64,000 nt of DNA, from positions 992,001 through 1,056,000 of the forward strand of contig NZ_CP102602.1 of assembly GCF_024707485.1 (NCBI RefSeq). The letters are read 5' to 3'. The notes beneath the pieces are model-generated. The model ran no database searches, was not told the DNA's origin, and saw nothing but the letters and a program-made list of their open reading frames with translations. How positions within the stretch are numbered: position 1 is the stretch's first letter; each line of letters begins with the position of its first letter. The position numbers and the translations under genes are program-made. Origin of the DNA: Thermococcus thermotolerans. GTDB lineage: Archaea > Methanobacteriota_B > Thermococci > Thermococcales > Thermococcaceae. Shown here one piece after another: positions 1 through 64,000 of the stretch.

Positions 1-538
1 CGTAGTCGGTTCTTCTCGGTATTCTGGGGTTCTCGGTGAGCTCAAAATCGAGGAGTTCGGCCTTCGGTCCGATGGGAGGCGCAAATTCACTGGGAAGGAC
101 TTTGAGGACGGGCTTCCTCTTGAGGAGAATCTCACTATCAACTGGCCTTATCGACATCGCCAGCTCCTGAACCTCGCCGAGGATTCTCCCGCTCCTCCTC
201 ACGTGGACATCGGCCTTAGTCTCACCCATGACGAGAAGCGAGCGGTAGTAGAGGATGTCCTTTATCGTTTTATCCTCCCACTTCATGGGGCTGTCGAGGT
301 GGCTGGTGTTGCCCTCAATCGGAGGCACGAGCGGCCCTATGCGAACCTTAGGATAGCCGTACTCGCCGACAAAGATGCTTGGAGGAGAAGAGCCAAAGAG
401 GTGGCGTTTGTTCAGCCTCTGTTCGACGGTGCGGGCTACCCTGAAACGCTCAAGAATGGGACAGGTCGGCCTGCCGCAGAGGAGCTTCCTCCCCTTGCAT
501 ACCGCACATAGTTTTGAGTTAAAGGGTGGGGCACTCAT
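1..538 (-). CDS. Nre family DNA repair protein, 5' part
   Basis: The reading frame enters from the left edge on the minus strand, so only the first 179 residues are present. The N-terminus carries a compact zinc-knuckle pattern (CAVCKGRKLLCG followed by CPI) and then the family's conserved stretch with FGSSPPSIFVGEYGYPKV, both typical of the archaeal Nre N-terminal domain. In Haloferax and relatives NreA proteins take part in repair of DNA damage and bind PCNA through a C-terminal PIP motif; that end lies outside the window. The start ATG is at 538, and a TATA-like ATAAATA on the minus strand at about 562-568 would give a short leader. The neighbouring tRNAs are transcribed away from it. Family assignment is confident; the cellular role is inferred from the family. 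Confidence 0.8.
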   Translation of the reverse strand, partial: MSAPPFNSKLCAVCKGRKLLCGRPTCPILERFRVARTVEQRLNKRHLFGSSPPSIFVGEYGYPKVRIGPLVPPIEGNTSHLDSPMKWEDKTIKDILYYRSLLVMGETKADVHVRRSGRILGEVQELAMSIRPVDSEILLKRKPVLKVLPSEFAPPIGPKAELLDFELTENPRIPRRTDY

Positions 539-598
539 TGGGAATAGGTACGCGGGAAGGTATTTATGGTTTGCCGATGGCGGGGAAGTTCCAAAAAA

Positions 599-608
599 CT
601 TAAAAACC
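599..608 (+). promoter_or_regulatory. TATA box for tRNA-Ser/tRNA-Cys
   Basis: CTTAAAAACC lies about 25-30 bp before the expected tRNA precursor start and 33 bp before the mature tRNA-Ser 5' end. It is the only good TATA-like element in the short gap, and the two tRNAs are close enough to be one transcript. Confidence 0.55.
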
Positions 609-640
609 CTCTCCGGCTCATATAACTCGGACATTGAAGT

Positions 641-726
641 GCCGCGGTAGCCTAGCCTGGTAGGGCGCCGGCCTGCTAAGCCGGTGGGCGTTGCCCACAG
701 GGGTTCAAATCCCCTCCGCGGCGCCA
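641..726 (+). tRNA. tRNA-Ser (anticodon GCT)
   Basis: A class II tRNA: the acceptor arms GCCGCGG (641-647) and CCGCGGC (716-722) pair fully, discriminator G723 is followed by an encoded CCA (724-726), and the T arm is AGGGG-TTCAAAT-CCCCT. The anticodon loop reads CTGCTAA, giving GCT, and a long variable arm (GTGGGC..GCCCAC type) sits before the T arm, as expected for serine. It decodes AGC/AGU codons. Confidence 0.95.
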
Positions 727-747
727 GCATCTTTCTTCGGGTCAAAT

Positions 748-822
748 GCCGGGATAGCCTAGAGGCGAGGCGAGGGACTGCAGATCCCTTCCACCCGGGT
801 TCAAATCCCGGTCCCGGCTCCA
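748..822 (+). tRNA. tRNA-Cys (anticodon GCA)
   Basis: Acceptor arm GCCGGGA (748-754) pairs with TCCCGGC (812-818); the discriminator is U, typical for tRNA-Cys, and CCA is encoded. The anticodon loop CTGCAGA gives GCA. It lies 21 bp after tRNA-Ser on the same strand, so the two are probably processed from one precursor. Confidence 0.95.
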
Positions 823-1507
823 CATCAACCCTTTCTAACGAAAGCGTTGACGGAAAGATGGCGTGCTTTTCTAAAAGTACTTGTTTTTCAAGTGGTTTAC
901 TCTCTAATTAGCCGTTCTACCGCGTTTCACCCTCTCAAGGCGTCCGAAGGACGCCAGAATAAGCGTGGGACCTAATTGGTGACCTGTTTTAAAGTTAAAC
1001 CCCCATAGGCAAGTTTTAGAGTGCACGCTTTATCCTACAACCGTTCAATAGAAAAGGAACTTTTTTAGTCAAGCTTTGTTAAAGCTTGCTCCGTACTCTC
1101 AAACCCTCCGATGCGGGGTTTTCACCCTGCGTTGGGAAACTTTGCTGGGCAAAGTTGATCGATAGAGATGCATCAAAGTTTGGCATGCTTTTTGTGCTGG
1201 GCTCTTTGGAGGGGTTTGACTTCCAACTGGCAATTTCAAGCGTGTTTTCTATGCTTGAGCGCCCTTCGGGCGCTGTTTTAAAGCAAACACTCCGTAAATC
1301 GCCCGGCGTGAGTGCAAACCCCTTTCAAAGGCAACTCCTGAAGAAGCATGCCGACTTTTGACTACTCCTTTTTAAACAGTTAAGTCGTTTTGGTCAAGCT
1401 TTGCACAAGCAAAGCTTGCTGGCCTCAGGAGTGGTGGCCCTCCACACCGCTCAGTGCCGGGCCAACCGCTCAGCCCGAAGGGAGCATAAGCGCATTGGCC
1501 GGGAGAT
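823..1507. other. Gene-free stretch rich in perfect short hairpins
   Basis: About 690 bp downstream of the tRNA pair hold no reading frame with a ribosome-binding site and protein-like composition. The stretch instead holds at least five perfect inverted repeats with 3-4 nt loops: GGCGTCC/GGACGCC (939-955), CAAGCTTT/AAAGCTTG (1070-1088), AACTTTGC/GCAAAGTT (1138-1156), AGCGCCC/GGGCGCT (1258-1274) and the 10-bp CAAGCTTTGC/GCAAAGCTTG (1395-1418). An 11-bp direct repeat CTGTTTTAAAG occurs at 984-994 and 1273-1283, with an imperfect inverted copy near 1371-1379. GGCCAA/TTGGCC (1460/1500) encloses the last part. It may be a remnant of an element integrated next to the tRNAs or a repeated intergenic element; neither is shown by the sequence alone. 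Confidence 0.5.
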
Positions 1508-1515
1508 TTTATAAA
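1508..1515 (+). promoter_or_regulatory. TATA box of the MoaD/ThiS-like gene
   Basis: TTTATAAA lies 33-40 bp before the ATG at 1548, a normal distance for a short archaeal leader that still contains the GGTGGTGAG ribosome-binding site. Confidence 0.6.
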
Positions 1516-1547
1516 GACCTGAAAGTATCACCTTTCGGTGGTGAGAG

Positions 1548-1751
1548 ATGATCAGGGTAAAGGTCCTTGGAAGGGGAATAGAGAAGGAAATCGAGTGGCA
1601 GAAGGGCATGAGGGTCGCAGACGTTCTCCGTGAGGTCGGATTCAACACCGAAAGCGCTATAGCAAAGCTCAACGGAAGGGTAGCACTTGAAGACGAGAAC
1701 GTGAATGACGGCGACTACGTTGAGGTTATTCCGGTCGTTTCCGGCGGCTGA
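1548..1751 (+). CDS. MoaD/ThiS-family ubiquitin-like sulfur carrier
   Basis: A 67-residue protein with a beta-grasp pattern and the defining C-terminal Gly-Gly (ending VVSGG). Family members are adenylated at the terminal glycine by an E1-like enzyme and carry sulfur as a thiocarboxylate for molybdopterin, thiamine or tRNA thiolation, or are conjugated to proteins as SAMPs. Which of these roles applies cannot be decided from the sequence. The gene stands alone with its own promoter and a GGTG ribosome-binding site, between the hairpin-rich stretch and a convergent aminotransferase gene. The window also has pterin-dependent enzyme and mobA genes 24-40 kb away, so a pterin role is possible but not shown. 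Confidence 0.85.
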   Translation: MIRVKVLGRGIEKEIEWQKGMRVADVLREVGFNTESAIAKLNGRVALEDENVNDGDYVEVIPVVSGG

Positions 1752-1837
1752 TCTCTCTTTTTAATGGTTCTGATCTCCCCCAGCCCTGAAGGGCGAGGCT
1801 TGGAGAAGAAAAAAGCCAGGAGAGAAAAGACAAGAGT

Positions 1838-3037
1838 TCACTCAGAAAGCCTCCTCCTCATAAATGCCTCGAAATTGTTCATAGCCTCCTCAAGTATCTC
1901 AACCGGCGGCAGGAAGACTGCCCTGAAGTGCCACTCGCCGGCGTAGCCAAAGCCGGAGCCGTGGACGAAGAGCACGTGGGCCTCATGGAGGGCATCCAGA
2001 ACGAAGTCCTTGTCGCTCTTCCACTTGGAGCGCTCCTCTATCCTCGGGAAGATGTAGAATGCTCCCTGAGGCTTGGTGGTGCTTATCCCTGGAATCTCAC
2101 TTAGGCGCTTGTAGATGTAGTCCCTCCTCTCCTTGAGCTTGGCCATATACTCCTCAAGGTAATCCATCGGGCCCGTCAGGCCCGCTATAGCGGCGAACTG
2201 GGCCGGGGTGTTGGGGCACAGCCTTATCCTGGCCATCTTGTCTATAGCCTCCCTGACCTCGGCGAGCCTGTTCTCGGGGTCAACGTAGTAGAAATAGCCG
2301 AGACGCCAGCCGGTGGCGAAGTAAACCTTTGACATACCGTTCATTACTATGACCGGGACGTCCTTCGTGAGCGAACCCGGGGAGACGTGCTTCCCCTCAT
2401 ATGTCATGAGGTCGTATATCTCGTCGCTTATCACGGGCAGGTCGTATTCACCGGCGAGGTCGAGTATCTCCTTAATCGTCTTCTTCTCGTAGAGCGCTCC
2501 CGTTGGGTTGTTCGGGTTGATGACCGCTATGGCCTTTGTCCTCTCGTCTATCTTCTTCCTCATGTCGTCGATATCCGGCTGCCAGCCGTTCTCCTCCACC
2601 GTGAGGTACTCGTTGGCAATGCCGCCGTAGAACCTGACGAGGCCCGTGTAAGGCGGATAGCTTGGACTCGGGACAAGGATGTTGTCGCCGGGGTTGAGAA
2701 GGGCGCCGAATATGAACTGCAACGCCTCGGTAACAGCCGCCGTAACGCGGACGTCGTCGGGAGTTATGTCAACGCCGTTCTTCTTCCTCTCGCGCTCCAC
2801 TATCGCTTCCCTCAGCTCGGGTATTCCCTCGCTCGGTCCGTAGTAGTTGTGCCCATCCTGGATGGCCTTGCAGTACGCGTCCCTCATGTGTTTGGGCGGC
2901 TGAAAATCAAACTTGCCCGGATCGCCTATGTTGAGCCTTATTACCTTTATTCCCTTCTTTTCAAGTTCCCTCGCCGGGAGAACAACGTCCCTTATGGCGT
3001 ATTCGATGCCCATGGCCCGTTCGGATGCGCGAATCAT
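1838..3037 (-). CDS. Alanine aminotransferase (class I PLP aminotransferase)
   Basis: The 399-residue protein matches, from memory, the biochemically known Pyrococcus furiosus alanine aminotransferase along nearly its whole length. Visible fold-type I marks are NPNNPTGALY, the SDEIYD aspartate segment that contacts the PLP ring nitrogen, and the Schiff-base lysine in GMSKVYFATGWRLGYF (about Lys237). It exchanges amino groups between alanine/pyruvate and glutamate/2-oxoglutarate; in Thermococcales alanine is a major product of pyruvate metabolism and a redox overflow. A GTG codon exists 12 nt upstream, but GGTGG stands 5 nt before the ATG at 3037, so that ATG is chosen. The next gene on the left is convergent. 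Confidence 0.9.
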   Translation of the reverse strand: MIRASERAMGIEYAIRDVVLPARELEKKGIKVIRLNIGDPGKFDFQPPKHMRDAYCKAIQDGHNYYGPSEGIPELREAIVERERKKNGVDITPDDVRVTAAVTEALQFIFGALLNPGDNILVPSPSYPPYTGLVRFYGGIANEYLTVEENGWQPDIDDMRKKIDERTKAIAVINPNNPTGALYEKKTIKEILDLAGEYDLPVISDEIYDLMTYEGKHVSPGSLTKDVPVIVMNGMSKVYFATGWRLGYFYYVDPENRLAEVREAIDKMARIRLCPNTPAQFAAIAGLTGPMDYLEEYMAKLKERRDYIYKRLSEIPGISTTKPQGAFYIFPRIEERSKWKSDKDFVLDALHEAHVLFVHGSGFGYAGEWHFRAVFLPPVEILEEAMNNFEAFMRRRLSE

Positions 3038-3091
3038 GTGAACCACCATTTGGATGATGAATGGTTGTCGTAAAAAACCTTTGCCCGCATA

Positions 3092-3100
3092 GGTTTAAAA
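3092..3100 (+). promoter_or_regulatory. TATA element ahead of the C/D box RNA
   Basis: GTTTAAAAG is centred about 26 bp before G3121-3123, where the C/D RNA terminal stem begins, so its predicted transcription start agrees with the RNA. The core is nearly palindromic and could also serve the divergent alanine aminotransferase gene. Confidence 0.55.
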
Positions 3101-3120
3101 GGGAGTGATTTTAACGGGTT

Positions 3121-3190
3121 ACGGGCGATGACGACTAGCAAGCATGCTGAACGCTCACGAATGATGACGTGAACACCCACCGAGCCCCTC
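3121..3190 (+). ncRNA. C/D box sRNA (2'-O-methylation guide)
   Basis: All boxes are present at exact archaeal spacing. C box ATGACGA (3128-3134), 12-nt guide, D' CTGA (3147-3150), 10-nt loop, C' ATGATGA (3161-3167), 12-nt guide, D box CCGA (3180-3183). A terminal stem CGGGC..GCCC (3123-3126 with 3184-3187) closes the K-turn. The C and D boxes each deviate by one base, but the two changes face each other: the usual U.U pair of the K-turn becomes C.C, while both sheared G.A pairs and the G-C pair remain. Such RNAs bind L7Ae, Nop5 and fibrillarin and direct ribose methylation of rRNA or tRNA at the fifth base from the D/D' box. Targets were not determined. It lies in the gap between divergent genes, behind a TATA box at the right distance. 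Confidence 0.8.
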
Positions 3191-3225
3191 GATACGTTTA
3201 TTAACCTTTAGAGGAAGGTTTTTAC

Positions 3226-3471
3226 ATGAACATCTTTATCCCACTGATCGCGGGCGTTCTCATAGGCTACCTTCTCCGAAAGAAAGATCGCAAAGTGAAC
3301 GTGGACTATCCCATGAGCGTCGCACTGCTGCTCCTGATATTCTTCATGGGGGTCGAGGCCGGGAAAGTGAGGATAGACGCCCTGTGGCTCCTAAGTTCAT
3401 CCGTAGTATTCGCGGCCCTGACAATTGCGGGAAGCGTCGGAATCGCTCTCATCGTGGGGGGAAGGGGATGA
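3226..3471 (+). CDS. LysO-type (DUF340) lysine exporter, N-terminal half protein
   Basis: An 81-residue membrane protein with three hydrophobic segments (about 1-16, 29-45 and 51-77). Its FFMGVEAGK segment fits the N-terminal part of LysO/YbjE-family proteins, which export L-lysine and thialysine in E. coli. In E. coli a single protein carries both halves; here the second half is the next gene, with which it shares an ATGA overlap, so the two products are very probably made together and assemble. A GAGGAAGG ribosome-binding site precedes the ATG. Function as a lysine exporter is a family inference. Confidence 0.75.
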   Translation: MNIFIPLIAGVLIGYLLRKKDRKVNVDYPMSVALLLLIFFMGVEAGKVRIDALWLLSSSVVFAALTIAGSVGIALIVGGRG

Positions 3472-4049
3472 GGTTTCTGATTTACGTCCTGCTCGCGCTG
3501 GTTGCCGGCATACTCACCGGACACTTCTATGCCCCGGAATTTGGCAACCTCTATGAAATCATGCTATACCTGCTGATACTGATAATCGGAATTGACCTGG
3601 GCCAGAGCTTTCGCCTGAAGGAGATTAGAAAACTCGGAAGGCTGGCCATAAAACTGCCCCTAGGCACCCTCCTGGGCTCGCTCCTGGGCGGCCTCGTCGC
3701 TTCCCTGCTCCTGGGAATAGAGCTTAAGTGGGGGCTGGCAATAGCGGCCGGCTGTGGCTGGTATAGTCTCACCGGGCCTTTGATAGCCCAGTATTCAGCC
3801 GTCTACGGCACCCTCGGCTTCCTTGCCAACCTGACAAGGGAGATATTCACAGTCCTCTTGTACCCCATCGCTATCGGAAGAATACGAAAGGAGCTTGCGG
3901 TCTCCATGGGTGGTGCCACAACCATGGACACGACGCTCCCGATTATGACGAAGTTCGGGGGCAGTGAGGTTGCGCTGATAGCCTTCGTTCACGGCTTCGT
4001 GCTCACCGCGCTGGTGCCGTTCGTGGTTCCATTCATACTACAGTTCTGA
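3468..4049 (+). CDS. LysO-type (DUF340) lysine exporter, C-terminal half protein
   Basis: A 193-residue polytopic membrane protein with about six hydrophobic segments and the DUF340 signature AAGCGWYSLTGPL plus a later conserved GGATTMDTTLPIM segment. It begins with the ATG that overlaps the stop codon of the upstream half protein (ATGA at 3468-3471); an in-frame upstream codon exists but lies deep inside that gene. Together the pair corresponds to one E. coli LysO polypeptide, so translational coupling probably sets equal amounts. Substrate is inferred from the family only. Confidence 0.75.
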   Translation: MRFLIYVLLALVAGILTGHFYAPEFGNLYEIMLYLLILIIGIDLGQSFRLKEIRKLGRLAIKLPLGTLLGSLLGGLVASLLLGIELKWGLAIAAGCGWYSLTGPLIAQYSAVYGTLGFLANLTREIFTVLLYPIAIGRIRKELAVSMGGATTMDTTLPIMTKFGGSEVALIAFVHGFVLTALVPFVVPFILQF

Positions 4050-4110
4050 CCAATAACCTTTTAAGTTCAAACGTTTCAGGTTCTATTGACAAACCTACGG
4101 GGTGACGAAG

Positions 4111-4290
4111 ATGGCTGAGGTTGAACTCGTTTTCAAGGTTTTGAAGGAGGCCGGAAAGCCCCTCAAGAGCAAGGAGATAGCCGAGCTCGCCGGAATCGAT
4201 AAGAAAGAGGTTGACAAGGCTATCAAAATCCTCAAAAAGGAAGGCAAGATAATATCTCCAAAGCGCTGCTACTATGCCCCGGCGGAGTGA
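4111..4290 (+). CDS. Small winged-helix DNA-binding protein
   Basis: A 59-residue protein that is almost only a winged-helix domain: helix (VFKVLKEAG), turn (KPLKSKEIAELAG), recognition helix (DKKEVDKAIKILKKEG) and wing (KIISPKRCYYAP). A GTG lies 9 nt upstream in frame, but GGGGTGA ends 5 nt before the ATG at 4111, which decides the start. It has no effector domain, so it could be a local transcription factor or a chromatin-associated protein. An inverted repeat AGGTT-N9-AACCT at 4078-4096 lies just ahead of the gene and could be an autoregulatory site, which is speculation. The 3' end overlaps the convergent next gene by 19 bp. Confidence 0.7.
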   Translation: MAEVELVFKVLKEAGKPLKSKEIAELAGIDKKEVDKAIKILKKEGKIISPKRCYYAPAE

Positions 4291-4847
4291 GAATACTTCT
4301 CGCTGAGCTTTTTGAGGATTGCCTCGTGCTGTTCCTCGTTTCTCTTTATCTCCTTGACAAGCTCCCTAACAACCGGATGGAAGGCCCTCCTTGACAGCCT
4401 GTCGTAGAGCTCCACCATCCCCCTCTCCAGCTCAAGGTATCGCCCAAGGAGCTCCTCCACCTTTCCGTCACCGTTCTCGGGCAGTACGATCTCCGTTGGG
4501 AAGTCTTTCAGGTACTCCTCAATTATCTCCTCCGGGGGCACCCTGGCTCCCATTGCGCCGAATCCCAGCGGCATCACAACAGTGGGCAGGCCCGGGATGA
4601 GGGCCACTTCACCGGTGCTCTCGCCACTTCCGTACTCCTCCACCAGTCTCACCGAATCGTGGTATGCCCTCTCAAGCGCCTCCATCAGGTGTCTGTGGAA
4701 GGCCGCATCTATGGCCATTCTCATTATGAGGGCCCTCAGGTCGGCATACTCCGGGTCTTTGAGCTTCTTAAGAAGCCTCCTGTACTCCCGTTCGGCCTTC
4801 TCCTCCAGCCTTTTCAGCTCCTCAACAGTGGTTATCATCCTCTCCAT
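4272..4847 (-). CDS. Helical ferritin/rubrerythrin-like protein of unknown function
   Basis: A 191-residue, strongly helical, charged protein. Helices near both ends carry carboxylate/histidine spacing that recalls diiron four-helix bundles (for example RNEEQHEAILKKL near the C-terminus and FHRHLMEALERAYHD near residue 50), but the central part contains a hydrophobic Pro/Gly-rich segment (LIPGLPTVVMPLGFGAMGARVPP), unusual for ferritins. A metal-binding role is therefore only suggested. ATG at 4847 is preferred over the GTG 9 nt upstream because GGGGGTGA lies 5 nt before the ATG. Convergent with the winged-helix gene and overlapping it by 19 bp. Confidence 0.6.
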   Translation of the reverse strand: MERMITTVEELKRLEEKAEREYRRLLKKLKDPEYADLRALIMRMAIDAAFHRHLMEALERAYHDSVRLVEEYGSGESTGEVALIPGLPTVVMPLGFGAMGARVPPEEIIEEYLKDFPTEIVLPENGDGKVEELLGRYLELERGMVELYDRLSRRAFHPVVRELVKEIKRNEEQHEAILKKLSEKYSHSAGA

Positions 4848-4913
4848 GGCCCTCACCCCCGAAGCAATTTATTAACATTTGGTTATTTAAAAATTTTGGT
4901 TCAACCCGCAAAA

Positions 4914-5031
4914 ACTTTTTTAAAGCCTCACCCCTACCGATGCCTGCAGGCACTATCATGCCTCACGGCTCGGGGGTCTCCGAGGCTGGGGCGAGTAGGA
5001 ACCCACCGGGCCTCTGTGTGGAGGTGAGAGA
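4914..5031 (+). promoter_or_regulatory. Promoter and long GC-rich leader of the L44e operon
   Basis: A TATA-like TTTTTTAAAG at about 4916-4925 is followed by roughly 80 bp of GC-rich sequence before the L44e ATG, much longer than the leaders elsewhere in this window. It can fold: CTCGG-N6-CCGAG near 4971-4986, GCCTC/GAGGC around it, and GCCTGCAGGC at 4941-4950. It could be an autoregulatory leader or hide a small RNA; no C/D boxes are seen. Confidence 0.4.
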
Positions 5032-5316
5032 ATGAAGTATCCGAAGCAGATAAGGACTTACTGCCCCTACTGTAAGAAGCACACTATCCACAAGGTCGAG
5101 AAGGTCAAGAAGAGACCGAGGAGCGAGCTCAGCCAGGGCCAGAGGCGCTTCCGCAGGATCATGAAGGGTTACCGCGGTTTCCCGAGGCCAAACCCGGCCG
5201 GAAGGGAGAAGCCTGTCAAGAAGCTCGACCTCCGCTTTAGGTGCACCGTCTGCGGCAAGGCCCACACCAGGGGACAGGGCTTCCGCGTTAAGAAGTTTGA
5301 GCTGGTGGAGGTGTGA
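5032..5316 (+). CDS. rpl44e: Large ribosomal subunit protein eL42 (L44e)
   Basis: A 94-residue zinc ribosomal protein: two CxxC pairs (CPYC near residue 11 and CTVC near residue 74) frame a very basic middle region rich in Arg and Lys, the standard eL42/L44e layout. It sits near the E site of the 50S subunit. It starts an operon with S27e, aIF2-alpha, Nop10 and a proteasome chaperone gene, an order familiar in Thermococcales. The ribosome-binding site GGAGGTGAG is strong. Confidence 0.95.
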
Positions 5317-5319
5317 AGC

Positions 5320-5517
5320 ATGGCGCTCCCGAAGAACCTCATCCCGATGCCGAGGAGCAGGTTTCTCCGCGTCAAGTGCATCGACTGCGGCAACGAGCAG
5401 ATAGTCTTTAGCAACCCTGCGACCACCGTTAGGTGTCTCGTCTGCGGTGCAACGCTCGTCGAGCCGACCGGTGGAAAGGGTGTCATCAAGGCCAAGATAC
5501 TTGAGGTTCTTGAGTGA
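5320..5517 (+). CDS. rps27e: Small ribosomal subunit protein eS27 (S27e)
   Basis: A 65-residue protein with the eS27 C4 zinc finger: CIDCGNEQ and CLVCGATL, spaced 16 residues apart. Starts 3 nt after the L44e stop codon, so the two are co-transcribed and probably translationally coupled. Length is normal for archaeal S27e. Confidence 0.95.
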
Positions 5518-5609
5518 ACCCTCCCTTTCCCTTAATTTCGCCTTCTGCTAAACTTTAAAAACATCTTTTCGTAAGTTACTCAGGCAGAGAAAATTTTGAG
5601 GTGGTTAAA

Positions 5610-6437
5610 ATGCCAAGGAAAGCCAAAGAGTATCCCGAAGAGGGAGAGTTTGTGGTCGCGACGGTCAAGAGCATTCACCCTTACGGTGCATTTCTCAAGC
5701 TCGACGAGTATCCGGGCAAGGAGGGGTTCATGCACATAAGCGAGGTCGCCTCAACGTGGGTCAAGAACATAAGGGACTTCGTCAAGGAAGGGCAGAAGAT
5801 AGTCGCCAAGGTTATACGCGTTGACCCGAGCAAGGGGCACATAGACCTGAGCCTCAAGAGGGTGAATCAGCAGCAGAGGAAGGCCAAGCTCCAGGAGTAC
5901 AAGCGCGCCCAGAAGGCCGAAAACCTGCTCAAGATGGCGGCCGAGAAGCTTGGTAAGGACTTCGAAACCGCCTGGCGCGAGGTCTGGGTCCCGCTCGAGG
6001 AGGAGTACGGAGAAGTATATGCCGCCTTTGAGGATGCCGCTCAAAATGGAATGGAAGTCCTCGAAGAGCTCATAAGTGAGGAATGGATTGAAGCTCTTAA
6101 ACCGATCATAGAGGCCTACGTCGAGATACCCACGGTTACCATCGATGCCGAGTTCGAGATAACCGTCCCGACACCAAACGGGATAGAGATCATCAAAGAG
6201 GCCCTTATTCGAGCAAGAGACAGAGCCAACGAGGAGAAGGAGATAGACGTCAAGTTCTCCTACCAGGGGGCGCCGAGGTACAGGATTGACATAACCGCCC
6301 CGGACTACTACAAGGCCGAAGAGGTCCTTGAAGACATCGCCGAGGAGATACTGCGCGTTATAAAGGAAGCCGGCGGCGAGGCGACCCTCATCAGGAAGGA
6401 GAAGCGCATCAAGAAGATAAAGAGGAGAGGGGCATGA
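5610..6437 (+). CDS. Translation initiation factor aIF2 subunit alpha
   Basis: A 275-residue protein with an N-terminal S1 OB-fold (GEFVVATVKSIHPYGAFLKL..GFMHISEV, about residues 12-85), a helical middle domain and a C-terminal alpha/beta domain, the three-domain layout of aIF2-alpha. With aIF2-beta and gamma it delivers initiator Met-tRNA to the small subunit; alpha contacts the tRNA and gamma. An in-frame GTG lies 9 nt upstream, but GAGGTGG directly before the ATG at 5610 supports the ATG. It overlaps the Nop10 start by 4 nt (ATGA). Confidence 0.95.
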   Translation: MPRKAKEYPEEGEFVVATVKSIHPYGAFLKLDEYPGKEGFMHISEVASTWVKNIRDFVKEGQKIVAKVIRVDPSKGHIDLSLKRVNQQQRKAKLQEYKRAQKAENLLKMAAEKLGKDFETAWREVWVPLEEEYGEVYAAFEDAAQNGMEVLEELISEEWIEALKPIIEAYVEIPTVTIDAEFEITVPTPNGIEIIKEALIRARDRANEEKEIDVKFSYQGAPRYRIDITAPDYYKAEEVLEDIAEEILRVIKEAGGEATLIRKEKRIKKIKRRGA

Positions 6438-6613
6438 GGTTCCGCATAAGGAAATGCCCCGAGTGCGGGCGCTACACCCTCAGGGAAACCTGTCCCGTCT
6501 GTGGGGCTAAAACCAAGGTGGCCCACCCGCCGCGCTTCTCGCCGGAAGACCCGTACGGCGAGTACCGGAGAAGGCTCAAGCGCGAGCAGCTGGGCATAGC
6601 AGGGAGGGATTGA
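6434..6613 (+). CDS. nop10: H/ACA ribonucleoprotein protein Nop10
   Basis: A 59-residue protein with the Nop10 signature: N-terminal CPECGRYTL and CPVCG zinc ribbon followed by HPPRFSPEDPYGEYRRRLK. Nop10 binds Cbf5 in H/ACA particles and is needed for RNA-guided pseudouridylation. The gene lies in frame overlap (ATGA) with aIF2-alpha and ends one base before the next ATG, in the operon order aIF2-alpha, Nop10, proteasome chaperone. Confidence 0.95.
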   Translation: MRFRIRKCPECGRYTLRETCPVCGAKTKVAHPPRFSPEDPYGEYRRRLKREQLGIAGRD

Positions 6614-6614
6614 T

Positions 6615-7415
6615 ATGAAGGAGTCAGTTATCCATGTCTATGAGAGGCCCGAACTCAGGGACCCGGTCTTCATAGAGGGCCTCCCCGGGATAGGCCTGGT
6701 CGGAAAGCTAGCCGCGGAGCACCTCATCCAGGAACTCAACGCGGTCAAGTTCGCAGACCTTTACTCACCGCACTTCATGCACCAGGTTCTCATCAAGAAG
6801 AACTCCGTCGTCGAGCTCATGAAGAACGAATTCTACTACTGGAAGAACCCTGACGAGAATGGCAGGGACATCATAATCATCACCGGCGACCAGCAGGTTC
6901 CGCCCACCGACAGCCCCGGCCACTTCGAGGTCGTTGGAAAGATGCTGGACTTTGTCAACGAGTTCGGCGTCCGCGAGATAATCACAATGGGTGGCTACCA
7001 GGTGCCCGAGCTCCAGAGGGAGCCGAGGGTTCTCGCTGCCGTGACCCACGAGGAGCTGGTTGAGCACTATCAGAGAAGGCTTGAGGGATGCAGCGTTGAC
7101 GTCATCTGGCGCGAGGACGAGGGGGGAGCCATAGTCGGTGCCGCCGGTTTGCTCCTTGGCATGGGCAAGCTCCGTTCGATGTACGGTATAAGTCTTCTCG
7201 GAGAGAGCCTTGGCTACATTGTGGATGCCAAAGCCGCAAAGTCCGTCCTCTTAGCTGTGACCAAAATCCTTGGTCTTGAGCTCGACATGACCGCCCTGGA
7301 AGAGCGCGCCAAGGAGACGGAGGAGATACTCAGGAAGGTCCAGGAGATGCAGAGGGCCATGCTGGAGCAGCAGATGCCCCCCACCCCGGAGGAAGAGGAT
7401 AGGGGCTACCTCTGA
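6615..7415 (+). CDS. Proteasome assembly chaperone family protein (PbaB-like, PAC2 domain)
   Basis: A 266-residue PAC2-fold protein; the N-terminal segment PVFIEGLPGIGLVGKLAAEHLI and a central VREIITMGGYQVP are typical. The C-terminal 50 residues form a helical, coiled-coil-like tail ending RGYL, whose penultimate Tyr resembles the HbYX motif by which PbaB/Rpt-type tails dock on the proteasome alpha ring, although the residue before Tyr is Gly rather than a large hydrophobic one. Archaeal PbaB acts as an ATP-independent proteasome activator. It closes the translation operon, starting one base after the Nop10 stop. Confidence 0.85.
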   Translation: MKESVIHVYERPELRDPVFIEGLPGIGLVGKLAAEHLIQELNAVKFADLYSPHFMHQVLIKKNSVVELMKNEFYYWKNPDENGRDIIIITGDQQVPPTDSPGHFEVVGKMLDFVNEFGVREIITMGGYQVPELQREPRVLAAVTHEELVEHYQRRLEGCSVDVIWREDEGGAIVGAAGLLLGMGKLRSMYGISLLGESLGYIVDAKAAKSVLLAVTKILGLELDMTALEERAKETEEILRKVQEMQRAMLEQQMPPTPEEEDRGYL

Positions 7416-7498
7416 GCCTATACTCTCCAATTTTTATGCCACCGCGGCGTATTTTCGGAGCCGAGATTAAAGCGGATAGTGGGGACATTAAACGGACA

Positions 7499-7565
7499 CT
7501 ACAATTTAAAACCTAAGGTTAGTAATACTGAGTTGGGGAAATGCTTTTATTTGATGCTACAATTT
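7499..7565 (+). promoter_or_regulatory. Promoter region of the cbiM operon with repeats
   Basis: GGGGAAA followed by GCTTTTATT (about 7534-7551) forms a reasonable BRE/TATA pair. Around it lie a 5-1-5 inverted repeat AACCTAAGGTT (7510-7520) and a 9-bp direct repeat CTACAATTT (7499-7507 and 7557-7565). Such repeats may bind a metal-responsive regulator, but no regulator is identified. Confidence 0.4.
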
Positions 7566-7605
7566 TCGATATTGATAACACCAACCAGAGACGGAGGTGT
7601 CCAAT

Positions 7606-8220
7606 TTGCATATCCCCGACGGACTGCTGAGCACGCCGGTAATAGTGATTACCTACGCAATAACGATAGCCGGGATAGCCTATGCAGCTAAAAAGCTCAG
7701 GAACTTCCCGGAGGAGAAGATACCCCTCCTGGGCCTCTTCGCGGCCGGGATCTTCGCGGCGCAGATGGTCAACTTCCCGATAATAGGAGGGGTAAGCGGC
7801 CACCTGCTCGGGGCTACGCTGGTTGCCATAGTGCTCGGGCCATACGCGGCGGTAATAGTCATGACCGCGGTTCTGCTCATACAGACGCTACTCTTCGGCG
7901 ACGGCGGAATAACCGCGATAGGGGCCAACATCCTCAACATGGGGCTTATTGGAGCCTTCATAGGCTACACAGTTTACACGAAGCTCAAGAGCATCAGCGA
8001 GACCTTTGCTATAGCCCTCGCCTCATGGCTCTCCGTTGTCTTAGGGGCAACCCTAGCGGCGGTTGAAATAGGTCTCAGCCACAGTCTCCCCTTCCTCAAG
8101 GTCCTCACCCTGATGGCAGGCTACCACTCGATAATCGGAATCGGCGAGGCGATACTCACCGTCCTGATAGTCTACGCCGTAAGGGCAAAGCTTCCATCAA
8201 TTGAGGGGGTGCCCGCATGA
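7606..8220 (+). CDS. cbiM: Nickel/cobalt ECF transporter substrate-specific subunit CbiM/NikM
   Basis: A 204-residue membrane protein with about six to seven hydrophobic helices. The start is fixed by biology: CbiM/NikM begins Met-His-Ile-Pro-Asp-Gly, and the second-position His plus the free N-terminus bind the metal. That sequence is found only if translation begins at the TTG at 7606, which has GGAGGTG 6 nt upstream; the upstream GTG at 7597 overlaps this site and would bury the ligand. HLLGATLVAI and GDGGITAIGANILNMG are further family segments. It works with the PDGLE protein, CbiQ and CbiO encoded next. Nickel is plausible because the window encodes [NiFe] hydrogenase and its maturation set; cobalt cannot be excluded. 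Confidence 0.92.
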   Translation: MHIPDGLLSTPVIVITYAITIAGIAYAAKKLRNFPEEKIPLLGLFAAGIFAAQMVNFPIIGGVSGHLLGATLVAIVLGPYAAVIVMTAVLLIQTLLFGDGGITAIGANILNMGLIGAFIGYTVYTKLKSISETFAIALASWLSVVLGATLAAVEIGLSHSLPFLKVLTLMAGYHSIIGIGEAILTVLIVYAVRAKLPSIEGVPA

Positions 8221-8465
8221 GGACGATTTTTAAAGGTCTGATAATCATAGCCGTCGTGCTGGCCATAGTGCTGCCCCTCGCATCGAGCAACCCCGATGGA
8301 CTGGAAGCAACGATGGAAAAGGTCGGCCTTGAGGAGAACCCGGTCTATCAAGCGCCCCTCGATTACGGTGAAACCTGGGGCCAGAGCGTGGTCATGGGCC
8401 TGCTTGGCATTGGACTGACCTTTGTGGTTGGCTACGGACTGGCAAAGCTCGCCAAGGGTGCCTGA
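8217..8465 (+). CDS. PDGLE-domain small subunit of the Ni/Co transporter
   Basis: An 82-residue protein with an N-terminal transmembrane helix (about residues 6-24), the signature NPDGLEATMEKVG at about 25-37, and a second helix near residues 57-77. PDGLE proteins replace CbiN/NikN or accompany CbiM in many transporters and support metal loading. It overlaps the cbiM stop by 4 nt (ATGA). Confidence 0.85.
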   Translation: MRTIFKGLIIIAVVLAIVLPLASSNPDGLEATMEKVGLEENPVYQAPLDYGETWGQSVVMGLLGIGLTFVVGYGLAKLAKGA

Positions 8466-8466
8466 G

Positions 8467-9126
8467 GTGTATCTGCCCTTCATTTTCCTTTATGCAATTG
8501 GGGTTGTGACGAGAAAGAGCCCAACGGAGCTGGCCTATTTTGGACTCCTTTTCCTGGCGGTTATCCTCATCATGAGACCAAAGAGGAGCCTTTTCAAAAA
8601 GCTCGGCTTCCTCCTCGGCTTTGAGGGGCTTCTGTTCCTCATGGCGCTATTCAACCCCGGAGAGCCACTCCTGGAAACACCAATCGGCCCGATAACCCAC
8701 GAAGGGATATACTCATTCTTCATGCTCCTCGGAAAAGCCTTTCTCTCCGCGGGAACGGCCCTCGTCGTGACTAACTCCGTTGGTTTTTCGAGGATTCTTG
8801 CCGAGATGGAAGCGCTGAGGTTCCCGCGGATACTCACGCTAACCCTGGCGTTCACCTACCGCTACCTTGACCTCTTCACGGACGAGGCAACGAGAATGAA
8901 GCGCGCCCTGGACTCAAGGGCGTTTGGTGTGGGAAAGGGGGAGTACTACAGGAAACTCGGCTCCCTCATCGGTGAAGTGTTCGTCCGGGCGTACCTCAGA
9001 AACGGAAGGATATACAGAGCCATGCTCGCCAGGGGCTTCGGGGAGTTTCCCAGCCTGGAAGAGCCGAGACCCAATGCAAAGACCGCAACCCTGGCCCTGC
9101 TCGCGTTAGGAGGTCTGCTGATATGA
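8467..9126 (+). CDS. cbiQ: ECF transporter transmembrane subunit CbiQ
   Basis: About 219 residues with five hydrophobic segments and the EcfT coupling motifs AxxxRxxD-like: ATRMKRALDSRAFG near residue 142 and YRAMLARGFG near residue 193, which couple to the ATPase. GTG at 8467, directly after the PDGLE stop and preceded by GGGTG, is taken as start; a second GTG 9 nt upstream is possible. Its stop overlaps the cbiO ATG (ATGA). Confidence 0.88.
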   Translation: MYLPFIFLYAIGVVTRKSPTELAYFGLLFLAVILIMRPKRSLFKKLGFLLGFEGLLFLMALFNPGEPLLETPIGPITHEGIYSFFMLLGKAFLSAGTALVVTNSVGFSRILAEMEALRFPRILTLTLAFTYRYLDLFTDEATRMKRALDSRAFGVGKGEYYRKLGSLIGEVFVRAYLRNGRIYRAMLARGFGEFPSLEEPRPNAKTATLALLALGGLLI

Positions 9127-9917
9127 TAGAACTGAAGGATATCCACTTCTCCTACTCAGGCCGAGAAGTGCTTAGGGGGATAACCCTCACGATTGAGAGG
9201 GGAGAACTGTTCGGCTTCCTCGGGCCGAACGGAGCGGGAAAGAGCACCCTCATGCTGCACCTCAACGGCATACTCAGGCCGAAGAAGGGCAGAGTCATTG
9301 TGGACGGCCTTGACCCTTCAAAAAAGCCGAAGGAAGTACGGAGAAAGGTCGGGATAGTCTTTCAGGATCCCAACGACCAGCTTTTCTCACCGACCGTGTT
9401 CGAGGACGTGGCCTTCGGCCCATACAACCTGGGTCTAAGGGGAGAGGAGCTGAGGGAGCGCGTCATGTGGGCGCTTGAAAAGGTGGGGATGCTCGAATAC
9501 GCTGAGAGGGAAACCAAGGAGCTGAGCTTCGGCGAGAAGAAGAGAATAGCGATAGCCACGGTTCTGGCTATGGAGCCAGAGGTGATAGCCTTCGATGAGC
9601 CATTCGCCAACCTCGACTTTAAAGGCAAGAAGATCATGAGGAAACTGATAACGGAGCTTAGGGCTGAGGGGAAGACGGTAATACTGGCCTCCCACGAGGC
9701 GGACTACTTAGCCCTGTGCGACAGGATAGCACTGATGGATGGGGGGAGAATAGTCACCGTCGGAACGCCCGAGGAGATACTCGGGAATCCGGAGCTTCTG
9801 AGGGAACACAACCTTGACGTGCCCCCGTTGGCAGAGCTCTTCCTTAGCCTTGGCCTGCCGGTTCCGAGGAGTGTTGAGGAAGGAAGAAAACTGCTGGAAG
9901 AGTGGAAAGGCCGATAG
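9123..9917 (+). CDS. cbiO: ECF transporter ATP-binding subunit CbiO
   Basis: A 264-residue ABC ATPase with Walker A GPNGAGKST (about 37-45), Q-loop VFQDPNDQLF, signature LSFGEKKR (in place of LSGGQ), Walker B VIAFDEPFA and switch His in LASHEA. It energises metal uptake by the CbiM/PDGLE/CbiQ complex. It is the last gene of the operon; a T-rich stretch follows at 9925-9940. Confidence 0.95.
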   Translation: MIELKDIHFSYSGREVLRGITLTIERGELFGFLGPNGAGKSTLMLHLNGILRPKKGRVIVDGLDPSKKPKEVRRKVGIVFQDPNDQLFSPTVFEDVAFGPYNLGLRGEELRERVMWALEKVGMLEYAERETKELSFGEKKRIAIATVLAMEPEVIAFDEPFANLDFKGKKIMRKLITELRAEGKTVILASHEADYLALCDRIALMDGGRIVTVGTPEEILGNPELLREHNLDVPPLAELFLSLGLPVPRSVEEGRKLLEEWKGR

Positions 9918-10024
9918 TCCACCAAGTTTTTTGACGTTTCTATGTTAAAAATTGGGTCTCCGACCGATTAATTTGCCGCAAACTTTAAAAATACTATTAG
10001 TATAAGTCATTATGATGATGCCCA

Positions 10025-11374
10025 ATGATAAAACAAATAAGAACCTTCATGGTGTTGATAATAATAACACTTCTAATGGCAACGTCGGTATCGGCAGAAT
10101 GGGTACCGCCGAAGGACGGAATGGCCATAGTTCTGACAGATGAGAAGGGCAGAGTTCTCAGGGGCTTTTCGGGGAACTACGAGATTCAGGTCCAGGTTGA
10201 CGTGGCCACGCCCTCGGGTATTAAAACCCTCGGCCACTACAGAATCAAGCGCACCGGGATATGGAAGCTCGACACAACGAGAAGCATCGTGAAGGTAGCG
10301 AACCTGCGGAAACTCCTTCCCCGAATAAGCCAAGAAAAACGTTATGGGGTTAGGGTTTCCGTGTGGATCATAGACAGGGAAAAGGGAATCCTCCACAGGG
10401 GCATTGGTTCAACCCTTCTCTCGGCGGAAGATTTGAAGGGAACCACTAAGAGGGTTCCAGTCACAATTCTTGAGAAAGACCCCCTCCCAAAGCCCCTCCG
10501 CGAAGGGGGATATTATTATGAATGGAGACCCACAAAGGACTCCTGGGAAGCAAAGAACTACATTAAGGTTCCTCTGCTGATTATTGATAACAGGAACGGA
10601 AAAGGGAAGCTTCAGGGTTCAATCTCACTGGAGGCCACTTACAAAACAGAGTTCTCGGCGACCTTGGCGTATGGAACAGATCTGGGGGCAAAGTTCAGGA
10701 GTGGCGACCCCGTCAAGGTACTCTCCTCATCCGTGACGATATACGGAAAGAAATGGGTCCCGGTTGAGGGCCACTATTACTTTGGAGATATCGTGGACGT
10801 TCCAACGGGCAAAATGGGATACATATACATCCTGGCCAAACCATACTACCGGCATGAAAAGGAATACATCTGTGCCGGGGGAATAGGGGCGTACGGCTGC
10901 AGTGAGACTGGCAGGGAGAGGATAGACATCGGGATATATGACGTAAAGGCAAGTAAAGGCGTCAACGGATACATAATGGATGGTGGAACCTCTCTTGGGA
11001 GTCCGGATTTTGACTGGACGTTCTTTAGATTTACTAAAGAGGGCTTACAGTATCCACTTGCAGCGAACAAAGGCATAACTCTGAAGTATCTGCTAAGGAG
11101 TACCGGTGGAAACTGCGGTGTCAAGTTTGGAATAGGAATACCAGTAGGTGCAATTGCCGTTGCTTTTGGTGCACCCACACCCGTTGCGGGGTTAGCGGCA
11201 TCGATCCAGTATGAGAAGGCTGGAAGCGTGTCAATAGACGGAACCATAAAAGAGAGTGGCCCGTCGGTGATGATTCACGCCTTCAAGAGTTCCCAGAAGT
11301 ACAAGTTCAAGACGGGCTGGTTCAGCTCATGTTCCACGGAGATTCCAATGGGGTTCTACGTAAAGAGCGGCTGA
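10025..11374 (+). CDS. Secreted protein of unknown function
   Basis: A 449-residue protein with a clear signal peptide: Lys/Arg at residues 3-6, a hydrophobic core (FMVLIIITLLMA) and a likely cleavage after SVSA at residue 24. The mature part is rich in beta-type sequence with many Tyr and Gly residues. Late in the protein a Gly/Ala-rich hydrophobic stretch (about residues 372-396) could insert into a membrane. Five to six cysteines in the exported part (ICAGG, YGCSE, NCGVK, SSCST) could form disulfides. I do not recognise a family. The gene stands alone, with TATA-like ACTTTAAAAATAC 40 bp upstream and no evident ribosome-binding site before the ATG. Confidence 0.6.
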   Translation: MIKQIRTFMVLIIITLLMATSVSAEWVPPKDGMAIVLTDEKGRVLRGFSGNYEIQVQVDVATPSGIKTLGHYRIKRTGIWKLDTTRSIVKVANLRKLLPRISQEKRYGVRVSVWIIDREKGILHRGIGSTLLSAEDLKGTTKRVPVTILEKDPLPKPLREGGYYYEWRPTKDSWEAKNYIKVPLLIIDNRNGKGKLQGSISLEATYKTEFSATLAYGTDLGAKFRSGDPVKVLSSSVTIYGKKWVPVEGHYYFGDIVDVPTGKMGYIYILAKPYYRHEKEYICAGGIGAYGCSETGRERIDIGIYDVKASKGVNGYIMDGGTSLGSPDFDWTFFRFTKEGLQYPLAANKGITLKYLLRSTGGNCGVKFGIGIPVGAIAVAFGAPTPVAGLAASIQYEKAGSVSIDGTIKESGPSVMIHAFKSSQKYKFKTGWFSSCSTEIPMGFYVKSG

Positions 11375-11378
11375 GTTG

Positions 11379-11410
11379 GTTTCTTCTTTACTTTTCATCT
11401 TTTCATTTGG
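11379..11410 (+). terminator. Pyrimidine-rich 3' end after the secreted-protein gene
   Basis: Just after the stop codon come repeated T-rich runs (GGTTTCTTCTTTAC, TTTTCATCTTTTCATT), the form of archaeal intrinsic termination signals. Termination is inferred, not shown. Confidence 0.35.
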
Positions 11411-11446
11411 CTTCTATCGGGTTTTAAGAGAAAATTAAGAAGGAAA

Positions 11447-12817
11447 TCAACCCTCAATTACCTTCTCTAGGAGCTCAAGTCCCAGGTTGAGGTACTCCTC
11501 GGCCTTCTCCTCGCTCTTCGCCTCACTGAAGACTCTGATTATCGGCTCCGTTCCGCTTGCCCTTACAAGAACCCAGCCGTCGGGGAATAGCACCTTGGTT
11601 CCGTCCGTGGTGTCCACGGTGTGGCCCCTCGCTTTGGCAAGCTCGGCGACCTTGGCAACTATAGCCTTCCTGTCTCCATCCACCTTTCTCTTCGTCTTGA
11701 ACTGGTAGTACTTCGGCAGCTCATCTATCAGCTCGCTGAACTTCTTGCCTGATTTTGCGAAGATCTCGACTATCTTTGCCGTCGTCATCGCCCCGTCCCT
11801 GCCGAGGACGAAGTCCGGGAAGATAACGCCGCCGTTCTCCTCGCCACCGATAGTCCCGTCCTGCTCAAGGAGAGCCCTCGCCACGATGAGGTCTCCAACT
11901 TTGGTTCTCATGACTTCCGCGTTGTTTCTCTTGGCTATATCGTCGAGGAGGTTCGAGGTCGCGATGGTGGTAACTAGAAGGCCTCCCCCGTTTTCCTTCA
12001 GAACCGCGTCTGCAACAAGCGCAAAGGTCTTGTCGCCCTGTATGAGCCTGCCGTTCTCGTCTATGAACACAGCCCTGTCGGCGTCGCCGTCCTGGGCAAC
12101 CCCAAAGTCGGCACCGAGGGCCTTTACAATTTCCATGAAACCCTTCAGGTTCTCCTCGTTCGGCTCCGGGTTTCTGGCCGGGAAGTGGCCGTCCGGATGG
12201 GCGTTGACGCTGACGACCCTGCATCCAAGCTCGCGCAGAAGGTACGGGAGGGTAAGGCTTCCGGCACCGTTGGAGGTGTCAACGACGACGAACGGGCGGC
12301 GCTTCTTTATTGCCTCGACGTCCACGCGAGCCTTTATCGCCTCGATGTAGGGCCTGATGATGTCTTCCTCCCTGACTTTACCTATCCCGTCCCATCTTGC
12401 CCTCTCAAAATCCTCATTGAAGAAAACTTCCTCAACTACCGCTTCCCTCTCCTTTTTCAGCCCCATACCGTTGGGTTCAAGCAGCTTTATGCCGTTGTAC
12501 TCCGGCGGATTGTGACTGGCAGTTATAACTGCCCCGCCGTCGGCGTTGAAGTGGTTGGTGGCCCACTGGATTGCGGGTGTGGGGGCGAAGCCGACATCTA
12601 TAACGTCGCAACCGACGCTGAGAAGGCCGCTTATAAGCGCGCCCTTGAGCATCTCCCCGCTGACGCGGGTGTCCATGCCAACCACTACCAGGGGTCTTTC
12701 CCTCCCCTCCCGTTTGAGCATCGTCCCGAAGGCCATGCCCATCTTTAGGGCAAACTCCGGGGTTATATCCTCGTTGGCAATTCCGCGGACACCGAAGGTA
12801 CCGAACAGCCTCCCCAT
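11447..12817 (-). CDS. Phosphomannomutase/phosphoglucosamine mutase
   Basis: A 456-residue alpha-D-phosphohexomutase: catalytic serine loop TASHNPPEYNG, metal-binding DGDADR, sugar-binding GEENGG and phosphate-binding RASGTEP. It interconverts mannose-6-phosphate and mannose-1-phosphate; related archaeal enzymes also act on glucosamine or glucose phosphates. It is the last gene of the mannosylglycerate operon, where it supplies mannose-1-phosphate for GDP-mannose. ATG at 12817, with GAGGTGA 5 nt before it, is preferred to the GTG 9 nt upstream. Confidence 0.9.
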   Translation of the reverse strand: MGRLFGTFGVRGIANEDITPEFALKMGMAFGTMLKREGRERPLVVVGMDTRVSGEMLKGALISGLLSVGCDVIDVGFAPTPAIQWATNHFNADGGAVITASHNPPEYNGIKLLEPNGMGLKKEREAVVEEVFFNEDFERARWDGIGKVREEDIIRPYIEAIKARVDVEAIKKRRPFVVVDTSNGAGSLTLPYLLRELGCRVVSVNAHPDGHFPARNPEPNEENLKGFMEIVKALGADFGVAQDGDADRAVFIDENGRLIQGDKTFALVADAVLKENGGGLLVTTIATSNLLDDIAKRNNAEVMRTKVGDLIVARALLEQDGTIGGEENGGVIFPDFVLGRDGAMTTAKIVEIFAKSGKKFSELIDELPKYYQFKTKRKVDGDRKAIVAKVAELAKARGHTVDTTDGTKVLFPDGWVLVRASGTEPIIRVFSEAKSEEKAEEYLNLGLELLEKVIEG

Positions 12818-12827
12818 TGCAATCACC

Positions 12828-13253
12828 TCACATTAGAGCACTGGCGAAGTTGATTACCATCATCACGAAGATGTAGAGTCCGTAGACGAACGCCCCGGCC
12901 TGAATCAGAGAGACGAGTATCTTCAGAGGCTTCCACCTGCCTGAGAGCAGGGGCACGGGCATGCCTATCAGTATCGCGGCGAACAGGTAAACCACAGCGT
13001 TCTTTATAGCTGAATAGTCCACCGGTATGTTTATCTGCGGGTAGGTTATGGTGACCTCCTGTCCCTGGACTGTGAAGGTTATATCCGCGTTCTGTAGGCC
13101 AACGACGATTATGTAGGACATTATGAGCACAAATAGCAGAGTTGGCAGAAGGCTGAGCGAAAGGGAAGATATAGAGCTACTGAACCGCTCCCACTCATCC
13201 CCACAGTTCTTGACCCTCTCCTTCTTCTGCTCCTTCTCATCCTCAGCCATCAT
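12828..13253 (-). CDS. Small membrane protein in the mannosylglycerate operon
   Basis: A protein of 141 residues with a charged Lys/Glu-rich N-terminus (first 22 residues) and three hydrophobic helices (about 32-53, 86-106 and 114-136). No domain is recognised. It begins at an ATG overlapping the manC stop (TGATG), with GGGAGG upstream, and ends 11 bp before pmm, so it is co-transcribed with the pathway. A role in solute handling or membrane anchoring would be a guess. Confidence 0.6.
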   Translation of the reverse strand: MMAEDEKEQKKERVKNCGDEWERFSSSISSLSLSLLPTLLFVLIMSYIIVVGLQNADITFTVQGQEVTITYPQINIPVDYSAIKNAVVYLFAAILIGMPVPLLSGRWKPLKILVSLIQAGAFVYGLYIFVMMVINFASALM

Positions 13254-14635
13254 CACTCCCTCCCGAAATCGTCTTCAAAACGAACTATATCATCCTCATC
13301 CAGATACTCCCCGATCTGGGTCTCGATGACCTCAAGAACGACCTTGCCCGGGTTCTCAAGCCTGTGAACGACACCCGCGGGTATGAAGGTGCTCTCTCCT
13401 GGCCGGAGGAGAATTTCCTTCTCCCCGACGCGAACCTTTGCGGTGCCCCTGACGACGACCCAGTGCTCCGAGCGGTGGTAGTGCATCTGAAGGGAGAGCT
13501 TCTTGCCCGGCAGAACCGTCAGGCGCTTTATCTTGTATCTGTCTCCCTCCTCCAGAACGGTGTAGCTTCCCCAGGGCCTGTAGGCCGTCCTGTGGACCAT
13601 TACGCGCTCATCGTTCATCTCCTTAAGGCGTTTGTAGACCTCCTTCACCCTCTGCCCTTCGCCGCGATGGGCAACGAGTAGGGCATCGTCGGTGTCTATG
13701 ATAATGAGGTCTTCCACCCCTACCGTCGCCGTTAGACGGCTCGTCATCACAAGGTTGTTGCGGGAGTTAACGCCAACGTGGTAGCCCTTTCTGCCACCGA
13801 CCTTGACGGCGTTCCCGCTCTCGTCCTTCTCCATTACCTCGTAGATGGCGTCGAAGCTACCCAGATCGTTCCAGTAGACGTTGAGGGGAACCACTGCTGC
13901 TCTGTCCGTCTTCTCCATGACGCCGTAGTCCACCGAGACCTCGGGAACCAGCTCGTAGGCCTTCTCAACGCTCTCGGCCTTTTCAAAGGCCTCGTAGACA
14001 TCTGGGGCATGCTTCTTAACCTCTTCAATGAAAATCCGTGTGTCGAACATGAACATGCCGCTGTTCCAGTAGTAGCCGTTCTCAACGTAGCGCTTCGCCG
14101 TCTCAAGATCCGGCTTTTCCTTGAACTCCGCCACAAGGTAGCCACCCTCAAGCTTCTCCCCCGGTTTTATGTACCCGTAGCCGGTGTGCGGCTTGGTCGG
14201 CTTTACCCCAAAGGTCACGAGGTAGTCCCTGGCGAGCTTCTCCGCGTTTCTGAAGGCTTTTACATAGTTCTCGTTGGCGTCTATCAGGTGGTCCGATGGA
14301 AGCACGGCCACTACTGAGTCACCAAAGGCCTCCTCGATTCTTCGTATTCCCCAGAATATGGCCGGCAGGGTGTTCTTTCCTTTTGGCTCAAGGAGAATGT
14401 TGTCCTCTGGCAATTCAAGTCCCAGCTCCCTCAGGTCATCGAGAACGCGGAACCGGTACATATCGTTGGTGACCACAAAAATCTCGTCCGATTTGGAAAA
14501 CGCAAGAGCCCTCTGGACGGTCTTCTGAAAGAGAGAGTACTCATCGAACATCCTTATGAACTGTTTGGGCATCAGCTCCCTGCTGAGGGGCCACAGCCTC
14601 GTTCCCTTCCCTCCAGCCAGAATCAGAGTCTTCAT
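13253..14635 (-). CDS. manC: Mannose-1-phosphate guanylyltransferase / mannose-6-phosphate isomerase
   Basis: A 460-residue two-domain enzyme. The N-terminal nucleotidyltransferase starts LAGGKGTRLWPLSRELMPKQF, the guanylyltransferase signature, and runs to about residue 345. The C-terminal cupin (RPWGSYTVLEEGD..MHYHRSEHWVVVRGTA..FIPAGVVHRLENPG) is a type II phosphomannose isomerase. The pair makes mannose-6-phosphate from fructose-6-phosphate and GDP-mannose from mannose-1-phosphate, bracketing the mutase step. It overlaps the mpgP stop by 4 nt. Confidence 0.93.
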   Translation of the reverse strand: MKTLILAGGKGTRLWPLSRELMPKQFIRMFDEYSLFQKTVQRALAFSKSDEIFVVTNDMYRFRVLDDLRELGLELPEDNILLEPKGKNTLPAIFWGIRRIEEAFGDSVVAVLPSDHLIDANENYVKAFRNAEKLARDYLVTFGVKPTKPHTGYGYIKPGEKLEGGYLVAEFKEKPDLETAKRYVENGYYWNSGMFMFDTRIFIEEVKKHAPDVYEAFEKAESVEKAYELVPEVSVDYGVMEKTDRAAVVPLNVYWNDLGSFDAIYEVMEKDESGNAVKVGGRKGYHVGVNSRNNLVMTSRLTATVGVEDLIIIDTDDALLVAHRGEGQRVKEVYKRLKEMNDERVMVHRTAYRPWGSYTVLEEGDRYKIKRLTVLPGKKLSLQMHYHRSEHWVVVRGTAKVRVGEKEILLRPGESTFIPAGVVHRLENPGKVVLEVIETQIGEYLDEDDIVRFEDDFGRE

Positions 14636-15363
14636 AACACCACCTCCAGTAGTTCGTCGATCGAGCTTATATTTTTAGCCCCTCCATGCCTGCGGGTTCC
14701 AATGAGAAAGGCATGGTCGACAACGTCGAGGAGAGGGAAATCGTTCTCCCCATCGCCCACGGCGTAGCTTTCGACCCTGTCAAGGCGGGAGTACAGCTTC
14801 AGCAGTTCCACGGCGGCGCGCCCCTTATCGGTGCTCCCTGTTACACCTGTGAACCTGCTGCCCTGCGATACCCTGAGACCCCTCCCGGAAAGCAACTCCT
14901 CGAAACCCGGTCTTTCCCATGCAAATATCGTCTCGCTGTAGTCCCGCCTCATTGCAAGCCTCGCCAGATTCTCTGGCAACCCTGTAAATGCCATGACTTC
15001 TTCAAGCGTGCAGTTTCCGTAATACCTGAGGCCGTATTCGGGCGCTAGGGAGTCAAGGATGCGTTTTATACGGCCGTACTTCTCTCCCAGTTCAATGAGG
15101 ATGTACTTGCCCCGCCTCCTTCCGGAAACGTCAAATGGGAAGTAGCCCTTCGGAATCACGATGGCACTTCCGTTCTCGACTATGAACGGACCCTCCAGCC
15201 CCCAGGCTTCCCTGTAGTACTCCTGCTCCGCGAGCGTCTTCGATGAGTTGAGCACAACCTCAAAGCCCGCGTTGATGAGGGATTGGAGAACTGACTCAGC
15301 CGGCTCAGGCGAGTAGTCGTCACCGAGCAGGGTTCTGTCGAGGTCTAGGAAGATCACCCTCAT
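14632..15363 (-). CDS. mpgP: Mannosyl-3-phosphoglycerate phosphatase
   Basis: A 243-residue HAD-superfamily phosphatase: motif I FLDLDRTLL at the N-terminus, motif II LNSSKT, Lys in TDKGRAA, and motif IV GDGENDFPLL. It removes phosphate from mannosyl-3-phosphoglycerate to give mannosylglycerate, the main salt and heat compatible solute of Thermococcales. ATG at 15363 directly follows the mpgS stop and begins the beta-strand of motif I; upstream in-frame codons lie inside mpgS and are rejected. Confidence 0.93.
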   Translation of the reverse strand: MRVIFLDLDRTLLGDDYSPEPAESVLQSLINAGFEVVLNSSKTLAEQEYYREAWGLEGPFIVENGSAIVIPKGYFPFDVSGRRRGKYILIELGEKYGRIKRILDSLAPEYGLRYYGNCTLEEVMAFTGLPENLARLAMRRDYSETIFAWERPGFEELLSGRGLRVSQGSRFTGVTGSTDKGRAAVELLKLYSRLDRVESYAVGDGENDFPLLDVVDHAFLIGTRRHGGAKNISSIDELLEVVL

Positions 15364-15365
15364 CC

Positions 15366-16547
15366 TCACACCTCGAAGCGCAGGAGCGTTTCGGCATTGT
15401 CTTCGAGGGTTTTCATCCACTGGTTCACGTTTATGTTCTCGATTGGGGGCATGATTCTGGGTTTCGGCGGCTCTTCATTCTCGCTGATGAGGCCGTGAAG
15501 GCGTAGCTCCTGAAGGATTCTCTGCCTGAGGCTCTCCGTGGCAAGTTCGGAGTGATAAATCGCCCCGAGGGAGCTCAGGATCATGTTCCTGACGTGCTCT
15601 TTCCCCTTGTCCTCATGGAGGTGGGGGTTGAGGGTTTCTATCTGGAAGACCTCGACTCCCTGGTCATAGACGTCCGTGTGGGGGTCTCTGCCCCACCTGC
15701 CAAAGGTCTCGAAGAGGTACACCAGTTCGAAGGGCTCTATCGAGTACCCGGTCGAGAACGGCATGATTTCCGCCAGTTTCAGTGTCATCGCATGCTCCCC
15801 GGCGTTTCCCGTGACTATGATATTGGTCTCAAAGTTGGTTGCCACGCCGAAGAGGGCGTTCATATACCTGTTGGTTATCTCGCTCACGCGCCCCCACTTC
15901 TTGAAGTAGAGCCCCTTGGTGCTGACCTTTGGCTTGTGCCTCCAGCTCAGGCGAACCATCGCATATTCGCTCTCGCTCATCAGAAAGCCAGCCGCGTAGT
16001 CCTTCACGTACTCGTTGACCGAACCGGGAATGTAGTTGTCTGCATCAACAAAGCCCACGTATTTGGCCCCGATTGCCTTGGCAATGAGTATCCCTATGAG
16101 CATTCCCTCCCCCTTGCCGCTCCTAACGGCGCCTTTTTCATCGAGCACCTCGGTGTATCCAGCCTCCCTGAATGCCGCGGCAATGCCGCTGTCTTTCTGA
16201 TGGATCATTATTATGCGCGACCGGGTCAGGTTGTAGAAGTGCTTGACCAGGTCAACCTCCTGCTTGAAGAGATTTGGTCCCTCCCTCTTGCTGTTGGAGA
16301 CTATTATTATCGGGCACTGATGGGGTATCGCCTTCAGAACTCCGTCCACCAGCTGAAGCTTTTCGTTCTTCATAGGAATCACTATGGCCATGTCCTCAAG
16401 TATACCGTAGATGTCCTCCCTCGGCACGTTGGTGACGGTAAAGCTCCCCACGTCCCGCGTCTGCGTGTCCAGCTTAATGACCTTCTGAACCTCGTAAATC
16501 TCAACGGCCCCGAACAGCTCCTTGTAAACCGGAGCCTCCAAAAGCAA
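15366..16547 (-). CDS. mpgS: Mannosyl-3-phosphoglycerate synthase
   Basis: A 393-residue GT55 glycosyltransferase that joins GDP-mannose and 3-phosphoglycerate. The metal-binding loop reads [12 protein letters not shown]; other segments ([33 protein letters not shown]) agree with the Pyrococcus horikoshii enzyme as I remember it. That enzyme begins [10 protein letters not shown]; here the same sequence begins at a TTG (16547) with GGGGTGG about 5 nt upstream, so TTG is chosen over an ATG 63 nt further out. It is the first gene of the operon mpgS-mpgP-manC-membrane protein-pmm. Confidence 0.93.
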
Positions 16548-16628
16548 ACCAACCACCCCGCGATAATTTTCGAAGATGAAAAGGAAATCCCGTAAAAATT
16601 TTGGGAACACAAAATAAAAAGGTTTGTT

Positions 16629-18633
<2,005 letters not shown>

Positions 18634-18666
18634 GGGGAACCACCGTGATAAAAGTGAGGGTGGGCC

Positions 18667-18703
18667 TATTTAACCTTTCCCTTCTATATCACCGGGAGTG
18701 TTA
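18667..18703 (-). promoter_or_regulatory. pgiA promoter with upstream TGM-type operator
   Basis: TATCAC-CGGGA-GTGTTA at 18687-18703 matches TATCAC-N5-GTGATA at 11 of 12 positions. The TATA candidate TTAAATA at 18667-18673 lies 14 bp closer to the gene, so the operator is upstream of TATA, the arrangement by which Tgr activates gluconeogenic genes. The last 3 bp overlap the end of the neighbouring M50 gene. Confidence 0.7.
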
Positions 18704-19312
18704 CACCAGCCTGAAGAGTAGGTAGGCGACTCCGATAGATACAGCCCAAGCTCCAGCGTTCCAGCGGACGACCTTCGAGCCGTCCAGCGGTGGGAACGGG
18801 AGCAGGTTGAAGAACGCCAGCCACAGGTTGACGGTTGCCGTCGTCCTGAAAACCCACCAGAGGGCCGTAAACGGGTGGGAGGTTCTCAAAAAAACCAGTG
18901 CAACTGCACCAACGGCTATGTTGGTCAGCGGGCCGGCGAGGGCTATCCTTCCGAAGGCCTCCCTGGAATCAACGGCGTAGGGGGCATAGACCTGAACAGC
19001 ACCGAGGGCGGCAAATATCCACGCCGTTCCTGTAAGGAGCCGGGTCGCTATGCCAACAAGGAGGGCGAGGAGTATACCCGTCTCCCAGCGTTTGTAGTAT
19101 GCCCTGTAGCCGTAGTGCCGCGCCACCTGCCTGTGGGCGAGTTCATGAAAGAGGAAAGCCGTCAGAACCGCCACGGCCGCGTAAGGGAGGGAGTAAGGAT
19201 CAAAGTTGGAAAACAGCAGAGTGAGGACTAGAAAAGAAATCAGCAGGTCTTCGATCTCCCTCCTCCGAGCATCCCGGGGTTTATTCACGGTGCGCCAGAG
19301 TTCGTAGTTCAT
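18701..19312 (-). CDS. M50-type intramembrane zinc metalloprotease
   Basis: A 203-residue polytopic protein with the site-2-protease zinc motif HELAH near residue 56 and the third ligand in LPFPPLDGSK near residue 174. It has five to six hydrophobic helices and lacks PDZ or CBS domains, so it is a minimal core enzyme of the group I type. Such proteases cleave membrane-bound substrates within the bilayer; the substrate is unknown. It ends inside the pgiA control region. Confidence 0.85.
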   Translation of the reverse strand: MNYELWRTVNKPRDARRREIEDLLISFLVLTLLFSNFDPYSLPYAAVAVLTAFLFHELAHRQVARHYGYRAYYKRWETGILLALLVGIATRLLTGTAWIFAALGAVQVYAPYAVDSREAFGRIALAGPLTNIAVGAVALVFLRTSHPFTALWWVFRTTATVNLWLAFFNLLPFPPLDGSKVVRWNAGAWAVSIGVAYLLFRLV

Positions 19313-19333
19313 CAGAACGCCCCGCGGGGAGGT

Positions 19334-19513
19334 TCACCTGCCCTTTACTTCAATCTTCTTACCGATTACGAGCTCTGCCGCCTTAACGGCCGCGCCGCCG
19401 CTCCCGACGGCTATCCTCACCTGATCCTCCGGGACGTAAACGACTATCTTGTCCTCAAGCTCCTCGATTTCAAGAATCTTGACGTTGAGCATCTTTTCGA
19501 GTCTGTCCTTCAT
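19334..19513 (-). CDS. Small KH-domain protein
   Basis: A 59-residue single KH-like domain with the RNA-binding loop in VGSGGAAVKAAE. It resembles the KH part of NusA-type archaeal proteins. The ATG at 19513 is chosen because it starts the domain; the spacing from GGGGAT upstream is unusual, and a longer N-terminus cannot be excluded. The preceding gap to the zinc protein gene is short. Confidence 0.65.
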   Translation of the reverse strand: MKDRLEKMLNVKILEIEELEDKIVVYVPEDQVRIAVGSGGAAVKAAELVIGKKIEVKGR

Positions 19514-19562
19514 GGTGGATCCCCAAGAATGCTGGGACTCTTTCAAATATAAAAGTAACGAA

Positions 19563-19739
19563 TCAGTCGAAGTCCCAGATGGTTCTGCCCTTATAGAACA
19601 TCATGACGTACCCGCAGTTCATGCAGATGACGATCTTCACCTTGTGGGCGGTAAAGCCCCATTTGCTGTCTATCTTACCCTCCTCAACCTTGAAGTCCGT
19701 TCCCCCGCAGAGCGGGCAGACCAGATGCCTCCTTTCCAT
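19563..19739 (-). CDS. Small zinc-ribbon protein
   Basis: A 58-residue protein with two CxxC knuckles (CPLCGG near residue 8, CMNCGY near residue 42), consistent with a single zinc ribbon. It begins at an ATG overlapping the TraB-like stop codon by one base (TGATG) and so is co-transcribed with it. No function can be named. Confidence 0.75.
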   Translation of the reverse strand: MERRHLVCPLCGGTDFKVEEGKIDSKWGFTAHKVKIVICMNCGYVMMFYKGRTIWDFD

Positions 19740-20440
19740 CATACCACCCCCGCAGTCCAGTAGGGCGAGAGGAATCCCCTTTCCCCGACTCTATCGAGAA
19801 GATGCTCAATTCCCGGCTTGTGGCCGAGGCCGACAACGGCTATGACCTTCGGCCTCTTAACCCCCTGGAGCTTGAGGTTTTCGACTATTGAAATGAGGTT
19901 TCTCGCCATGACCTCGTTGCGTTCCTCCACCAGAACGCGATAGAGGTAGGGGTATCTCCTCCGGAATTGAACCATCATGACCCTGTATTCGGCCATGGGG
20001 TCTGAAGCCTGACCGCTTTTAACCGGGAGGAAAAGGCCCAGCGCTTCCAGGGCCATGAGGAGCTTCTCCCTTCCCGGTGCGGCGAGAATCTTTGAGAGTA
20101 TGAGGTTTATGTCCTCGTCTATGAGGTAGAGGGGAACACCCAAACTCTGGGCGGCGTTTATAGCGGCTTTCATTTCCTCCCCCGGCTTCATCCCAAACTC
20201 CTCTCCGAGCTTCTCCTCGACCTTGGCCAAAACGTAGTTTATCAATCCCTTCCTGCCGAAGCGCAGTGATTCCTCCAAAGTTAACCGCCGGTTTTCGTTC
20301 ATGGCTAGGAAGCGGGCTCTGTCGAGCTCTATAGCGACAGCATGGGGCTTTTCAGTGAGTATAGTCCTGATTACCTCCTCCCTGCTCTTCGGCGAAACGT
20401 GCATTGTGCCTATAAGCTTAACGTAGCGCAGGTAGCTCAT
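19739..20440 (-). CDS. TraB/PrgY-family protein
   Basis: A 233-residue protein with the TraB family pattern: LIGTMHVSPKS at the N-terminus, VAIELDRAR near residue 40, and the C-terminal VGLGHKPGIEHLL. The GTxH and GH elements are the proposed active-site residues of this proposed metalloprotease-like superfamily. Enterococcal TraB lowers pheromone release; archaeal roles are unknown. Its ATG overlaps the RNase Z stop (ATGA). Confidence 0.85.
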   Translation of the reverse strand: MSYLRYVKLIGTMHVSPKSREEVIRTILTEKPHAVAIELDRARFLAMNENRRLTLEESLRFGRKGLINYVLAKVEEKLGEEFGMKPGEEMKAAINAAQSLGVPLYLIDEDINLILSKILAAPGREKLLMALEALGLFLPVKSGQASDPMAEYRVMMVQFRRRYPYLYRVLVEERNEVMARNLISIVENLKLQGVKRPKVIAVVGLGHKPGIEHLLDRVGERGFLSPYWTAGVV

Positions 20441-21381
20441 CCTCTCTCCTCCAGGAGGTTCCCCAGCTCCCAGGAGCCGGATTTGAAGGTTATAACGTCG
20501 AAGTCCCTCGGGACGATGAAATCCACCCCAAAATCCCTGCATATCCGCGAGGCCTCGTTCAGGTATTCGCCGTAGGTGTAGCGGAAGGCCCTGTGAAAGA
20601 GGGCAAGGAGCTTGACCTTGGCCTTTTTAGCGACCTCACAGGCCTCCTCCACCGTCGAGTGGTAGCTGTCGCCCCTGTGGGCTGGATCCAGATAGGTGGC
20701 CTCATGGATTAGAAGGTCAGCCCTCTCAGCGAAGAGCCTGACCCTTTCAGCGGGCTCGGTGTCGCCGGTGTAGACGACCTTAACCCCCTTTCTCCTCGGC
20801 CCTGTGACGTCCTCAAGGTAAATAGTTTTCCCGTTCCACTCTATTTTACCTTCACGCTCAAGCTTCCCGAGTATCGGCCCCTCGCTCAGGCCGTATTCCC
20901 TTAACTTCTCCGGCAGGAACTTCCCGCGCCGGTCTTTTTCCTTAAATACGTAGCCAAGAGCCGGAACCCCGTGCTCGACCTTGAAGCTCCAGATTTCATA
21001 GTCACCAAACTTTAGGCGGGTTTCCCCGAGCTCGTGGACGTGTATATCGAAGCCCGGCCTGAAGAAGCCGCTGTTGAGGAAGTGCTGGACGAACTCGAAG
21101 GTGTATTTGGGGCCGTAGATGTGGAGGGGCTTTTCCCTGTCCCACAGGTTCATCGTCTGGATCAGCGCGGCTAAACCGAGGTAGTGGTCGCCGTGGAAGT
21201 GGGTGATGAAGATCTTTTCCACCTTCATGGGACTGAGCTTCGCCGTGTTCATCTGCCTCATCGTGCCCTCTCCGACGTCGAAGAGCATGATTTCCCCCTG
21301 GTATCTAAGCGCTATGGCCGGGACGTTTCTCTCCCGGGTGGGCATTATGCCGCCCGTGCCGAGGAAAACCACTTCAAGCAT
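20437..21381 (-). CDS. rnz: Ribonuclease Z
   Basis: A 314-residue metallo-beta-lactamase-fold endonuclease. The zinc motif HFHGDH (about 61-66), VVYTGDTEPAE and LIHEATYLD place it in the tRNase Z family, and the insertion near residues 155-205 fits the exosite arm that grips the tRNA elbow. It cuts the 3' trailer from tRNA precursors; both tRNAs in this window already encode CCA. Divergent from the TPR gene. Confidence 0.93.
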   Translation of the reverse strand: MLEVVFLGTGGIMPTRERNVPAIALRYQGEIMLFDVGEGTMRQMNTAKLSPMKVEKIFITHFHGDHYLGLAALIQTMNLWDREKPLHIYGPKYTFEFVQHFLNSGFFRPGFDIHVHELGETRLKFGDYEIWSFKVEHGVPALGYVFKEKDRRGKFLPEKLREYGLSEGPILGKLEREGKIEWNGKTIYLEDVTGPRRKGVKVVYTGDTEPAERVRLFAERADLLIHEATYLDPAHRGDSYHSTVEEACEVAKKAKVKLLALFHRAFRYTYGEYLNEASRICRDFGVDFIVPRDFDVITFKSGSWELGNLLEERG

Positions 21382-21469
21382 GTTCTTAGTTCACGCGCAC
21401 TGATTAAAAACCTAATCCCACCAAATCGTTAAATACCCCCAGAGGGCTAATTATTCTGAGGTGTTGGGC

Positions 21470-22429
21470 ATGGAGGAGATTCTGAAGGCAATCGAGGAAA
21501 AGGACTGCAAAAAAGTTGCAACCCTTCTGTACCACAGGGTTGACGAGCTGGGCGACGAGGAGCTTAAAGAAGCCCTCGAAAAGGCCGAAAAGCTCGCCCT
21601 GGAGTGTGGTGATTTCGAACTATACAAGCTCACCGTTTACTACTTCCACGAGCTTCTCGGTGTGAACAAGCTGAGCGAGTTTGAAAAGATGGCTGAGGAG
21701 AGGGACACCTTTGAGGTAAAGTTCGAGCTGGCCGACCTCTACTATCTCATAGGTGAGCTGGAGAAGAGCCTCGAACTCTACAGGGCACTGCTTGAAGAGG
21801 AGACAGAGAAGGGGAACAAGGAGAACATAGCGAAAATCTACTACGCCATGGCGCTCATCCACGAAGAACTCCAGGAGTATGAGAAGGCCATAGGGCTCAT
21901 GGAAAAGGCGGAGGAGATATACCGCGAACTCAAAAACGAGGACGAGGTTCTGAGGATAGCCATCCACAAGGCCTACGTTCTCTTCGAATCCGGGGAAACC
22001 TACGAGGCAAAGGCCATGCTCGCGGGTATTCTGCCGAAGGTCCTGAACAAGAGCGACCTTCTCGTTGAGATACACCTCAGCTTCGAGGAGATATTCGAGG
22101 AGGACGAGAACTACGACGCGGCACTTCAGGAGTGCCTCTACGCGCTCATCCATGCAAAGGGAACGGATTACGAGGATATCGCCTTCGGCTCGCTGATGGA
22201 CGTCCTCTGGCAGCTGTTCCTTGAGGACGACTTCGAGACGGTCTACCTGCACATGGACATGTTCGCAAGAGCCCTTCCTAAGCTGGCGGACTTCTTCGAG
22301 GCCGTGAAGGCGATAGCCCTGTACAAGGATGGAAAGATTGAGGCCGAGGAGGCCGGAAAGGCCATAGAAAAGGTCAAGGATCCGCGCCTGCTGGACCTTC
22401 TTGAGTTCCTCGGAGAGGCCGAGATGTGA
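21470..22429 (+). CDS. TPR-repeat protein
   Basis: A 319-residue acidic all-helical protein with repeated 34-residue helix pairs, best seen as ELADLYYLIGELEKSLELY and YYAMALIHEELQEYEKAIGL. Such solenoids mediate protein-protein contacts. ATG at 21470 is preceded by GAGGTG; the GTG at 21461 is rejected because it is the ribosome-binding site itself. Partner unknown. Confidence 0.8.
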   Translation: MEEILKAIEEKDCKKVATLLYHRVDELGDEELKEALEKAEKLALECGDFELYKLTVYYFHELLGVNKLSEFEKMAEERDTFEVKFELADLYYLIGELEKSLELYRALLEEETEKGNKENIAKIYYAMALIHEELQEYEKAIGLMEKAEEIYRELKNEDEVLRIAIHKAYVLFESGETYEAKAMLAGILPKVLNKSDLLVEIHLSFEEIFEEDENYDAALQECLYALIHAKGTDYEDIAFGSLMDVLWQLFLEDDFETVYLHMDMFARALPKLADFFEAVKAIALYKDGKIEAEEAGKAIEKVKDPRLLDLLEFLGEAEM

Positions 22430-22450
22430 CCCCGGTTCAAAAGAAGACCG

Positions 22451-23392
22451 ATGGTCCCCATGGAACGGAAAACCAAAACCGCCGTTCTCCTTTCATTTCT
22501 ATCCCCGTTCTTCGCAGAGGTGCTGAGCGGTTCTACCCCTCCTCTGGAGGCCCTCCTAAACCCCCTAGCATTCCCGCTCCTGTGGGCCTACTACGGTGCT
22601 GGCGTTCTCCTTATCAGAGAAGCCTGGGTTCGGTGGGGGAGGAACTACCTGAGGCTCATGCTCCTCGGCTTTGCCTATGGAATCATCGAAGAGGGACTCG
22701 TCATAAAGTCCTGGTTCAACCCGAAGTGGCCCGACCTAGGAATACTGGGTAGTTATGGAAGAGCCTGAGGGGTCAACACCGTCTGGGCCGTGTGGCTGAC
22801 TATATTCCACTCCCTGATGAGCATAGCGGTTCCAATAATGGTGATTGATGCCCTCTATCCGGAGTTCCGGAACGAGAGTCTTCTCGGAAAGCGGGGAATC
22901 CTGCTTACATCAGCGTCGTTTCTGCTGTCCGGTGCAGTGTTCTTCGCAGTCCTGGGCTCCTACAGGGCGCCGGCACTCCAGTACATCCTCACGGTAATCC
23001 TCATGATGGCCCTGCTCCTGCTGGCCAGGAAGATAAAACGAGAGGCCCTCTTTGATGGAGCATTTCCTGGGAGACACCCGTTCCTCTACGGCCTCTCGGT
23101 GTCCGTTATCCTGTTTTTGATATTCATCGCCCTCCCGCACTCCCTAATGCCCCCGGCCATAACGTCCCTCCTGGGACTGCTCGTGACGCTACACTTCTAC
23201 TCAATGCCTTCCCACCTGGACGAAAGGGGGAAGTACGCCCTAGCCATTGGCTTTCTGGCATTCTGGTTCGTGCCCTACGACATAATCCTTGAGCTCAACG
23301 GCATGAGGGGTGAGGCCCTTCTGGGCGTTGGTACCTTCGCCCTTCTTGCGTGGAAGCTGAAGAAAATGAGAGCCAGTGAACCCGAGGTTTGA
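22451..23392 (+). pseudogene. Polytopic membrane protein interrupted by an in-frame TGA
   Basis: Codons 1-105 and everything from 22769 to 23392 lie in one frame and together make one 313-residue membrane protein with about eight hydrophobic helices, broken only by TGA at 22766-22768 (between GSYGRA and GVNTVWAVWLTIFH). No insertion or deletion is needed. The first half includes YGIIEEGLVIKSWFNP, recalling CPBP-like membrane proteins. A TGG-to-TGA change is the simplest explanation. The second half lacks a good start with a ribosome-binding site, so the gene is probably inactive, unless the stop is a sequencing error or is read through. Confidence 0.75.
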
Positions 23393-23395
23393 AAC
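23387..23395 (+). promoter_or_regulatory. SurR-like half site ahead of hypA
   Basis: GTT-TGA-AAC fits the SurR core GTT-N3-AAC and lies just upstream of the TATA-like CATTTTTAAG (23401-23410) of hypA. There is no GTT at the +5 spacing, so it is weaker than the sites at hypF and the CoA-disulfide reductase. Confidence 0.45.
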
Positions 23396-23444
23396 CAGTT
23401 CATTTTTAAGAGCGTGACTCTAAAACCTAGAGGAGGGATTGAAA

Positions 23445-23864
23445 ATGCACGAGTGGGCACTGGCAGATGGTATAGTTAGAACAGCCCTTGATTACGCCCA
23501 GAAGGAAGGGGCAACAAAGCTCCTCGCAATAAGAGTCGTCCTCGGAGAGCTCCAGGACGTCAACGCCGAAATAGTCGAGTTCGCAATGAAGGAGCTCCTA
23601 AAGGGGACGATAGGAGAGGGAGCGGAGATAGAGTTCGTCGAGGAGGAAGCCCTTTTTAAGTGCCGTGACTGCGGTCACGAGTGGAAGCTGAAGGACGTCA
23701 AAGAAAGCTTCGATGAGCGCATAAAGGAGGACATACACTTCATCCCGGAGGTCGTCCACGCCTTCCTCGCCTGTCCGAAGTGCGGGAGCAGGGACTTTGA
23801 GGTTCTCCAGGGGAGAGGAGTCTACATAAGCGGCATAAGGGTGGAAAAGGAGGGTGAGGCATGA
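23445..23864 (+). CDS. hypA: Hydrogenase nickel incorporation protein HypA
   Basis: A 139-residue protein starting Met-His-Glu-Trp, whose His2 binds nickel; that fixes the ATG at 23445, preceded by AGGAGGG. The zinc domain shows CRDCG and CPKCG pairs (about 73-76 and 110-113) with the long archaeal insertion between them. HypA delivers nickel to [NiFe] hydrogenase large subunits together with the ATPase encoded next. Confidence 0.95.
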   Translation: MHEWALADGIVRTALDYAQKEGATKLLAIRVVLGELQDVNAEIVEFAMKELLKGTIGEGAEIEFVEEEALFKCRDCGHEWKLKDVKESFDERIKEDIHFIPEVVHAFLACPKCGSRDFEVLQGRGVYISGIRVEKEGEA

Positions 23865-24589
23865 TCGTTGACCCGCGCGTCAAGGGCATCGAGGGAAGGC
23901 TTGAGAAGGTGAAGCGCATAATCCCCGTCGTCAGCGGGAAGGGTGGTGTAGGAAAGTCCCTTGTCTCCACCACGCTGGCCCTCGTCCTGGCCGAGAAGGG
24001 TTACAAGGTCGGCCTCCTTGACCTCGACTTCCACGGCGCGAGCGACCACGTGATTCTGGGCTTCGAGCCGAAGGAGTTCCCGGAGGAGGAGTACGGCGTA
24101 ATCCCTCCGACAGTTCATGGAATAAAGTTCATGAGCATCGTCTACTACTCCGAGGACAAACCCACCCCCATGAGGGGCATGGAGATAAGCGACGCCCTCA
24201 TCGAGCTCCTCGCCATAACGCGCTGGGACGAGCTGGACTACCTCATCATAGACATGCCTCCCGGCCTCGGCGACCAGTTCCTCGACGTGTTGCGCTTCCT
24301 CAAGAGGGGCGAGTTCCTCGTCGTTGCAACGCCATCGAAGCTCTCCATTAACGTCGTTGAGAAGCTTTTGACCCTGCTCAGGGAAAGGGGATACAGAATA
24401 CTCGGAATCGTCGAGAACCTCAGGCTGGACGATGAGAAGGGCATAGAGGAACTGGCGAAAAGGTTCAACGTGCCCTACCTAACAGGCGTACCCATGTACA
24501 GGGACTTGGAGGAGAAGATAGGGAAACCGGAGGAGCTGCTGAAGACGGAGTTCGCGGAGGGGATAAGGGAGGTTGCTCAGAAGATCTGA
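23861..24589 (+). CDS. Mrp/MinD-family ATPase acting with HypA (HypB-type)
   Basis: A 242-residue deviant Walker A ATPase (GKGGVGKS near residue 26; DLDFHGASDH; IDMPPG). Thermococcales lack the classical GTPase HypB; the Mrp-type ATPase adjacent to hypA in T. kodakarensis binds HypA and controls its nickel affinity. The ATGA overlap with hypA and the HypA neighbourhood support the same role here. Without that context it would be called an Fe-S scaffold Mrp. Confidence 0.88.
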   Translation: MIVDPRVKGIEGRLEKVKRIIPVVSGKGGVGKSLVSTTLALVLAEKGYKVGLLDLDFHGASDHVILGFEPKEFPEEEYGVIPPTVHGIKFMSIVYYSEDKPTPMRGMEISDALIELLAITRWDELDYLIIDMPPGLGDQFLDVLRFLKRGEFLVVATPSKLSINVVEKLLTLLRERGYRILGIVENLRLDDEKGIEELAKRFNVPYLTGVPMYRDLEEKIGKPEELLKTEFAEGIREVAQKI

Positions 24590-24599
24590 GCCGACCAAG

Positions 24600-24616
24600 G
24601 GTTTTTCTTTTATTAA
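24600..24616 (+). terminator. T-rich run after the HypB-type ATPase gene
   Basis: GGTTTTTCTTTTATT follows 10 bp after the stop and resembles an archaeal termination signal. The next gene begins 30 bp later on the same strand, so readthrough is possible. Confidence 0.3.
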
Positions 24617-24646
24617 ATTCAAAATTCTGCGTGGTGGGGTGTTGAG

Positions 24647-25126
24647 ATGGAACTCTCTGACCTCCTCAAAAACGCCGAAAGGGTGGTAATCTGCGGCATA
24701 GGGAACGACGTTAGGGGCGACGATGCCTTCGGAGTAATCGTCGCAGAGAGGCTGAAAGAGCTCGTAAAAAACCCGAACGTCCTCGTCCTGAACTGCGGAG
24801 AGGTTCCGGAAAGCTACACCGGAAAGATAGTGGAGTTCAAACCCGATCTGGTGGTCTTCGTTGATGCAGTTGACTTCGGCGGTGAGCACGGGGAGCTCAT
24901 TATAGCCGACCCGGAGGGGACGCTGGGAGATGCCGTCTCAACGCACAGCCTGCCGCTGAGGGTGCTCGTGGGATACCTGAAGTCCAGAACGGGTGCAGGG
25001 TTTGTCCTTATAGGATGTCAGCCAAAGGTTCTGGGCCTCTTCCAGGAGCCGAGCAAGGTAATCATCGAAAGGGCGGAGGTCTTGGCGGAGTCCCTGGCAG
25101 GCCTCCTCAACGGTGTGACCCACTGA
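24647..25126 (+). CDS. hycI: Hydrogenase maturation protease HycI
   Basis: A 159-residue endopeptidase of the HyaD/HycI family: GIGNDVRGDDAFG near residue 18 carries the first nickel-sensing acid, and VFVDAVDFGGEHG and STHSLPL hold the Asp and His ligands. It clips the C-terminal tail of hydrogenase large subunits after nickel insertion. The large subunit encoded at 32088-33839 has such a tail after DPCYSCTER. Confidence 0.93.
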   Translation: MELSDLLKNAERVVICGIGNDVRGDDAFGVIVAERLKELVKNPNVLVLNCGEVPESYTGKIVEFKPDLVVFVDAVDFGGEHGELIIADPEGTLGDAVSTHSLPLRVLVGYLKSRTGAGFVLIGCQPKVLGLFQEPSKVIIERAEVLAESLAGLLNGVTH

Positions 25127-25268
25127 CCTCCTCTCAGATGAGGGCGAGGCTTTCAAAAGAAAATGTAAAGCTTGGTGTCCCTGCAGGCGGCCGGTTCATC
25201 CTCCTTTGTCCCTCCCCGGCCCGAAGACGGGAGAAAAGTGCAGCGAGACTAAAAAGGCGGTTAATAAC

Positions 25269-25850
25269 TCAAAGGAAGGTGTTGCTGAGCTTTTTCAGGT
25301 CTTCCTTCCTGTTGACGTTGAAGAGGCTGAGAATCCACTCCTCCGGAACGGACTCAAGGCCGAGGTAGCAGGCGTCCGTAGACCGGATAGCCCTGTTCAG
25401 GGCGTAGTCGCCGTCTTCAATCCTTTGCTCAAGCACTGATTGGAATTCAGCCGGATACACCGCATGGAGCGGTTCAAGGTAGCCGTTTTCCCACCTTGGG
25501 ACGCATATTCTTCTCCCGCTTCTCTCGAACCGGGCGATTATGTAATCAACGAATTCGGGAACTATTAGGGGCATGTCGCCGGCGACTATGAAGGCATCTC
25601 CCAGCCCCAGCGCCGTGTAGACGCCGCTTATTGGGCCCAGGAGCATCCTGTCAACCACCACCCGGTAGCCCAGCTCCTCCAGCGCGCGGGCGTTTTCGGG
25701 GGAGGCAACAACCACCACCTCGTCAATGCCCTCCGCAAGGGAGAGGCGCTCGAGGGCGTGCTGTATGAGGGGAGCTCCATTTACCCTGAAGAGTAGCTTA
25801 TCCCCGCCGAAGCGCCTGCCCCTGCCGCCGGCCAGCACCGCCCCTATCAT
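25269..25850 (-). CDS. mobA: Molybdenum cofactor guanylyltransferase MobA
   Basis: A 193-residue protein with the MobA GTP motif LAGGRGRRFGGDKLL at the N-terminus, GPISGVYTAL and VAGDMPL (metal-binding Asp). It makes the guanine-dinucleotide (bis-MGD) form of Mo/W-pterin used by FdhA-type enzymes. It is the last gene on the same strand as the FdhA/hydrogenase operon, overlapping the preceding gene by 4 nt, itself only 23 bp after mnhD, so cofactor finishing and enzyme are probably made from one transcript. Confidence 0.9.
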   Translation of the reverse strand: MIGAVLAGGRGRRFGGDKLLFRVNGAPLIQHALERLSLAEGIDEVVVVASPENARALEELGYRVVVDRMLLGPISGVYTALGLGDAFIVAGDMPLIVPEFVDYIIARFERSGRRICVPRWENGYLEPLHAVYPAEFQSVLEQRIEDGDYALNRAIRSTDACYLGLESVPEEWILSLFNVNRKEDLKKLSNTFL

Positions 25851-26287
25851 CGGCCACCACTTTCCTCCTCGTCGAGGGATATGTACTCTATCGTGCTTAT
25901 GTATTTGACGTACTCGATTGTCCTCTCTGGATTGAACATGTCTCGAATCAGGTTCTGGAAGTAGTCCTCCCTGTCATAGGCGACCTCGTACGCCTTCACC
26001 ACGTCCATAAATGACGAATGAAAGTTCTCCGCCTCCTCACGGACGTAAAGCTCGAAGGCGACGAAGTATCCAAACTCCCTCTCAACGGGCTCTTTTATGT
26101 TCTCGATGAAGTCCGCGACCCTGTTTATCTTGACCGGGTCGTACGGCTCGTCTATTATAACCAGAACGTCGATTTCATTAAGTTCCCCCTTGAGGTGGGC
26201 ACCGTAGAATATGACCGAGAGCAGGTTGTCTCCGTAGAACTCCATTATCCTCCGGAGGAGGCTCTCCTTTGCCGCTTCTATGCTCAT
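25847..26287 (-). CDS. MNT-fold nucleotidyltransferase-like protein
   Basis: A 146-residue protein with a nucleotidyltransferase-like segment VIFYGAHLKGELNEIDVLVII. In active MNT enzymes the matching line reads GSxARGx..SDxDLLV; here Ser becomes Ala, Arg becomes Lys and the first catalytic Asp becomes Glu, so activity may be altered or lost. It lies between mnhD (23 bp) and mobA (4-nt overlap) with a strong GGAGGTGA ribosome-binding site. No function is known. Confidence 0.6.
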   Translation of the reverse strand: MSIEAAKESLLRRIMEFYGDNLLSVIFYGAHLKGELNEIDVLVIIDEPYDPVKINRVADFIENIKEPVEREFGYFVAFELYVREEAENFHSSFMDVVKAYEVAYDREDYFQNLIRDMFNPERTIEYVKYISTIEYISLDEEESGGR

Positions 26288-26310
26288 TCCATCACCTCCA
26301 AAAAGTTAAA

Positions 26311-27873
26311 TCAGGAAAAGAGGGCGGAAGCGTACTCAACGGCGGCCTTTATGTAGGCCCTGTAGTCCATCATCTGCGCCGCAGCGGGATCAACGTAGTG
26401 CTGGAGCAGGAGCGGTGCGGCGAGGCCCATCAGCACGACGGCCGCAGAGAGGAGAAGCAGCACAAAGGCCATGCTTGCGTGCTCACCCACCGTGATGTCC
26501 TCCCTCGGCTTTCCAAGCCATATCCTGTAAAGGACCCTCATGTAGGCCACCAGCGCTATCACCGAACTGAGCACGATGACCATCGCAAGCGCCAGGCTCC
26601 TTTCCATCATTGCATCGAACAGCAGAACCTTGCTGAAGAAGACGTTGAACGGGGGTATTCCTACGAGGCTTAGGGTAGCCACAGAGAGCCCAAAGGTAGC
26701 CACGGGCATCCTCCTTCCGAGGCCCGTTAAGTCCCCGATGTCCCTTGAGCCGGCTGCATGAATGAAGGCCCCGGCAGCGAGGAAGAGCAGGACCTTAGCA
26801 ATTGCGTGGTTGATCATGTGGAATATCGCCGCCTGCATGGCCAGCTGGGTTCCGGCACCAACGACCATTGCCAGGTAGCCCATGTGCATTATCGTTGAAT
26901 ACGCTATCATCTTCTTGACGTCCCTCTGGGCGTTCATCATGAGGGCCCCGAAAAGCGCCGAAACCGCACCGAGCGCCACTAGAACGGCCGCCACTCCGCC
27001 GACGACCCTCTCAAGGCCCGGCACAAGCTCACCGCCATAGACGGTGTACAGGAACCTCATGAGTGAGTATATGCCGACGTTAACCACGAGGCCCGACAGG
27101 ACAGCGGAGATGGGGCTTGGAGCTGCGGGGTGGGCCTCCGGAAGCCAGAAGTGGTTGGGGAAGATGGCGGCCTTAATGAGGAACGCCCACGTGGCAAGGG
27201 CCAGCACTATTCCGGAGGCAAGAACAACCTCTCCGACGGGGTTCCCGCTCACGGGGAAAGGAATATCATGGATCTTTGCGCTCAGGTCGGCAAAGTTGAC
27301 CGTCCCAAATGCTCCATAGAGGATTCCAAGGGCCAGGAAGTACATCGTCGTGCCGATGGCGCCTATGAAAGCGTACTTTAGTGCCGCATGAACCGCGTCC
27401 CGCCTGCCCCTGTAGAACGCGACCAGCGCGTAGGAGGCTATGCTGGTAACCTCTATCATGACAAAGAGGTTGAATGCGTCTCCCGTGAGTACAACCCCAA
27501 GCAGACCGGCCTCAAGGCCGAGGTAGAGCGTGTAGTACCACTCCAGCCCGCTTTCGCCCTCAAGGTACCTGTAGCTGTACACGGCTATGACGAACATCAG
27601 GAAGGCCGTTACCAGTGCCATCAGTGCCCCAAGCCTGTCCACCTCATATATTATGCCGATGGGGGCGACCCACTTGCCGAAGGTGTAAATCAAGGGGCTG
27701 TCTGAGGAGTACGCTCTCTGGAATAACGCGAACGAGCTTATCAGGGTGAGCCCCGTGCCCAGGAGGGCGTAGGCCTGGACGACCCTCCTGTTCCCCTTTA
27801 TCAGTATCGACGTCAGGGGGAGGGCAAAGGCAAAGAGCAGGGGTATGATTGGAGTCAGCCCTACCGCGTCCAT
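26311..27873 (-). CDS. mnhD: Na+/H+ antiporter subunit D (MnhD/MrpD)
   Basis: A 520-residue NuoL/M/N-superfamily protein with about 14 helices. The conserved VMIEVTSIASYALVAF glutamate segment, the lysine in WAFLIKAAIFPNHFWLPEAHPAAPSP and the later MIAYSTIMHMGY are proton-path features. It belongs to the Mnh block that exchanges Na+ and H+ to couple hydrogen production to a sodium gradient. It follows mnhE by 9 bp. Confidence 0.9.
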   Translation of the reverse strand: MDAVGLTPIIPLLFAFALPLTSILIKGNRRVVQAYALLGTGLTLISSFALFQRAYSSDSPLIYTFGKWVAPIGIIYEVDRLGALMALVTAFLMFVIAVYSYRYLEGESGLEWYYTLYLGLEAGLLGVVLTGDAFNLFVMIEVTSIASYALVAFYRGRRDAVHAALKYAFIGAIGTTMYFLALGILYGAFGTVNFADLSAKIHDIPFPVSGNPVGEVVLASGIVLALATWAFLIKAAIFPNHFWLPEAHPAAPSPISAVLSGLVVNVGIYSLMRFLYTVYGGELVPGLERVVGGVAAVLVALGAVSALFGALMMNAQRDVKKMIAYSTIMHMGYLAMVVGAGTQLAMQAAIFHMINHAIAKVLLFLAAGAFIHAAGSRDIGDLTGLGRRMPVATFGLSVATLSLVGIPPFNVFFSKVLLFDAMMERSLALAMVIVLSSVIALVAYMRVLYRIWLGKPREDITVGEHASMAFVLLLLSAAVVLMGLAAPLLLQHYVDPAAAQMMDYRAYIKAAVEYASALFS

Positions 27874-27882
27874 TCTACCACC

Positions 27883-28368
27883 TCACTCAAAGATTTTTCT
27901 CGCAAACTTCTCAAAGTCGGCTGAGATCTCTTTCCTTGCCTCCTCAGGATCCCTCGTGGTGACGTCTATCCAGTTAACGTAGACGTACCTCTCGTCCATG
28001 TCCACCACAACCGTTCCGGGGGTGTTGGTTATTGAGTTGGCCACGAGGGTTCTCGCGTAGTCCGTGCTGACGTCAATGGGAACCCTCACTATGCCGGGCC
28101 GGTAGTTCCCGGTCAGCGTGCGTATTATGACGTCAATGTGGCTCTTGGTCTCCGCCACCAGCATGTACCACAGGAAGTAAACGGCCATCCACAGCCACCT
28201 TATCGGGTTCAGGGCCTTTGAGTCGTCCCTGACGGTGTGGGGGCCCATCAAAAGGCCCACCACAACCGCAACTACCGCTCCAGTGGCCAGGTCGTAGGGA
28301 GTGAGGGAACCCGTGAACACGATGTAGGTGAGGAACGCCATGAGTGCCGTCGGGAGTACGCCCCTCAT
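27883..28368 (-). CDS. mnhE: Na+/H+ antiporter subunit E
   Basis: A 161-residue protein: three N-terminal hydrophobic helices, then a soluble domain with VANSITNTPGTVVVDMDERYVYVNWIDV, the MrpE signature. It overlaps mnhC by 4 nt. Compared with Mbh clusters the order E between C and D differs, but in the Mrp sense all members are present. Confidence 0.88.
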   Translation of the reverse strand: MRGVLPTALMAFLTYIVFTGSLTPYDLATGAVVAVVVGLLMGPHTVRDDSKALNPIRWLWMAVYFLWYMLVAETKSHIDVIIRTLTGNYRPGIVRVPIDVSTDYARTLVANSITNTPGTVVVDMDERYVYVNWIDVTTRDPEEARKEISADFEKFARKIFE

Positions 28369-28757
28369 TCACCACCACCCCTTCTCGCTATCTCCCTGAC
28401 GTCAAGGGTCCCGTACAGGCGGTACAGCTGCACCGTCAGGATCGCCAGGAGCATGTTGACGGCCATACCTATGACGACGGCCGTTATCACCAGGGCCTGC
28501 GGGAGCGGATCAACTGCCGAACTCAGGAACGCTCCCAGGGCGTCCCTCGATAGGGACGGCAGTATCGGGGGCGCTACTGGGTAGGTGAAACGGTAGCCGA
28601 TCAGGACAACCATGACGTTGACGGCATCGCCAAGAACCGTGAGGGCTATTATCTTCTTCAGAAGGTTCGGCCTGGCAATGACTCCGTAGAGCGCGACGCC
28701 CAGCGTCAGCAGGAGGACTGCCCACATGTATGCCCAGAGGAACTCCTGAACGCTCAT
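28365..28757 (-). CDS. mnhC: Na+/H+ antiporter subunit C (NuoK-like)
   Basis: A 130-residue protein with three helices and the MrpC/NuoK glutamate-containing pattern around LTVLGDAVNVMVVLIGYRF and PLPQALVITAVVIGMAVNML. It overlaps mnhB by 4 nt and mnhE by 4 nt. Confidence 0.9.
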   Translation of the reverse strand: MSVQEFLWAYMWAVLLLTLGVALYGVIARPNLLKKIIALTVLGDAVNVMVVLIGYRFTYPVAPPILPSLSRDALGAFLSSAVDPLPQALVITAVVIGMAVNMLLAILTVQLYRLYGTLDVREIARRGGGE

Positions 28758-29527
28758 TCGTCCACCCCCAGGATCTTCTTGAACTTCTCTTCGGGAATGG
28801 CCAGCAGGAGGAAGACCGCGGTAAATCCGGCACCCACGGCGAGGAACTCGAACAGGTTATAGTAAATCAGCGAGCCGCCGAGGGGCTGGCCTCCAAACTC
28901 GGCCGGAAAAACCGGCTGGTTCTGCATTACGTATCCGCCGTAGAGGAGCGGGATCACCGCAACCAGGGCTATTCCCAGGAGGCCGACTGAACGGAGTATA
29001 AGTGCCCTCGTCTTGTCGAACCCGCTCTTTTCAAGGGCGTACTTTGAATAGGCGGCTATTATCAGGAGCGGGGCAACCGCGAGGGCTGAACCGCCCTGGA
29101 ACCCGCCTCCGGGGGTCAGGTGGCCATGGAGCGCTATGGACGCCGAGACCGCGAGGATCATCACAACTATGACCCTCGTCACGTCCCTGACTATGGAGGT
29201 CATTTCGGCCGGAGGCCTTTCGGGCCTCTTGACTTCCTCCTCCTGCTCCTTCGTGAGCCTGAAGACGGTCAGGCTGCCTATTATCGCGAGGAAGAACACC
29301 GCCGTCTCGAAGAGCGTGTCAACGCCACGGTAGTCCCAGAGAATCGAAGTCACCACCTCCGGGCTCTTCGCAGAGTAGTCCCCAAAGTAGCTGTTGCCGA
29401 GGTAGAACTCCCCCAGGGATCTGAGCCCGGAACCCGTTCCAAGGAGCCCCGCGGAGAGGACGGCGTAGGTCATGAGGGCCGCAAAGGAGAGGATAGCGAC
29501 TGCCGTGAGGATCGACCTGCCGGCCAT
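28754..29527 (-). CDS. mnhB: Antiporter subunit B fused to MrpA C-terminal (MbhE-like) segment
   Basis: A 257-residue protein. Residues 1-100 resemble the MrpA C-terminal/MbhE piece (DYRGVDTLFETAVFFLAIIGSL), and residues 110-250 are MrpB with ALHGHLTPGGGFQGGSALA. Separate proteins in Mbh, these two pieces are joined here. It lies one base before the small DUF4040 gene stop in the antiporter block. Confidence 0.85.
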   Translation of the reverse strand: MAGRSILTAVAILSFAALMTYAVLSAGLLGTGSGLRSLGEFYLGNSYFGDYSAKSPEVVTSILWDYRGVDTLFETAVFFLAIIGSLTVFRLTKEQEEEVKRPERPPAEMTSIVRDVTRVIVVMILAVSASIALHGHLTPGGGFQGGSALAVAPLLIIAAYSKYALEKSGFDKTRALILRSVGLLGIALVAVIPLLYGGYVMQNQPVFPAEFGGQPLGGSLIYYNLFEFLAVGAGFTAVFLLLAIPEEKFKKILGVDE

Positions 29528-29782
29528 TCACACCACCTCGTACCTCTCGGTCTTGCTGATGGCGAAAACCAGGAGGGCGGAGTATATGCCGACCGCTATG
29601 GCAACGTAGGCCAGCACTATGTCCGGGGCCATCAGGATGTAGAAGGCTATGGCGTAAGCTATCGCCTGAACCGACGAGAACCCCACCGCCTTCAGCAGGT
29701 CCCTCTCAGTCACCGCAAGGTAGCTGGCAACGAAGCCGAGCATCAGTGCAAGCACCAGGATAACGAGGTGGAGCTCAACCAT
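29528..29782 (-). CDS. DUF4040 antiporter subunit (MrpA C-terminal piece, MbhD-like)
   Basis: An 84-residue protein with three hydrophobic helices; FSSVQAIAYAIAFYILMAPDIVLAY is the DUF4040 pattern. ATG at 29782 overlaps the mnhG stop by 8 nt and follows GGAGGGGG. Longer in-frame upstream codons lie inside mnhG and give Trp/Pro-rich non-family sequence, so they are rejected. Confidence 0.82.
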   Translation of the reverse strand: MVELHLVILVLALMLGFVASYLAVTERDLLKAVGFSSVQAIAYAIAFYILMAPDIVLAYVAIAVGIYSALLVFAISKTERYEVV

Positions 29783-30131
29783 CCCCCTCCACCCCCGCCA
29801 GGTGATCCACTTCCGGCTCCCAATCCACGAGTCCGGCCTTATGGGCGGCGTAGGCCAGCGCATGGCTTCCCGCGGGAGAAACAATGAGAACCACTATCCC
29901 CGTAACGAAGCTTGCACCGGCTATTGCGTACCTGTGGGGAAGGAAGTCCGCCCCGAGCGCCAGAAGGGCGACTCCAAAGAGGGGCACCGCCGCACCGCCG
30001 ATTATCCCCACGGTCGCGGCGTGCAGTCTAACGTAGAAGTTGGGGAACCTCAGCAGTCCCAGCGCCCCAAAGAAGTCACACAGTGCGCCTATGACTATTA
30101 AAAGGGCGCCAATATAGAACAGCAGGCTCAC
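29775..30131 (-). CDS. mnhG: Na+/H+ antiporter subunit G
   Basis: A 118-residue protein with three helices and the MrpG pattern LLRFPNFYVRLHAATVGIIGGA. The C-terminal 25 residues are polar. It overlaps mnhF by 4 nt and the DUF4040 gene by 8 nt. Confidence 0.9.
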   Translation of the reverse strand: MSLLFYIGALLIVIGALCDFFGALGLLRFPNFYVRLHAATVGIIGGAAVPLFGVALLALGADFLPHRYAIAGASFVTGIVVLIVSPAGSHALAYAAHKAGLVDWEPEVDHLAGVEGDG

Positions 30132-30412
30132 GCTCCCACCTCCCCTTCGGCTATGTGCTTGGCGACGTATATGTCCAGCAGGTAGCCCCAGAGTGCGAGA
30201 ACCATCGCCCCGCTGACGAGGTAAACGCTCCTGAAGTAAACCGCGAGGATGGCCATGAAAGCGGCAACGTCGAAGGAAAGGCAGTCAACGGCGAGGATTA
30301 TGTCGGCTATGGTCGGGCCTTTGAATGCCCTGACTGCGTAAAGGACGAAGGCCAGGAGGTATATGGGCATGACAAACTTCATGAGCAGCATGAACTGGGA
30401 TTCGAGGCCCAT
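30128..30412 (-). CDS. mnhF: Na+/H+ antiporter subunit F
   Basis: A 94-residue protein with three helices; RAFKGPTIADIILAVDCLS is the MrpF signature (GPT and DR-like VD). ATG at 30412 has GGAGGTGA 5 nt upstream, so it is preferred over the GTG 9 nt further upstream. It begins the antiporter block directly after the small unknown subunit. Confidence 0.9.
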   Translation of the reverse strand: MGLESQFMLLMKFVMPIYLLAFVLYAVRAFKGPTIADIILAVDCLSFDVAAFMAILAVYFRSVYLVSGAMVLALWGYLLDIYVAKHIAEGEVGA

Positions 30413-30417
30413 ACGAA

Positions 30418-30723
30418 TCACCTCCTAACTATTTTCAGCTTGGCATCGGGTTCAAGGGCCTGGGCGACCTTCAGCAGCAGTTCTCTGTCGGCGTCTGGAA
30501 TCTTCCCCATGGGGATCAGCACGAAGTCGCTCAGGGACAGGTCTATCTCATTTCCCCTTGCACCCAGGCTCTCCTTTATCACGTCAACCGTCGCTTCCTT
30601 CAGCGTTCCCAGTTCTTCCAGCACCGCCATGTCGCCGGCAAAGTGCGCCATCGCCTTCGAGACGTAAGGTGGATTAACGTACACCAGCTTTAACAAGTGC
30701 CAGGTGCCTCTTTTCGTAGGCAT
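30418..30723 (-). CDS. Small conserved-looking subunit between hydrogenase and antiporter blocks
   Basis: A 101-residue soluble protein of mixed alpha/beta sequence, no cysteines and no membrane segment. I do not recognise the family. ATG at 30723 lies 50 bp inside the small-subunit gene and has GGAGG 7 nt upstream, so it is accepted; a GTG at 30684 is an alternative. It occupies the junction between the hydrogenase and Mnh modules, where it could be a linker or assembly factor, which is only inference. Confidence 0.65.
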   Translation of the reverse strand: MPTKRGTWHLLKLVYVNPPYVSKAMAHFAGDMAVLEELGTLKEATVDVIKESLGARGNEIDLSLSDFVLIPMGKIPDADRELLLKVAQALEPDAKLKIVRR

Positions 30724-31474
30724 CCTTCAACCTCCAGTACTCGTTTTCGAGGAACCTTATCGCGAACTTCACACGGGAGTCCTTCTCCCTCAGGAAGTAG
30801 CCGATGACCAGCTCGTGGAGCCTCTCCCTCGGGTTCTCGCTCTCCTGGGCCTTCTCCACGAGGGCCATGAAGTCCTCGAGAACCTTCTCCCTGTCAAAGT
30901 ATCCCACGACGCGCCTCAGGGATTCTCTGAGCGTCAGGTAAATCCTCTCCTCAATCGGCCTGTCGGGCAGGACGAACTCAATCTCGTCTGCATAGTAGTA
31001 CTCGCCCTTCATCTTCTTCTCCTTCAGGCCGAGAAGCTGGGCCAGTCCATAGAGTATCTCCTCCGGACTCGGTGGGCATCCTGGTATGTACATGTCGGGC
31101 TTTTTCCCGTACTCCGCCAAAAGAACCTCTATTCCACCAGTCCTGAGCCTGTCGCTTCCCCTCTCCGGGTTCGGGTTGTAGATTGGGTAACCATTGTAGA
31201 ATATACCGCCGCTGGACGCGCAGGTGCCTATGGCAACAACTATCCTAGGCTTCGGCGGCATCGCCTCGTAAGCGGCCTTGACAGCGTAGTAAGTCTGCCT
31301 CGTGAGTGGGCCTGAAACGAGGAGGGCATCGGCATGTCTTGGACTCGGCACGAGCTTTATTCCGAGCCTCTCGGCGTCGTAGTAGGGCGTGAGCACGTCG
31401 AGTATCTCTATGTCGCAGCCGTTGCAGCTCCCACTGTCAACGTGGAAGACCCAAACGGACTTCAACCCGCTCAT
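30674..31474 (-). CDS. [NiFe] hydrogenase small subunit (NuoB/HycG/MbhJ type)
   Basis: A 266-residue protein carrying the proximal [4Fe-4S] ligands: Cys17 and Cys20 in GSCNGCD, a third in AIGTCASSGG and a fourth in IPGCPPSPEE. The C-terminal 100 residues are a charged helical extension. It passes electrons from the ferredoxin subunit to the [NiFe] site. Overlaps the ferredoxin gene by 4 nt. Confidence 0.93.
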   Translation of the reverse strand: MSGLKSVWVFHVDSGSCNGCDIEILDVLTPYYDAERLGIKLVPSPRHADALLVSGPLTRQTYYAVKAAYEAMPPKPRIVVAIGTCASSGGIFYNGYPIYNPNPERGSDRLRTGGIEVLLAEYGKKPDMYIPGCPPSPEEILYGLAQLLGLKEKKMKGEYYYADEIEFVLPDRPIEERIYLTLRESLRRVVGYFDREKVLEDFMALVEKAQESENPRERLHELVIGYFLREKDSRVKFAIRFLENEYWRLKDAYEKRHLALVKAGVR

Positions 31475-32088
31475 CTCCTCTCACCCATCACCTTTGAGCC
31501 TCTCGGATATAGGGAAAGGAGAAGGCTATCCGCATAGGGCCCTTGAACCGCTAGGGTCTTGGCGCTCTCCTCCATCCTGCACTCCCTGCAGAGAAAAGCC
31601 CTCTCGGCTATGCCGTGCTGGTCAATGACTTCCTTCGGAAGAATCTGGAACATCTTCTCTATCTGCCTCTCGGTGAACTCCTCGTACCGCCCACAGCGCG
31701 GGCATCTGTAGAGCTTGTGGTCAACGACCTCGATGAGGTCTTCCTTGTTCGGCGTCGCTATCTCGAACCTCGTTGTGCCCTGCATCGCACCGGTTGGACA
31801 GACCTCGACGCAGCGGTGGCACCTTATGCAGCGCGCGGCGTTGAAGACGATTCTCTTCCTCCCGTTCTCGAAGTCCCACTCTATCGTGAGCGCGTCTGGT
31901 GGACAGGCCCTAACACAGGCGCCACAGCCAATGCAGAGGTTGGGGTCTATGTGAGGTATGCCCCTATATTCCGGCGGCTTCTCAATCTCAATGAAGGGAT
32001 AGGGGGTGGTAACAGGAGCTTTCTTAACCTCCTCCTCAGGCCGTCTCCAGAACTTGAGCCTGTCGGTGAATGAAATCGCCTGGGCCAT
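31471..32088 (-). CDS. Ferredoxin subunit of the membrane hydrogenase (NuoI/HycF type)
   Basis: A 205-residue protein with two [4Fe-4S] motifs, CIGCGACVRACP (about 52-63) and CIRCHRCVEVCP (about 87-98), plus two later CxxC pairs (CPRCG and CRECR) that could bind zinc or iron. It links the electron-input module to the hydrogenase small subunit. Overlaps the large-subunit stop by one base (TGATG). Confidence 0.92.
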   Translation of the reverse strand: MAQAISFTDRLKFWRRPEEEVKKAPVTTPYPFIEIEKPPEYRGIPHIDPNLCIGCGACVRACPPDALTIEWDFENGRKRIVFNAARCIRCHRCVEVCPTGAMQGTTRFEIATPNKEDLIEVVDHKLYRCPRCGRYEEFTERQIEKMFQILPKEVIDQHGIAERAFLCRECRMEESAKTLAVQGPYADSLLLSLYPRGSKVMGERR

Positions 32089-33839
32089 CAGGCCACCCCC
32101 TTGCCCTTCTGTATTGAGAGCATGTTGAACTGCTGCTCGTTCAGAGTCTGGGCCTTTCCGGTCTCAACGTCCACTATCTGGACCCTCTCCGTACAGGAGT
32201 AGCACGGATCTATGCTCGCTATGATGAGCGGAGCATCGGCGACGCTGTAGCCCTTGAGCATCTCCGGAACAGCCGGAAGGTTGTTGTAAGTCGGCGCCCT
32301 GACCTTCCAGCGGTAGACCTTGTTCTTTCTGTCGGTCATGACGTAGTGGACGACCTCACCCCTTGGAGCCTCGCTGTAGCCAAGGGCCTCTTCATACTCC
32401 GGAAGCTCCCCTATCGGCACGAAGACGTCTCCTCCGGGCATTTGGTCGATGGCCTGCTCGATTATCCATATGCTCTCGAACACCTCGTCCATCCTGATGA
32501 GGAACCTTGCCAAGACGTCGCCCTCCTTGTAAACCGGCACCTTGAAGTCCAGATCCTTGTAGGCCGCGAAGGGCTGGTCTCTCCTGACGTCAATGTTCCT
32601 TCCGCTGGCCCTGCCGTTCGGACCGAGAACAGAGTATGCCTTGGCAACTTTGTACGGCAGAATTCCAACGCCCTCTGCCCTCTTGACGAAGGTTGCCGTA
32701 CCGGTCGCTATCTCGATGAACTCTTCGACCTGCTTCCTGAGCTCCCTGATCTTCTCCATTATCATCTCCTTGCGGTAGTCGAGGAAGTCCCTCCTAACTC
32801 CCCCAACGATGTTGATTCCGTAGGTCTTCCTGTTCCCGGTAAGCCTCTCTGCGAGCCACATGACGGGCTCCCTTATGCGCCAGGCGTGCATGAAGCCAGT
32901 GTCAAAGCCGGTAAGGTGGGCGGCAACTCCCGCCCAGAGCAGGTGGGAGTGGAGCCTCTCTATCTCAAGCATTATTGTCCTTATGTACATGGCCCTCTCA
33001 GGGATTTCAACGCCCGCTATGTTTTCAACAGCCTGAGCGTAGCTCGTTGAGTGCTGGAAGCCACAGATTCCGCAGATCCTCTCGGCTATGAAGAGCACCT
33101 GGTTGTAGGTCAGCCTTCCTTCCCCTATCTTCTCGATTCCCCTGTGGGAGTAGAAGCCGCGGTAGTCAACGTCAACCACCGTCTCTCCCTTGACGAATAT
33201 CCTGAAGTGGGCCGGCTCGTCGAGCGCCAGGTGGTACGGACCAATCGGAACCGTCATCGTGTCGGGCGGCCCGGGCTTGTAGTAGCACTTTGGCGTGTCC
33301 ATCGGCGAGGCCTTGTAGTCATGATCCTTCCTGAGAGGGTAGACCCCTTCCGGCCAGTCCTCCGGCAGGACGAGTCTCCTCAGGTCGGGGTGGCCCTTGG
33401 GATTGAAGCCGAGCAGGTCGTAGACTTCCCTCTCCGCCCACATGGCGGCCGGAAGCTCCGAGGCTATGGATGGGAACTCGGGGTTGTCCTCGTCGAGGTA
33501 GGCCTTGAGAACGACCCAGTAGTTCCTGGTGCCATCCCCCGGAACCACCTGGACGTTTATCACCGGAGCGTAGACGAACTTCCCCGCTATGCTCCTCTCG
33601 TCCGTCCCTATGCCCATTGAAAAGTGGGTCTCTGGAATTTCCCTGTTGTTGTGCCAGTAGTCAACCATTGCCGGAAGGGCGTCCCTGTTAACAACGAACA
33701 TGTACTGGTTTCTCACCAGCCTCCGGCACTCCAGGATATCCTTCCCGAACCTCTCAACAAACTCCCTCAGGTGAACGTCCTCAAGGACTTCTACAGCGTC
33801 GGCACTCCTGCATCCACCACTGCAGACTGCACACTCCAT
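32088..33839 (-). CDS. [NiFe] hydrogenase large subunit with NuoC-like N-terminus (HycE type)
   Basis: A 583-residue fusion: residues 1-170 are NuoC-like (REVYDLLGFNPKGHPDLRRLVLPEDWPEGVYPLRKD), the rest the catalytic large subunit. Nickel ligands are RICGICG (L1) and DPCYSCTER (L2), so it is catalytic and not a Nuo relic. A 30-residue tail after DPCYSCTER is the expected substrate of HycI. The extreme N-terminus holds an extra CAVCSGGC motif. ATG at 33839 follows GGGGTGGTGAA; GTG codons 6-9 nt upstream are rejected. Confidence 0.93.
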   Translation of the reverse strand: MECAVCSGGCRSADAVEVLEDVHLREFVERFGKDILECRRLVRNQYMFVVNRDALPAMVDYWHNNREIPETHFSMGIGTDERSIAGKFVYAPVINVQVVPGDGTRNYWVVLKAYLDEDNPEFPSIASELPAAMWAEREVYDLLGFNPKGHPDLRRLVLPEDWPEGVYPLRKDHDYKASPMDTPKCYYKPGPPDTMTVPIGPYHLALDEPAHFRIFVKGETVVDVDYRGFYSHRGIEKIGEGRLTYNQVLFIAERICGICGFQHSTSYAQAVENIAGVEIPERAMYIRTIMLEIERLHSHLLWAGVAAHLTGFDTGFMHAWRIREPVMWLAERLTGNRKTYGINIVGGVRRDFLDYRKEMIMEKIRELRKQVEEFIEIATGTATFVKRAEGVGILPYKVAKAYSVLGPNGRASGRNIDVRRDQPFAAYKDLDFKVPVYKEGDVLARFLIRMDEVFESIWIIEQAIDQMPGGDVFVPIGELPEYEEALGYSEAPRGEVVHYVMTDRKNKVYRWKVRAPTYNNLPAVPEMLKGYSVADAPLIIASIDPCYSCTERVQIVDVETGKAQTLNEQQFNMLSIQKGKGVA

Positions 33840-33841
33840 TT

Positions 33842-34744
33842 TCACCACCCCACCAGAGCTATGAACAGGACACCAACGGCCACCGCGAAAACCTTCTTGT
33901 TCAGGGAAACCGCCTGGTCTATCCTGAGCCGTGCGTTCGCGGCCTCAACCGCGACCGCCGCTATGTAGAGTATGGACAGCACAGCAACTTGAACGAGCAC
34001 CAGAGCCATCCCTCCCGAGATTCCGGCGGCACGGGCGGCCGGCACGGCGATGAGTGTGGCGAGGAGCCACAGAAGCACGACCCTCTTTATGAGCAGTGCG
34101 TACCTGAAAACACCGAGGAGCCTGCCGCTGTACTCGGTGAACGGGCCCCCGATTACCTCCGTCTCGGCCTCTGCGATATCGAAGGGGACAAACCCTCCCT
34201 CGGCGTAGGCGGCGTAGGCGAGTAGGATGTAGGCGAGGAGCACCGAGGGAGAGGGGCTGACACCGGAGGCCAGCTCCGCGATGTTGAGGGTTCCCGCCTT
34301 GAAGGCCAGGACGCCAAGGACAACAGCAAGGAGGGGCTCTATCGAGAGCACCATCATTACTTCCCTGTGCCCACCTATGTGGGAGAACGCGTTCTGAACC
34401 GAAAATGCGGCGAGTACGGTAACCACACTGACCATGGCCACGACATAGAAGAACACTATCAGGCCCTTTCCGAACTCCAGCACGGGTTCGCTTCCAAAGG
34501 GCAGCATAAGCCCCCCAGCGAGGGCAGCTGCGAAGGCCAGGTAGGGGGCCAGCCGGAACATGGGATTCTCCGTCGGAACCACGGATGGGAGCCTGAAGAG
34601 CTTTTCGAGGTCGTAGAACGTCTGGAGCAGGGGCGGCCCCCTGCGGTACTGTATCCTTGCCTTTACCCTCCTCCCGATTCCATCAAGGAGGGGAGGGAGG
34701 ACGAGGAGCACGAGGAAGGCAGAGACAACACTCACCGCGTTCAT
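33842..34744 (-). CDS. NuoH/HycD/MbhM-like membrane subunit
   Basis: A 300-residue protein with about eight helices and the NuoH-type loops RIQYRRGPPLLQTFYDLEKLF and VPFDIAEAETEVIGGPFTEYSG, which contact the quinone-site-like region and couple electron transfer to ion movement. ATG at 34744 follows GAGGTGGTG. It ends three bases before the large-subunit ATG. Confidence 0.92.
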   Translation of the reverse strand: MNAVSVVSAFLVLLVLPPLLDGIGRRVKARIQYRRGPPLLQTFYDLEKLFRLPSVVPTENPMFRLAPYLAFAAALAGGLMLPFGSEPVLEFGKGLIVFFYVVAMVSVVTVLAAFSVQNAFSHIGGHREVMMVLSIEPLLAVVLGVLAFKAGTLNIAELASGVSPSPSVLLAYILLAYAAYAEGGFVPFDIAEAETEVIGGPFTEYSGRLLGVFRYALLIKRVVLLWLLATLIAVPAARAAGISGGMALVLVQVAVLSILYIAAVAVEAANARLRIDQAVSLNKKVFAVAVGVLFIALVGW

Positions 34745-34754
34745 CTTCACCACC

Positions 34755-36734
34755 TCACAGCACTAGCAGGGCAAGCACCACCACTGCCGTTATCATCGAA
34801 ACGAGGAAGAGGTCGTCCATTGAGAGGGACACTCCCGAGGACAGGACGGTGATGTTCCTGACCAGGCCCATCAGGGGCGCGAAGAATGCCTCGTCCAGGT
34901 ACCTGCTGGCGTGGCTGCGGAGCTCGTCGAGTGTAAAGGAGCGCTTTTTCTCCCTGCCTGTATAAACAAGACCCCTGGCAAGGAACAGGTAGACAGATAC
35001 GAAGGCCGAAAGAACTGCCCTTCCTGCGTTCCCCACTGCACTTCCGAGCCTGTAAACCTCCCCCATCTCCTCGAAGTACTGCTTGTAGTAGTCTTCTGAC
35101 CTGGCCCCGTATCTCTCTTCGGGTAGGAAGAGCGCGCCTGCGTTCCAGGGCTCTGCATTAGCTTTCTCGGGCCTGAGGACGAAGTATACTGCGACTGCGG
35201 CAAACGAAAGCGCAAGAAGCAGGGCAATGGGGGAGAAGTACCCAAAGCCCGTTGATACGGAGCCGGGTGTAACGGTTATGCCCCCTCCGTTCAGCGATAT
35301 TGTCAGCACGGGATAAACGAGGACCGGGAACACACCAACGGCGAAGGATGTCAGCGCGAGGATGCCCTCAGCAAGAAGCATTCCCGGGGGAACTTCTGCC
35401 ACTTTCTCTGTTCTGACCCTGGATTTGCCGCCGAAGGCCGAAGTGTAGAACTTGAGTGAGTAGGCAAGGGTCACTGCGCTCATGAAAACCGCAATCACGG
35501 AGCCAAAGACAAAGAGGCCGACTCCAGAGTAGTAGCCGGCCTGGTAAATCATCCACTTCGAGAGGAAGCCGCTGAAGAGTGGAACTCCTGCGAGGGAGAG
35601 TGCCCCCACAACCGTGAAGAGCGACGAGTATGGCATTGCCCTCCTCAAACCACCGAGCTCGTTGAGGTCAGATGTCCCCGCGGCGTACTCGAAGTTGCCG
35701 GATATAAGGAAGAGGAGCCCCTTGAACAGAGTGTGGTTGAAGGAGTGGAAGACTCCAGCGAGGAAGGCCAAGTAGGCCAGGTTTTCCATGCCCCTTGTCA
35801 GGAAGACCATCCCCATGCCCACAGCGAACCATATGTACCCCATCTGGCCGACGCTCGAATATGCAAGGAGCCTCTTTGCCCGGTTCTCCCTCAGGGCATA
35901 GAGGGTTCCCGACACCATGGTGATTATTCCAAGAGCGGCCAAGATGTACCCCACGCTCCCACTGCACGGAAGGGCGTTGCAGAGGAGTCTGACCAGGCCG
36001 TAAACGGCCATTTTCTCCATGGCGCCGGCCATCAGCGAAGCAACGTTGCTCGGGGCGGAGTCATAGGCATCCGCCACCCAGAACTGGAATGGGACGCTCC
36101 CAGACTTGGCCAGGAAGGTCACGAGGAACATCGCGTAGAGCAGCTTGAGCTGGGTGGGGGAGAGTGACGCTGCGACTTCTTTAAGCGTGGCGTAATCAAC
36201 GCTGAAGCTTCCAGTGGCGGAGTAGATTATGCCGAGGGCTATGAAGAGGGGCACGGTGTTGAAAACCTGCATGGTGAGGAGGTACTTTATTCCGGCGTCC
36301 TGCCTTCTCCAGCTCACGAAGACAAAGGAAGTCAGAGTCATCAACTCCCAGAAGAACACGAACCAGAGCAGGTCGGAGGCGAGTGCAACGAAGACCATCG
36401 AAATAATGAAGAAACCGTAGGCCAGCGTGTACGCAAAGGGCCTATCCCTATCCTTATGGAGTCCCATGTAAGGGATAGAATAGATCGACACAACGAGGCT
36501 CAGGAACGCTATTATGAACAGGAACGGGAGGGAGAGGCTGTCTATAACCACCGGCACCCCCAGAATGCTCTCCCGAACCGGGAGCCCACTGGAGAGGGCA
36601 CCAACCGCGACGCCGATGAGGGAAACCGACGCCAGTGCGGAGAGCACCCCAGAGGCCTTAACGCCCCTCTTAAACTCCCCAAACAGACCCGAAACCGCGG
36701 AGAGGGAGTAGAGCGCTATGGGAATTTCCATCAT
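34755..36734 (-). CDS. Proton-pumping NuoL/HyfB-like subunit
   Basis: A 659-residue protein with 14-16 helices, including WFVFFWELMTLTSFVFV (Glu), FLAKSGSVPFQFWVADAYDSAPS (Lys) and LLAYSSVGQMGYIW. Its length and C-terminal lateral region with a charged stretch near residues 510-610 fit HyfB/HycC type. One of two such subunits in the hydrogenase block, in addition to MnhD of the antiporter. Confidence 0.88.
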   Translation of the reverse strand: MMEIPIALYSLSAVSGLFGEFKRGVKASGVLSALASVSLIGVAVGALSSGLPVRESILGVPVVIDSLSLPFLFIIAFLSLVVSIYSIPYMGLHKDRDRPFAYTLAYGFFIISMVFVALASDLLWFVFFWELMTLTSFVFVSWRRQDAGIKYLLTMQVFNTVPLFIALGIIYSATGSFSVDYATLKEVAASLSPTQLKLLYAMFLVTFLAKSGSVPFQFWVADAYDSAPSNVASLMAGAMEKMAVYGLVRLLCNALPCSGSVGYILAALGIITMVSGTLYALRENRAKRLLAYSSVGQMGYIWFAVGMGMVFLTRGMENLAYLAFLAGVFHSFNHTLFKGLLFLISGNFEYAAGTSDLNELGGLRRAMPYSSLFTVVGALSLAGVPLFSGFLSKWMIYQAGYYSGVGLFVFGSVIAVFMSAVTLAYSLKFYTSAFGGKSRVRTEKVAEVPPGMLLAEGILALTSFAVGVFPVLVYPVLTISLNGGGITVTPGSVSTGFGYFSPIALLLALSFAAVAVYFVLRPEKANAEPWNAGALFLPEERYGARSEDYYKQYFEEMGEVYRLGSAVGNAGRAVLSAFVSVYLFLARGLVYTGREKKRSFTLDELRSHASRYLDEAFFAPLMGLVRNITVLSSGVSLSMDDLFLVSMITAVVVLALLVL

Positions 36735-36740
36735 GGCACA

Positions 36741-38192
36741 TCACCCCATGAACCCTATCTGAGTCACGAGCTTCACGCTGAGGAACGGGGCAACGATGGA
36801 CAAGACTATTAGGACTACGAGGACAAAGCGCATCAGAGGAGAAACTTCTGCACTCTCCTGGAGGGACTCACTGAACACCATCTTCTTTATCCACCCCAGG
36901 GAAACGGCGAGGAAAACCGTGGCATCGGCGAGGACGAGGAGGAGTGGAATCCAGCCGACCCAGCCGGTTATTGAAGAGGCGTTCATGAAGAGGTACGCCT
37001 TGCTGAAGAATAGGCCGAGCGGAGGAACCCCTGCCAGGCCAAGGAGTGCAAGGAACCAGCTGGCTCCAACGACGGGAGCGAGCTTACTGAGGCCCTTAAT
37101 CTTCTCCATGTCAAGCGTCCCGAAGGCGTAGCTGAACGTTCCTGCGGTGAGGAAGGCAAGACCCTTGACGAAAGCGTGATTGGCCAGCTGGAACATGGCC
37201 GCCTGGAGGCCGTAAGCCGAACCGAGCACGGCGTAGAGCACGCCGACGTACATTACCCCCGCCTCGGCTATCGTTGAGTACGCCAAAAGCCTCTTGGCAT
37301 CCCTCTGGAGGGGATAGTATAACATCGCCACGAGCAGGGTGAGGGACACGAAAACCAGCATGATGTAGAACGCCTCCTTTGGGAGAGGCTGCATGAACTG
37401 GGAGACTCTGGCGAGCAGGTAAACGCCCATCTCGACCATTGCCGCTCCGTGGAGGAAGGCCGAAGCAGGCGTTGGGGCGGCCATCGCATCTGGAAGCCAC
37501 GAGTAGAGGGGGAACTGGGCGCTCTTGGTGAAGGCCGCTATCATGATACCCACGAACACGAGGAGTTTCATACCTCCCTCAAGGCCTCCCAGCGCATACA
37601 GGCTGAGGTCGTGGAGCTTCAGGATGCCCACACCCACAGCGGTGTAGAGACCCACCATGGCACCGAAGTTCGGCACGAGCAGGGCCTTGTATGCGGCCCT
37701 CTCGGCTTTCGGGCTCTTATAGTACCCAACGACACCCCAACACGCTAAACCCATTATCTCGAAGAATATAAGCAGTTGAAGCGTCGTGGAGGAGTATATG
37801 AACGCCAGCGTGGCACCAACGAATATGACCATCCAAGCATAGAAGCGCCCTTTGTCTGAGTAAACAGGGTGCTGTTTGTTGTTCTCGCTCATGTAATCTA
37901 TAGCGTACGCCAGGAACAGCACGCCGGCCAGACTCACTACGAACCCGACGAGGACACTCATGGGGTCGATTATAACGCCGTAGACCTCGCCGAGGGAAGC
38001 CGTATCCAGGTAAACCACATGGTATGAACCGCCGGATGACAGGTATCCGATGGTCCCGGCGAGGTTGGCAAGGAAGGACGCGATGACGGTGATGATCATA
38101 AAGGCGTCGGCCTTCCTGCCGTCCAGCAGGAAGAGGAACGGGCCGAGAACCAGGGGTATAAGAAAAGAGAGTACAAACGGAAGGACCTCCAT
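36741..38192 (-). CDS. Second proton-pumping NuoL/M/N-like subunit (HyfF/MrpD-like)
   Basis: A 483-residue membrane protein with about 14 helices: LIFFEIMGLACWGVVGYY, FTKSAQFPLYSWLPDAMAAPTPASAF and LLAYSTIAEAGVMY are antiporter-type channel features. ATG at 38192 gives the family start MEVLPFVLSF; the longer frame begins inside the gap and is rejected. It ends six bases before the next subunit. Confidence 0.88.
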   Translation of the reverse strand: MEVLPFVLSFLIPLVLGPFLFLLDGRKADAFMIITVIASFLANLAGTIGYLSSGGSYHVVYLDTASLGEVYGVIIDPMSVLVGFVVSLAGVLFLAYAIDYMSENNKQHPVYSDKGRFYAWMVIFVGATLAFIYSSTTLQLLIFFEIMGLACWGVVGYYKSPKAERAAYKALLVPNFGAMVGLYTAVGVGILKLHDLSLYALGGLEGGMKLLVFVGIMIAAFTKSAQFPLYSWLPDAMAAPTPASAFLHGAAMVEMGVYLLARVSQFMQPLPKEAFYIMLVFVSLTLLVAMLYYPLQRDAKRLLAYSTIAEAGVMYVGVLYAVLGSAYGLQAAMFQLANHAFVKGLAFLTAGTFSYAFGTLDMEKIKGLSKLAPVVGASWFLALLGLAGVPPLGLFFSKAYLFMNASSITGWVGWIPLLLVLADATVFLAVSLGWIKKMVFSESLQESAEVSPLMRFVLVVLIVLSIVAPFLSVKLVTQIGFMG

Positions 38193-38205
38193 TTCAGCAC
38201 CCCCC

Positions 38206-38703
38206 TCATCTGATGATGTACGCCTCAAGGACGTTTGTTCTGTCCCCGATGTCCTTAAGCTCGGCGACTATCTTTCCTTCCCTTGCCCACAGCACGTCGT
38301 TTATATCACCGTACTTGAGGGCCTCGGTCGGACAGGCGGAGACACATGCCGGCATCCTGCCGTCGGCTCTCCTGTGGGCGCAGAGGTCGCACTTGTCCAT
38401 GATCTTGTTGTACTCGTCGATCTTTGGAATGCCGAACGGACACGCCAGGCCGCACATGAGACAGCCGATACACTTGAGGGGGTCGAGAACAACAGCACCG
38501 TCCTCGTCCTTGGAGAGGGCATTGACCGGACAGGCCTCCATACACGGTGCCTTTTCACAGTGGCGGCAGTTGAAGGCGACGCTGGTGAGGTCGGGGAACT
38601 CAAACACCCTTATCCTTGCTTCGCCGTGCTCCATCTCACAGGCGACTTCACAGGCCTTACAGGCAATGCAGCGCTTAAAATCGATAAATATCTTCTTGCT
38701 CAT
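38206..38703 (-). CDS. Four-cluster ferredoxin electron-transfer subunit (HycB/FdhB type)
   Basis: A 165-residue protein with four cysteine groups: CIACKACEVAC, CRHCEKAPCMEACP, CIGCLMCGLACP and CDLCAHR..CVSACP, the DMSO-reductase beta pattern. It carries electrons from the pterin subunit encoded next to it to the hydrogenase ferredoxin. Starts five bases after the FdhA-like stop. Confidence 0.93.
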   Translation of the reverse strand: MSKKIFIDFKRCIACKACEVACEMEHGEARIRVFEFPDLTSVAFNCRHCEKAPCMEACPVNALSKDEDGAVVLDPLKCIGCLMCGLACPFGIPKIDEYNKIMDKCDLCAHRRADGRMPACVSACPTEALKYGDINDVLWAREGKIVAELKDIGDRTNVLEAYIIR

Positions 38704-38708
38704 CTAAA

Positions 38709-40772
38709 TCACCCCTCAACCTTGGAGATCCTACAGGCGGCCGCCTTCAGTTCGGGCATCTTCGCGTACTCGTCCAGCGCGTCCTTGGTGAGGTAGTTGA
38801 AGTCCCAGTGCCACGGTGCGGCAACGACGCCCTCCCTGATGTGCGGTGTGACTCTAGCCTTGAAGACGAGCGCCCCGCGCCTGGTCTCGACCCTCACGAG
38901 GTCGCCGTCCTTTATGCCGAGCCTCTTCGCGTCGTTCTCGTTGATCTCAATGTACTCCTCCGGCCACCTCTTGCTCAGGCTCTTGCTCCTGTGGCTCATG
39001 GTTCCGGTGTGGAAGTGGCCAACGAGCCTGTAGTTGGTGAGCCAGAAGGGATACTCCTCATCGGGAACCTCTCCGGGCTCCTTGTACTCAACAGGTATGA
39101 GTTGGGCCTTCCCGCTGGGCGTGAGGAACCCGTCAACAAAGAGCCTCGGGGTCTCTGTCTCCTCGTCGGGACATGGTATCATACAGCCGGAGAGCTTGTT
39201 CTTGAGCCTCTCGGGGGTCGCACCCGTGAGGAAGGGTATGGTTCTGTTGATCTCCCTCAAGACGTCGTCAACGTCTGAGTAATTGAAGTACTCACCGAGA
39301 CCCAGCTCCCTCGCGAGCATAACAAGGATCTCCCAGTCAGGCTTTGCCTCTCCCGGTGCGTCAGCAGCCTTAAAGCTCCTCTGCACCCTTCTCTCGAAGC
39401 TTATAGCGGTTCCATCCTTCTCAAACCATGCAGCCGCTGGAAGTACTATGTCGGCGTATTTCGCGGTCTCAGTAAGGAAGATATCCTGGACGACGAGGAA
39501 CTCGATGTTCTTAAAGGCTTCCTCAGCCTTCTTGAGGTTCGGAAGGGCCCTGGCAGGGTTGGTTCCCATGACGTAGAGGGCCTTGAGCTTGCCCTCAAGG
39601 ATTGCGTCAATCATCTCAACGTAGGTGATTCCAGGCTTCTCCGGGATCTTGAAGCCCCATGCCTCCTCGATTCTCCTCTTGTGCTCCTCGGCGTGGAGCG
39701 GGAATCTTCCTGGCAGTTCGTGTGGCCCAACGCCCATGAGGCCAGCGCCCATACCGTTGTGGGCACCGGGTATAGCTCCAGACATAACGCCCTCCTTTCC
39801 AAAGTAGCCGCAGAGAACCATCATCTCGGTAATGGCCATGACGGTCCTCGTTCCGTTGGCGTGCTGGTTCACACCCTCGTTCGTCAGCAGGGCGGCGGTT
39901 CCAGCCGTTGCAAAAGTGATTGCGGCCTTCCTTATGAGCTCGGCCGGAACACCGCTGACCTTTTCAGCCCACTCGGGGGTGTACTTTTTGATGGTCTTGG
40001 CGAGCTCCTCAAAGCCTTCCGTGCGCTCCGCCACGAAGTCCTTATCGTAGAGCTCCTCGGTGATTATGACGTTGAGCATAGCCAAGGCAACGGCAAGGTC
40101 AGTTCCTGGATAGGGTTGTATGTGTATGTCCGCGTACTTCGCGGTCTTTGTCTTCCTCGGGTCAACGACGATTAGCTTGGCACCGTTGTCGAGGATTGCC
40201 TTCTCAATGTACTGGCCGAAGAAGACCGGGTTGGTCGCAGCCGGATTGTATCCCCAAAGAACGATAACCTTGGCCTTGAGGATGTCCTCGAAGGGATTCG
40301 TGAGTCCAGGGTGTCCAAGAACCATCCCCTTACCTGCAACTGAAGTTGACTGACACATCCTGCATACATACTCGACGTTGTTGGTTCCCAGAGCCCTCGC
40401 CAGCTTCTGGAGAACGTAGTTCTCCTCTATGGAGCACCTTTCACTTCCAAGAAAAGCGAGAGCCTCCGGGCCGTACTTCTCCTTGAGCTCCCTGAGCTTT
40501 CCGGCGATTTCTTTAATAGCTTCCTCCCAGCTTATCTCCACAAACTTGCCCTCGCCCCTCTCGCCAACTCTTTTAAGGGGCCTCTTAAGCCTGTCTGGGT
40601 GCCTGAGGTACTGGAAGGCAGCGACACCTTTCGGACAGAGCTTGCCGTGGTTTCTAGTCTCGTGGTCGTAGTCAAACTCAATCTTCTTTGGATACCCGTT
40701 GACGTTCACTATGTAGAACCTACAGCCGACGGAACACCACGGGCAGACCACTGGCACGAGCTTCTCTGCCAT
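38709..40772 (-). CDS. Bis-MGD Mo/W oxidoreductase, formate dehydrogenase alpha-like
   Basis: A 687-residue protein with the N-terminal [4Fe-4S] motif CPWCSVGC..LCPKG (about 10-49) and four MPT-binding domains. The metal ligand is Cys140 in VCRMCQSTSVAG, at the position of E. coli FdhF Sec140. Two formate-site residues differ by eye alignment: the His after it is Gln141, and the Arg of VRGQNN is Pro335 in IPGAHNGMG. Its operon (ferredoxin, membrane hydrogenase, Mnh, mobA) is the formate-hydrogenlyase type, so formate is the default call but uncertain. ATG at 40772 follows GGTGGTG; the upstream GTG is rejected. Confidence 0.8.
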   Translation of the reverse strand: MAEKLVPVVCPWCSVGCRFYIVNVNGYPKKIEFDYDHETRNHGKLCPKGVAAFQYLRHPDRLKRPLKRVGERGEGKFVEISWEEAIKEIAGKLRELKEKYGPEALAFLGSERCSIEENYVLQKLARALGTNNVEYVCRMCQSTSVAGKGMVLGHPGLTNPFEDILKAKVIVLWGYNPAATNPVFFGQYIEKAILDNGAKLIVVDPRKTKTAKYADIHIQPYPGTDLAVALAMLNVIITEELYDKDFVAERTEGFEELAKTIKKYTPEWAEKVSGVPAELIRKAAITFATAGTAALLTNEGVNQHANGTRTVMAITEMMVLCGYFGKEGVMSGAIPGAHNGMGAGLMGVGPHELPGRFPLHAEEHKRRIEEAWGFKIPEKPGITYVEMIDAILEGKLKALYVMGTNPARALPNLKKAEEAFKNIEFLVVQDIFLTETAKYADIVLPAAAWFEKDGTAISFERRVQRSFKAADAPGEAKPDWEILVMLARELGLGEYFNYSDVDDVLREINRTIPFLTGATPERLKNKLSGCMIPCPDEETETPRLFVDGFLTPSGKAQLIPVEYKEPGEVPDEEYPFWLTNYRLVGHFHTGTMSHRSKSLSKRWPEEYIEINENDAKRLGIKDGDLVRVETRRGALVFKARVTPHIREGVVAAPWHWDFNYLTKDALDEYAKMPELKAAACRISKVEG

Positions 40773-40791
40773 ACCCACCACCAGCCCGATG

Positions 40792-40805
40792 ACTGACTAG
40801 TCAGT
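40792..40805 (-). promoter_or_regulatory. Perfect palindrome, probable TetR-family operator
   Basis: ACTGACTAGTCAGT is a perfect 14-bp palindrome, of the TGACTGACTAGTCA type bound by AcrR/TetR regulators. It lies 20-33 bp upstream of the FdhA-like start codon and directly downstream of the predicted transcription start, where a bound repressor would block transcription. Confidence 0.65.
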
Positions 40806-40832
40806 TTATTCGAACGGTTTCAGCATGAATCA

Positions 40833-40840
40833 TTTAAATA
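40833..40840 (-). promoter_or_regulatory. TATA box of the FdhA/hydrogenase operon
   Basis: TATTTAAA (minus strand) with a purine/A-rich BRE-like GGGAAAATT just upstream. Expected transcription start is about 40810, 38 nt before the ATG at 40772 and next to the palindrome at 40792-40805. Confidence 0.6.
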
Positions 40841-41181
40841 ATTTTCCCTAACCTTATGTCCGGCGGGAGATTTGATTTTTAATGTAATTTTATGACCATT
40901 TGGTCAATTAATAACAAAAATTACACATTTTCCCAAATCCGGGAAATCATAGTGTTCAGACGACCGTGATAATGCTAAAATCCGTAATATCACACGAATA
41001 TTCATGTACAATCCGAACCTTCCATATCGAAGGACAACAGTGGACATAGTTCAGTAAATTAAACCTCTAAACAAAAGTTCGAGATGTAAATACAATAGTA
41101 TACACTGCCCCGGGCTTTTCACATCCTAGCAAAAAAATTTCGAAAAAATTTGAAAATACGAAATATCAAACATGAAAACAA

Positions 41182-41733
41182 TTAGTTTCTCAAGCTTCTC
41201 TCTATCAAGCGGATAATTTCCGAAACATAATCGACATCTGGTGCGCAAGAATAACCCGCAAAGATAAGCCTGGAGAGCAGGGCCCCGTAAAAAGCCTTGA
41301 ACACGACCACAGCAGTACGCTCATCAACCCCAGCAAGCTCCGCTATTTTCTTTGCACCCTTTGAGATGGCCTCTGTGCAGAACGTCCTGTGTATCTCCTC
41401 AACCTCCCTGATCCTGTTTTTGGCCGCGAGGGTATAGAAAAAGAGCGACCTAAGCACCGGATCGCAGTAGTATCGTATGTACGCGTTGGCGATGCTCTCA
41501 AGGAACTCCCTCAGACTGCCGTGATCCTTCTCAAGCTCCTCCCTTATGGCAGAGTACGGGAGGGACTCAAGGGCCACGATTTTTATGAGCTCCTCTTTGC
41601 TCCGGAAGTGGTTGTAGAATGTACCCTTTGCGACACCTGCCTTCTCAACTATCTCGTCCACGGTGGTCTCATCGTATCCCTTTTCAGCAAAAAGCTTTTC
41701 TGAGGCCTTTAAAATCTTCTCCCTGGTGTCCAT
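41182..41733 (-). CDS. TetR/AcrR-family transcriptional regulator
   Basis: A 183-residue regulator. The N-terminal helix-turn-helix is typical: REKILKASEKLFAEKGYDETTVDEIVEKAGVAKGTFYNHFRSKEEL, here cited in parts (residues 3-48). The C-terminal ligand domain is all-helical and contains two cysteines that might report redox state. It is encoded on the same strand 410 bp upstream of the FdhA-like operon and divergent from hypC. The palindromes ahead of that operon make it the likely repressor. TetR regulators are uncommon in Thermococcales. ATG at 41733 is chosen over upstream GTG codons for family fit. Confidence 0.85.
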   Translation of the reverse strand: MDTREKILKASEKLFAEKGYDETTVDEIVEKAGVAKGTFYNHFRSKEELIKIVALESLPYSAIREELEKDHGSLREFLESIANAYIRYYCDPVLRSLFFYTLAAKNRIREVEEIHRTFCTEAISKGAKKIAELAGVDERTAVVVFKAFYGALLSRLIFAGYSCAPDVDYVSEIIRLIERSLRN

Positions 41734-41835
41734 AGCCCGCACTCTCCACACACCACTGGACGCGGTTTATACAGCGTAATTAAAAAGGTTACGGCGCGAT
41801 AGAACAAAAAAGAACATCCTCTGGATGGCCGACCC

Positions 41836-41860
41836 GTGGAGCCGCTTTAGCTGTCTCCAC
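41836..41860. promoter_or_regulatory. Inverted repeat between tetR and hypC
   Basis: GTGGAG-N13-CTCCAC lies in the 250-bp gap between the divergent tetR and hypC genes. It does not resemble the palindrome at the FdhA operon. It could be a stem-loop or an operator; the rest of the gap shows only the hypC TATA box TTTAAAAAG at 41942-41950. Confidence 0.3.
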
Positions 41861-41982
41861 CCTGTTGCACTTGTGGTTATCATTTTTGTCCAGTTAATTC
41901 CTTAAACCAAACGAAATGAAAGAATCCAGTGTCATGCAACATTTAAAAAGACCCGGGTAGAGGTAAGGGTAGGTGACACAAA

Positions 41983-42228
41983 ATGTGCTTGGCTGTTCCG
42001 GCGAAGGTACTCGAAATAAAGGGAAACGTCGCGATAGTCGATTTCGGCGGCGTTAAGAGAGAAGCGCGCCTTGACCTGCTCCCTGACGTTGAAGTTGGCG
42101 ATTACGTCATAGTGCACACGGGATTTGCGATAGAAAAGCTGGACGAGGAAAGGGCGAGGGAGATACTCGAAGCGTGGGACGAGGTCTTCAGGATAACCAG
42201 GGGTGAGGAGCTCCCGGGAGGGAACTGA
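41983..42228 (+). CDS. hypC: Hydrogenase maturation protein HypC
   Basis: An 81-residue OB-fold chaperone beginning Met-Cys-Leu-Ala-Val-Pro, where Cys2 holds the Fe(CN)2CO intermediate and large-subunit Cys. The rest (VGDYVIVHTGFAI) fits the family. Preceded by TATA at 41942 and GGTGAC. It forms a complex with HypD, the next gene, one base after its stop. Confidence 0.95.
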   Translation: MCLAVPAKVLEIKGNVAIVDFGGVKREARLDLLPDVEVGDYVIVHTGFAIEKLDEERAREILEAWDEVFRITRGEELPGGN

Positions 42229-42229
42229 G

Positions 42230-43333
42230 ATGCTGGAGAAGTTCAAGGACAGGGAGCTCGCCCAGAGGATAGTCAGACAGATACACGAAGAGGCGAAGGG
42301 CCTCGACGAGCTCCGCTTCATGCACGTCTGCGGAACCCACGAAGACACGGTGACCCGCTCCGGAATCCGCTCGCTTTTACCCGAGAACATCAAGATAGTC
42401 AGCGGTCCGGGCTGTCCCGTCTGTATAACCCCTGTCGAGGACATAGTGAAGATGCAGGAGATAATGAGGCAGGCCTACGCCGAGGGAGACAGGATAATCC
42501 TCACCACCTTTGGAGACATGTATAAGATCCCGACCCCAAGGGGTAGCTTCGCTGACTTAAGGAGCGAGGGCTACGATGTCAGGGTCGTCTATTCGATCTT
42601 CGATGCATACAAAATAGCCAAGGAAAACCCCGACAGGACGGTCGTGCACTTCTCACCGGGCTTCGAGACGACCACAGCCCCGGCCGCGGGAATGCTCAAC
42701 GCCGTTGCCGAGGAAGGGCTGGAAAACTTCAAAATATACTCTGTCCACCGCTTAACTCCCCCGGCCGTTGAGGTGCTTGTAAAGCAGGGGACAAGATTCC
42801 ACGGCCTCATCGACCCCGGCCACGTCTCCACAATAATCGGCGTGAAGGGATGGGAGTACATAACGACCGACTACGGCATACCCCAGGTCATAGCCGGCTT
42901 CGAGCCGGTTGACATGCTGTTGGCCATACTTCTCCTGGTCAGGATGGTCAAGAACGGGGAGGTCAAGATAATAAACGAGTACACGAGGGTTGTCAAATAC
43001 GAGGGCAACGTTGTCGCTCAAAAGCTCATAGACAAGTTCTTTGAAGTTAAAGACGCCAGGTGGCGCGCACTCGGCGTCATGCCCAGGAGCGGTCTTGAGC
43101 TGAGGAAGGAGTGGAAAGACCTGGAGATAAGGACATACTACGACCCCGAGGTTCCAAAGCTGCCCGACCTCGAAAAGGGATGCCTCTGCGGTGCGATACT
43201 GCGGGGCTTGGCTCTGCCCCCCCAGTGCCCACACTTCGGCAAGACGTGCACGCCGAGGAGTCCAATAGGGCCATGTATGGTCTCTTACGAAGGAACCTGC
43301 AGCATTTTCTACAAGTACGGGGCTTTATTCTAA
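42230..43333 (+). CDS. hypD: Hydrogenase maturation protein HypD
   Basis: A 367-residue Fe-S protein that assembles Fe(CN)2CO. Visible elements are HVCGTHEDTV near residue 33, GPGCPVCITP near residue 62, and the C-terminal [4Fe-4S] region CLCGAILRG..CPHFGKTCTP..GPCMVSYEGTC. ATG at 42230 is one base after the hypC stop; a codon 27 nt upstream lies inside hypC and is rejected. Confidence 0.95.
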   Translation: MLEKFKDRELAQRIVRQIHEEAKGLDELRFMHVCGTHEDTVTRSGIRSLLPENIKIVSGPGCPVCITPVEDIVKMQEIMRQAYAEGDRIILTTFGDMYKIPTPRGSFADLRSEGYDVRVVYSIFDAYKIAKENPDRTVVHFSPGFETTTAPAAGMLNAVAEEGLENFKIYSVHRLTPPAVEVLVKQGTRFHGLIDPGHVSTIIGVKGWEYITTDYGIPQVIAGFEPVDMLLAILLLVRMVKNGEVKIINEYTRVVKYEGNVVAQKLIDKFFEVKDARWRALGVMPRSGLELRKEWKDLEIRTYYDPEVPKLPDLEKGCLCGAILRGLALPPQCPHFGKTCTPRSPIGPCMVSYEGTCSIFYKYGALF

Positions 43334-43359
43334 CACCAAAGGTTAAAAACTCCCCTCCC

Positions 43360-43376
43360 GTTTTCAACTTTTGGTT
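43360..43376 (+). promoter_or_regulatory. SurR operator upstream of hypF
   Basis: GTT-TTC-AAC-TTTTG-GTT fits the extended SurR site GTT-N3-AAC-N5-GTT exactly. A further core, GTT-AAA-AAC, lies at 43342-43350. The hypF TATA box CTATAAAGG follows at about 43385-43392, so SurR would bind just upstream of it, the activating position described for hydrogenase genes in the absence of sulfur. Confidence 0.75.
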
Positions 43377-43425
43377 TTAGAAACCTATAAAGGCCCAGAT
43401 TACCAAGAAGGAACCGGTGAGAGGA

Positions 43426-45744
43426 ATGAAAGCTTACAGGCTTCATGTTCAGGGTATCGTTCAGGCCGTCGGCTTCCGTCCCTTCGTTTACAGGATAGCA
43501 CACGAGCATGGGTTGAGGGGCTACGTTAAGAACCTCGGCGATGCAGGCGTCGAGATAGTGGTCGAGGGCGATGAGGGAAACATAGAGGCCTTTATCCGTG
43601 ACCTCTACGCAAAGAAACCTCCCCTCGCAAGGATAGAGAGTGTGGACAAAAAAGAGATACCCCTCCAGGGATTCGACCGGTTCTACATCGAAAAGAGCTC
43701 CCAGGGTGGGGGCGGTGGGGACTCGATAATCCCGCCGGACATAGCGATATGCGACGACTGTTTGAGGGAGCTTTTTGACCCGACCGACAAGCGCTACATG
43801 TACCCATTCATAGTCTGCACCAACTGCGGGCCGAGGTTCACGATCATAGAAGATCTGCCATACGACAGAATCAACACCACGATGAGAGAGTTCCCGATGT
43901 GCGACTACTGCGAGAGCGAGTACAGAGACCCGCTCAACAGACGCTATCATGCCGAACCCGTCTGCTGTCCTGTCTGCGGGCCGAGCTACCGTCTCTACAC
44001 CAACGACGGGGAGGAAATCATTGGAGACCCGCTGAAAAAGGCGGCGGAGCTCATCGATAAGGGATACATAGTGGCGATAAAGGGTATCGGCGGGATTCAC
44101 CTCGCCTGTGACGCCACCAACGAGGAAGCTGTTGCAGAGCTGAGGAGGAGAACCCACAGGCCCCAGAAGCCCTTCGCAATAATGGCGAAGGACGTCGAAA
44201 CCGTCGAGGAGTTCGCCTTCTTAAGCAGAGAGGAACTTGAGGAACTGACCTCTTACCGGAGACCGATAATAACCCTCCGCAAGAAGGAGCCGTTCCCCCT
44301 GCCGGAGAACCTCGCACCGGGGCTTCATACCATAGGCGTCATGCTGCCCTACGCGGGAACTCATTACATACTCTTCCACTGGAGCAGGAGCAGGGTTTAC
44401 GTCATGACCTCAGCCAACTACCCGGGCATGCCTATGGTCAAGGACAACGACCGGGCCTTCGAGGAGCTGAAGGACGTTGCGGACTACTTCCTGCTCCACA
44501 ACAGGAAGATACTCAACAGGGCCGACGACAGCGTTGTGCGCTTCGTGGACGGAAGGAGGGCGGTTATAAGAAGGAGCAGGGGCTTCGTACCTCTGCCGAT
44601 AGGGATACCCTTTGAATACAGCGGTCTGGCCGTTGGGGCCGAGCTGATGAACGCCTTCGGTGTGGCAAAGAATGGGAAGGTCTACCCGAGCCAGTACATA
44701 GGCAACACATCCAAAGTTGAGGTTCTTGAGTTCATGGAAAAAGCCATAGGGCACTTCAAGAGACTCCTTCGCGTTAAGGACTTCGACTTAATCATAGCTG
44801 ACCTTCACCCGAGCTACAACACCACAAAGCTGGCCATGGAGATGGCTAACCAGCTCGATATAGAGTTCCTCCAGGTGCAGCACCACTACGCCCACATAGC
44901 GAGCATTATGGCCGAGAACAGCCTGGATGAGATAATAGGCATAGCCATTGATGGCGTCGGATACGGTACAGACAGCCACACATGGGGCGGTGAGGTGATA
45001 TACCTGAGCTACGAGGACGTCGAGAGACTGGCCCACATAGACTACTACCCGCTCCCCGGCGGAGACCTGGCAAGCTACTACCCGCTGAGGGCGCTTATGG
45101 GGATACTGAGCAGGATCTACAGTATAGATGAGCTGGAGGGAATAATAGAGAGGTGCTGTCCCAGGGCTGTAGAGAGCCTCCGCTATGGAAAGGTCGAGTT
45201 CAAAGTGATTCTGAACCAGCTCGCGAAGGGAATAAACACTGGCTATGCGTCCTCAACGGGAAGAGTCCTCGACGCTTTCGCTGTGCTTCTCAACGTAGCA
45301 TACAGAAGGCACTACGAGGGCGAGCCGGCCATGAAACTTGAGAGCTTCGCGATGCGTGGCAAGAACGACCTCAAGTTCGAGGTTCTGGTTGAGGGAGAGC
45401 TGATAAAGGTTGATGAGCTGTTCAGGGACGCTTTGGAGGTTCTGGACAGGGCCGCCCCAGCGGACATAGCCTACTCGGTTCACCTGGCCCTTGGAAGGGC
45501 ATTCGCCGAAACGGCAATAGAAAGAGCGCGGGAGTTCGGTGTGAAGAACATTGGAATAAGCGGTGGAGTCGCCTTCAATGAGCTCATAGTCAAGACAGTC
45601 AGGAAAATCGTCGAAAGCAACGGACTCAAATTCCACACGACCCACGAGGTGCCGCGCGGCGACAACGGGATACACGTGGGACAGGCTTTCCTCGGCGGCC
45701 TGTACCTTGAGGGATACCTCACGAGGGAGGATCTGATGCTGTAA
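43426..45744 (+). CDS. hypF: Carbamoyltransferase HypF
   Basis: A 772-residue protein with the full HypF set: acylphosphatase domain (GIVQAVGFRPFVYR), two zinc fingers (CDDCLREL..CTNCGPRF; CDYCESEY..CCPVCGP), a YrdC-like domain (AAELIDKGYIVAIKGIGGIHL) and a Kae1-like domain with HHYAHIASI and GISGGVAFN. It makes the thiocarboxamide on HypE that becomes cyanide. ATG at 43426 follows CCGGTGA; the GTG within that site is rejected. Confidence 0.95.
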   Translation: MKAYRLHVQGIVQAVGFRPFVYRIAHEHGLRGYVKNLGDAGVEIVVEGDEGNIEAFIRDLYAKKPPLARIESVDKKEIPLQGFDRFYIEKSSQGGGGGDSIIPPDIAICDDCLRELFDPTDKRYMYPFIVCTNCGPRFTIIEDLPYDRINTTMREFPMCDYCESEYRDPLNRRYHAEPVCCPVCGPSYRLYTNDGEEIIGDPLKKAAELIDKGYIVAIKGIGGIHLACDATNEEAVAELRRRTHRPQKPFAIMAKDVETVEEFAFLSREELEELTSYRRPIITLRKKEPFPLPENLAPGLHTIGVMLPYAGTHYILFHWSRSRVYVMTSANYPGMPMVKDNDRAFEELKDVADYFLLHNRKILNRADDSVVRFVDGRRAVIRRSRGFVPLPIGIPFEYSGLAVGAELMNAFGVAKNGKVYPSQYIGNTSKVEVLEFMEKAIGHFKRLLRVKDFDLIIADLHPSYNTTKLAMEMANQLDIEFLQVQHHYAHIASIMAENSLDEIIGIAIDGVGYGTDSHTWGGEVIYLSYEDVERLAHIDYYPLPGGDLASYYPLRALMGILSRIYSIDELEGIIERCCPRAVESLRYGKVEFKVILNQLAKGINTGYASSTGRVLDAFAVLLNVAYRRHYEGEPAMKLESFAMRGKNDLKFEVLVEGELIKVDELFRDALEVLDRAAPADIAYSVHLALGRAFAETAIERAREFGVKNIGISGGVAFNELIVKTVRKIVESNGLKFHTTHEVPRGDNGIHVGQAFLGGLYLEGYLTREDLML

Positions 45745-45793
45745 AGGGAAAGGATTTAACCAGAAAGAGACAACCATTAGATGGGTGTGGCTG

Positions 45794-46120
45794 ATGCCTA
45801 TAATCCAGAGAGAAGAACTGGAAAAGATCCTGCGAGAGGTGAAGTTCCGTTTGCAAGAAATCCTCGGTGATGACTTGGTGGAGGTTATCCTCTTTGGCTC
45901 CTACGCGAGGGGAGAAGCGAGAGAAGACAGCGACGTTGATGTGCTGGTTGTGGTTAAGAGGAGGCCCACGATTGAAGAACACGACAGGCTTAACGAGGTC
46001 ACGGAGAAGTACATCATGGAGAATGGAATAGTAATCTCGCTCATCATTTATCCACTCAACATAAAAATGGAGCACGACCCCTTGATTCAGAACGTCCAAG
46101 TGGAGGGTATTAGGGTATGA
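45794..46120 (+). CDS. MNT-type nucleotidyltransferase of a HEPN/MNT pair
   Basis: A 108-residue minimal nucleotidyltransferase: ILFGSYARGEAREDSDVDVLVVV contains GS, the Arg/Gly and both Asp residues of an active site. In HEPN/MNT (HepT/MntA) systems this antitoxin AMPylates the HEPN partner. It overlaps the HEPN gene by 4 nt and lies between hypF and hypE. ATG at 45794 is preferred over a GTG 9 nt upstream. Confidence 0.85.
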   Translation: MPIIQREELEKILREVKFRLQEILGDDLVEVILFGSYARGEAREDSDVDVLVVVKRRPTIEEHDRLNEVTEKYIMENGIVISLIIYPLNIKMEHDPLIQNVQVEGIRV

Positions 46121-46509
46121 GTAGATATGAAGGGATGCTTAAGAAAGCTCAGGAGAGCCTTGAGGCAGCAAAAACCCTACTGGAGAGAGGTTTCTATGGG
46201 TTCGCCCTCTCAAGAGCTTACTACACAATGTTCTACTGTACCGAGGCCATTCTGCTGACGAAGGGCATAAGCGTCTCAAAACACTCCACTCTAATAGCCC
46301 TTTTTGGCAAGGAGTTCATTAAGACAGGCGAAGTTCCTCATAAGTTTTTCACACACCTGCGGACGGCATTTAACCTGCGGCAGACGGCTGATTATTCCTT
46401 TGTCGTCGGGATAACCGAGGAAGAGGCGCGCGAGAACATAAGGCGTGCCAAGGAGTTCCTTGAATTCACTAGGACTTACCTCTCATCTAAAGGCTTTTTG
46501 GAGGAATGA
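46117..46509 (+). CDS. HEPN-domain partner of the MNT protein
   Basis: A 130-residue all-helical HEPN protein (ALSRAYYTMFYCTEAILLTKGIS). The RX4-6H RNase motif of toxic HEPN proteins is not evident; the corresponding place reads LRQTADYSF, seen in HEPN members that may lack RNase activity. Its stop codon overlaps an ATG of hypE, so it is in the hyp transcript. Confidence 0.85.
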   Translation: MSRYEGMLKKAQESLEAAKTLLERGFYGFALSRAYYTMFYCTEAILLTKGISVSKHSTLIALFGKEFIKTGEVPHKFFTHLRTAFNLRQTADYSFVVGITEEEARENIRRAKEFLEFTRTYLSSKGFLEE

Positions 46510-46511
46510 GC

Positions 46512-47528
46512 ATGGTGAAGAAAATAAAGCTCGAACACGGAGCAGGTGGAGAAATAATGGAGGAGCTCTTGAGGGACGTCGTACTGAGGACACTAACCCT
46601 CAAGAGCGCAGGAGGAATCGGACTGGATGCCCTCGACGATGGGGCGACGATACCCCTCGGCGACAAACACCTCGTCTTTACAATAGACGGACACACAGTG
46701 AGGCCGCTCTTCTTTCCGGGGGGAGACATCGGCCGTCTTTCAGTCAGCGGGACGGTGAACGATCTAGCAGTTATGGGAGCAAAGCCCCTCGCTCTGGCCA
46801 ACTCCATGATAATCGGCGAGGGGTTCGACGGCGAAGACCTGAAGAAAATCCTGAACTCGATGGACGAAACCGCCAGAGAGGTGCCCGTTCCCATCGTTAC
46901 CGGCGACACAAAGGTCGTCGAGGATGAGATAGGAATCTTCGTCATAACGGCTGGAATCGGAATCGCTGAGAGGCCGGTAACCGATTCGGGGGCGAAGGTC
47001 GGCGATGTCGTCCTCGTTAGCGGCACCGTTGGCGACCACGGGATAGCGCTGATGAGCCACCGCGAGGGAATAGCTTTCGAGACCGAGCTGGAGAGCGACG
47101 TTGCGCCGATATGGGAGGTCGTTGAGGCGGTAGCCAAAGCAATAGGCTGGGAGAACATCCACGCCATGAAGGATCCGACGAGGGGCGGGCTGAGCAACGC
47201 CCTCAACGAGATGGCCAGAAAAGCGGACGTCGGCATACTCATAAGGGAGAACGATGTCCCCGTCAGACCGGAGGTCAGGGCAGCGAGCGACATGCTCGGA
47301 ATAAGCCCCTTCGATGTAGCCAACGAGGGCAAGGTCGTCATGGTCGTCCCAAGGGAGCACGCGGAGGAAGCGCTGGAAGCTATGAGGCGCACCGAGAAGG
47401 GTAAGAACGCGGCCATAATAGGCGAGGTCATAGACCGCTACAGGGGCAAAGTTCTGGTCGAGACAGGCATAGGAGGAAAACGCTTCCTTGAGCCTCCCGC
47501 GGGAGACCCGGTTCCAAGGGTCTGCTGA
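46512..47528 (+). CDS. hypE: Hydrogenase maturation protein HypE
   Basis: A 338-residue AIR-synthase-related protein: ATP-binding LEHGAGGEIMEELLRDVV at the N-terminus and the conserved C-terminal Cys in DPVPRVC, which carries the carbamoyl/thiocyanate group from HypF. GGAGG lies 7 nt before the ATG at 46512; the ATG at 46506 is too close to that site. Co-transcribed with the HEPN gene by overlap. Confidence 0.95.
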   Translation: MVKKIKLEHGAGGEIMEELLRDVVLRTLTLKSAGGIGLDALDDGATIPLGDKHLVFTIDGHTVRPLFFPGGDIGRLSVSGTVNDLAVMGAKPLALANSMIIGEGFDGEDLKKILNSMDETAREVPVPIVTGDTKVVEDEIGIFVITAGIGIAERPVTDSGAKVGDVVLVSGTVGDHGIALMSHREGIAFETELESDVAPIWEVVEAVAKAIGWENIHAMKDPTRGGLSNALNEMARKADVGILIRENDVPVRPEVRAASDMLGISPFDVANEGKVVMVVPREHAEEALEAMRRTEKGKNAAIIGEVIDRYRGKVLVETGIGGKRFLEPPAGDPVPRVC

Positions 47529-47606
47529 GTTTTCCCATTTTTGTCCTTAACCTTGGGTTAGGGAAAGCTATAAATCGTCTTCTCCTGAGTTCTACTCGGT
47601 GAGAGC

Positions 47607-47900
47607 ATGATAATCGCAAAACCCTGCGTAACGATGAAGGGCATCGTCATAAGCGGCTATTCATGGGAGCGCCAGGTGAAGGTCGATCTGACCAGAACCG
47701 CACAGTGTCTCAGGGAGAGGGGGTACACGGTAAAGAAGCTCCTGCCAGGGATGATGCTGATCCTTGAAATGGAAGGCTACGAAGTCAGCGTCTACCCAAG
47801 CGGCAAGATAATAATCAAACTGCTGGAGGACTCGAAGACGGGCGAATCCATCGCCCGTGTGATATACGACTGTGCTGGAGTTCTGGAGGTGGTTTCATGA
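47607..47900 (+). CDS. Single-repeat TBP-like domain protein
   Basis: A 97-residue protein whose residues 26-92 read like one half of an archaeal TATA-binding protein: VDLTRTAQCL (as LDLxxIAxxL), LLPGMMLILE (FPGLVxRL), YEVSVYPSGKIIIK (LIFRSGKIVxTG) and a final helix. Whole TBP has two such repeats; here there is one, so a homodimer could imitate TBP. Cys residues at 7, 34 and near 89 are unusual for TBP. ATGA overlap with the cysteine desulfurase gene implies linked expression. A promoter with TATA at about 47569-47575 precedes it. Confidence 0.6.
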   Translation: MIIAKPCVTMKGIVISGYSWERQVKVDLTRTAQCLRERGYTVKKLLPGMMLILEMEGYEVSVYPSGKIIIKLLEDSKTGESIARVIYDCAGVLEVVS

Positions 47901-49096
47901 GGATTCCGGAGGATGTTAGGAAGGACATACCCCTGACTTCTGAGGTAATATACTTTGACAACACGGCCACTTCGCTCACGCCGAAGCCGGTTATAGAGGC
48001 GATGGACGAGTACTACCTCAGGTACCGCGCCAACGTCCACAGGGGAATACACAGGCTCTCCCAGATGGCGACCCACAAATACGAGGAGAGCAGGAAGGTG
48101 GTTGCCGACTTCCTCAACGCCAAGTTCGAGGAGATAGTCTTCACCAAGAACACGAGCGAGAGCCTCAACCTCGTTGCTTTGGGGCTCGAACACCTCTTCA
48201 AGCCCGGCGACAGGATAGTGACGACTCCCTACGAGCACCACTCCGATCTGCTCCCCTGGCAGAGGTTAGCGAAAAAGCTCGGCCTCAAGCTTGAGTACAT
48301 AGAAGGCGACGACGAGGGCAACCTGGATTTGAGCGACGCCGAGAAGAAGATTAAAGGGGCGAAGCTTGTAGCAGTTCAGCATGTCTCCAATGCCCTCGGA
48401 GTTATCCACGAGGTCGAGGAGCTTGGCAAGATGGCCAAGGAAGCTGGAGCGATATTCGTCGTCGATGCCGCCCAGAGCGCTGGCCACATGGAAGTCGATG
48501 TAAGAAAGATGAACGCCGACTTCCTCGGACTTTCCGGCCACAAGGGGCCGATGGGACCAACTGGCATAGGCGTTCTCTACATCAACGAGGAGTTCTTTGA
48601 TACTTTCGAGCCTCCACTGATAGGTGGAGGAACGATAGAGGATGTTGACCTGTGCTGTTACAAGCTGACCGAGCCTCCGGAAAGGTTCGAGGCCGGAACG
48701 CCCAACATAGGCGGTGCGATAGGTCTCGCCGCTGGAATAAGGTACATCGAGAAAATAGGGATAGACAAGATCGAAAGACAGGAGCACAAGCTGGTCAAGA
48801 GGATAACAGAGGGGCTTGATGAGCTTGAAGTCCCGTGGTACGGGCCGAGGAACCTGAAGAAACACGCCGGTGTGGTGAGCTTCAACGTCCCCGGCCTTCA
48901 CCCCCACGACGTTGCCGCGGTTCTCGACAACCACAACATCATGGTCCGCTCCGGCCACCACTGTGCTCTGCCCGTCATGAAGAGGCTCGGAATAAACGGC
49001 ACCGTAAGAGCGTCATTCCACGTCTACAACAGCCTCGAAGAGGTCGAGACTTTCCTCGGCGTCATGGAAGAGCTGATGAAAAGTTTGAGGAGTTAG
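47897..49096 (+). CDS. Cysteine desulfurase (SufS/CsdA type)
   Basis: A 399-residue group II cysteine desulfurase: PLP lysine Lys216 in GLSGHKGPMGPTG, His/Asp contacts EHHSDLLPW and VDAAQSAGH, catalytic Cys356 in RSGHHCALP. It releases sulfur from cysteine for Fe-S clusters, which the Fe-S-rich hydrogenase needs. Overlaps the TBP-like gene by 4 nt; its stop overlaps the convergent gene by 3 nt. Confidence 0.93.
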   Translation: MRIPEDVRKDIPLTSEVIYFDNTATSLTPKPVIEAMDEYYLRYRANVHRGIHRLSQMATHKYEESRKVVADFLNAKFEEIVFTKNTSESLNLVALGLEHLFKPGDRIVTTPYEHHSDLLPWQRLAKKLGLKLEYIEGDDEGNLDLSDAEKKIKGAKLVAVQHVSNALGVIHEVEELGKMAKEAGAIFVVDAAQSAGHMEVDVRKMNADFLGLSGHKGPMGPTGIGVLYINEEFFDTFEPPLIGGGTIEDVDLCCYKLTEPPERFEAGTPNIGGAIGLAAGIRYIEKIGIDKIERQEHKLVKRITEGLDELEVPWYGPRNLKKHAGVVSFNVPGLHPHDVAAVLDNHNIMVRSGHHCALPVMKRLGINGTVRASFHVYNSLEEVETFLGVMEELMKSLRS

Positions 49097-49992
49097 GGGA
49101 GGAACTCCCCCCACTCCACGTTTATCGTTTCTGGAGTGCGGTAGATGAAGGCCGCCTCCCCCTTGTGGACATGCTTCCTCATCGGGCCCGGCGGGACGCC
49201 GTTCGTCTCGTAGATGACGCTCTGGGTGTCCGGGTCATGATAGAGTACCAAGCTTGGACCGGCCAGATTCATTATCGAGTCTATCGCGTACTGCGTCGCG
49301 AGAACCGTCACCCTCGCCCGAAGGGGTCTCGTTATGAGCGGTATTGCGGCACCGCCGGCTGTGGTGTAGGCTAAGACCGCTGCGTCGTTGACCCCTATCA
49401 TCGTCTTCCTCCTGTGCCTGACCACCGCACTCACCACTAGGAAAGCTATGCCCGCGAGGGTTATGCTGTAGGTTTCCCCAAGCTCCACCAGGATGTTCTT
49501 TCCGAACTCGGGAGGTTTTCCGGAGTAGAAGGCCTCGTCCAGAGGTGTGTAACTTTCCCGGATAACCTCGGCGTATTTTCCGTCTGACTTAACTGCCTCT
49601 GGAACGCTCTTCACCTTCCCAGCAAGGAAATCTGAGTAGAGCCTTTCCGTCAGGGTTCTGTCGAGCCCGTAAATCGTCTGGACTATCGTTGCCGCGGTGT
49701 AGCCGTCGAGAAGGCCTTTCTCAGCTAGAACTATGGGGTCGAGACCCGTTCCCTGGCCGTCTCTTACCCGGATGATGGTATCGAATCCTTCCTCAGGGAA
49801 GTCTCCCTCGGTGTCAAAGATAACAACCCTGTAATCAATTTCCCTGTATCTGTCCGCAAAGTACTTCAGCGCCTTTCCCGGCCACTCATCCATGCCGAAT
49901 ATCTTGAGGGTTCTCCCGTGGTAAGCGGGGTCGTAGAAGGTGTCCTCACCCTCCCGCTCAAAGAGCCTAACCGCTATACGGCTGTACTTCAT
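49093..49992 (-). CDS. HerA/VirB4-like ATPase-fold protein with degenerate Walker A
   Basis: A 299-residue protein. Its first half reads like a HerA-type P-loop domain: KIFGMDEWPGKALKYFADRY in the place of the GxxGxGKS loop, VVIFDTEGDFP (as DPHGEF), and GTGLDPIVLAE. The Walker A Lys-Ser/Thr pattern is absent, so ATP hydrolysis is doubtful. The second half has hydrophobic stretches near residues 181-193 and 210-222, and the C-terminus is acidic. ATG at 49992 is chosen with GGTGG upstream. Assignment is by eye and uncertain. Confidence 0.45.
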   Translation of the reverse strand: MKYSRIAVRLFEREGEDTFYDPAYHGRTLKIFGMDEWPGKALKYFADRYREIDYRVVIFDTEGDFPEEGFDTIIRVRDGQGTGLDPIVLAEKGLLDGYTAATIVQTIYGLDRTLTERLYSDFLAGKVKSVPEAVKSDGKYAEVIRESYTPLDEAFYSGKPPEFGKNILVELGETYSITLAGIAFLVVSAVVRHRRKTMIGVNDAAVLAYTTAGGAAIPLITRPLRARVTVLATQYAIDSIMNLAGPSLVLYHDPDTQSVIYETNGVPPGPMRKHVHKGEAAFIYRTPETINVEWGEFLP

Positions 49993-50049
49993 GGGATCCA
50001 CCGGTGGAGAATAGGGAATGCCCCTATAAACGGCTTCTGGTTTAAACGC

Positions 50050-51183
50050 CTAAACAACCTTGACAAGTCTCTCCATCCAGGGGCTAACGCGAACACGGAT
50101 ATACCCCCTGAGCTTTTTATCTACCTCCCTATCCCCAGTATAAACCCTGAGCGGGCCGTTTTCAAGCTTGGAAGGCGTTGCCACGACAATTATGTTCTCC
50201 CGGGGAATCCTCCTCAACACCTCGGCCGAGAACTGCTGATTGCCCCTCCCGAAAAGGAACCCGAGGCCGCCTATAACCGTGACAACCACCCTGGGTTCTC
50301 TATCGGCAAAACGGAGCAGGTCCTCCTCGGTGGCGTCTTTGACAACGAGCCTGGCCTTGCCGTCCCTCACCTCAACAACGTCCACCCCGAGAAGGGTTCC
50401 CTCTATTCCCAGTCCCTCCTTTATCCTCTTCACCGTCGAACCGGAGCCAAGGAAGTATATTCCATCGTTCTCCAGGATTTCCTCGGCGATGGCTTCAGCG
50501 ATCGCCTCAAGCTCGTCTTCCTCGCTGAGGGGAATCCTCTCCTTGCTGCCCTGCACAAGGGTCTCGACAACAGGGACGATGGCCTTCCCGTAGGTTCTTG
50601 CCTTAACCTCGTCGTGGCGGTAGGCGTCTTCATCTATATCCCTTACCTCACGCTCCTCCAGCTTAGTGCGCCCGTGGAGAAAATCCACCAGAACCCTCGC
50701 GGCGTCCTCCGGGGAATATGCAAAAACCCCCGAGTACATCTTAACGCCCGTTGGGATTCCAAGGATCGGGAGATTCTCATCGATTGCCTCGACCACATCC
50801 CTGGCCGTCCCATCGCCACCAGCAAAGAGGAGGAGGTCAACCTTCCCACGCATCCTTCTCGCAAGCTCCCTGGTATCTTCTGATGTTGTGTCCGGTATCC
50901 TGACTCCCTCGATCTCCCGGTAGCCGATTTCCCTGTGTCGTATCACCTCAAACTCAAAGTCAAACTCCCTAAGAACGTCCTCCCCCAAAGGACCCGGCCC
51001 TGTTAGAAATCTGATCCCCTGGGCCTCCGGATAGTGGGAGAGCTCCGAGAGAAAGAGCCTAACGAGATCCTGGGCAATAGGCTTAGCTCCTCTCCTCACG
51101 GCCTCCTCGACGACCCCATCGGTGCCTTTGAGTGCAACCTTGCCGCCCATTCCGGCTATGGGGTTGATTATAAGGCCTATCAT
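50050..51183 (-). CDS. ATP-NAD kinase family protein (COG3199 type)
   Basis: A 377-residue protein starting INPIAGMGGKVALKGTDG, with the NAD-kinase GGDGTARDV loop (about 119-127) and IPTGVKMYSGVFA next to it. It belongs to a group related to NAD kinases and diacylglycerol kinases whose substrate is not always known. It follows the K+ channel gene by 4 bp on the same strand. Confidence 0.85.
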   Translation of the reverse strand: MIGLIINPIAGMGGKVALKGTDGVVEEAVRRGAKPIAQDLVRLFLSELSHYPEAQGIRFLTGPGPLGEDVLREFDFEFEVIRHREIGYREIEGVRIPDTTSEDTRELARRMRGKVDLLLFAGGDGTARDVVEAIDENLPILGIPTGVKMYSGVFAYSPEDAARVLVDFLHGRTKLEEREVRDIDEDAYRHDEVKARTYGKAIVPVVETLVQGSKERIPLSEEDELEAIAEAIAEEILENDGIYFLGSGSTVKRIKEGLGIEGTLLGVDVVEVRDGKARLVVKDATEEDLLRFADREPRVVVTVIGGLGFLFGRGNQQFSAEVLRRIPRENIIVVATPSKLENGPLRVYTGDREVDKKLRGYIRVRVSPWMERLVKVV

Positions 51184-51187
51184 CCTC

Positions 51188-52630
51188 TCACCTCATGTAC
51201 CTCCTCGCGAATACCGTCAGGAACACCGCCCACATGAACATTCCGAACAGGGCCTCCACCGAGGCAATGACCCTGCCGACACCTATCGGGTGGTAGTCAC
51301 CGTAGCCCAGGGTGGTTGCGGTAACGACGCTGAAGTACTCGTAGTCGAGGAAGCTCATACTCCCCGACAGCCCCTCGACGCTTTTGGTCAGGAAGAAGAG
51401 CAGGGGGAAGAAGACGTTGACGGCGGCCAGCCATATCAGTATGGGCCTCTTCCAGTCAGTGCCGTATTTGCAGGTCAGGTCCGCGAAAAGCCACTCAAAG
51501 AGTGCCTCCATCTTGAGGAAAAGCTTTTTAATGCCCCTCCTCCTTCCGGCCAGGCGGGACTGCCTTTTCTCCACCATCTCCAGGTAATAGTACCTGTCGG
51601 CCCTCTCAAAGTCCCCGTTCCTCTCCCAGCTTATCCTCGCTAAGCGGTAGAGCACCTCCGCCGTGCGGTGGCTGTTGAACCTGCACTCCTCGACCTCAAC
51701 GAATCCCTCGACGTTGAGTTCAACCGGGATGTTGGGCAGAACAGTCGAGTTCCAAGCGAAGTCTCCGTTGAACGACACTCTGCGGAATATCATGTTGCCC
51801 ATGACCCTCGTATGAACGAACTCCGGATTCTTAAGCCAGCTGGCAAGGATCTCCGCGTGCCCGAAGATGTCAAGGTTCTCAAGGACGAGGTTGCCGTGGA
51901 ACCGCCTTATGCTCAACCTCACCTGCCTCTTGAACCTGGCCGCCCTGTCAAATTGAACGTCGCGCATAACAAGGGAGGTGGCCTTGACGCTCCTCTCGGA
52001 GGATGCCGAGGGCTTTATTCCATGCTCCTCAAGGATGCGCCTCATAAGGGGATAGCGGACGTTAATTCCAATCCTTCTCACGTTCTCCAGGCCGCTCAAC
52101 TCTATCCTGCCCACGGCCCTTTTCTCACCGTATTCCTCCTCCCCTTTCCCACCCTGGCCGATGTACTCTGTGGAATTTATCATGAGGTAGCGGACGCTCG
52201 AATTTCTGACGTATACGGAGTTGGAGAACCTCACCCTCAGCAGGTTCAGGCCAAAGACGTGGGAGCCGTGGAGGAGGAACGTCCCCAGCTCACTCCTGAA
52301 GACAACGAGTCTGCCCACCCGGGAGTTGTAGAAGGTTATTCCCGGGACGTTCACCGAGTCAAAGAGTATCGTCTTCACGCGGGAGTTCTTGAAGACTATG
52401 GACTTTTCGGCACGGAAATCGCTGATTTTAACGTCGTACAGGTAAACTCCTTCAAAATAAGTCTGCCCCGCCTTTAGTCTTCTGAGGAAAGCCTCTTCCT
52501 TGACCTTCTTTATCTCCTCACCCAAAAGCCGCTCCCCCTCATCGTAGGGGGTATGGAGGGGACAGTACTTTGAACCCTCGAGGGCCTTCAGCCTGCACTT
52601 CTGCCCGTTCTCGTAGGTGTACTCACACAT
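51188..52630 (-). CDS. K+ channel-like protein with N-terminal zinc finger and beta-helix-like domain
   Basis: A 480-residue protein of three parts. Residues 2-26 show Cys-Cys-Cys-His (C2, C12, C23, H26), a probable zinc finger. Residues 50-330 are a repeated short beta pattern (phrases like IVFKNSRVKTILFDSVNV, VYVRNSSVRYLMIN) like pentapeptide or parallel beta-helix repeats. The C-terminus has two helices (about 393-415 and 456-476) around the selectivity filter TTLGYGD (about 439-445). It should form a tetrameric 2-TM potassium channel. Ligand unknown. Confidence 0.85.
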   Translation of the reverse strand: MCEYTYENGQKCRLKALEGSKYCPLHTPYDEGERLLGEEIKKVKEEAFLRRLKAGQTYFEGVYLYDVKISDFRAEKSIVFKNSRVKTILFDSVNVPGITFYNSRVGRLVVFRSELGTFLLHGSHVFGLNLLRVRFSNSVYVRNSSVRYLMINSTEYIGQGGKGEEEYGEKRAVGRIELSGLENVRRIGINVRYPLMRRILEEHGIKPSASSERSVKATSLVMRDVQFDRAARFKRQVRLSIRRFHGNLVLENLDIFGHAEILASWLKNPEFVHTRVMGNMIFRRVSFNGDFAWNSTVLPNIPVELNVEGFVEVEECRFNSHRTAEVLYRLARISWERNGDFERADRYYYLEMVEKRQSRLAGRRRGIKKLFLKMEALFEWLFADLTCKYGTDWKRPILIWLAAVNVFFPLLFFLTKSVEGLSGSMSFLDYEYFSVVTATTLGYGDYHPIGVGRVIASVEALFGMFMWAVFLTVFARRYMR

Positions 52631-52816
52631 GGCTCTCCCAGGTAAACTCGTTTCCCGAATAATTAAGGTTTTCTACTTTGCGGATTCCACCAACCCCCAG
52701 CCGGCAGGGAAAGCCTCTGAACAAGTCAAATGGACACATAAATACATTAAAGCCGCTTTTGAATCGGGAACCTTTTTAAACCGAAAGCGACTCCCGAAGG
52801 CCTCAAGGTGAGAAAA

Positions 52817-54061
52817 ATGAGCCAGAGGGTAGCCGTCGCTGTGAGAAACGCGTCAGTGGCAAACCGCTACCGCTATATTCCGAAGATGCCGAGGTGGTTT
52901 TACTCCTTCGTACCCTTCAAGGTAGCCACGGGTGGAAGCTCTGCCCTGGTTAGTCTGTACCTTCTTGAACTCGGTGGCAGTGCATCAACCGTTGGCCTGA
53001 CCTTTGCCCTTGCGAGCTTAGCTTCTATGCTTGGCGCTTTATTCTGGGGCAGGCTGAGCGACAGAACCCTCAGGAGAAAGCCCTTCATACTGCTGGGTTT
53101 TGCCAGTGTTCCGGTATTCCTCACCCTCATGTCGCTGGCGAAAACACCCGCTCAGCTCATTGCGGTAAACACTGCCTACGCGTTCTTCCTTGCATCGACC
53201 CTTTCGGTACCGATAGCCCTGGTTCTTAGAAGCGTCAGAAAGCACAACTGGGACTACGGCATAGGAAAGTTTAACGAGGTAAGCGGATGGGGATGGGTTC
53301 TCGGCCTTGTACTAGGGTTCGGGCTGTCCAGGTTTATGACGATACCCCAGCTGTTCCTGACCTTCGGTCTGATGGGAGTTCCATCGATCGTTATGGGGGA
53401 GCGCATGATACGCGAGGTGCCCATCTACATCAACAGAAGATCCATCAGGGCGTTTGGAAACTACGTTGTCGAAAAGGCCAGATACATGCCGTCCTTTATA
53501 CTCCACACAAACTTCAGTCTTCCGGAGGGCCTGAGGAGGTTCTATCTGGCGTTCCTGCTGTTCTGGATAGCGGCGGGTCTCTACTTCCCCCAGATGCCCG
53601 TGCTCCTCTCGGACAGTGGTTATTCCCGCGAGATAATTTACCTGGCTCTGATAGCCAACTCGGCGATAGCGGCCCTTAACTATACCCGCGTGGGTGCGGG
53701 CATGGGGAGGAACAAGGAAGGCACCCTGAGGAAAGGCCTCATGCTCCGGACAGGGGCATTTATTGCGGTAATGGTGGGCATCTTCCTTTCACCGGTGCTG
53801 CTGCCTCTTGCCTTTGCCTCATACGCCCTCGCTGGCTATTCCTGGACATTCATCAGCGTCTCCTCAACGGCCATAGTGAGCGAAAAAGCCGGAGAAAAGG
53901 AGAAGGGCAGTGCCATGGGTACGTACAACGTGATAAGTTCCGCTGGATACATAACCGGGAGCGCAATAAGCGGTGCGCTCATATCATCGGCCGGATTTGG
54001 GGCGACGTTTGGACTCGGGCTTGCCCTACTCGGTGGGAGCATAGCCCTGCTGAGAAAATGA
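52817..54061 (+). CDS. Major facilitator superfamily transporter
   Basis: A 414-residue protein with 12 hydrophobic segments and the MFS loop motif GRLSDRTLRRKPFILLG (about 77-93). A longer central loop (about 197-230) divides two six-helix halves. Substrate cannot be told; the family includes drug and sugar exporters. ATG at 52817 follows AAGGTGAG; GTG upstream belongs to this site. Preceded by TATA-like TTTTTAAACC at 52772-52781. Confidence 0.88.
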   Translation: MSQRVAVAVRNASVANRYRYIPKMPRWFYSFVPFKVATGGSSALVSLYLLELGGSASTVGLTFALASLASMLGALFWGRLSDRTLRRKPFILLGFASVPVFLTLMSLAKTPAQLIAVNTAYAFFLASTLSVPIALVLRSVRKHNWDYGIGKFNEVSGWGWVLGLVLGFGLSRFMTIPQLFLTFGLMGVPSIVMGERMIREVPIYINRRSIRAFGNYVVEKARYMPSFILHTNFSLPEGLRRFYLAFLLFWIAAGLYFPQMPVLLSDSGYSREIIYLALIANSAIAALNYTRVGAGMGRNKEGTLRKGLMLRTGAFIAVMVGIFLSPVLLPLAFASYALAGYSWTFISVSSTAIVSEKAGEKEKGSAMGTYNVISSAGYITGSAISGALISSAGFGATFGLGLALLGGSIALLRK

Positions 54062-54068
54062 AGAAAGG

Positions 54069-55394
54069 TCAGAACTTCAGGACTCTGGCGAGGACGATAA
54101 GCGGATCCCACACCGGAGCGAAGGGCGGTGCGTATGCCAGGTCGGTGAAGAAAACGTCCTTCGTTGTGAAGCCCGCCGTCAGCATGGCGGCGGCGCTGTC
54201 TATTCTCGGCAGTATCTCGGCTCCAACCGCCTGGACACCGAGGAGCCTGCTGGTCTCGTTGTCAACGACGCCCTTGAGCCATATCTCCCTTCCGCCCGGA
54301 TAGTAGTGGGGCTTTGTCCTGGCCTTTATGAACGCGGTTCTGACGTCGTAGCCTTCATTAATAGCCTCGGCCTCAGTTAGGCCAGTCTTCCCAATCTCCA
54401 GGTCAAGGAACTTGGTTATGCTCGTTCCAAGAACGCCCGGGAAGCGGATATCCTTTCCTGCTATGTTGCTTCCGGCGACGTATCCCATCTTGTTGCCGGC
54501 CGGTGCCAGGGGCATCCAGACGCGCCTGCCGGTGATGAGATGCTTTGTCTCGGCAACGTCACCGGCAGCGTAGACATTTTCAACGCTCGTCTCCATCCTC
54601 TCGTTCGCCCATATTGCCCCGGTTTCACCTATCCTCACGCCCAGCTCTCTGGCGAGTTCCGTGTTCGGCTTTATGCCCGTCGCCATAATGACCATGTCCG
54701 CTTTGTATTCGCCGGCGTCGGTGATAACTTTCTCGACTTTTCCATTGCCCTCAAAGCGCAGGGTGCTCTCATTCAGCCGGAGATTAAGGTTCTCCTTCAG
54801 CTTAGCCTCTACGATATCGGTAATCTCCCTGTCGAAGGTTTTCCTCAGAACTCTCTCGCTCCTGCCGATGAGGGTAACGTTCTTGCCCCTCGCAACGAAG
54901 GCCTCCGCCATTTCAAGGGCGATGTACCCCGTACCTATGACAACAACGTCCCTAACGTCGTGCTTCCCCATGTACTCGGTTATGGCAACGGCATCCGGAG
55001 GCAAATCCGCCGTAAAAACCCCCTCCAGACCAAAGCCCTCAATCTCTGGAAGGCTCGGAGAGGCACCGTTGGCGAAGACGAGGTAGTCCCACTCGTAGGT
55101 GTGCTCCCCATCCTCTTCCCTGACGCGGACATTACCCTGTTCTACCTCTACGACCTCCGCCTTCATGTGGAGGTCTATGCCGCGCTTCTTGATGAAGACC
55201 TCCGGAGGATAGTGCATGAGCTTCTCCTTTGGCGAGATGCCCTCGACCACGTAGGGCACACCGCAGGGGGCGTGGCTGACCCATTCCGTTGCCTCGAAGA
55301 CCTTTACGTCCCACTCCGGCCTGAGCCTCTTGACGCGCGATGCAGCACTCATTCCTGCCGCTCCACCGCCTATGATAACAACCGTTTTCTCCAT
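54069..55394 (-). CDS. CoA-disulfide reductase / NAD(P)H sulfur reductase
   Basis: A 441-residue FAD/NAD(P) disulfide reductase: FAD loop [12 protein letters not shown] (residues 9-20), single redox Cys44 in [12 protein letters not shown] loop [13 protein letters not shown] and FAD-binding [10 protein letters not shown]. The Cys44 type is that of CoA-disulfide reductase; the P. furiosus homologue NSR reduces elemental sulfur with NADPH. The SurR operators directly upstream support a sulfur-responsive role. Convergent with the MFS gene. Confidence 0.92.
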
Positions 55395-55412
55395 GATTCA
55401 TCACCAAAAAAG

Positions 55413-55435
55413 GTTCAAAACTTTGGGTTAAAAAC
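55413..55435 (-). promoter_or_regulatory. Double SurR operator of the CoA-disulfide reductase gene
   Basis: GTT-CAA-AAC-TTTGG-GTT-AAA-AAC is two SurR cores at the exact 5-bp spacing, 19-41 bp before the start codon. It overlaps the likely TATA region (TTTTTAA, minus strand, about 55428-55434), the repressing position, so the gene would be switched on when sulfur inactivates SurR. Confidence 0.85.
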
Positions 55436-55455
55436 CTTGGCGGGACAGAACCGGG

Positions 55456-56622
55456 TCATTCTTTCCTGTCCAGGAGGTACTTCCTGCCCCTGACCTCCAC
55501 AATGCGGTATATCTCCCCCTCTCTGAGCTCCATGTCCGGCCTCTCCAGCTCGTACGTCTCGTAGGTCTTCATATCCATGAGCTGAACCTCGGTCGGAGTT
55601 ATGCTCGTGACCATGGCCTCGCTCTTCTCGCTCTCCACGGTATCTATGCCCTCCCGCTTCACCGTCTTCCAGTCACGGTGTTCGCTTTCACGGGTGGAGA
55701 GGTTCCTGAGGGAGAGACCCTTTCCGTCCACGCGTTCGACCTCGTAGACGTTGCCACGCTTATCCACCACTATGTCCCCCCTCTGAAACTTTGGAATCCT
55801 GATGCTCACACTGGTGCGGTAGACCTCCCTGCTGGTCTGCCTGTCAAGACCGACGAGTTCATAGGCTTCACTTATCGTTCCTCCAAAACGCTCCTTTATC
55901 GCCTGGGCGAGCTTTCTTGCCGAAGAGGTCGAGCCCATGTAGAAATCAAGCCCTTCCTCCTTTTCGATGGTATCCTGGATGAACCCCATTCTGTCTTTCC
56001 TCATTATCTCGTCCACCTTCTCCTCGACGAGCTTCCCTATAACCTTCCGCTCCTCTTCCGTCAGCGGCCTGTCTTCGGCGCGAACCTGAAGTATTGCCTC
56101 GAAATAGCCCCCAAGGAACCTAGAACAGCGGGGACAGACGGTCTGACGGACGTAGACGGTGACGTATTTTGCCTCGTCGTGAAGCTCGTGTTGAAGCTCG
56201 TGTAGTCTGGCCTTAACGCGAATCTCGTACGTTATTATCGCCGGGAAGTATTCAATGTGCCAGTCAACGGGCTGGAAAGCTATCAAGGCTCTTCCAACGG
56301 GGAGTTCCTCAATCTCATCAAGCTCTTCGGGAGAAACTATCCCAAACTCCCTCACCCGTTCATCGAGAGAGTCCCCTATCACCTCAAGGAGCGCATTTTC
56401 AGCGACTTCAAATACCAGCTCATCAAGCTCGTAGGTCAGGGGATCGACCCAGACGCCCCTCTTCTTATAGCTCCCACAGTTCTGACACAGCTCCGTGTTT
56501 ATCTCGCCATCGATCAGCAGAACGGGATTTTCCTTTCTGAAACAGACCTGACAGAGCCCCTCTATGAGCGGGCCCCCCTCACTCTCGCTTATCCCACACC
56601 TATAACAGAACCTCTCGCTCAT
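55456..56622 (-). CDS. NMD3-family ribosome protein
   Basis: A 388-residue protein with N-terminal zinc clusters MSERFCYRCG..CQVC and CQNCG, a third CPRC pair near residue 163, and a C-terminal OB/SH3-like end. Eukaryotic NMD3 exports 60S subunits; archaeal proteins probably act in 50S biogenesis. ATG at 56622 begins the first zinc motif; a 38-residue upstream extension is rejected. It follows the DUF424 gene as in other Thermococcales. Confidence 0.9.
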   Translation of the reverse strand: MSERFCYRCGISESEGGPLIEGLCQVCFRKENPVLLIDGEINTELCQNCGSYKKRGVWVDPLTYELDELVFEVAENALLEVIGDSLDERVREFGIVSPEELDEIEELPVGRALIAFQPVDWHIEYFPAIITYEIRVKARLHELQHELHDEAKYVTVYVRQTVCPRCSRFLGGYFEAILQVRAEDRPLTEEERKVIGKLVEEKVDEIMRKDRMGFIQDTIEKEEGLDFYMGSTSSARKLAQAIKERFGGTISEAYELVGLDRQTSREVYRTSVSIRIPKFQRGDIVVDKRGNVYEVERVDGKGLSLRNLSTRESEHRDWKTVKREGIDTVESEKSEAMVTSITPTEVQLMDMKTYETYELERPDMELREGEIYRIVEVRGRKYLLDRKE

Positions 56623-56668
56623 TCCTCTCACCGGAAGGGAGTGAGGAAGGGAGTTTAAAAACCTAATC

Positions 56669-56968
56669 TCAGAGAAAGAGCTTCGCCATCTGAGCGTGGG
56701 GAACCCCCTGAATCCTGAGCACCCTTGTCTCATCAATGTAGCCCAGTTCTATCGCTTTTCTGACGCATCGCTCGCCAGTGAGGTTGGCGATGGTCGCCTC
56801 TTCCAGCATGGCCCCCAGGGTATTCTCGTCAACCAGTTCTCCCTTGTAAAAGCGCTCCTTGACCTCAAGCCTCAGCTCACCTTCCCTGAAGGTTTTCCCG
56901 AGGAGCTCTTCATCGCAGGCCGCTAGGAGAACTTCCCCCTGAACTCTGTAGACTTTGACATATATCAT
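56669..56968 (-). CDS. DUF424 family protein
   Basis: A 99-residue protein with the DUF424 phrase LLAACDEELLGKTFREGELRLEVKERFYKGELV and NLTGERCVRKAIELGYI. The family is archaeal and uncharacterised. It probably shares a transcript with NMD3 46 bp downstream, suggesting a translation-linked job; this is inference. Confidence 0.88.
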   Translation of the reverse strand: MIYVKVYRVQGEVLLAACDEELLGKTFREGELRLEVKERFYKGELVDENTLGAMLEEATIANLTGERCVRKAIELGYIDETRVLRIQGVPHAQMAKLFL

Positions 56969-57041
56969 TGAGCTACACCGGAGGGAGAAACGCCTGAGGG
57001 TTTAAAAGGGTTGGGTAAATGGAGAAGAAGAGAGAAGGGCA

Positions 57042-60000
57042 TCAGCCCTGGGCTTCAATCTCCTTGACGGCCTTCTCAAGGATGGTGTACGCCTTGAGGA
57101 TGTTCATGTACGCCTTGCGGATGTTCGGCAGTGCAGCTATTGCGAGGTTGTCCCTGCCCGGAGTCAGGTACTTCTCGGCCTCAGCGTAGTACTGGTCGGC
57201 GAGCTGCTTGTAGTGCATGGCCTCCTGGAGGGTCTCGTTGTCGACGCCGAGCTCAACCGCCTTCTGGTAGAGCGGGTCGAACTTCTGGTCGTACCTCCAG
57301 TAGAGCATGTACCAGACGTAGTTCCAGGTGCTGACGATCCAGCGAGAGGTCTTGTATTCAATCGTCAGAGTCACCGGTGAGGCGTACTTGACCTTCAGTA
57401 CGGCGTACTTCGCGTTCTTGCCGTCGAGGACGTAGTAGCTGATCACATGGTCGCCCTTAACGTCGACGTACTGGGTATCGACCGGCAGTGTTACGAGGAC
57501 GTAACCGGTCGTTCCGCTCGGACCCTCAACCGTCAGGTCTATGCTCGTACCCGTGTCGTGGTAGCCCGTGACCGTACCGAGTCCAACCGCGACGTAGGGT
57601 GACAACTGGGTGGCGGAGTAAACCTTATTCTCCGCGAGCTCCTTGACCTTAACCGTCACTTCCTTGGAGGTGTCCTGGTAGTAGTCGCTGAAGACCTGAA
57701 TGTTGAACGTCTGCTCCATGTGGAGAGGTGTGAAGTACACCTCGACTTCACCGTTGTCCGTATAGTACTCCCTGCCGTTCACGACGACCTTTGCCGGAGT
57801 GTCTATCCTCTCCATCGTTGCAAGGTCGAGGAGCCTTATCTTGAGCACCGACTGCTTTCCGAGGGTGGCTTCCGGATACACCACCACGTACATTTCAGGC
57901 ATGCCTACCTGGAACAGCATCGGCGCGTAGGTCATAGTCTCCCCAGTGTCTGCGTTGAGGAGTCCGAGCACTCCGAGGTAAGTACCTGGAGCGGAAAGGT
58001 CTACTTTAGCGCCGATGGATTCCGAGGTGCCCATGCCAAATGCAAACGGAGTGCTGTCGACTGTCACATCACCGTTGTCGCCGAGCACCTGGTAGTAGAA
58101 GGTGTAGTGGATCGGGTTGTATCCGACAGTGTCATATCCATAGACCATTATCAGGTAGTATCCCGTCTCGGGCATGAACTTTTCGAAGACCTCATCGCTG
58201 GTTGGGCCGATCTGGTCATAGTATACTACATAGTTCGTGAAGTTGAGAAGGTCATCGAGTGTTGGGAAGTACAGCACGTACAGGTCGAGATCTGCCGTTG
58301 GATCCTCCGGCTCGGTGATTCCAAACCTGATGAAGTATGTGGTCGGATCAACGTAGAAGGCCCCAATGACATCCCAGTCGTCCTGACTGACGTTCCTGAC
58401 CATTGCATATGCCTGGTCAAGCCTTCCAAGGCCATATCCAACAGCAACGGCGTTGAAGTCGCCGTAGTTGTTCTCTACCTTAGCCCCAACGCTGACGTTG
58501 GCCGGAGACGGGACGTCTTTCTTGATGATCTCTGGTGTTATTGAAACGGACGCAGCGCTCACTTCGATCTCATAGTGCGCATCTTCGTAGCCGGTTGTGG
58601 CGTAGGAGCTGACGCTGACGTAAGCTGTTATCTCCCAGACGCCCTCAACCGGATCCTGTACCACCCACGTGTATTCAAGCGGTCCTCCTGGGCCGACGTA
58701 GTAGTATCCGGGCACTCCGTCGTAGACAACGCCGCCCATTGGCCTCGCGATGACGAGCTTGACCCTGCCCATTGGAGTGCCGTTGGCATCCGTCGGGACG
58801 CGGAGGGTGACGCGGAGCTCCTTGGTTCCCCTCGGCACCTCGAAGAAGTAGTGCTTGGCCTCACCCGGTTTGCCGGTGTCGGTGATCTTGGCGCTGGTCC
58901 CGCCGTTCTTGTTTGCGGGTATGTCAACGGTCACCGCGACATAACCATCGATGTAGCTGGTGTCCGGATCGTCGATGTAAATCAGACCCACGTAGGTGCC
59001 GCTCTTCTGGAGCTTGGAGTAGTCGATGTTTATGGAGAACTGCCCGATGAGGTCACTTATGTACATGGCATTGGCGCCGTGTATGGTGACCTCGGTAGTG
59101 TTCGGTATGATCCAGTCAACGTTGGTGCTTATCTTGTATGTCTTGTTCTCGAAGACGTACCAGAGGCCCCATCCGGGCTCGTACGTCATCGGCGAGAAGT
59201 ATATCGGGACGCTGCCTGGATACTCGTCCCTTATGTAGACTCCCCTGTAGAGGTACGGATAGCCGAACATGTACTGGAAGTAGCCGTTGAAGTCAACGTA
59301 CGCCTGAGAAATCGGGATGAGCGGCTGCTCAATCGGGTTCTTGAAGCTGGTGAAGGTTGTGCCCGCGAAGATGTAAGTGGTCGGTTCCTGGCTGAGCTCT
59401 TCGAGTTTGGCTATGGCCTTATCGACCTGTATGAGGCCGAAGCCCTGGTCTATCAGGGTCTGGTTCGTGGGCTTGGCGCTGAGTTCAAGGGCGCGCTTGA
59501 TCATTATCGGGTTGTAGGTGATGTTGTGCTGCTTGGCGTAGCTTATCATGAGGGCAACTGCACCGCTGACGTGCGGAGTGGCCATTGAGGTGCCGCTCCA
59601 GAATCCGTAATACCTGTAGGGGTTTCCGTAAAGGACCGTGTACCACATCGGGAGGCTTGAGAATATTGCAGTTCCCGGGGCCATCACGTCTGGGTCGAGG
59701 AGACCGTCCATCCTCGGTCCCCTGCTGGAGCTCATGGCCGGGCCGTTCATAACTCCCGGCAGGCCGTAGAGAAGCTCCCACCTCTCGCTTTCCCAGTAGT
59801 TGCCGACCGTTATGGCCAGGTCGCTGTCCCCAGGGGCGTGAACGCTGTTGGTTGTCGGTCCCTCGTTTCCAGCGGCAATGGCAAACGTAACCCCGTAAAT
59901 GTCGGTAAGCAGGTTGACGTAGAATATCTCCGGGGTCTCAAGTCCGTCGTTTATCTCGCCGCCGCCACCGAGGGACATGCTGATGACGTCGGCACCCATA

Positions 60001-61307
60001 AGGGTCGCGTATATCATCCCGCTGATTATCCAGCTGGTTCTTCCAAAGCCGAGCTCTCCAGGCAGGACCTTGACCTCGATGAGCTGGGCGTTGGGTGCAA
60101 CGCCGTAGACGCCGTAGAACACAGGGTCAGTGGGCAGACCAACGCCCGCAACGGTGCCGCTGACGTGGGTGCCGTGTCCGTGGGCGTCCCACATGAAGTA
60201 GGCGTAGCCCTCATCGGGCTCGAACTCTATGAACGCAACGTTGACCTTGGTTGTGTTAACAGTGACGTAGTCCCCGCTGATGTCATAAATTCTCATCGGC
60301 TGGTCGTTGGTGAAGTTGTTGTCGAGGTTGAAGTCTATGTAGGCGGTGAAGTTACCGCTCTGGTTGACTATAAGAACCGGATAAACATCACTGAGGTCTC
60401 CAAAGAGGCCCAGGCCGTACGGGTCGTAGGGGGTCGCGCTGAAGTTGTTGAGGTCGAAGTACCTCTCGGGAAGGAGGCCGATGTAGTATGTATCGCCAGT
60501 TATGTTGCCGACATAATAGGTGCCCATTGTGTAGTTGGTGTATGCAGGGTGACCGTAATAGTCAGCATAGACTCCCCAGAAGACAGTGACGTTCTTGTTG
60601 ACGGTGATAGTTCCTCCGACGGGAGTGGTGGTGTTGTAGTATATCTGGGCCATACCCTCGTCGCTCTCGTCATAGATGTCAATAATCTTCTTCCTTCCAT
60701 CGAGGGTCGTCTGGAGGAACGGGTGCCCAACATCCACACCCGTATCAAGAACGGCAACTGTAACGTTGTCTCCATAGACACCATAGTCAGTCCAGACGTT
60801 GTACGCGTCTATGGTGAAAACGCTCATGAACATTTCTGGGAGGGAGAGGGAGTCCCTTGCAGGAGCGTTGGGAGCAGTTCCATCCTCGGGAGCCACAGGT
60901 TCCTGGAGCTTGACAGTCCTGTCCTTCCACACATGCAGGATACCAGGAATGTTCTGGAGCTCCTCCACCCTGGAAACGGGCATCTCCACGACTATGAACT
61001 GATACTCGGGTTTACTTATTGGATCGATCTTTCCAAGCTTTTTAAGGGCATTGTATACCTCCATCTTGTGGTCTCTATCCGGTGCGACTATCAGTCGTAC
61101 GGTTTTGTCACTGGTCTTCAGGATATTCTGTATTTCCTTTTGGAGAATTTCACCGCTGATGAATTGCTCAGGATGAGCATTGTTTGTGGTTTCTACTTTG
61201 ACAGGGTTAGATGGGGCGGCAAAGACAGGTGTTGCTGAAAACGCTACTGAAGCTGCCGATAGTACGAGCACCGCCACAATCAAAAGACTCAAGGCCTTCC
61301 GATTCAT
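57042..61307 (-). CDS. Pyrolysin-like secreted subtilisin protease (S8)
   Basis: A 1421-residue protein with signal peptide (cut after VFA at residue 30), inhibitor-like propeptide (about 31-150), then a catalytic domain: Asp188 in VAVLDTGVD, His378 in HGHGTHVSG, oxyanion Asn481 and Ser574 in SGTSMATPH. The 190-residue insert between Asp and His is typical for pyrolysin/stetterlysin. The rest is beta-rich, with PPC-like parts, ending in a helical tail (about 1370-1421). It degrades peptides outside the cell for this peptide-fermenting organism. RBS GGAGGTGTC precedes the ATG. Confidence 0.93.
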   Translation of the reverse strand: MNRKALSLLIVAVLVLSAASVAFSATPVFAAPSNPVKVETTNNAHPEQFISGEILQKEIQNILKTSDKTVRLIVAPDRDHKMEVYNALKKLGKIDPISKPEYQFIVVEMPVSRVEELQNIPGILHVWKDRTVKLQEPVAPEDGTAPNAPARDSLSLPEMFMSVFTIDAYNVWTDYGVYGDNVTVAVLDTGVDVGHPFLQTTLDGRKKIIDIYDESDEGMAQIYYNTTTPVGGTITVNKNVTVFWGVYADYYGHPAYTNYTMGTYYVGNITGDTYYIGLLPERYFDLNNFSATPYDPYGLGLFGDLSDVYPVLIVNQSGNFTAYIDFNLDNNFTNDQPMRIYDISGDYVTVNTTKVNVAFIEFEPDEGYAYFMWDAHGHGTHVSGTVAGVGLPTDPVFYGVYGVAPNAQLIEVKVLPGELGFGRTSWIISGMIYATLMGADVISMSLGGGGEINDGLETPEIFYVNLLTDIYGVTFAIAAGNEGPTTNSVHAPGDSDLAITVGNYWESERWELLYGLPGVMNGPAMSSSRGPRMDGLLDPDVMAPGTAIFSSLPMWYTVLYGNPYRYYGFWSGTSMATPHVSGAVALMISYAKQHNITYNPIMIKRALELSAKPTNQTLIDQGFGLIQVDKAIAKLEELSQEPTTYIFAGTTFTSFKNPIEQPLIPISQAYVDFNGYFQYMFGYPYLYRGVYIRDEYPGSVPIYFSPMTYEPGWGLWYVFENKTYKISTNVDWIIPNTTEVTIHGANAMYISDLIGQFSINIDYSKLQKSGTYVGLIYIDDPDTSYIDGYVAVTVDIPANKNGGTSAKITDTGKPGEAKHYFFEVPRGTKELRVTLRVPTDANGTPMGRVKLVIARPMGGVVYDGVPGYYYVGPGGPLEYTWVVQDPVEGVWEITAYVSVSSYATTGYEDAHYEIEVSAASVSITPEIIKKDVPSPANVSVGAKVENNYGDFNAVAVGYGLGRLDQAYAMVRNVSQDDWDVIGAFYVDPTTYFIRFGITEPEDPTADLDLYVLYFPTLDDLLNFTNYVVYYDQIGPTSDEVFEKFMPETGYYLIMVYGYDTVGYNPIHYTFYYQVLGDNGDVTVDSTPFAFGMGTSESIGAKVDLSAPGTYLGVLGLLNADTGETMTYAPMLFQVGMPEMYVVVYPEATLGKQSVLKIRLLDLATMERIDTPAKVVVNGREYYTDNGEVEVYFTPLHMEQTFNIQVFSDYYQDTSKEVTVKVKELAENKVYSATQLSPYVAVGLGTVTGYHDTGTSIDLTVEGPSGTTGYVLVTLPVDTQYVDVKGDHVISYYVLDGKNAKYAVLKVKYASPVTLTIEYKTSRWIVSTWNYVWYMLYWRYDQKFDPLYQKAVELGVDNETLQEAMHYKQLADQYYAEAEKYLTPGRDNLAIAALPNIRKAYMNILKAYTILEKAVKEIEAQG

Positions 61308-61357
61308 CCTGACACCTCCGGGTTGTAATGTTCACCTATATTGTGGATAGAGCACCG

Positions 61358-61366
61358 ATATAAACG
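61358..61366 (-). promoter_or_regulatory. TATA box of the pyrolysin-like gene
   Basis: GTTTATAT on the minus strand lies 51-59 bp before the ATG, so transcription starts about 25 bp before it with room for the GGAGG site. Confidence 0.55.
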
Positions 61367-61449
61367 TTTCGCACCACACGGTTGTATAATCCACCTTAAC
61401 TGCCATATTACAACTTGAATGATTATTCAAGGACATTGGTGACCGCGCT

Positions 61450-62499
61450 TCATGTTATGTTGTCCTCAGAAACCGAGAAAAGCAAAGTGGCCACAATAAA
61501 TAACATTATGAACGCATCCACCCCGGGATCCAGTGAGTACATCATAAGAGACAAGACCACCACAAAGCTCCCTCTGTCCCTCTCACTATTTCTAAGGAAC
61601 ATACCGAGCAAAAAAGCCTCTATTACACCCAGAATTCCAAAATCAGCGACTGGCTGGCCAAAGAAGAAATAGGTGTAGTTCGTGGAGGCACCGAACAATG
61701 AAGCGACCATGCCTCGGGGGTTGCTACTGAAGAGGAGAGCACCATGGAAGAAACCCCATGGAAGGGAAAGACGAACGAGGTTGTGGAAAACCAGGAACGT
61801 GAAGCCTATCCTCACGAGAACTGCCTGGATCCCACCGCTCATACCCACTATGATGAGGGCAGGAATGAGACTGAGACCGGGGAGCCATTTTCGAAACTGA
61901 GGATAATCAAAGTATGTACTCAGGAAATAAGCCAGATATACCAGAAGAACCAGGGAGCGGAATGTGCCGAGGAAGAACAGCACGGTATACACTCCCACTA
62001 GGAAAGTTTTCCAGCGAAGAGAAAGCGTGGAATAAGCCATTCCAACAACCGCCAGAACCGCCGCTAGAACCAAAGGACCCACGAGTTCATACCTGAGGGA
62101 ATTCTCAAGAAGTGGAACACCCACGACGGCGTATAGAGCAGAGGGTATCAAAAGTGCCACTAGGAGGGCGCTTTGGGGGAATAGCCTGAAAGGGTCGACT
62201 CCCAGCCGGTACACTATAAGAACCAAAACAGCCAGGAGGAAAAAAACGGGAAAATTCTGGAAAGAGAGTAGCAGAAATAGAACAGCCAGCATTGAGGGCG
62301 GGAGTCTCAGGTTGAGGACATAGCCCAAAGAGAAAACCGCAAAGAACGCGAGAGCATAGACCGTTCCCAGAAGGAGCACTGAAGGCTCCAGTCCTCGTGA
62401 ATATATTGTGCTGCGTAAGCCCTCGTCAAAATAGTTGGCGTACAGTGAAAGGGCTAGGTAAGAAAAGAAGCCGAGGCTAAAGATTTTTAACCCCCTCAC
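61450..62499 (-). CDS. Polytopic membrane protein, possibly polysaccharide polymerase-like
   Basis: A 349-residue protein with ten to eleven hydrophobic helices, few charges, and a conserved-looking loop LFGASTNYTYFFFGQPVADFGILGV, reminiscent of Wzy/O-antigen polymerase-like proteins. The divergent gene encodes an STT3-like glycosyltransferase, which supports a surface glycan role, but no catalytic motif is assigned. It lies upstream of the protease gene on the same strand with 142 bp between. Confidence 0.5.
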   Translation of the reverse strand: MRGLKIFSLGFFSYLALSLYANYFDEGLRSTIYSRGLEPSVLLLGTVYALAFFAVFSLGYVLNLRLPPSMLAVLFLLLSFQNFPVFFLLAVLVLIVYRLGVDPFRLFPQSALLVALLIPSALYAVVGVPLLENSLRYELVGPLVLAAVLAVVGMAYSTLSLRWKTFLVGVYTVLFFLGTFRSLVLLVYLAYFLSTYFDYPQFRKWLPGLSLIPALIIVGMSGGIQAVLVRIGFTFLVFHNLVRLSLPWGFFHGALLFSSNPRGMVASLFGASTNYTYFFFGQPVADFGILGVIEAFLLGMFLRNSERDRGSFVVVLSLMMYSLDPGVDAFIMLFIVATLLFSVSEDNIT

Positions 62500-62557
62500 T
62501 TTACCACCAATTAATGTTAAAAAAAAAGGAGCTTAAAAATTTGAGGGGTGTCGTGCA

Positions 62558-64000
62558 ATGAAGAGAGAAAGCCTCTACCTTCCCCTGCTTCTTATCTCCG
62601 CTTTCATCATAAGGCTCATTCCCCACAGAACGCTTCTCTTAGCGACATACGACGAGTATCTCCACCGAGACATAACCCTAAGGATAGTCAGCCAAGGCAT
62701 AGGCTCGATCCCAAAGGATATACCTTCCCTGATCGGACTGAGAGCCTACAGCTATCCGCCGCTGTTCCATATAATCGGCGCGGCGTTTTACAAGATATTC
62801 CCGTCCGATCACTTCTTCTTCGTCCTCCCGGCGGTCTACGGCACCCTCGCAGTGTTTGGCTTCTACCTGGCGTTTAAAGAGCTCACGGGGGACAAAAACC
62901 GCGCCCTTCTTGCGACGGCATTTCTTGCCTTTGCCCCCAACTTCATATACAGAACGAGTCTCTACATCCCTGAAAACCTCGGTCTGTTCCTGTTCTCGGT
63001 AAGCCTGCTGTTCCTGATAAGATTCATGAAATCTAGGAAGCTCTCCAATCTGGTCCTTCTGGCTATCGTGATGACGGTCTACATGCTGACCCACAGGGGG
63101 TGGATATTCTTTGCCATGGCCGCGGTTCTGCTGTTCGCCTCCTACCTGTGGCCTTTCATAAGAAAGAACCTCCACTATTTCGTCGCCCTGGTCGTTTTAG
63201 CTCTCATAGCCTACACGCAGGTGTCTTTCATCCAGTCAACCGTTGGGGAGCTGTTCCTCAGGCTTCAGCGGAGTGAAGTGAGCTTCCTGGGATACTTCAA
63301 GTGGATAGGCGTTATCCAGCTCGTCTTTGGAGCCATAGCCAGCCCATACTATTTCAAAAGGGACAGCATACGACGTGGCTTCGTCCTCTGGGCCTGGGCG
63401 TTTATGCTGGCCGGCGGAATTTCCTTCCGCTTCCGCGACCCCTACGCGACAATACCCCTCTCCGTCATGGCCGCGGAATACCTTATTGACGCTGTCTTTC
63501 CTGCCATCGGACCGTTTATCCAGAGAGCCTTCGAAGACGTGAAAGGTCTGGGCGCCGAGTGGATAAAGAGTATTTCACGAAAGCACTGGGTAACCTCACT
63601 GGTGATCCTGCTGTTGTTGGTCACTCCTCTTGCCCAGGGAGCCTACGGGGCTTACAAGTACGTCGAGGCGCCAACTGTGAGCGATAAGGAGGCCTACGAG
63701 TGGATAGTCCAGAACACTCCTGAAAACGCCACAATACTCGTTTGGTGGGATATGGGATATCTCCTCATAGGAAACACACACAGAAAGGACGTTGTCATAT
63801 GGAAAAAAGTCTATCAGGGCTTCTTTGGAGAGGCTCCCACTGTGAGGGAGGCGGGCCAGGCGTATACTGACCACGTCGTCATGTTCAGCTCAAACCAGCG
63901 CGAGTGGGCGTATTATCTTATGAGGAAATACAACGTAAGCTACATCTTCGTTGACAGGAAAAGGTACTCCTACGGTCTCATTCGATACGGCCTTATGGAA
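62558..64000 (+). CDS. STT3/AglB-like GT-C glycosyltransferase, 5' part
   Basis: The frame is open from the ATG at 62558 to the window edge, 481 codons without a stop. The first 370 residues carry about 11 hydrophobic helices, with LATYDEYLHRD near residue 29 as the acidic loop. A soluble region follows with NTPENATILVWWDMGYLL near residue 395, a WWDxG motif of oligosaccharyltransferases (AglB/STT3). It would transfer lipid-linked glycan to Asn of surface proteins; the C-terminus is missing here. Ribosome-binding site GAGGGGTG lies 7 nt upstream. Confidence 0.8.
   Translation, partial: MKRESLYLPLLLISAFIIRLIPHRTLLLATYDEYLHRDITLRIVSQGIGSIPKDIPSLIGLRAYSYPPLFHIIGAAFYKIFPSDHFFFVLPAVYGTLAVFGFYLAFKELTGDKNRALLATAFLAFAPNFIYRTSLYIPENLGLFLFSVSLLFLIRFMKSRKLSNLVLLAIVMTVYMLTHRGWIFFAMAAVLLFASYLWPFIRKNLHYFVALVVLALIAYTQVSFIQSTVGELFLRLQRSEVSFLGYFKWIGVIQLVFGAIASPYYFKRDSIRRGFVLWAWAFMLAGGISFRFRDPYATIPLSVMAAEYLIDAVFPAIGPFIQRAFEDVKGLGAEWIKSISRKHWVTSLVILLLLVTPLAQGAYGAYKYVEAPTVSDKEAYEWIVQNTPENATILVWWDMGYLLIGNTHRKDVVIWKKVYQGFFGEAPTVREAGQAYTDHVVMFSSNQREWAYYLMRKYNVSYIFVDRKRYSYGLIRYGLME

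Follow-up and report, generated by a model that had tools for sequence, protein, structure and literature searches.

The stretch of Thermococcus thermotolerans DNA analysed here (64,000 nucleotides, referred to as the window) contains an operon in which a formate dehydrogenase-like catalytic subunit (FdhA; 38709..40772, minus strand) is encoded together with a membrane-bound hydrogenase and a Na+ antiporter. The operon itself is known and carries the name formate hydrogenlyase 1. Its product is a redox-driven pump of the formate-hydrogenlyase type in which two residues that define formate dehydrogenases (FDHs) have been lost, and this raises the question if formate is the substrate of this machinery at all. 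We found no earlier report of the missing catalytic residues among the open-access papers searched.

Active-site residues of the FdhA-like subunit

The fdhA reading frame codes for 687 amino acids when counted from the ATG at 40772 (an alternative GTG start would give 38709-40781). In an L-INS-i alignment with E. coli FdhF (translation of NC_000913), Cys140 falls on the metal ligand Sec140, Gln141 on the catalytic His141 (codons at 40350..40355, minus strand) and Pro335 on Arg333 (39768..39770, minus strand). The Arg333/Pro335 loop is ungapped in this alignment (VNPVRGQNNVQG vs SGAIPGAHNGMG; an initial MAFFT alignment had two gaps there), and phmmer alignments of the window FdhA to PDB formate dehydrogenases gave the same residue pairing, which confirms what a preliminary description had assigned by eye. 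Further second-sphere positions are changed as well: Glu299 (39876..39878, minus strand) stands for Met297, Ala337 for Gln335 and Met341 for Gln339. Arg or Lys at residues 327-348 is absent from all 41 members of the clade described below, and the only basic residues within 326-348 are Lys/Arg326 and, in part of the members, His338. A shift of the alignment that masks the Arg was ruled out on the grounds of this loop without Arg or Lys and the ungapped alignment with FdhF.

The D. vulgaris enzyme holds formate through a hydrogen bond from R441, T450 also taking part, and its H193 shifts on reduction (PMC9820355). By offset from the Arg, D. vulgaris R441, H193, Q447 and M405 would correspond to Pro335, Gln141, Met341 and Glu299 of the window FdhA. 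The Arg of R. capsulatus FDH is the binding place of azide and probably of formate/CO2, and the enzyme became a nitrate reductase when His and Arg were replaced and an extra Arg was introduced (PMC10385643); the substitutions found here in nature thus belong to a type that alters the substrate.

Most of the protein is nevertheless that of a formate dehydrogenase. The preliminary description had the [4Fe-4S] part in place, and cysteines 10, 13, 17 and 46 are indeed retained, as is Lys48 (Lys44 of FdhF). The AlphaFold model (mean pLDDT 93) has formate dehydrogenases and Nap as its best PDB matches; FdhF is alike in fold (TM 0.92-0.94 by model length), [4Fe-4S] site and MGD domains. Fold and overall sequence count against a non-formate reading, and so does the score of 729.8 bits with the NCBIfam equivalog TIGR01591 (formate dehydrogenase alpha; cut-off 666.25). 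On this evidence the subunit could still be a formate dehydrogenase with a rearranged site, in which Gln141, Lys/Arg148, His/Gln338 and Lys/Arg408 bind formate and Glu299 serves as the base. We consider this possible, but doubtful: a Glu in place of Met beside the active site does not favour it, and further points on both sides are given below.

The nitrate reductases NapA, NarB and NasA likewise have a Cys ligand and no FDH-type His or Arg (Met and Thr are found there). Their Arg nine residues further on is Gly344 in the window FdhA, which moreover has Glu299 where they have Met. A NapA/NasA-type enzyme was therefore ruled out by Gln141, Pro335 and Gly344, as opposed to the Met, Thr and downstream Arg (GGR motif) of the Nap type. 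Comparison of the window fdhA with seven close orthologues yielded dN/dS values of 0.04-0.07, so FdhA is under purifying selection, in use and not decaying; with dN/dS at about 0.05 and intact partner genes, a pseudogene was ruled out.

A clade with invariant Cys-Gln-Pro

Relatives were collected from 94 Thermococcaceae genomes and from a collection of bacterial and archaeal contigs, and 171 of them were aligned. Among distinct sequences, Cys-Gln-Pro occurs in 41/41 members of one clade (the "CQ" or Fdh1 clade), and Cys/Sec-His-Arg in 88/88 canonical relatives; four others are of the T. litoralis type (Cys-His, the Arg being replaced by Ala), and the remainder is mostly nitrate-reductase-like. 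The CQ set forms a single clade with support of 100/100 (IQ-TREE), nested among the canonical Thermococcales enzymes, and this tree speaks for one origin of the residue set. Members come from Thermococcus, Pyrococcus and three Anaerolineae metagenome-assembled genomes (MAGs); in a scan of 115 genomes of the phylum, close relatives were confined to the Thermococcaceae. The idea that the site is shared by the Thermococcus family as a whole could not be upheld, as the same order, and often the same genome, has canonical Cys-His-Arg paralogues beside the CQ clade.

Pairs of clade members share as little as 51% identity. Of the 687 columns, 181 do not vary, and Gln141, Pro335, Ala337 and Glu111, the last a gain of the clade, belong to these. 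Invariance of Gln141 and Pro335 in 41 sequences of such divergence rules out chance or sequencing error. Every member has Lys or Arg at positions 148 and 408, where nearly all canonical enzymes have Leu and a hydrophobic residue, respectively, and the position of FdhF Gln339 (341) has changed from Gln to a hydrophobic residue. The resulting fingerprint is E111-C-Q-K/R148-E299-N302-P335-A337, with Glu299 present in 39 of the 41 members. The two exceptions, which retain Met, make up subclade B (L114:8463-11035 and L115:1669-8711), where FdhAB of the CQ clade is encoded without neighbouring hydrogenase genes (MhyFGH). The first of these adjoins genes for a TauE/SafE exporter and a DUF169 protein. 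A distant relative from Tuberibacillus calidus (L054:10001-12043) has Cys-Gln but retains the Arg (LRGHNN), so the His-to-Gln change occurs outside the CQ clade too.

Other basic residues, of the kind that formate binding by a different set of residues would need, are seen in the sequence alignment in the form of the clade-specific Lys/Arg148 and Lys/Arg408. Conserved throughout the clade, they are a point in favour of a formate enzyme, and judged from the alignment either might replace the role of the lost Arg. It weighs against this that two of the three catalytic residues and the Gln residues beside them are changed in all CQ members, while they are retained by Fdh2, Fdh3 and the solo FdhA (see below), which in many cases come from the very same genome.

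With two catalytic residues gone, FdhA might also have ceased to be a catalyst and have become an electron-transfer part, structural or regulatory in function, of a hydrogenase fed by ferredoxin. In the wider family, NuoG members have lost the metal site. Here, the Cys ligand, Lys48 and the cluster cysteines are retained, a mobA gene is part of the operon, and the residues that have come in at the changed positions are distinct and do not vary in the clade, which makes a non-catalytic FdhA very improbable.

One genome, which we take to be that of T. onnurineus NA1, has three FdhA genes where fdh1, fdh3 and fdh2 are expected. The window FdhA is 93% identical to the fdh1 product (TON_0281), 55% to Fdh3 and 51% to Fdh2, and it groups with Fdh1 in alignment and tree, by which an orthologue of the proven Fdh2 was ruled out. 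No difference from T. onnurineus Fdh1 (fdh1-mfh1-mnh1), a formate dehydrogenase by its published name, was found, the operon and the Cys-Gln-Pro set being the same, and on sequence grounds we assign the window FdhA as the catalytic subunit of the Fdh1-Mfh1-Mnh1 complex. Its relatives include those of P. abyssi and T. gammatolerans (Mhy1). The role of T. onnurineus Fdh1 is given as not settled in published work. A Thermococcus subunit that has both a formate role and the same Gln and Pro was looked for and not encountered: T. onnurineus Fdh2 and Fdh3, for both of which a formate role has been shown, have Cys-His-Arg. A literature search turned up no assay of a CQ enzyme. Fdh2-Mfh2-Mnh2 (TON_1563-1580), the proven formate hydrogenlyase, resembles the window unit in having FdhA, FdhB, hydrogenase and antiporter in one operon, but differs by its Cys-His-Arg and by a formate transporter gene nearby. 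The W-containing NADP-dependent formate dehydrogenase Fdh3 (TON_0539) shares the Cys ligand; unlike the window FdhA, it has Cys133-His134-Arg324 and a soluble NAD(P) partner instead of a membrane hydrogenase.

The FDH-MHY unit of T. litoralis, adjoining sulfhydrogenase I, is a hydrogenlyase operon without a transporter as well. Operons of this type are those of L164-L167 (G077:C1:574989-576893). They differ from the CQ clade in that the His is retained and in that the tree places them apart, beside the Fdh2 group. Since the T. litoralis type has Ala where the Arg would be, both transporter-less groups of "formate hydrogenlyases" are devoid of the Arg. The T. litoralis hydrogenlyase (L166; His, no Arg) speaks for formate use by Fdh1, as it made formate-dependent H2, albeit "not fully reproducible" (PMC2432063).

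Operon, regulator and expression

All genes of the operon are on the minus strand. Downstream of fdhA follow an FdhB-like [4Fe-4S] electron-transfer subunit (38206..38703), the HyfD/NuoL-like antiporter-type membrane subunit MhyC (36741..38228), the HyfB/NuoN-like MhyD (34755..36734), the NuoH-like membrane subunit MhyE (33842..34753), the [NiFe]-hydrogenase large subunit MhyF (32088..33848) with both CxxC motifs (ICGIC, DPCYSC), the HycF/NuoI-like ferredoxin subunit MhyG (31471..32088) and the NuoB-like hydrogenase small subunit MhyH (30674..31474). A small conserved subunit without Pfam or NCBIfam match (30418..30723) is, by position and size, probably the published MhyI. Next come an Mrp/Mnh Na+/H+ antiporter module (MnhD-, E-, C-, B-, MbhD-, G- and F-like; 26311..30421), a conserved protein of 146 amino acids (25847..26287), again without Pfam or NCBIfam match and part of the operon in Thermococcus, P. 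abyssi and Anaerolineae, and the Mo-cofactor guanylyltransferase MobA (25269..25850). Both small proteins are conserved through the clade, bacteria included. The coupling to a membrane hydrogenase and a Na+ antiporter that had been proposed is thus found at the gene level, and the electron path is intact. The partner hydrogenase is of the Hyc/Hyf type, as in the case of E. coli FdhF.

The order in the CQ clade is TetR, operator, FdhA, FdhB, MhyC-H, the small MhyI-like subunit, the Mnh module (not in every member) and the 146-aa protein, joined by MobA in several members. Gene order and the subunits of the electron path are retained in Thermococcus, Pyrococcus and the Anaerolineae. That the operon type equals that of the proven formate hydrogenlyase is in line with formate as the substrate. 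The operon in the Anaerolineae MAGs (L006, L007 and L011) probably reflects a transfer between archaea and bacteria. In L006, genes for a GAF histidine kinase and a LuxR-type response regulator are found upstream, in the place of TetR.

The operon has a private regulator gene of the TetR family upstream (41182..41751, minus strand), with homologues upstream of Pyrococcus and Thermococcus clade members. We predict a TetR-type operator, TGACTAGTCAGTCA, just upstream of fdhA (40790..40803, minus strand), which is the sole match in the genome with at most one mismatch. Among the Thermococcales members whose promoter could be read, all but L114 have the palindrome TGACYRGTCAGTCA (on either strand) some 30 bases ahead of the fdhA start; it was not found in the Anaerolineae members or L114. 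A second palindrome, TTGACCAAATGGTCA (40892..40907), is present in part of the CQ clade. We infer from position and conservation that the TetR protein binds the fdhA palindrome. Of 12 further genomes, 10 have the operator; in these and in the window genome there are one or two copies each, confined to the fdhA locus. As a consequence, a regulon search for the substrate yielded only a DUF302 gene in subclade D. There, a second operator copy is located just before the DUF302 gene, upstream of tetR. A DUF302 gene with its own operator is seen at L178:17779-18171 (T. gammatolerans type), with equivalents in L180 and L118.

No SurR site (GTTnnnAAC) was detected between 40773 and 41180 in the window promoter, and the site is likewise mutated at T. 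piezophilus fdh1, as published. The T. piezophilus fdh1 cluster was also reported to respond to pressure, as did other clusters, which counts against a non-formate reading. In sulfur-grown T. onnurineus, levels of TON_0276, TON_0280 and TON_0281 were higher, contrary to the trend among its other hydrogenases; in the proteome, TON_0280 (Fdh1B) and TON_0281 (Fdh1A) were detected only on sulfur and not on formate, CO or starch, and the hydrogenase subunit TON_0276 was quantified on CO and starch as well (PMC4463584). The authors read Fdh1 in sulfur cells as formate removal, which would suit a formate enzyme; that the catalytic subunits went undetected on formate (PMC4463584) would not. As the medium may differ too, "sulfur" may here stand for peptides or redox state.

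The same expression data, with Fdh1 proteins raised or present only on sulfur, unlike other hydrogenases (PMC4463584), could point to the reverse direction, in which H2 or reduced ferredoxin drives the reduction of a sulfur compound or another acceptor as part of the sulfur response. One may add that the subclade D operator is common to a DUF302 gene, that DUF302 genes are found in sox clusters of sulfur oxidisers (PMC5037610), and that one subclade B unit adjoins the TauE/SafE-type exporter gene. These links are weak and indirect, however, neither DUF302 nor TauE having an established role here. Furthermore, H2-driven sulfur reduction via a cytoplasm-facing energy-converting hydrogenase would probably consume the ion gradient, and the nearest sequences are dehydrogenases, not sulfur reductases. 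We therefore regard the reverse direction as unlikely.

Formate context and proposed function

The CQ unit is present in 38 of the 94 Thermococcaceae genomes (about 40%), counting FdhA matches of at least 58% identity. A formate transporter (PF01226) had no match in the window genome; it was found in 22 of the 94 genomes, all 22 of which also have a canonical gene of the fdh2/fdh3 type (Fisher p about 1e-15). Of the 24 genomes that have the CQ unit but no transporter, 19 also lack every canonical hydrogenlyase and NADP-linked enzyme (FHL/Nfd). The window unit is probably the transporter-less type termed "Group 4: fhl only" by Holden and Sistu (2023). Among 30 strains, only the 11 with the transporter used or secreted formate, and the 19 without it neither grew on formate nor secreted it (PMC10025317). 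Such a pattern agrees with a non-formate role, though the transporter is a confounder: the lack of formate growth in CQ-only species may be due to the missing transporter rather than to the enzyme. If the subunit did use formate, it would be internal formate from peptide or purine metabolism, hence no transporter, and the unit would be the formate-removing hydrogenlyase that the papers assume. Speaking against this, Fdh2 was "solely essential" for growth of T. onnurineus on formate despite the presence of Fdh1 (PMC5522443), so formate growth rests on Fdh2 alone.

The window genome encodes a second FdhA (L157:8982-11021; G000:C1:1329017-1330993), a solo subunit with Cys-His-Arg near purM and purF; where a formate role is likely, this genome has thus retained the formate residues. 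The solo gene adjoins genes for UPF0175 and DUF3368 proteins. Also present in the window genome is a molybdopterin oxidoreductase of 636 amino acids (L003:520-2430; G000:C1 about 385-387 kb) with matches below cut-off to formate dehydrogenase and DMSO/thiosulfate reductase models.

Of the two options put forward at the outset, a substrate other than formate or formate bound by other residues, the former is the more probable on this evidence. We consider it rather probable that the bis-MGD dehydrogenase passes electrons from a donor other than formate to the Na+-coupled hydrogenase. According to this proposal, the retooled FdhA would oxidise a low-potential substrate, the electrons would travel via the clusters of FdhA and FdhB to the [NiFe] hydrogenase MhyF-H to form H2, and the antiporter-like modules would turn the energy into an H+/Na+ gradient. 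The dedicated TetR protein would act as a repressor at the fdhA-promoter palindrome and be released by the substrate or a related compound, and the unit would therefore be made only when this compound is present, in T. onnurineus in the sulfur/peptide culture and not on formate. Since the anion-binding Arg is gone and a Glu has come in, we guess that the substrate is not a small free anion; it might be an aldehyde, for instance, or some other neutral compound of the carbonyl or sulfur kind.

Whether the CQ clade represents a new hydrogenlyase class is evenly balanced. In this view, its W/Mo bis-MGD enzyme would oxidise an unrecognised and probably neutral substrate, and H2 formation and Na+ pumping would be coupled to this reaction; the class would be widespread among the Thermococcales, would extend to Anaerolineae MAGs and would go under the wrong name, formate hydrogenlyase, in databases and papers. 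Published surveys count the operon as formate hydrogenlyase and explain formate and H2 metabolism at vents by it. If formate is not used, a Na+-coupled, H2-producing machine in about 40% of the Thermococcaceae genomes searched would burn another fuel, and annotation by the formate dehydrogenase model would be wrong for the whole CQ clade. With Fdh1, Fdh2 and Fdh3 together, the genetically tractable T. onnurineus offers a natural series on the roles of the second-sphere His and Arg.
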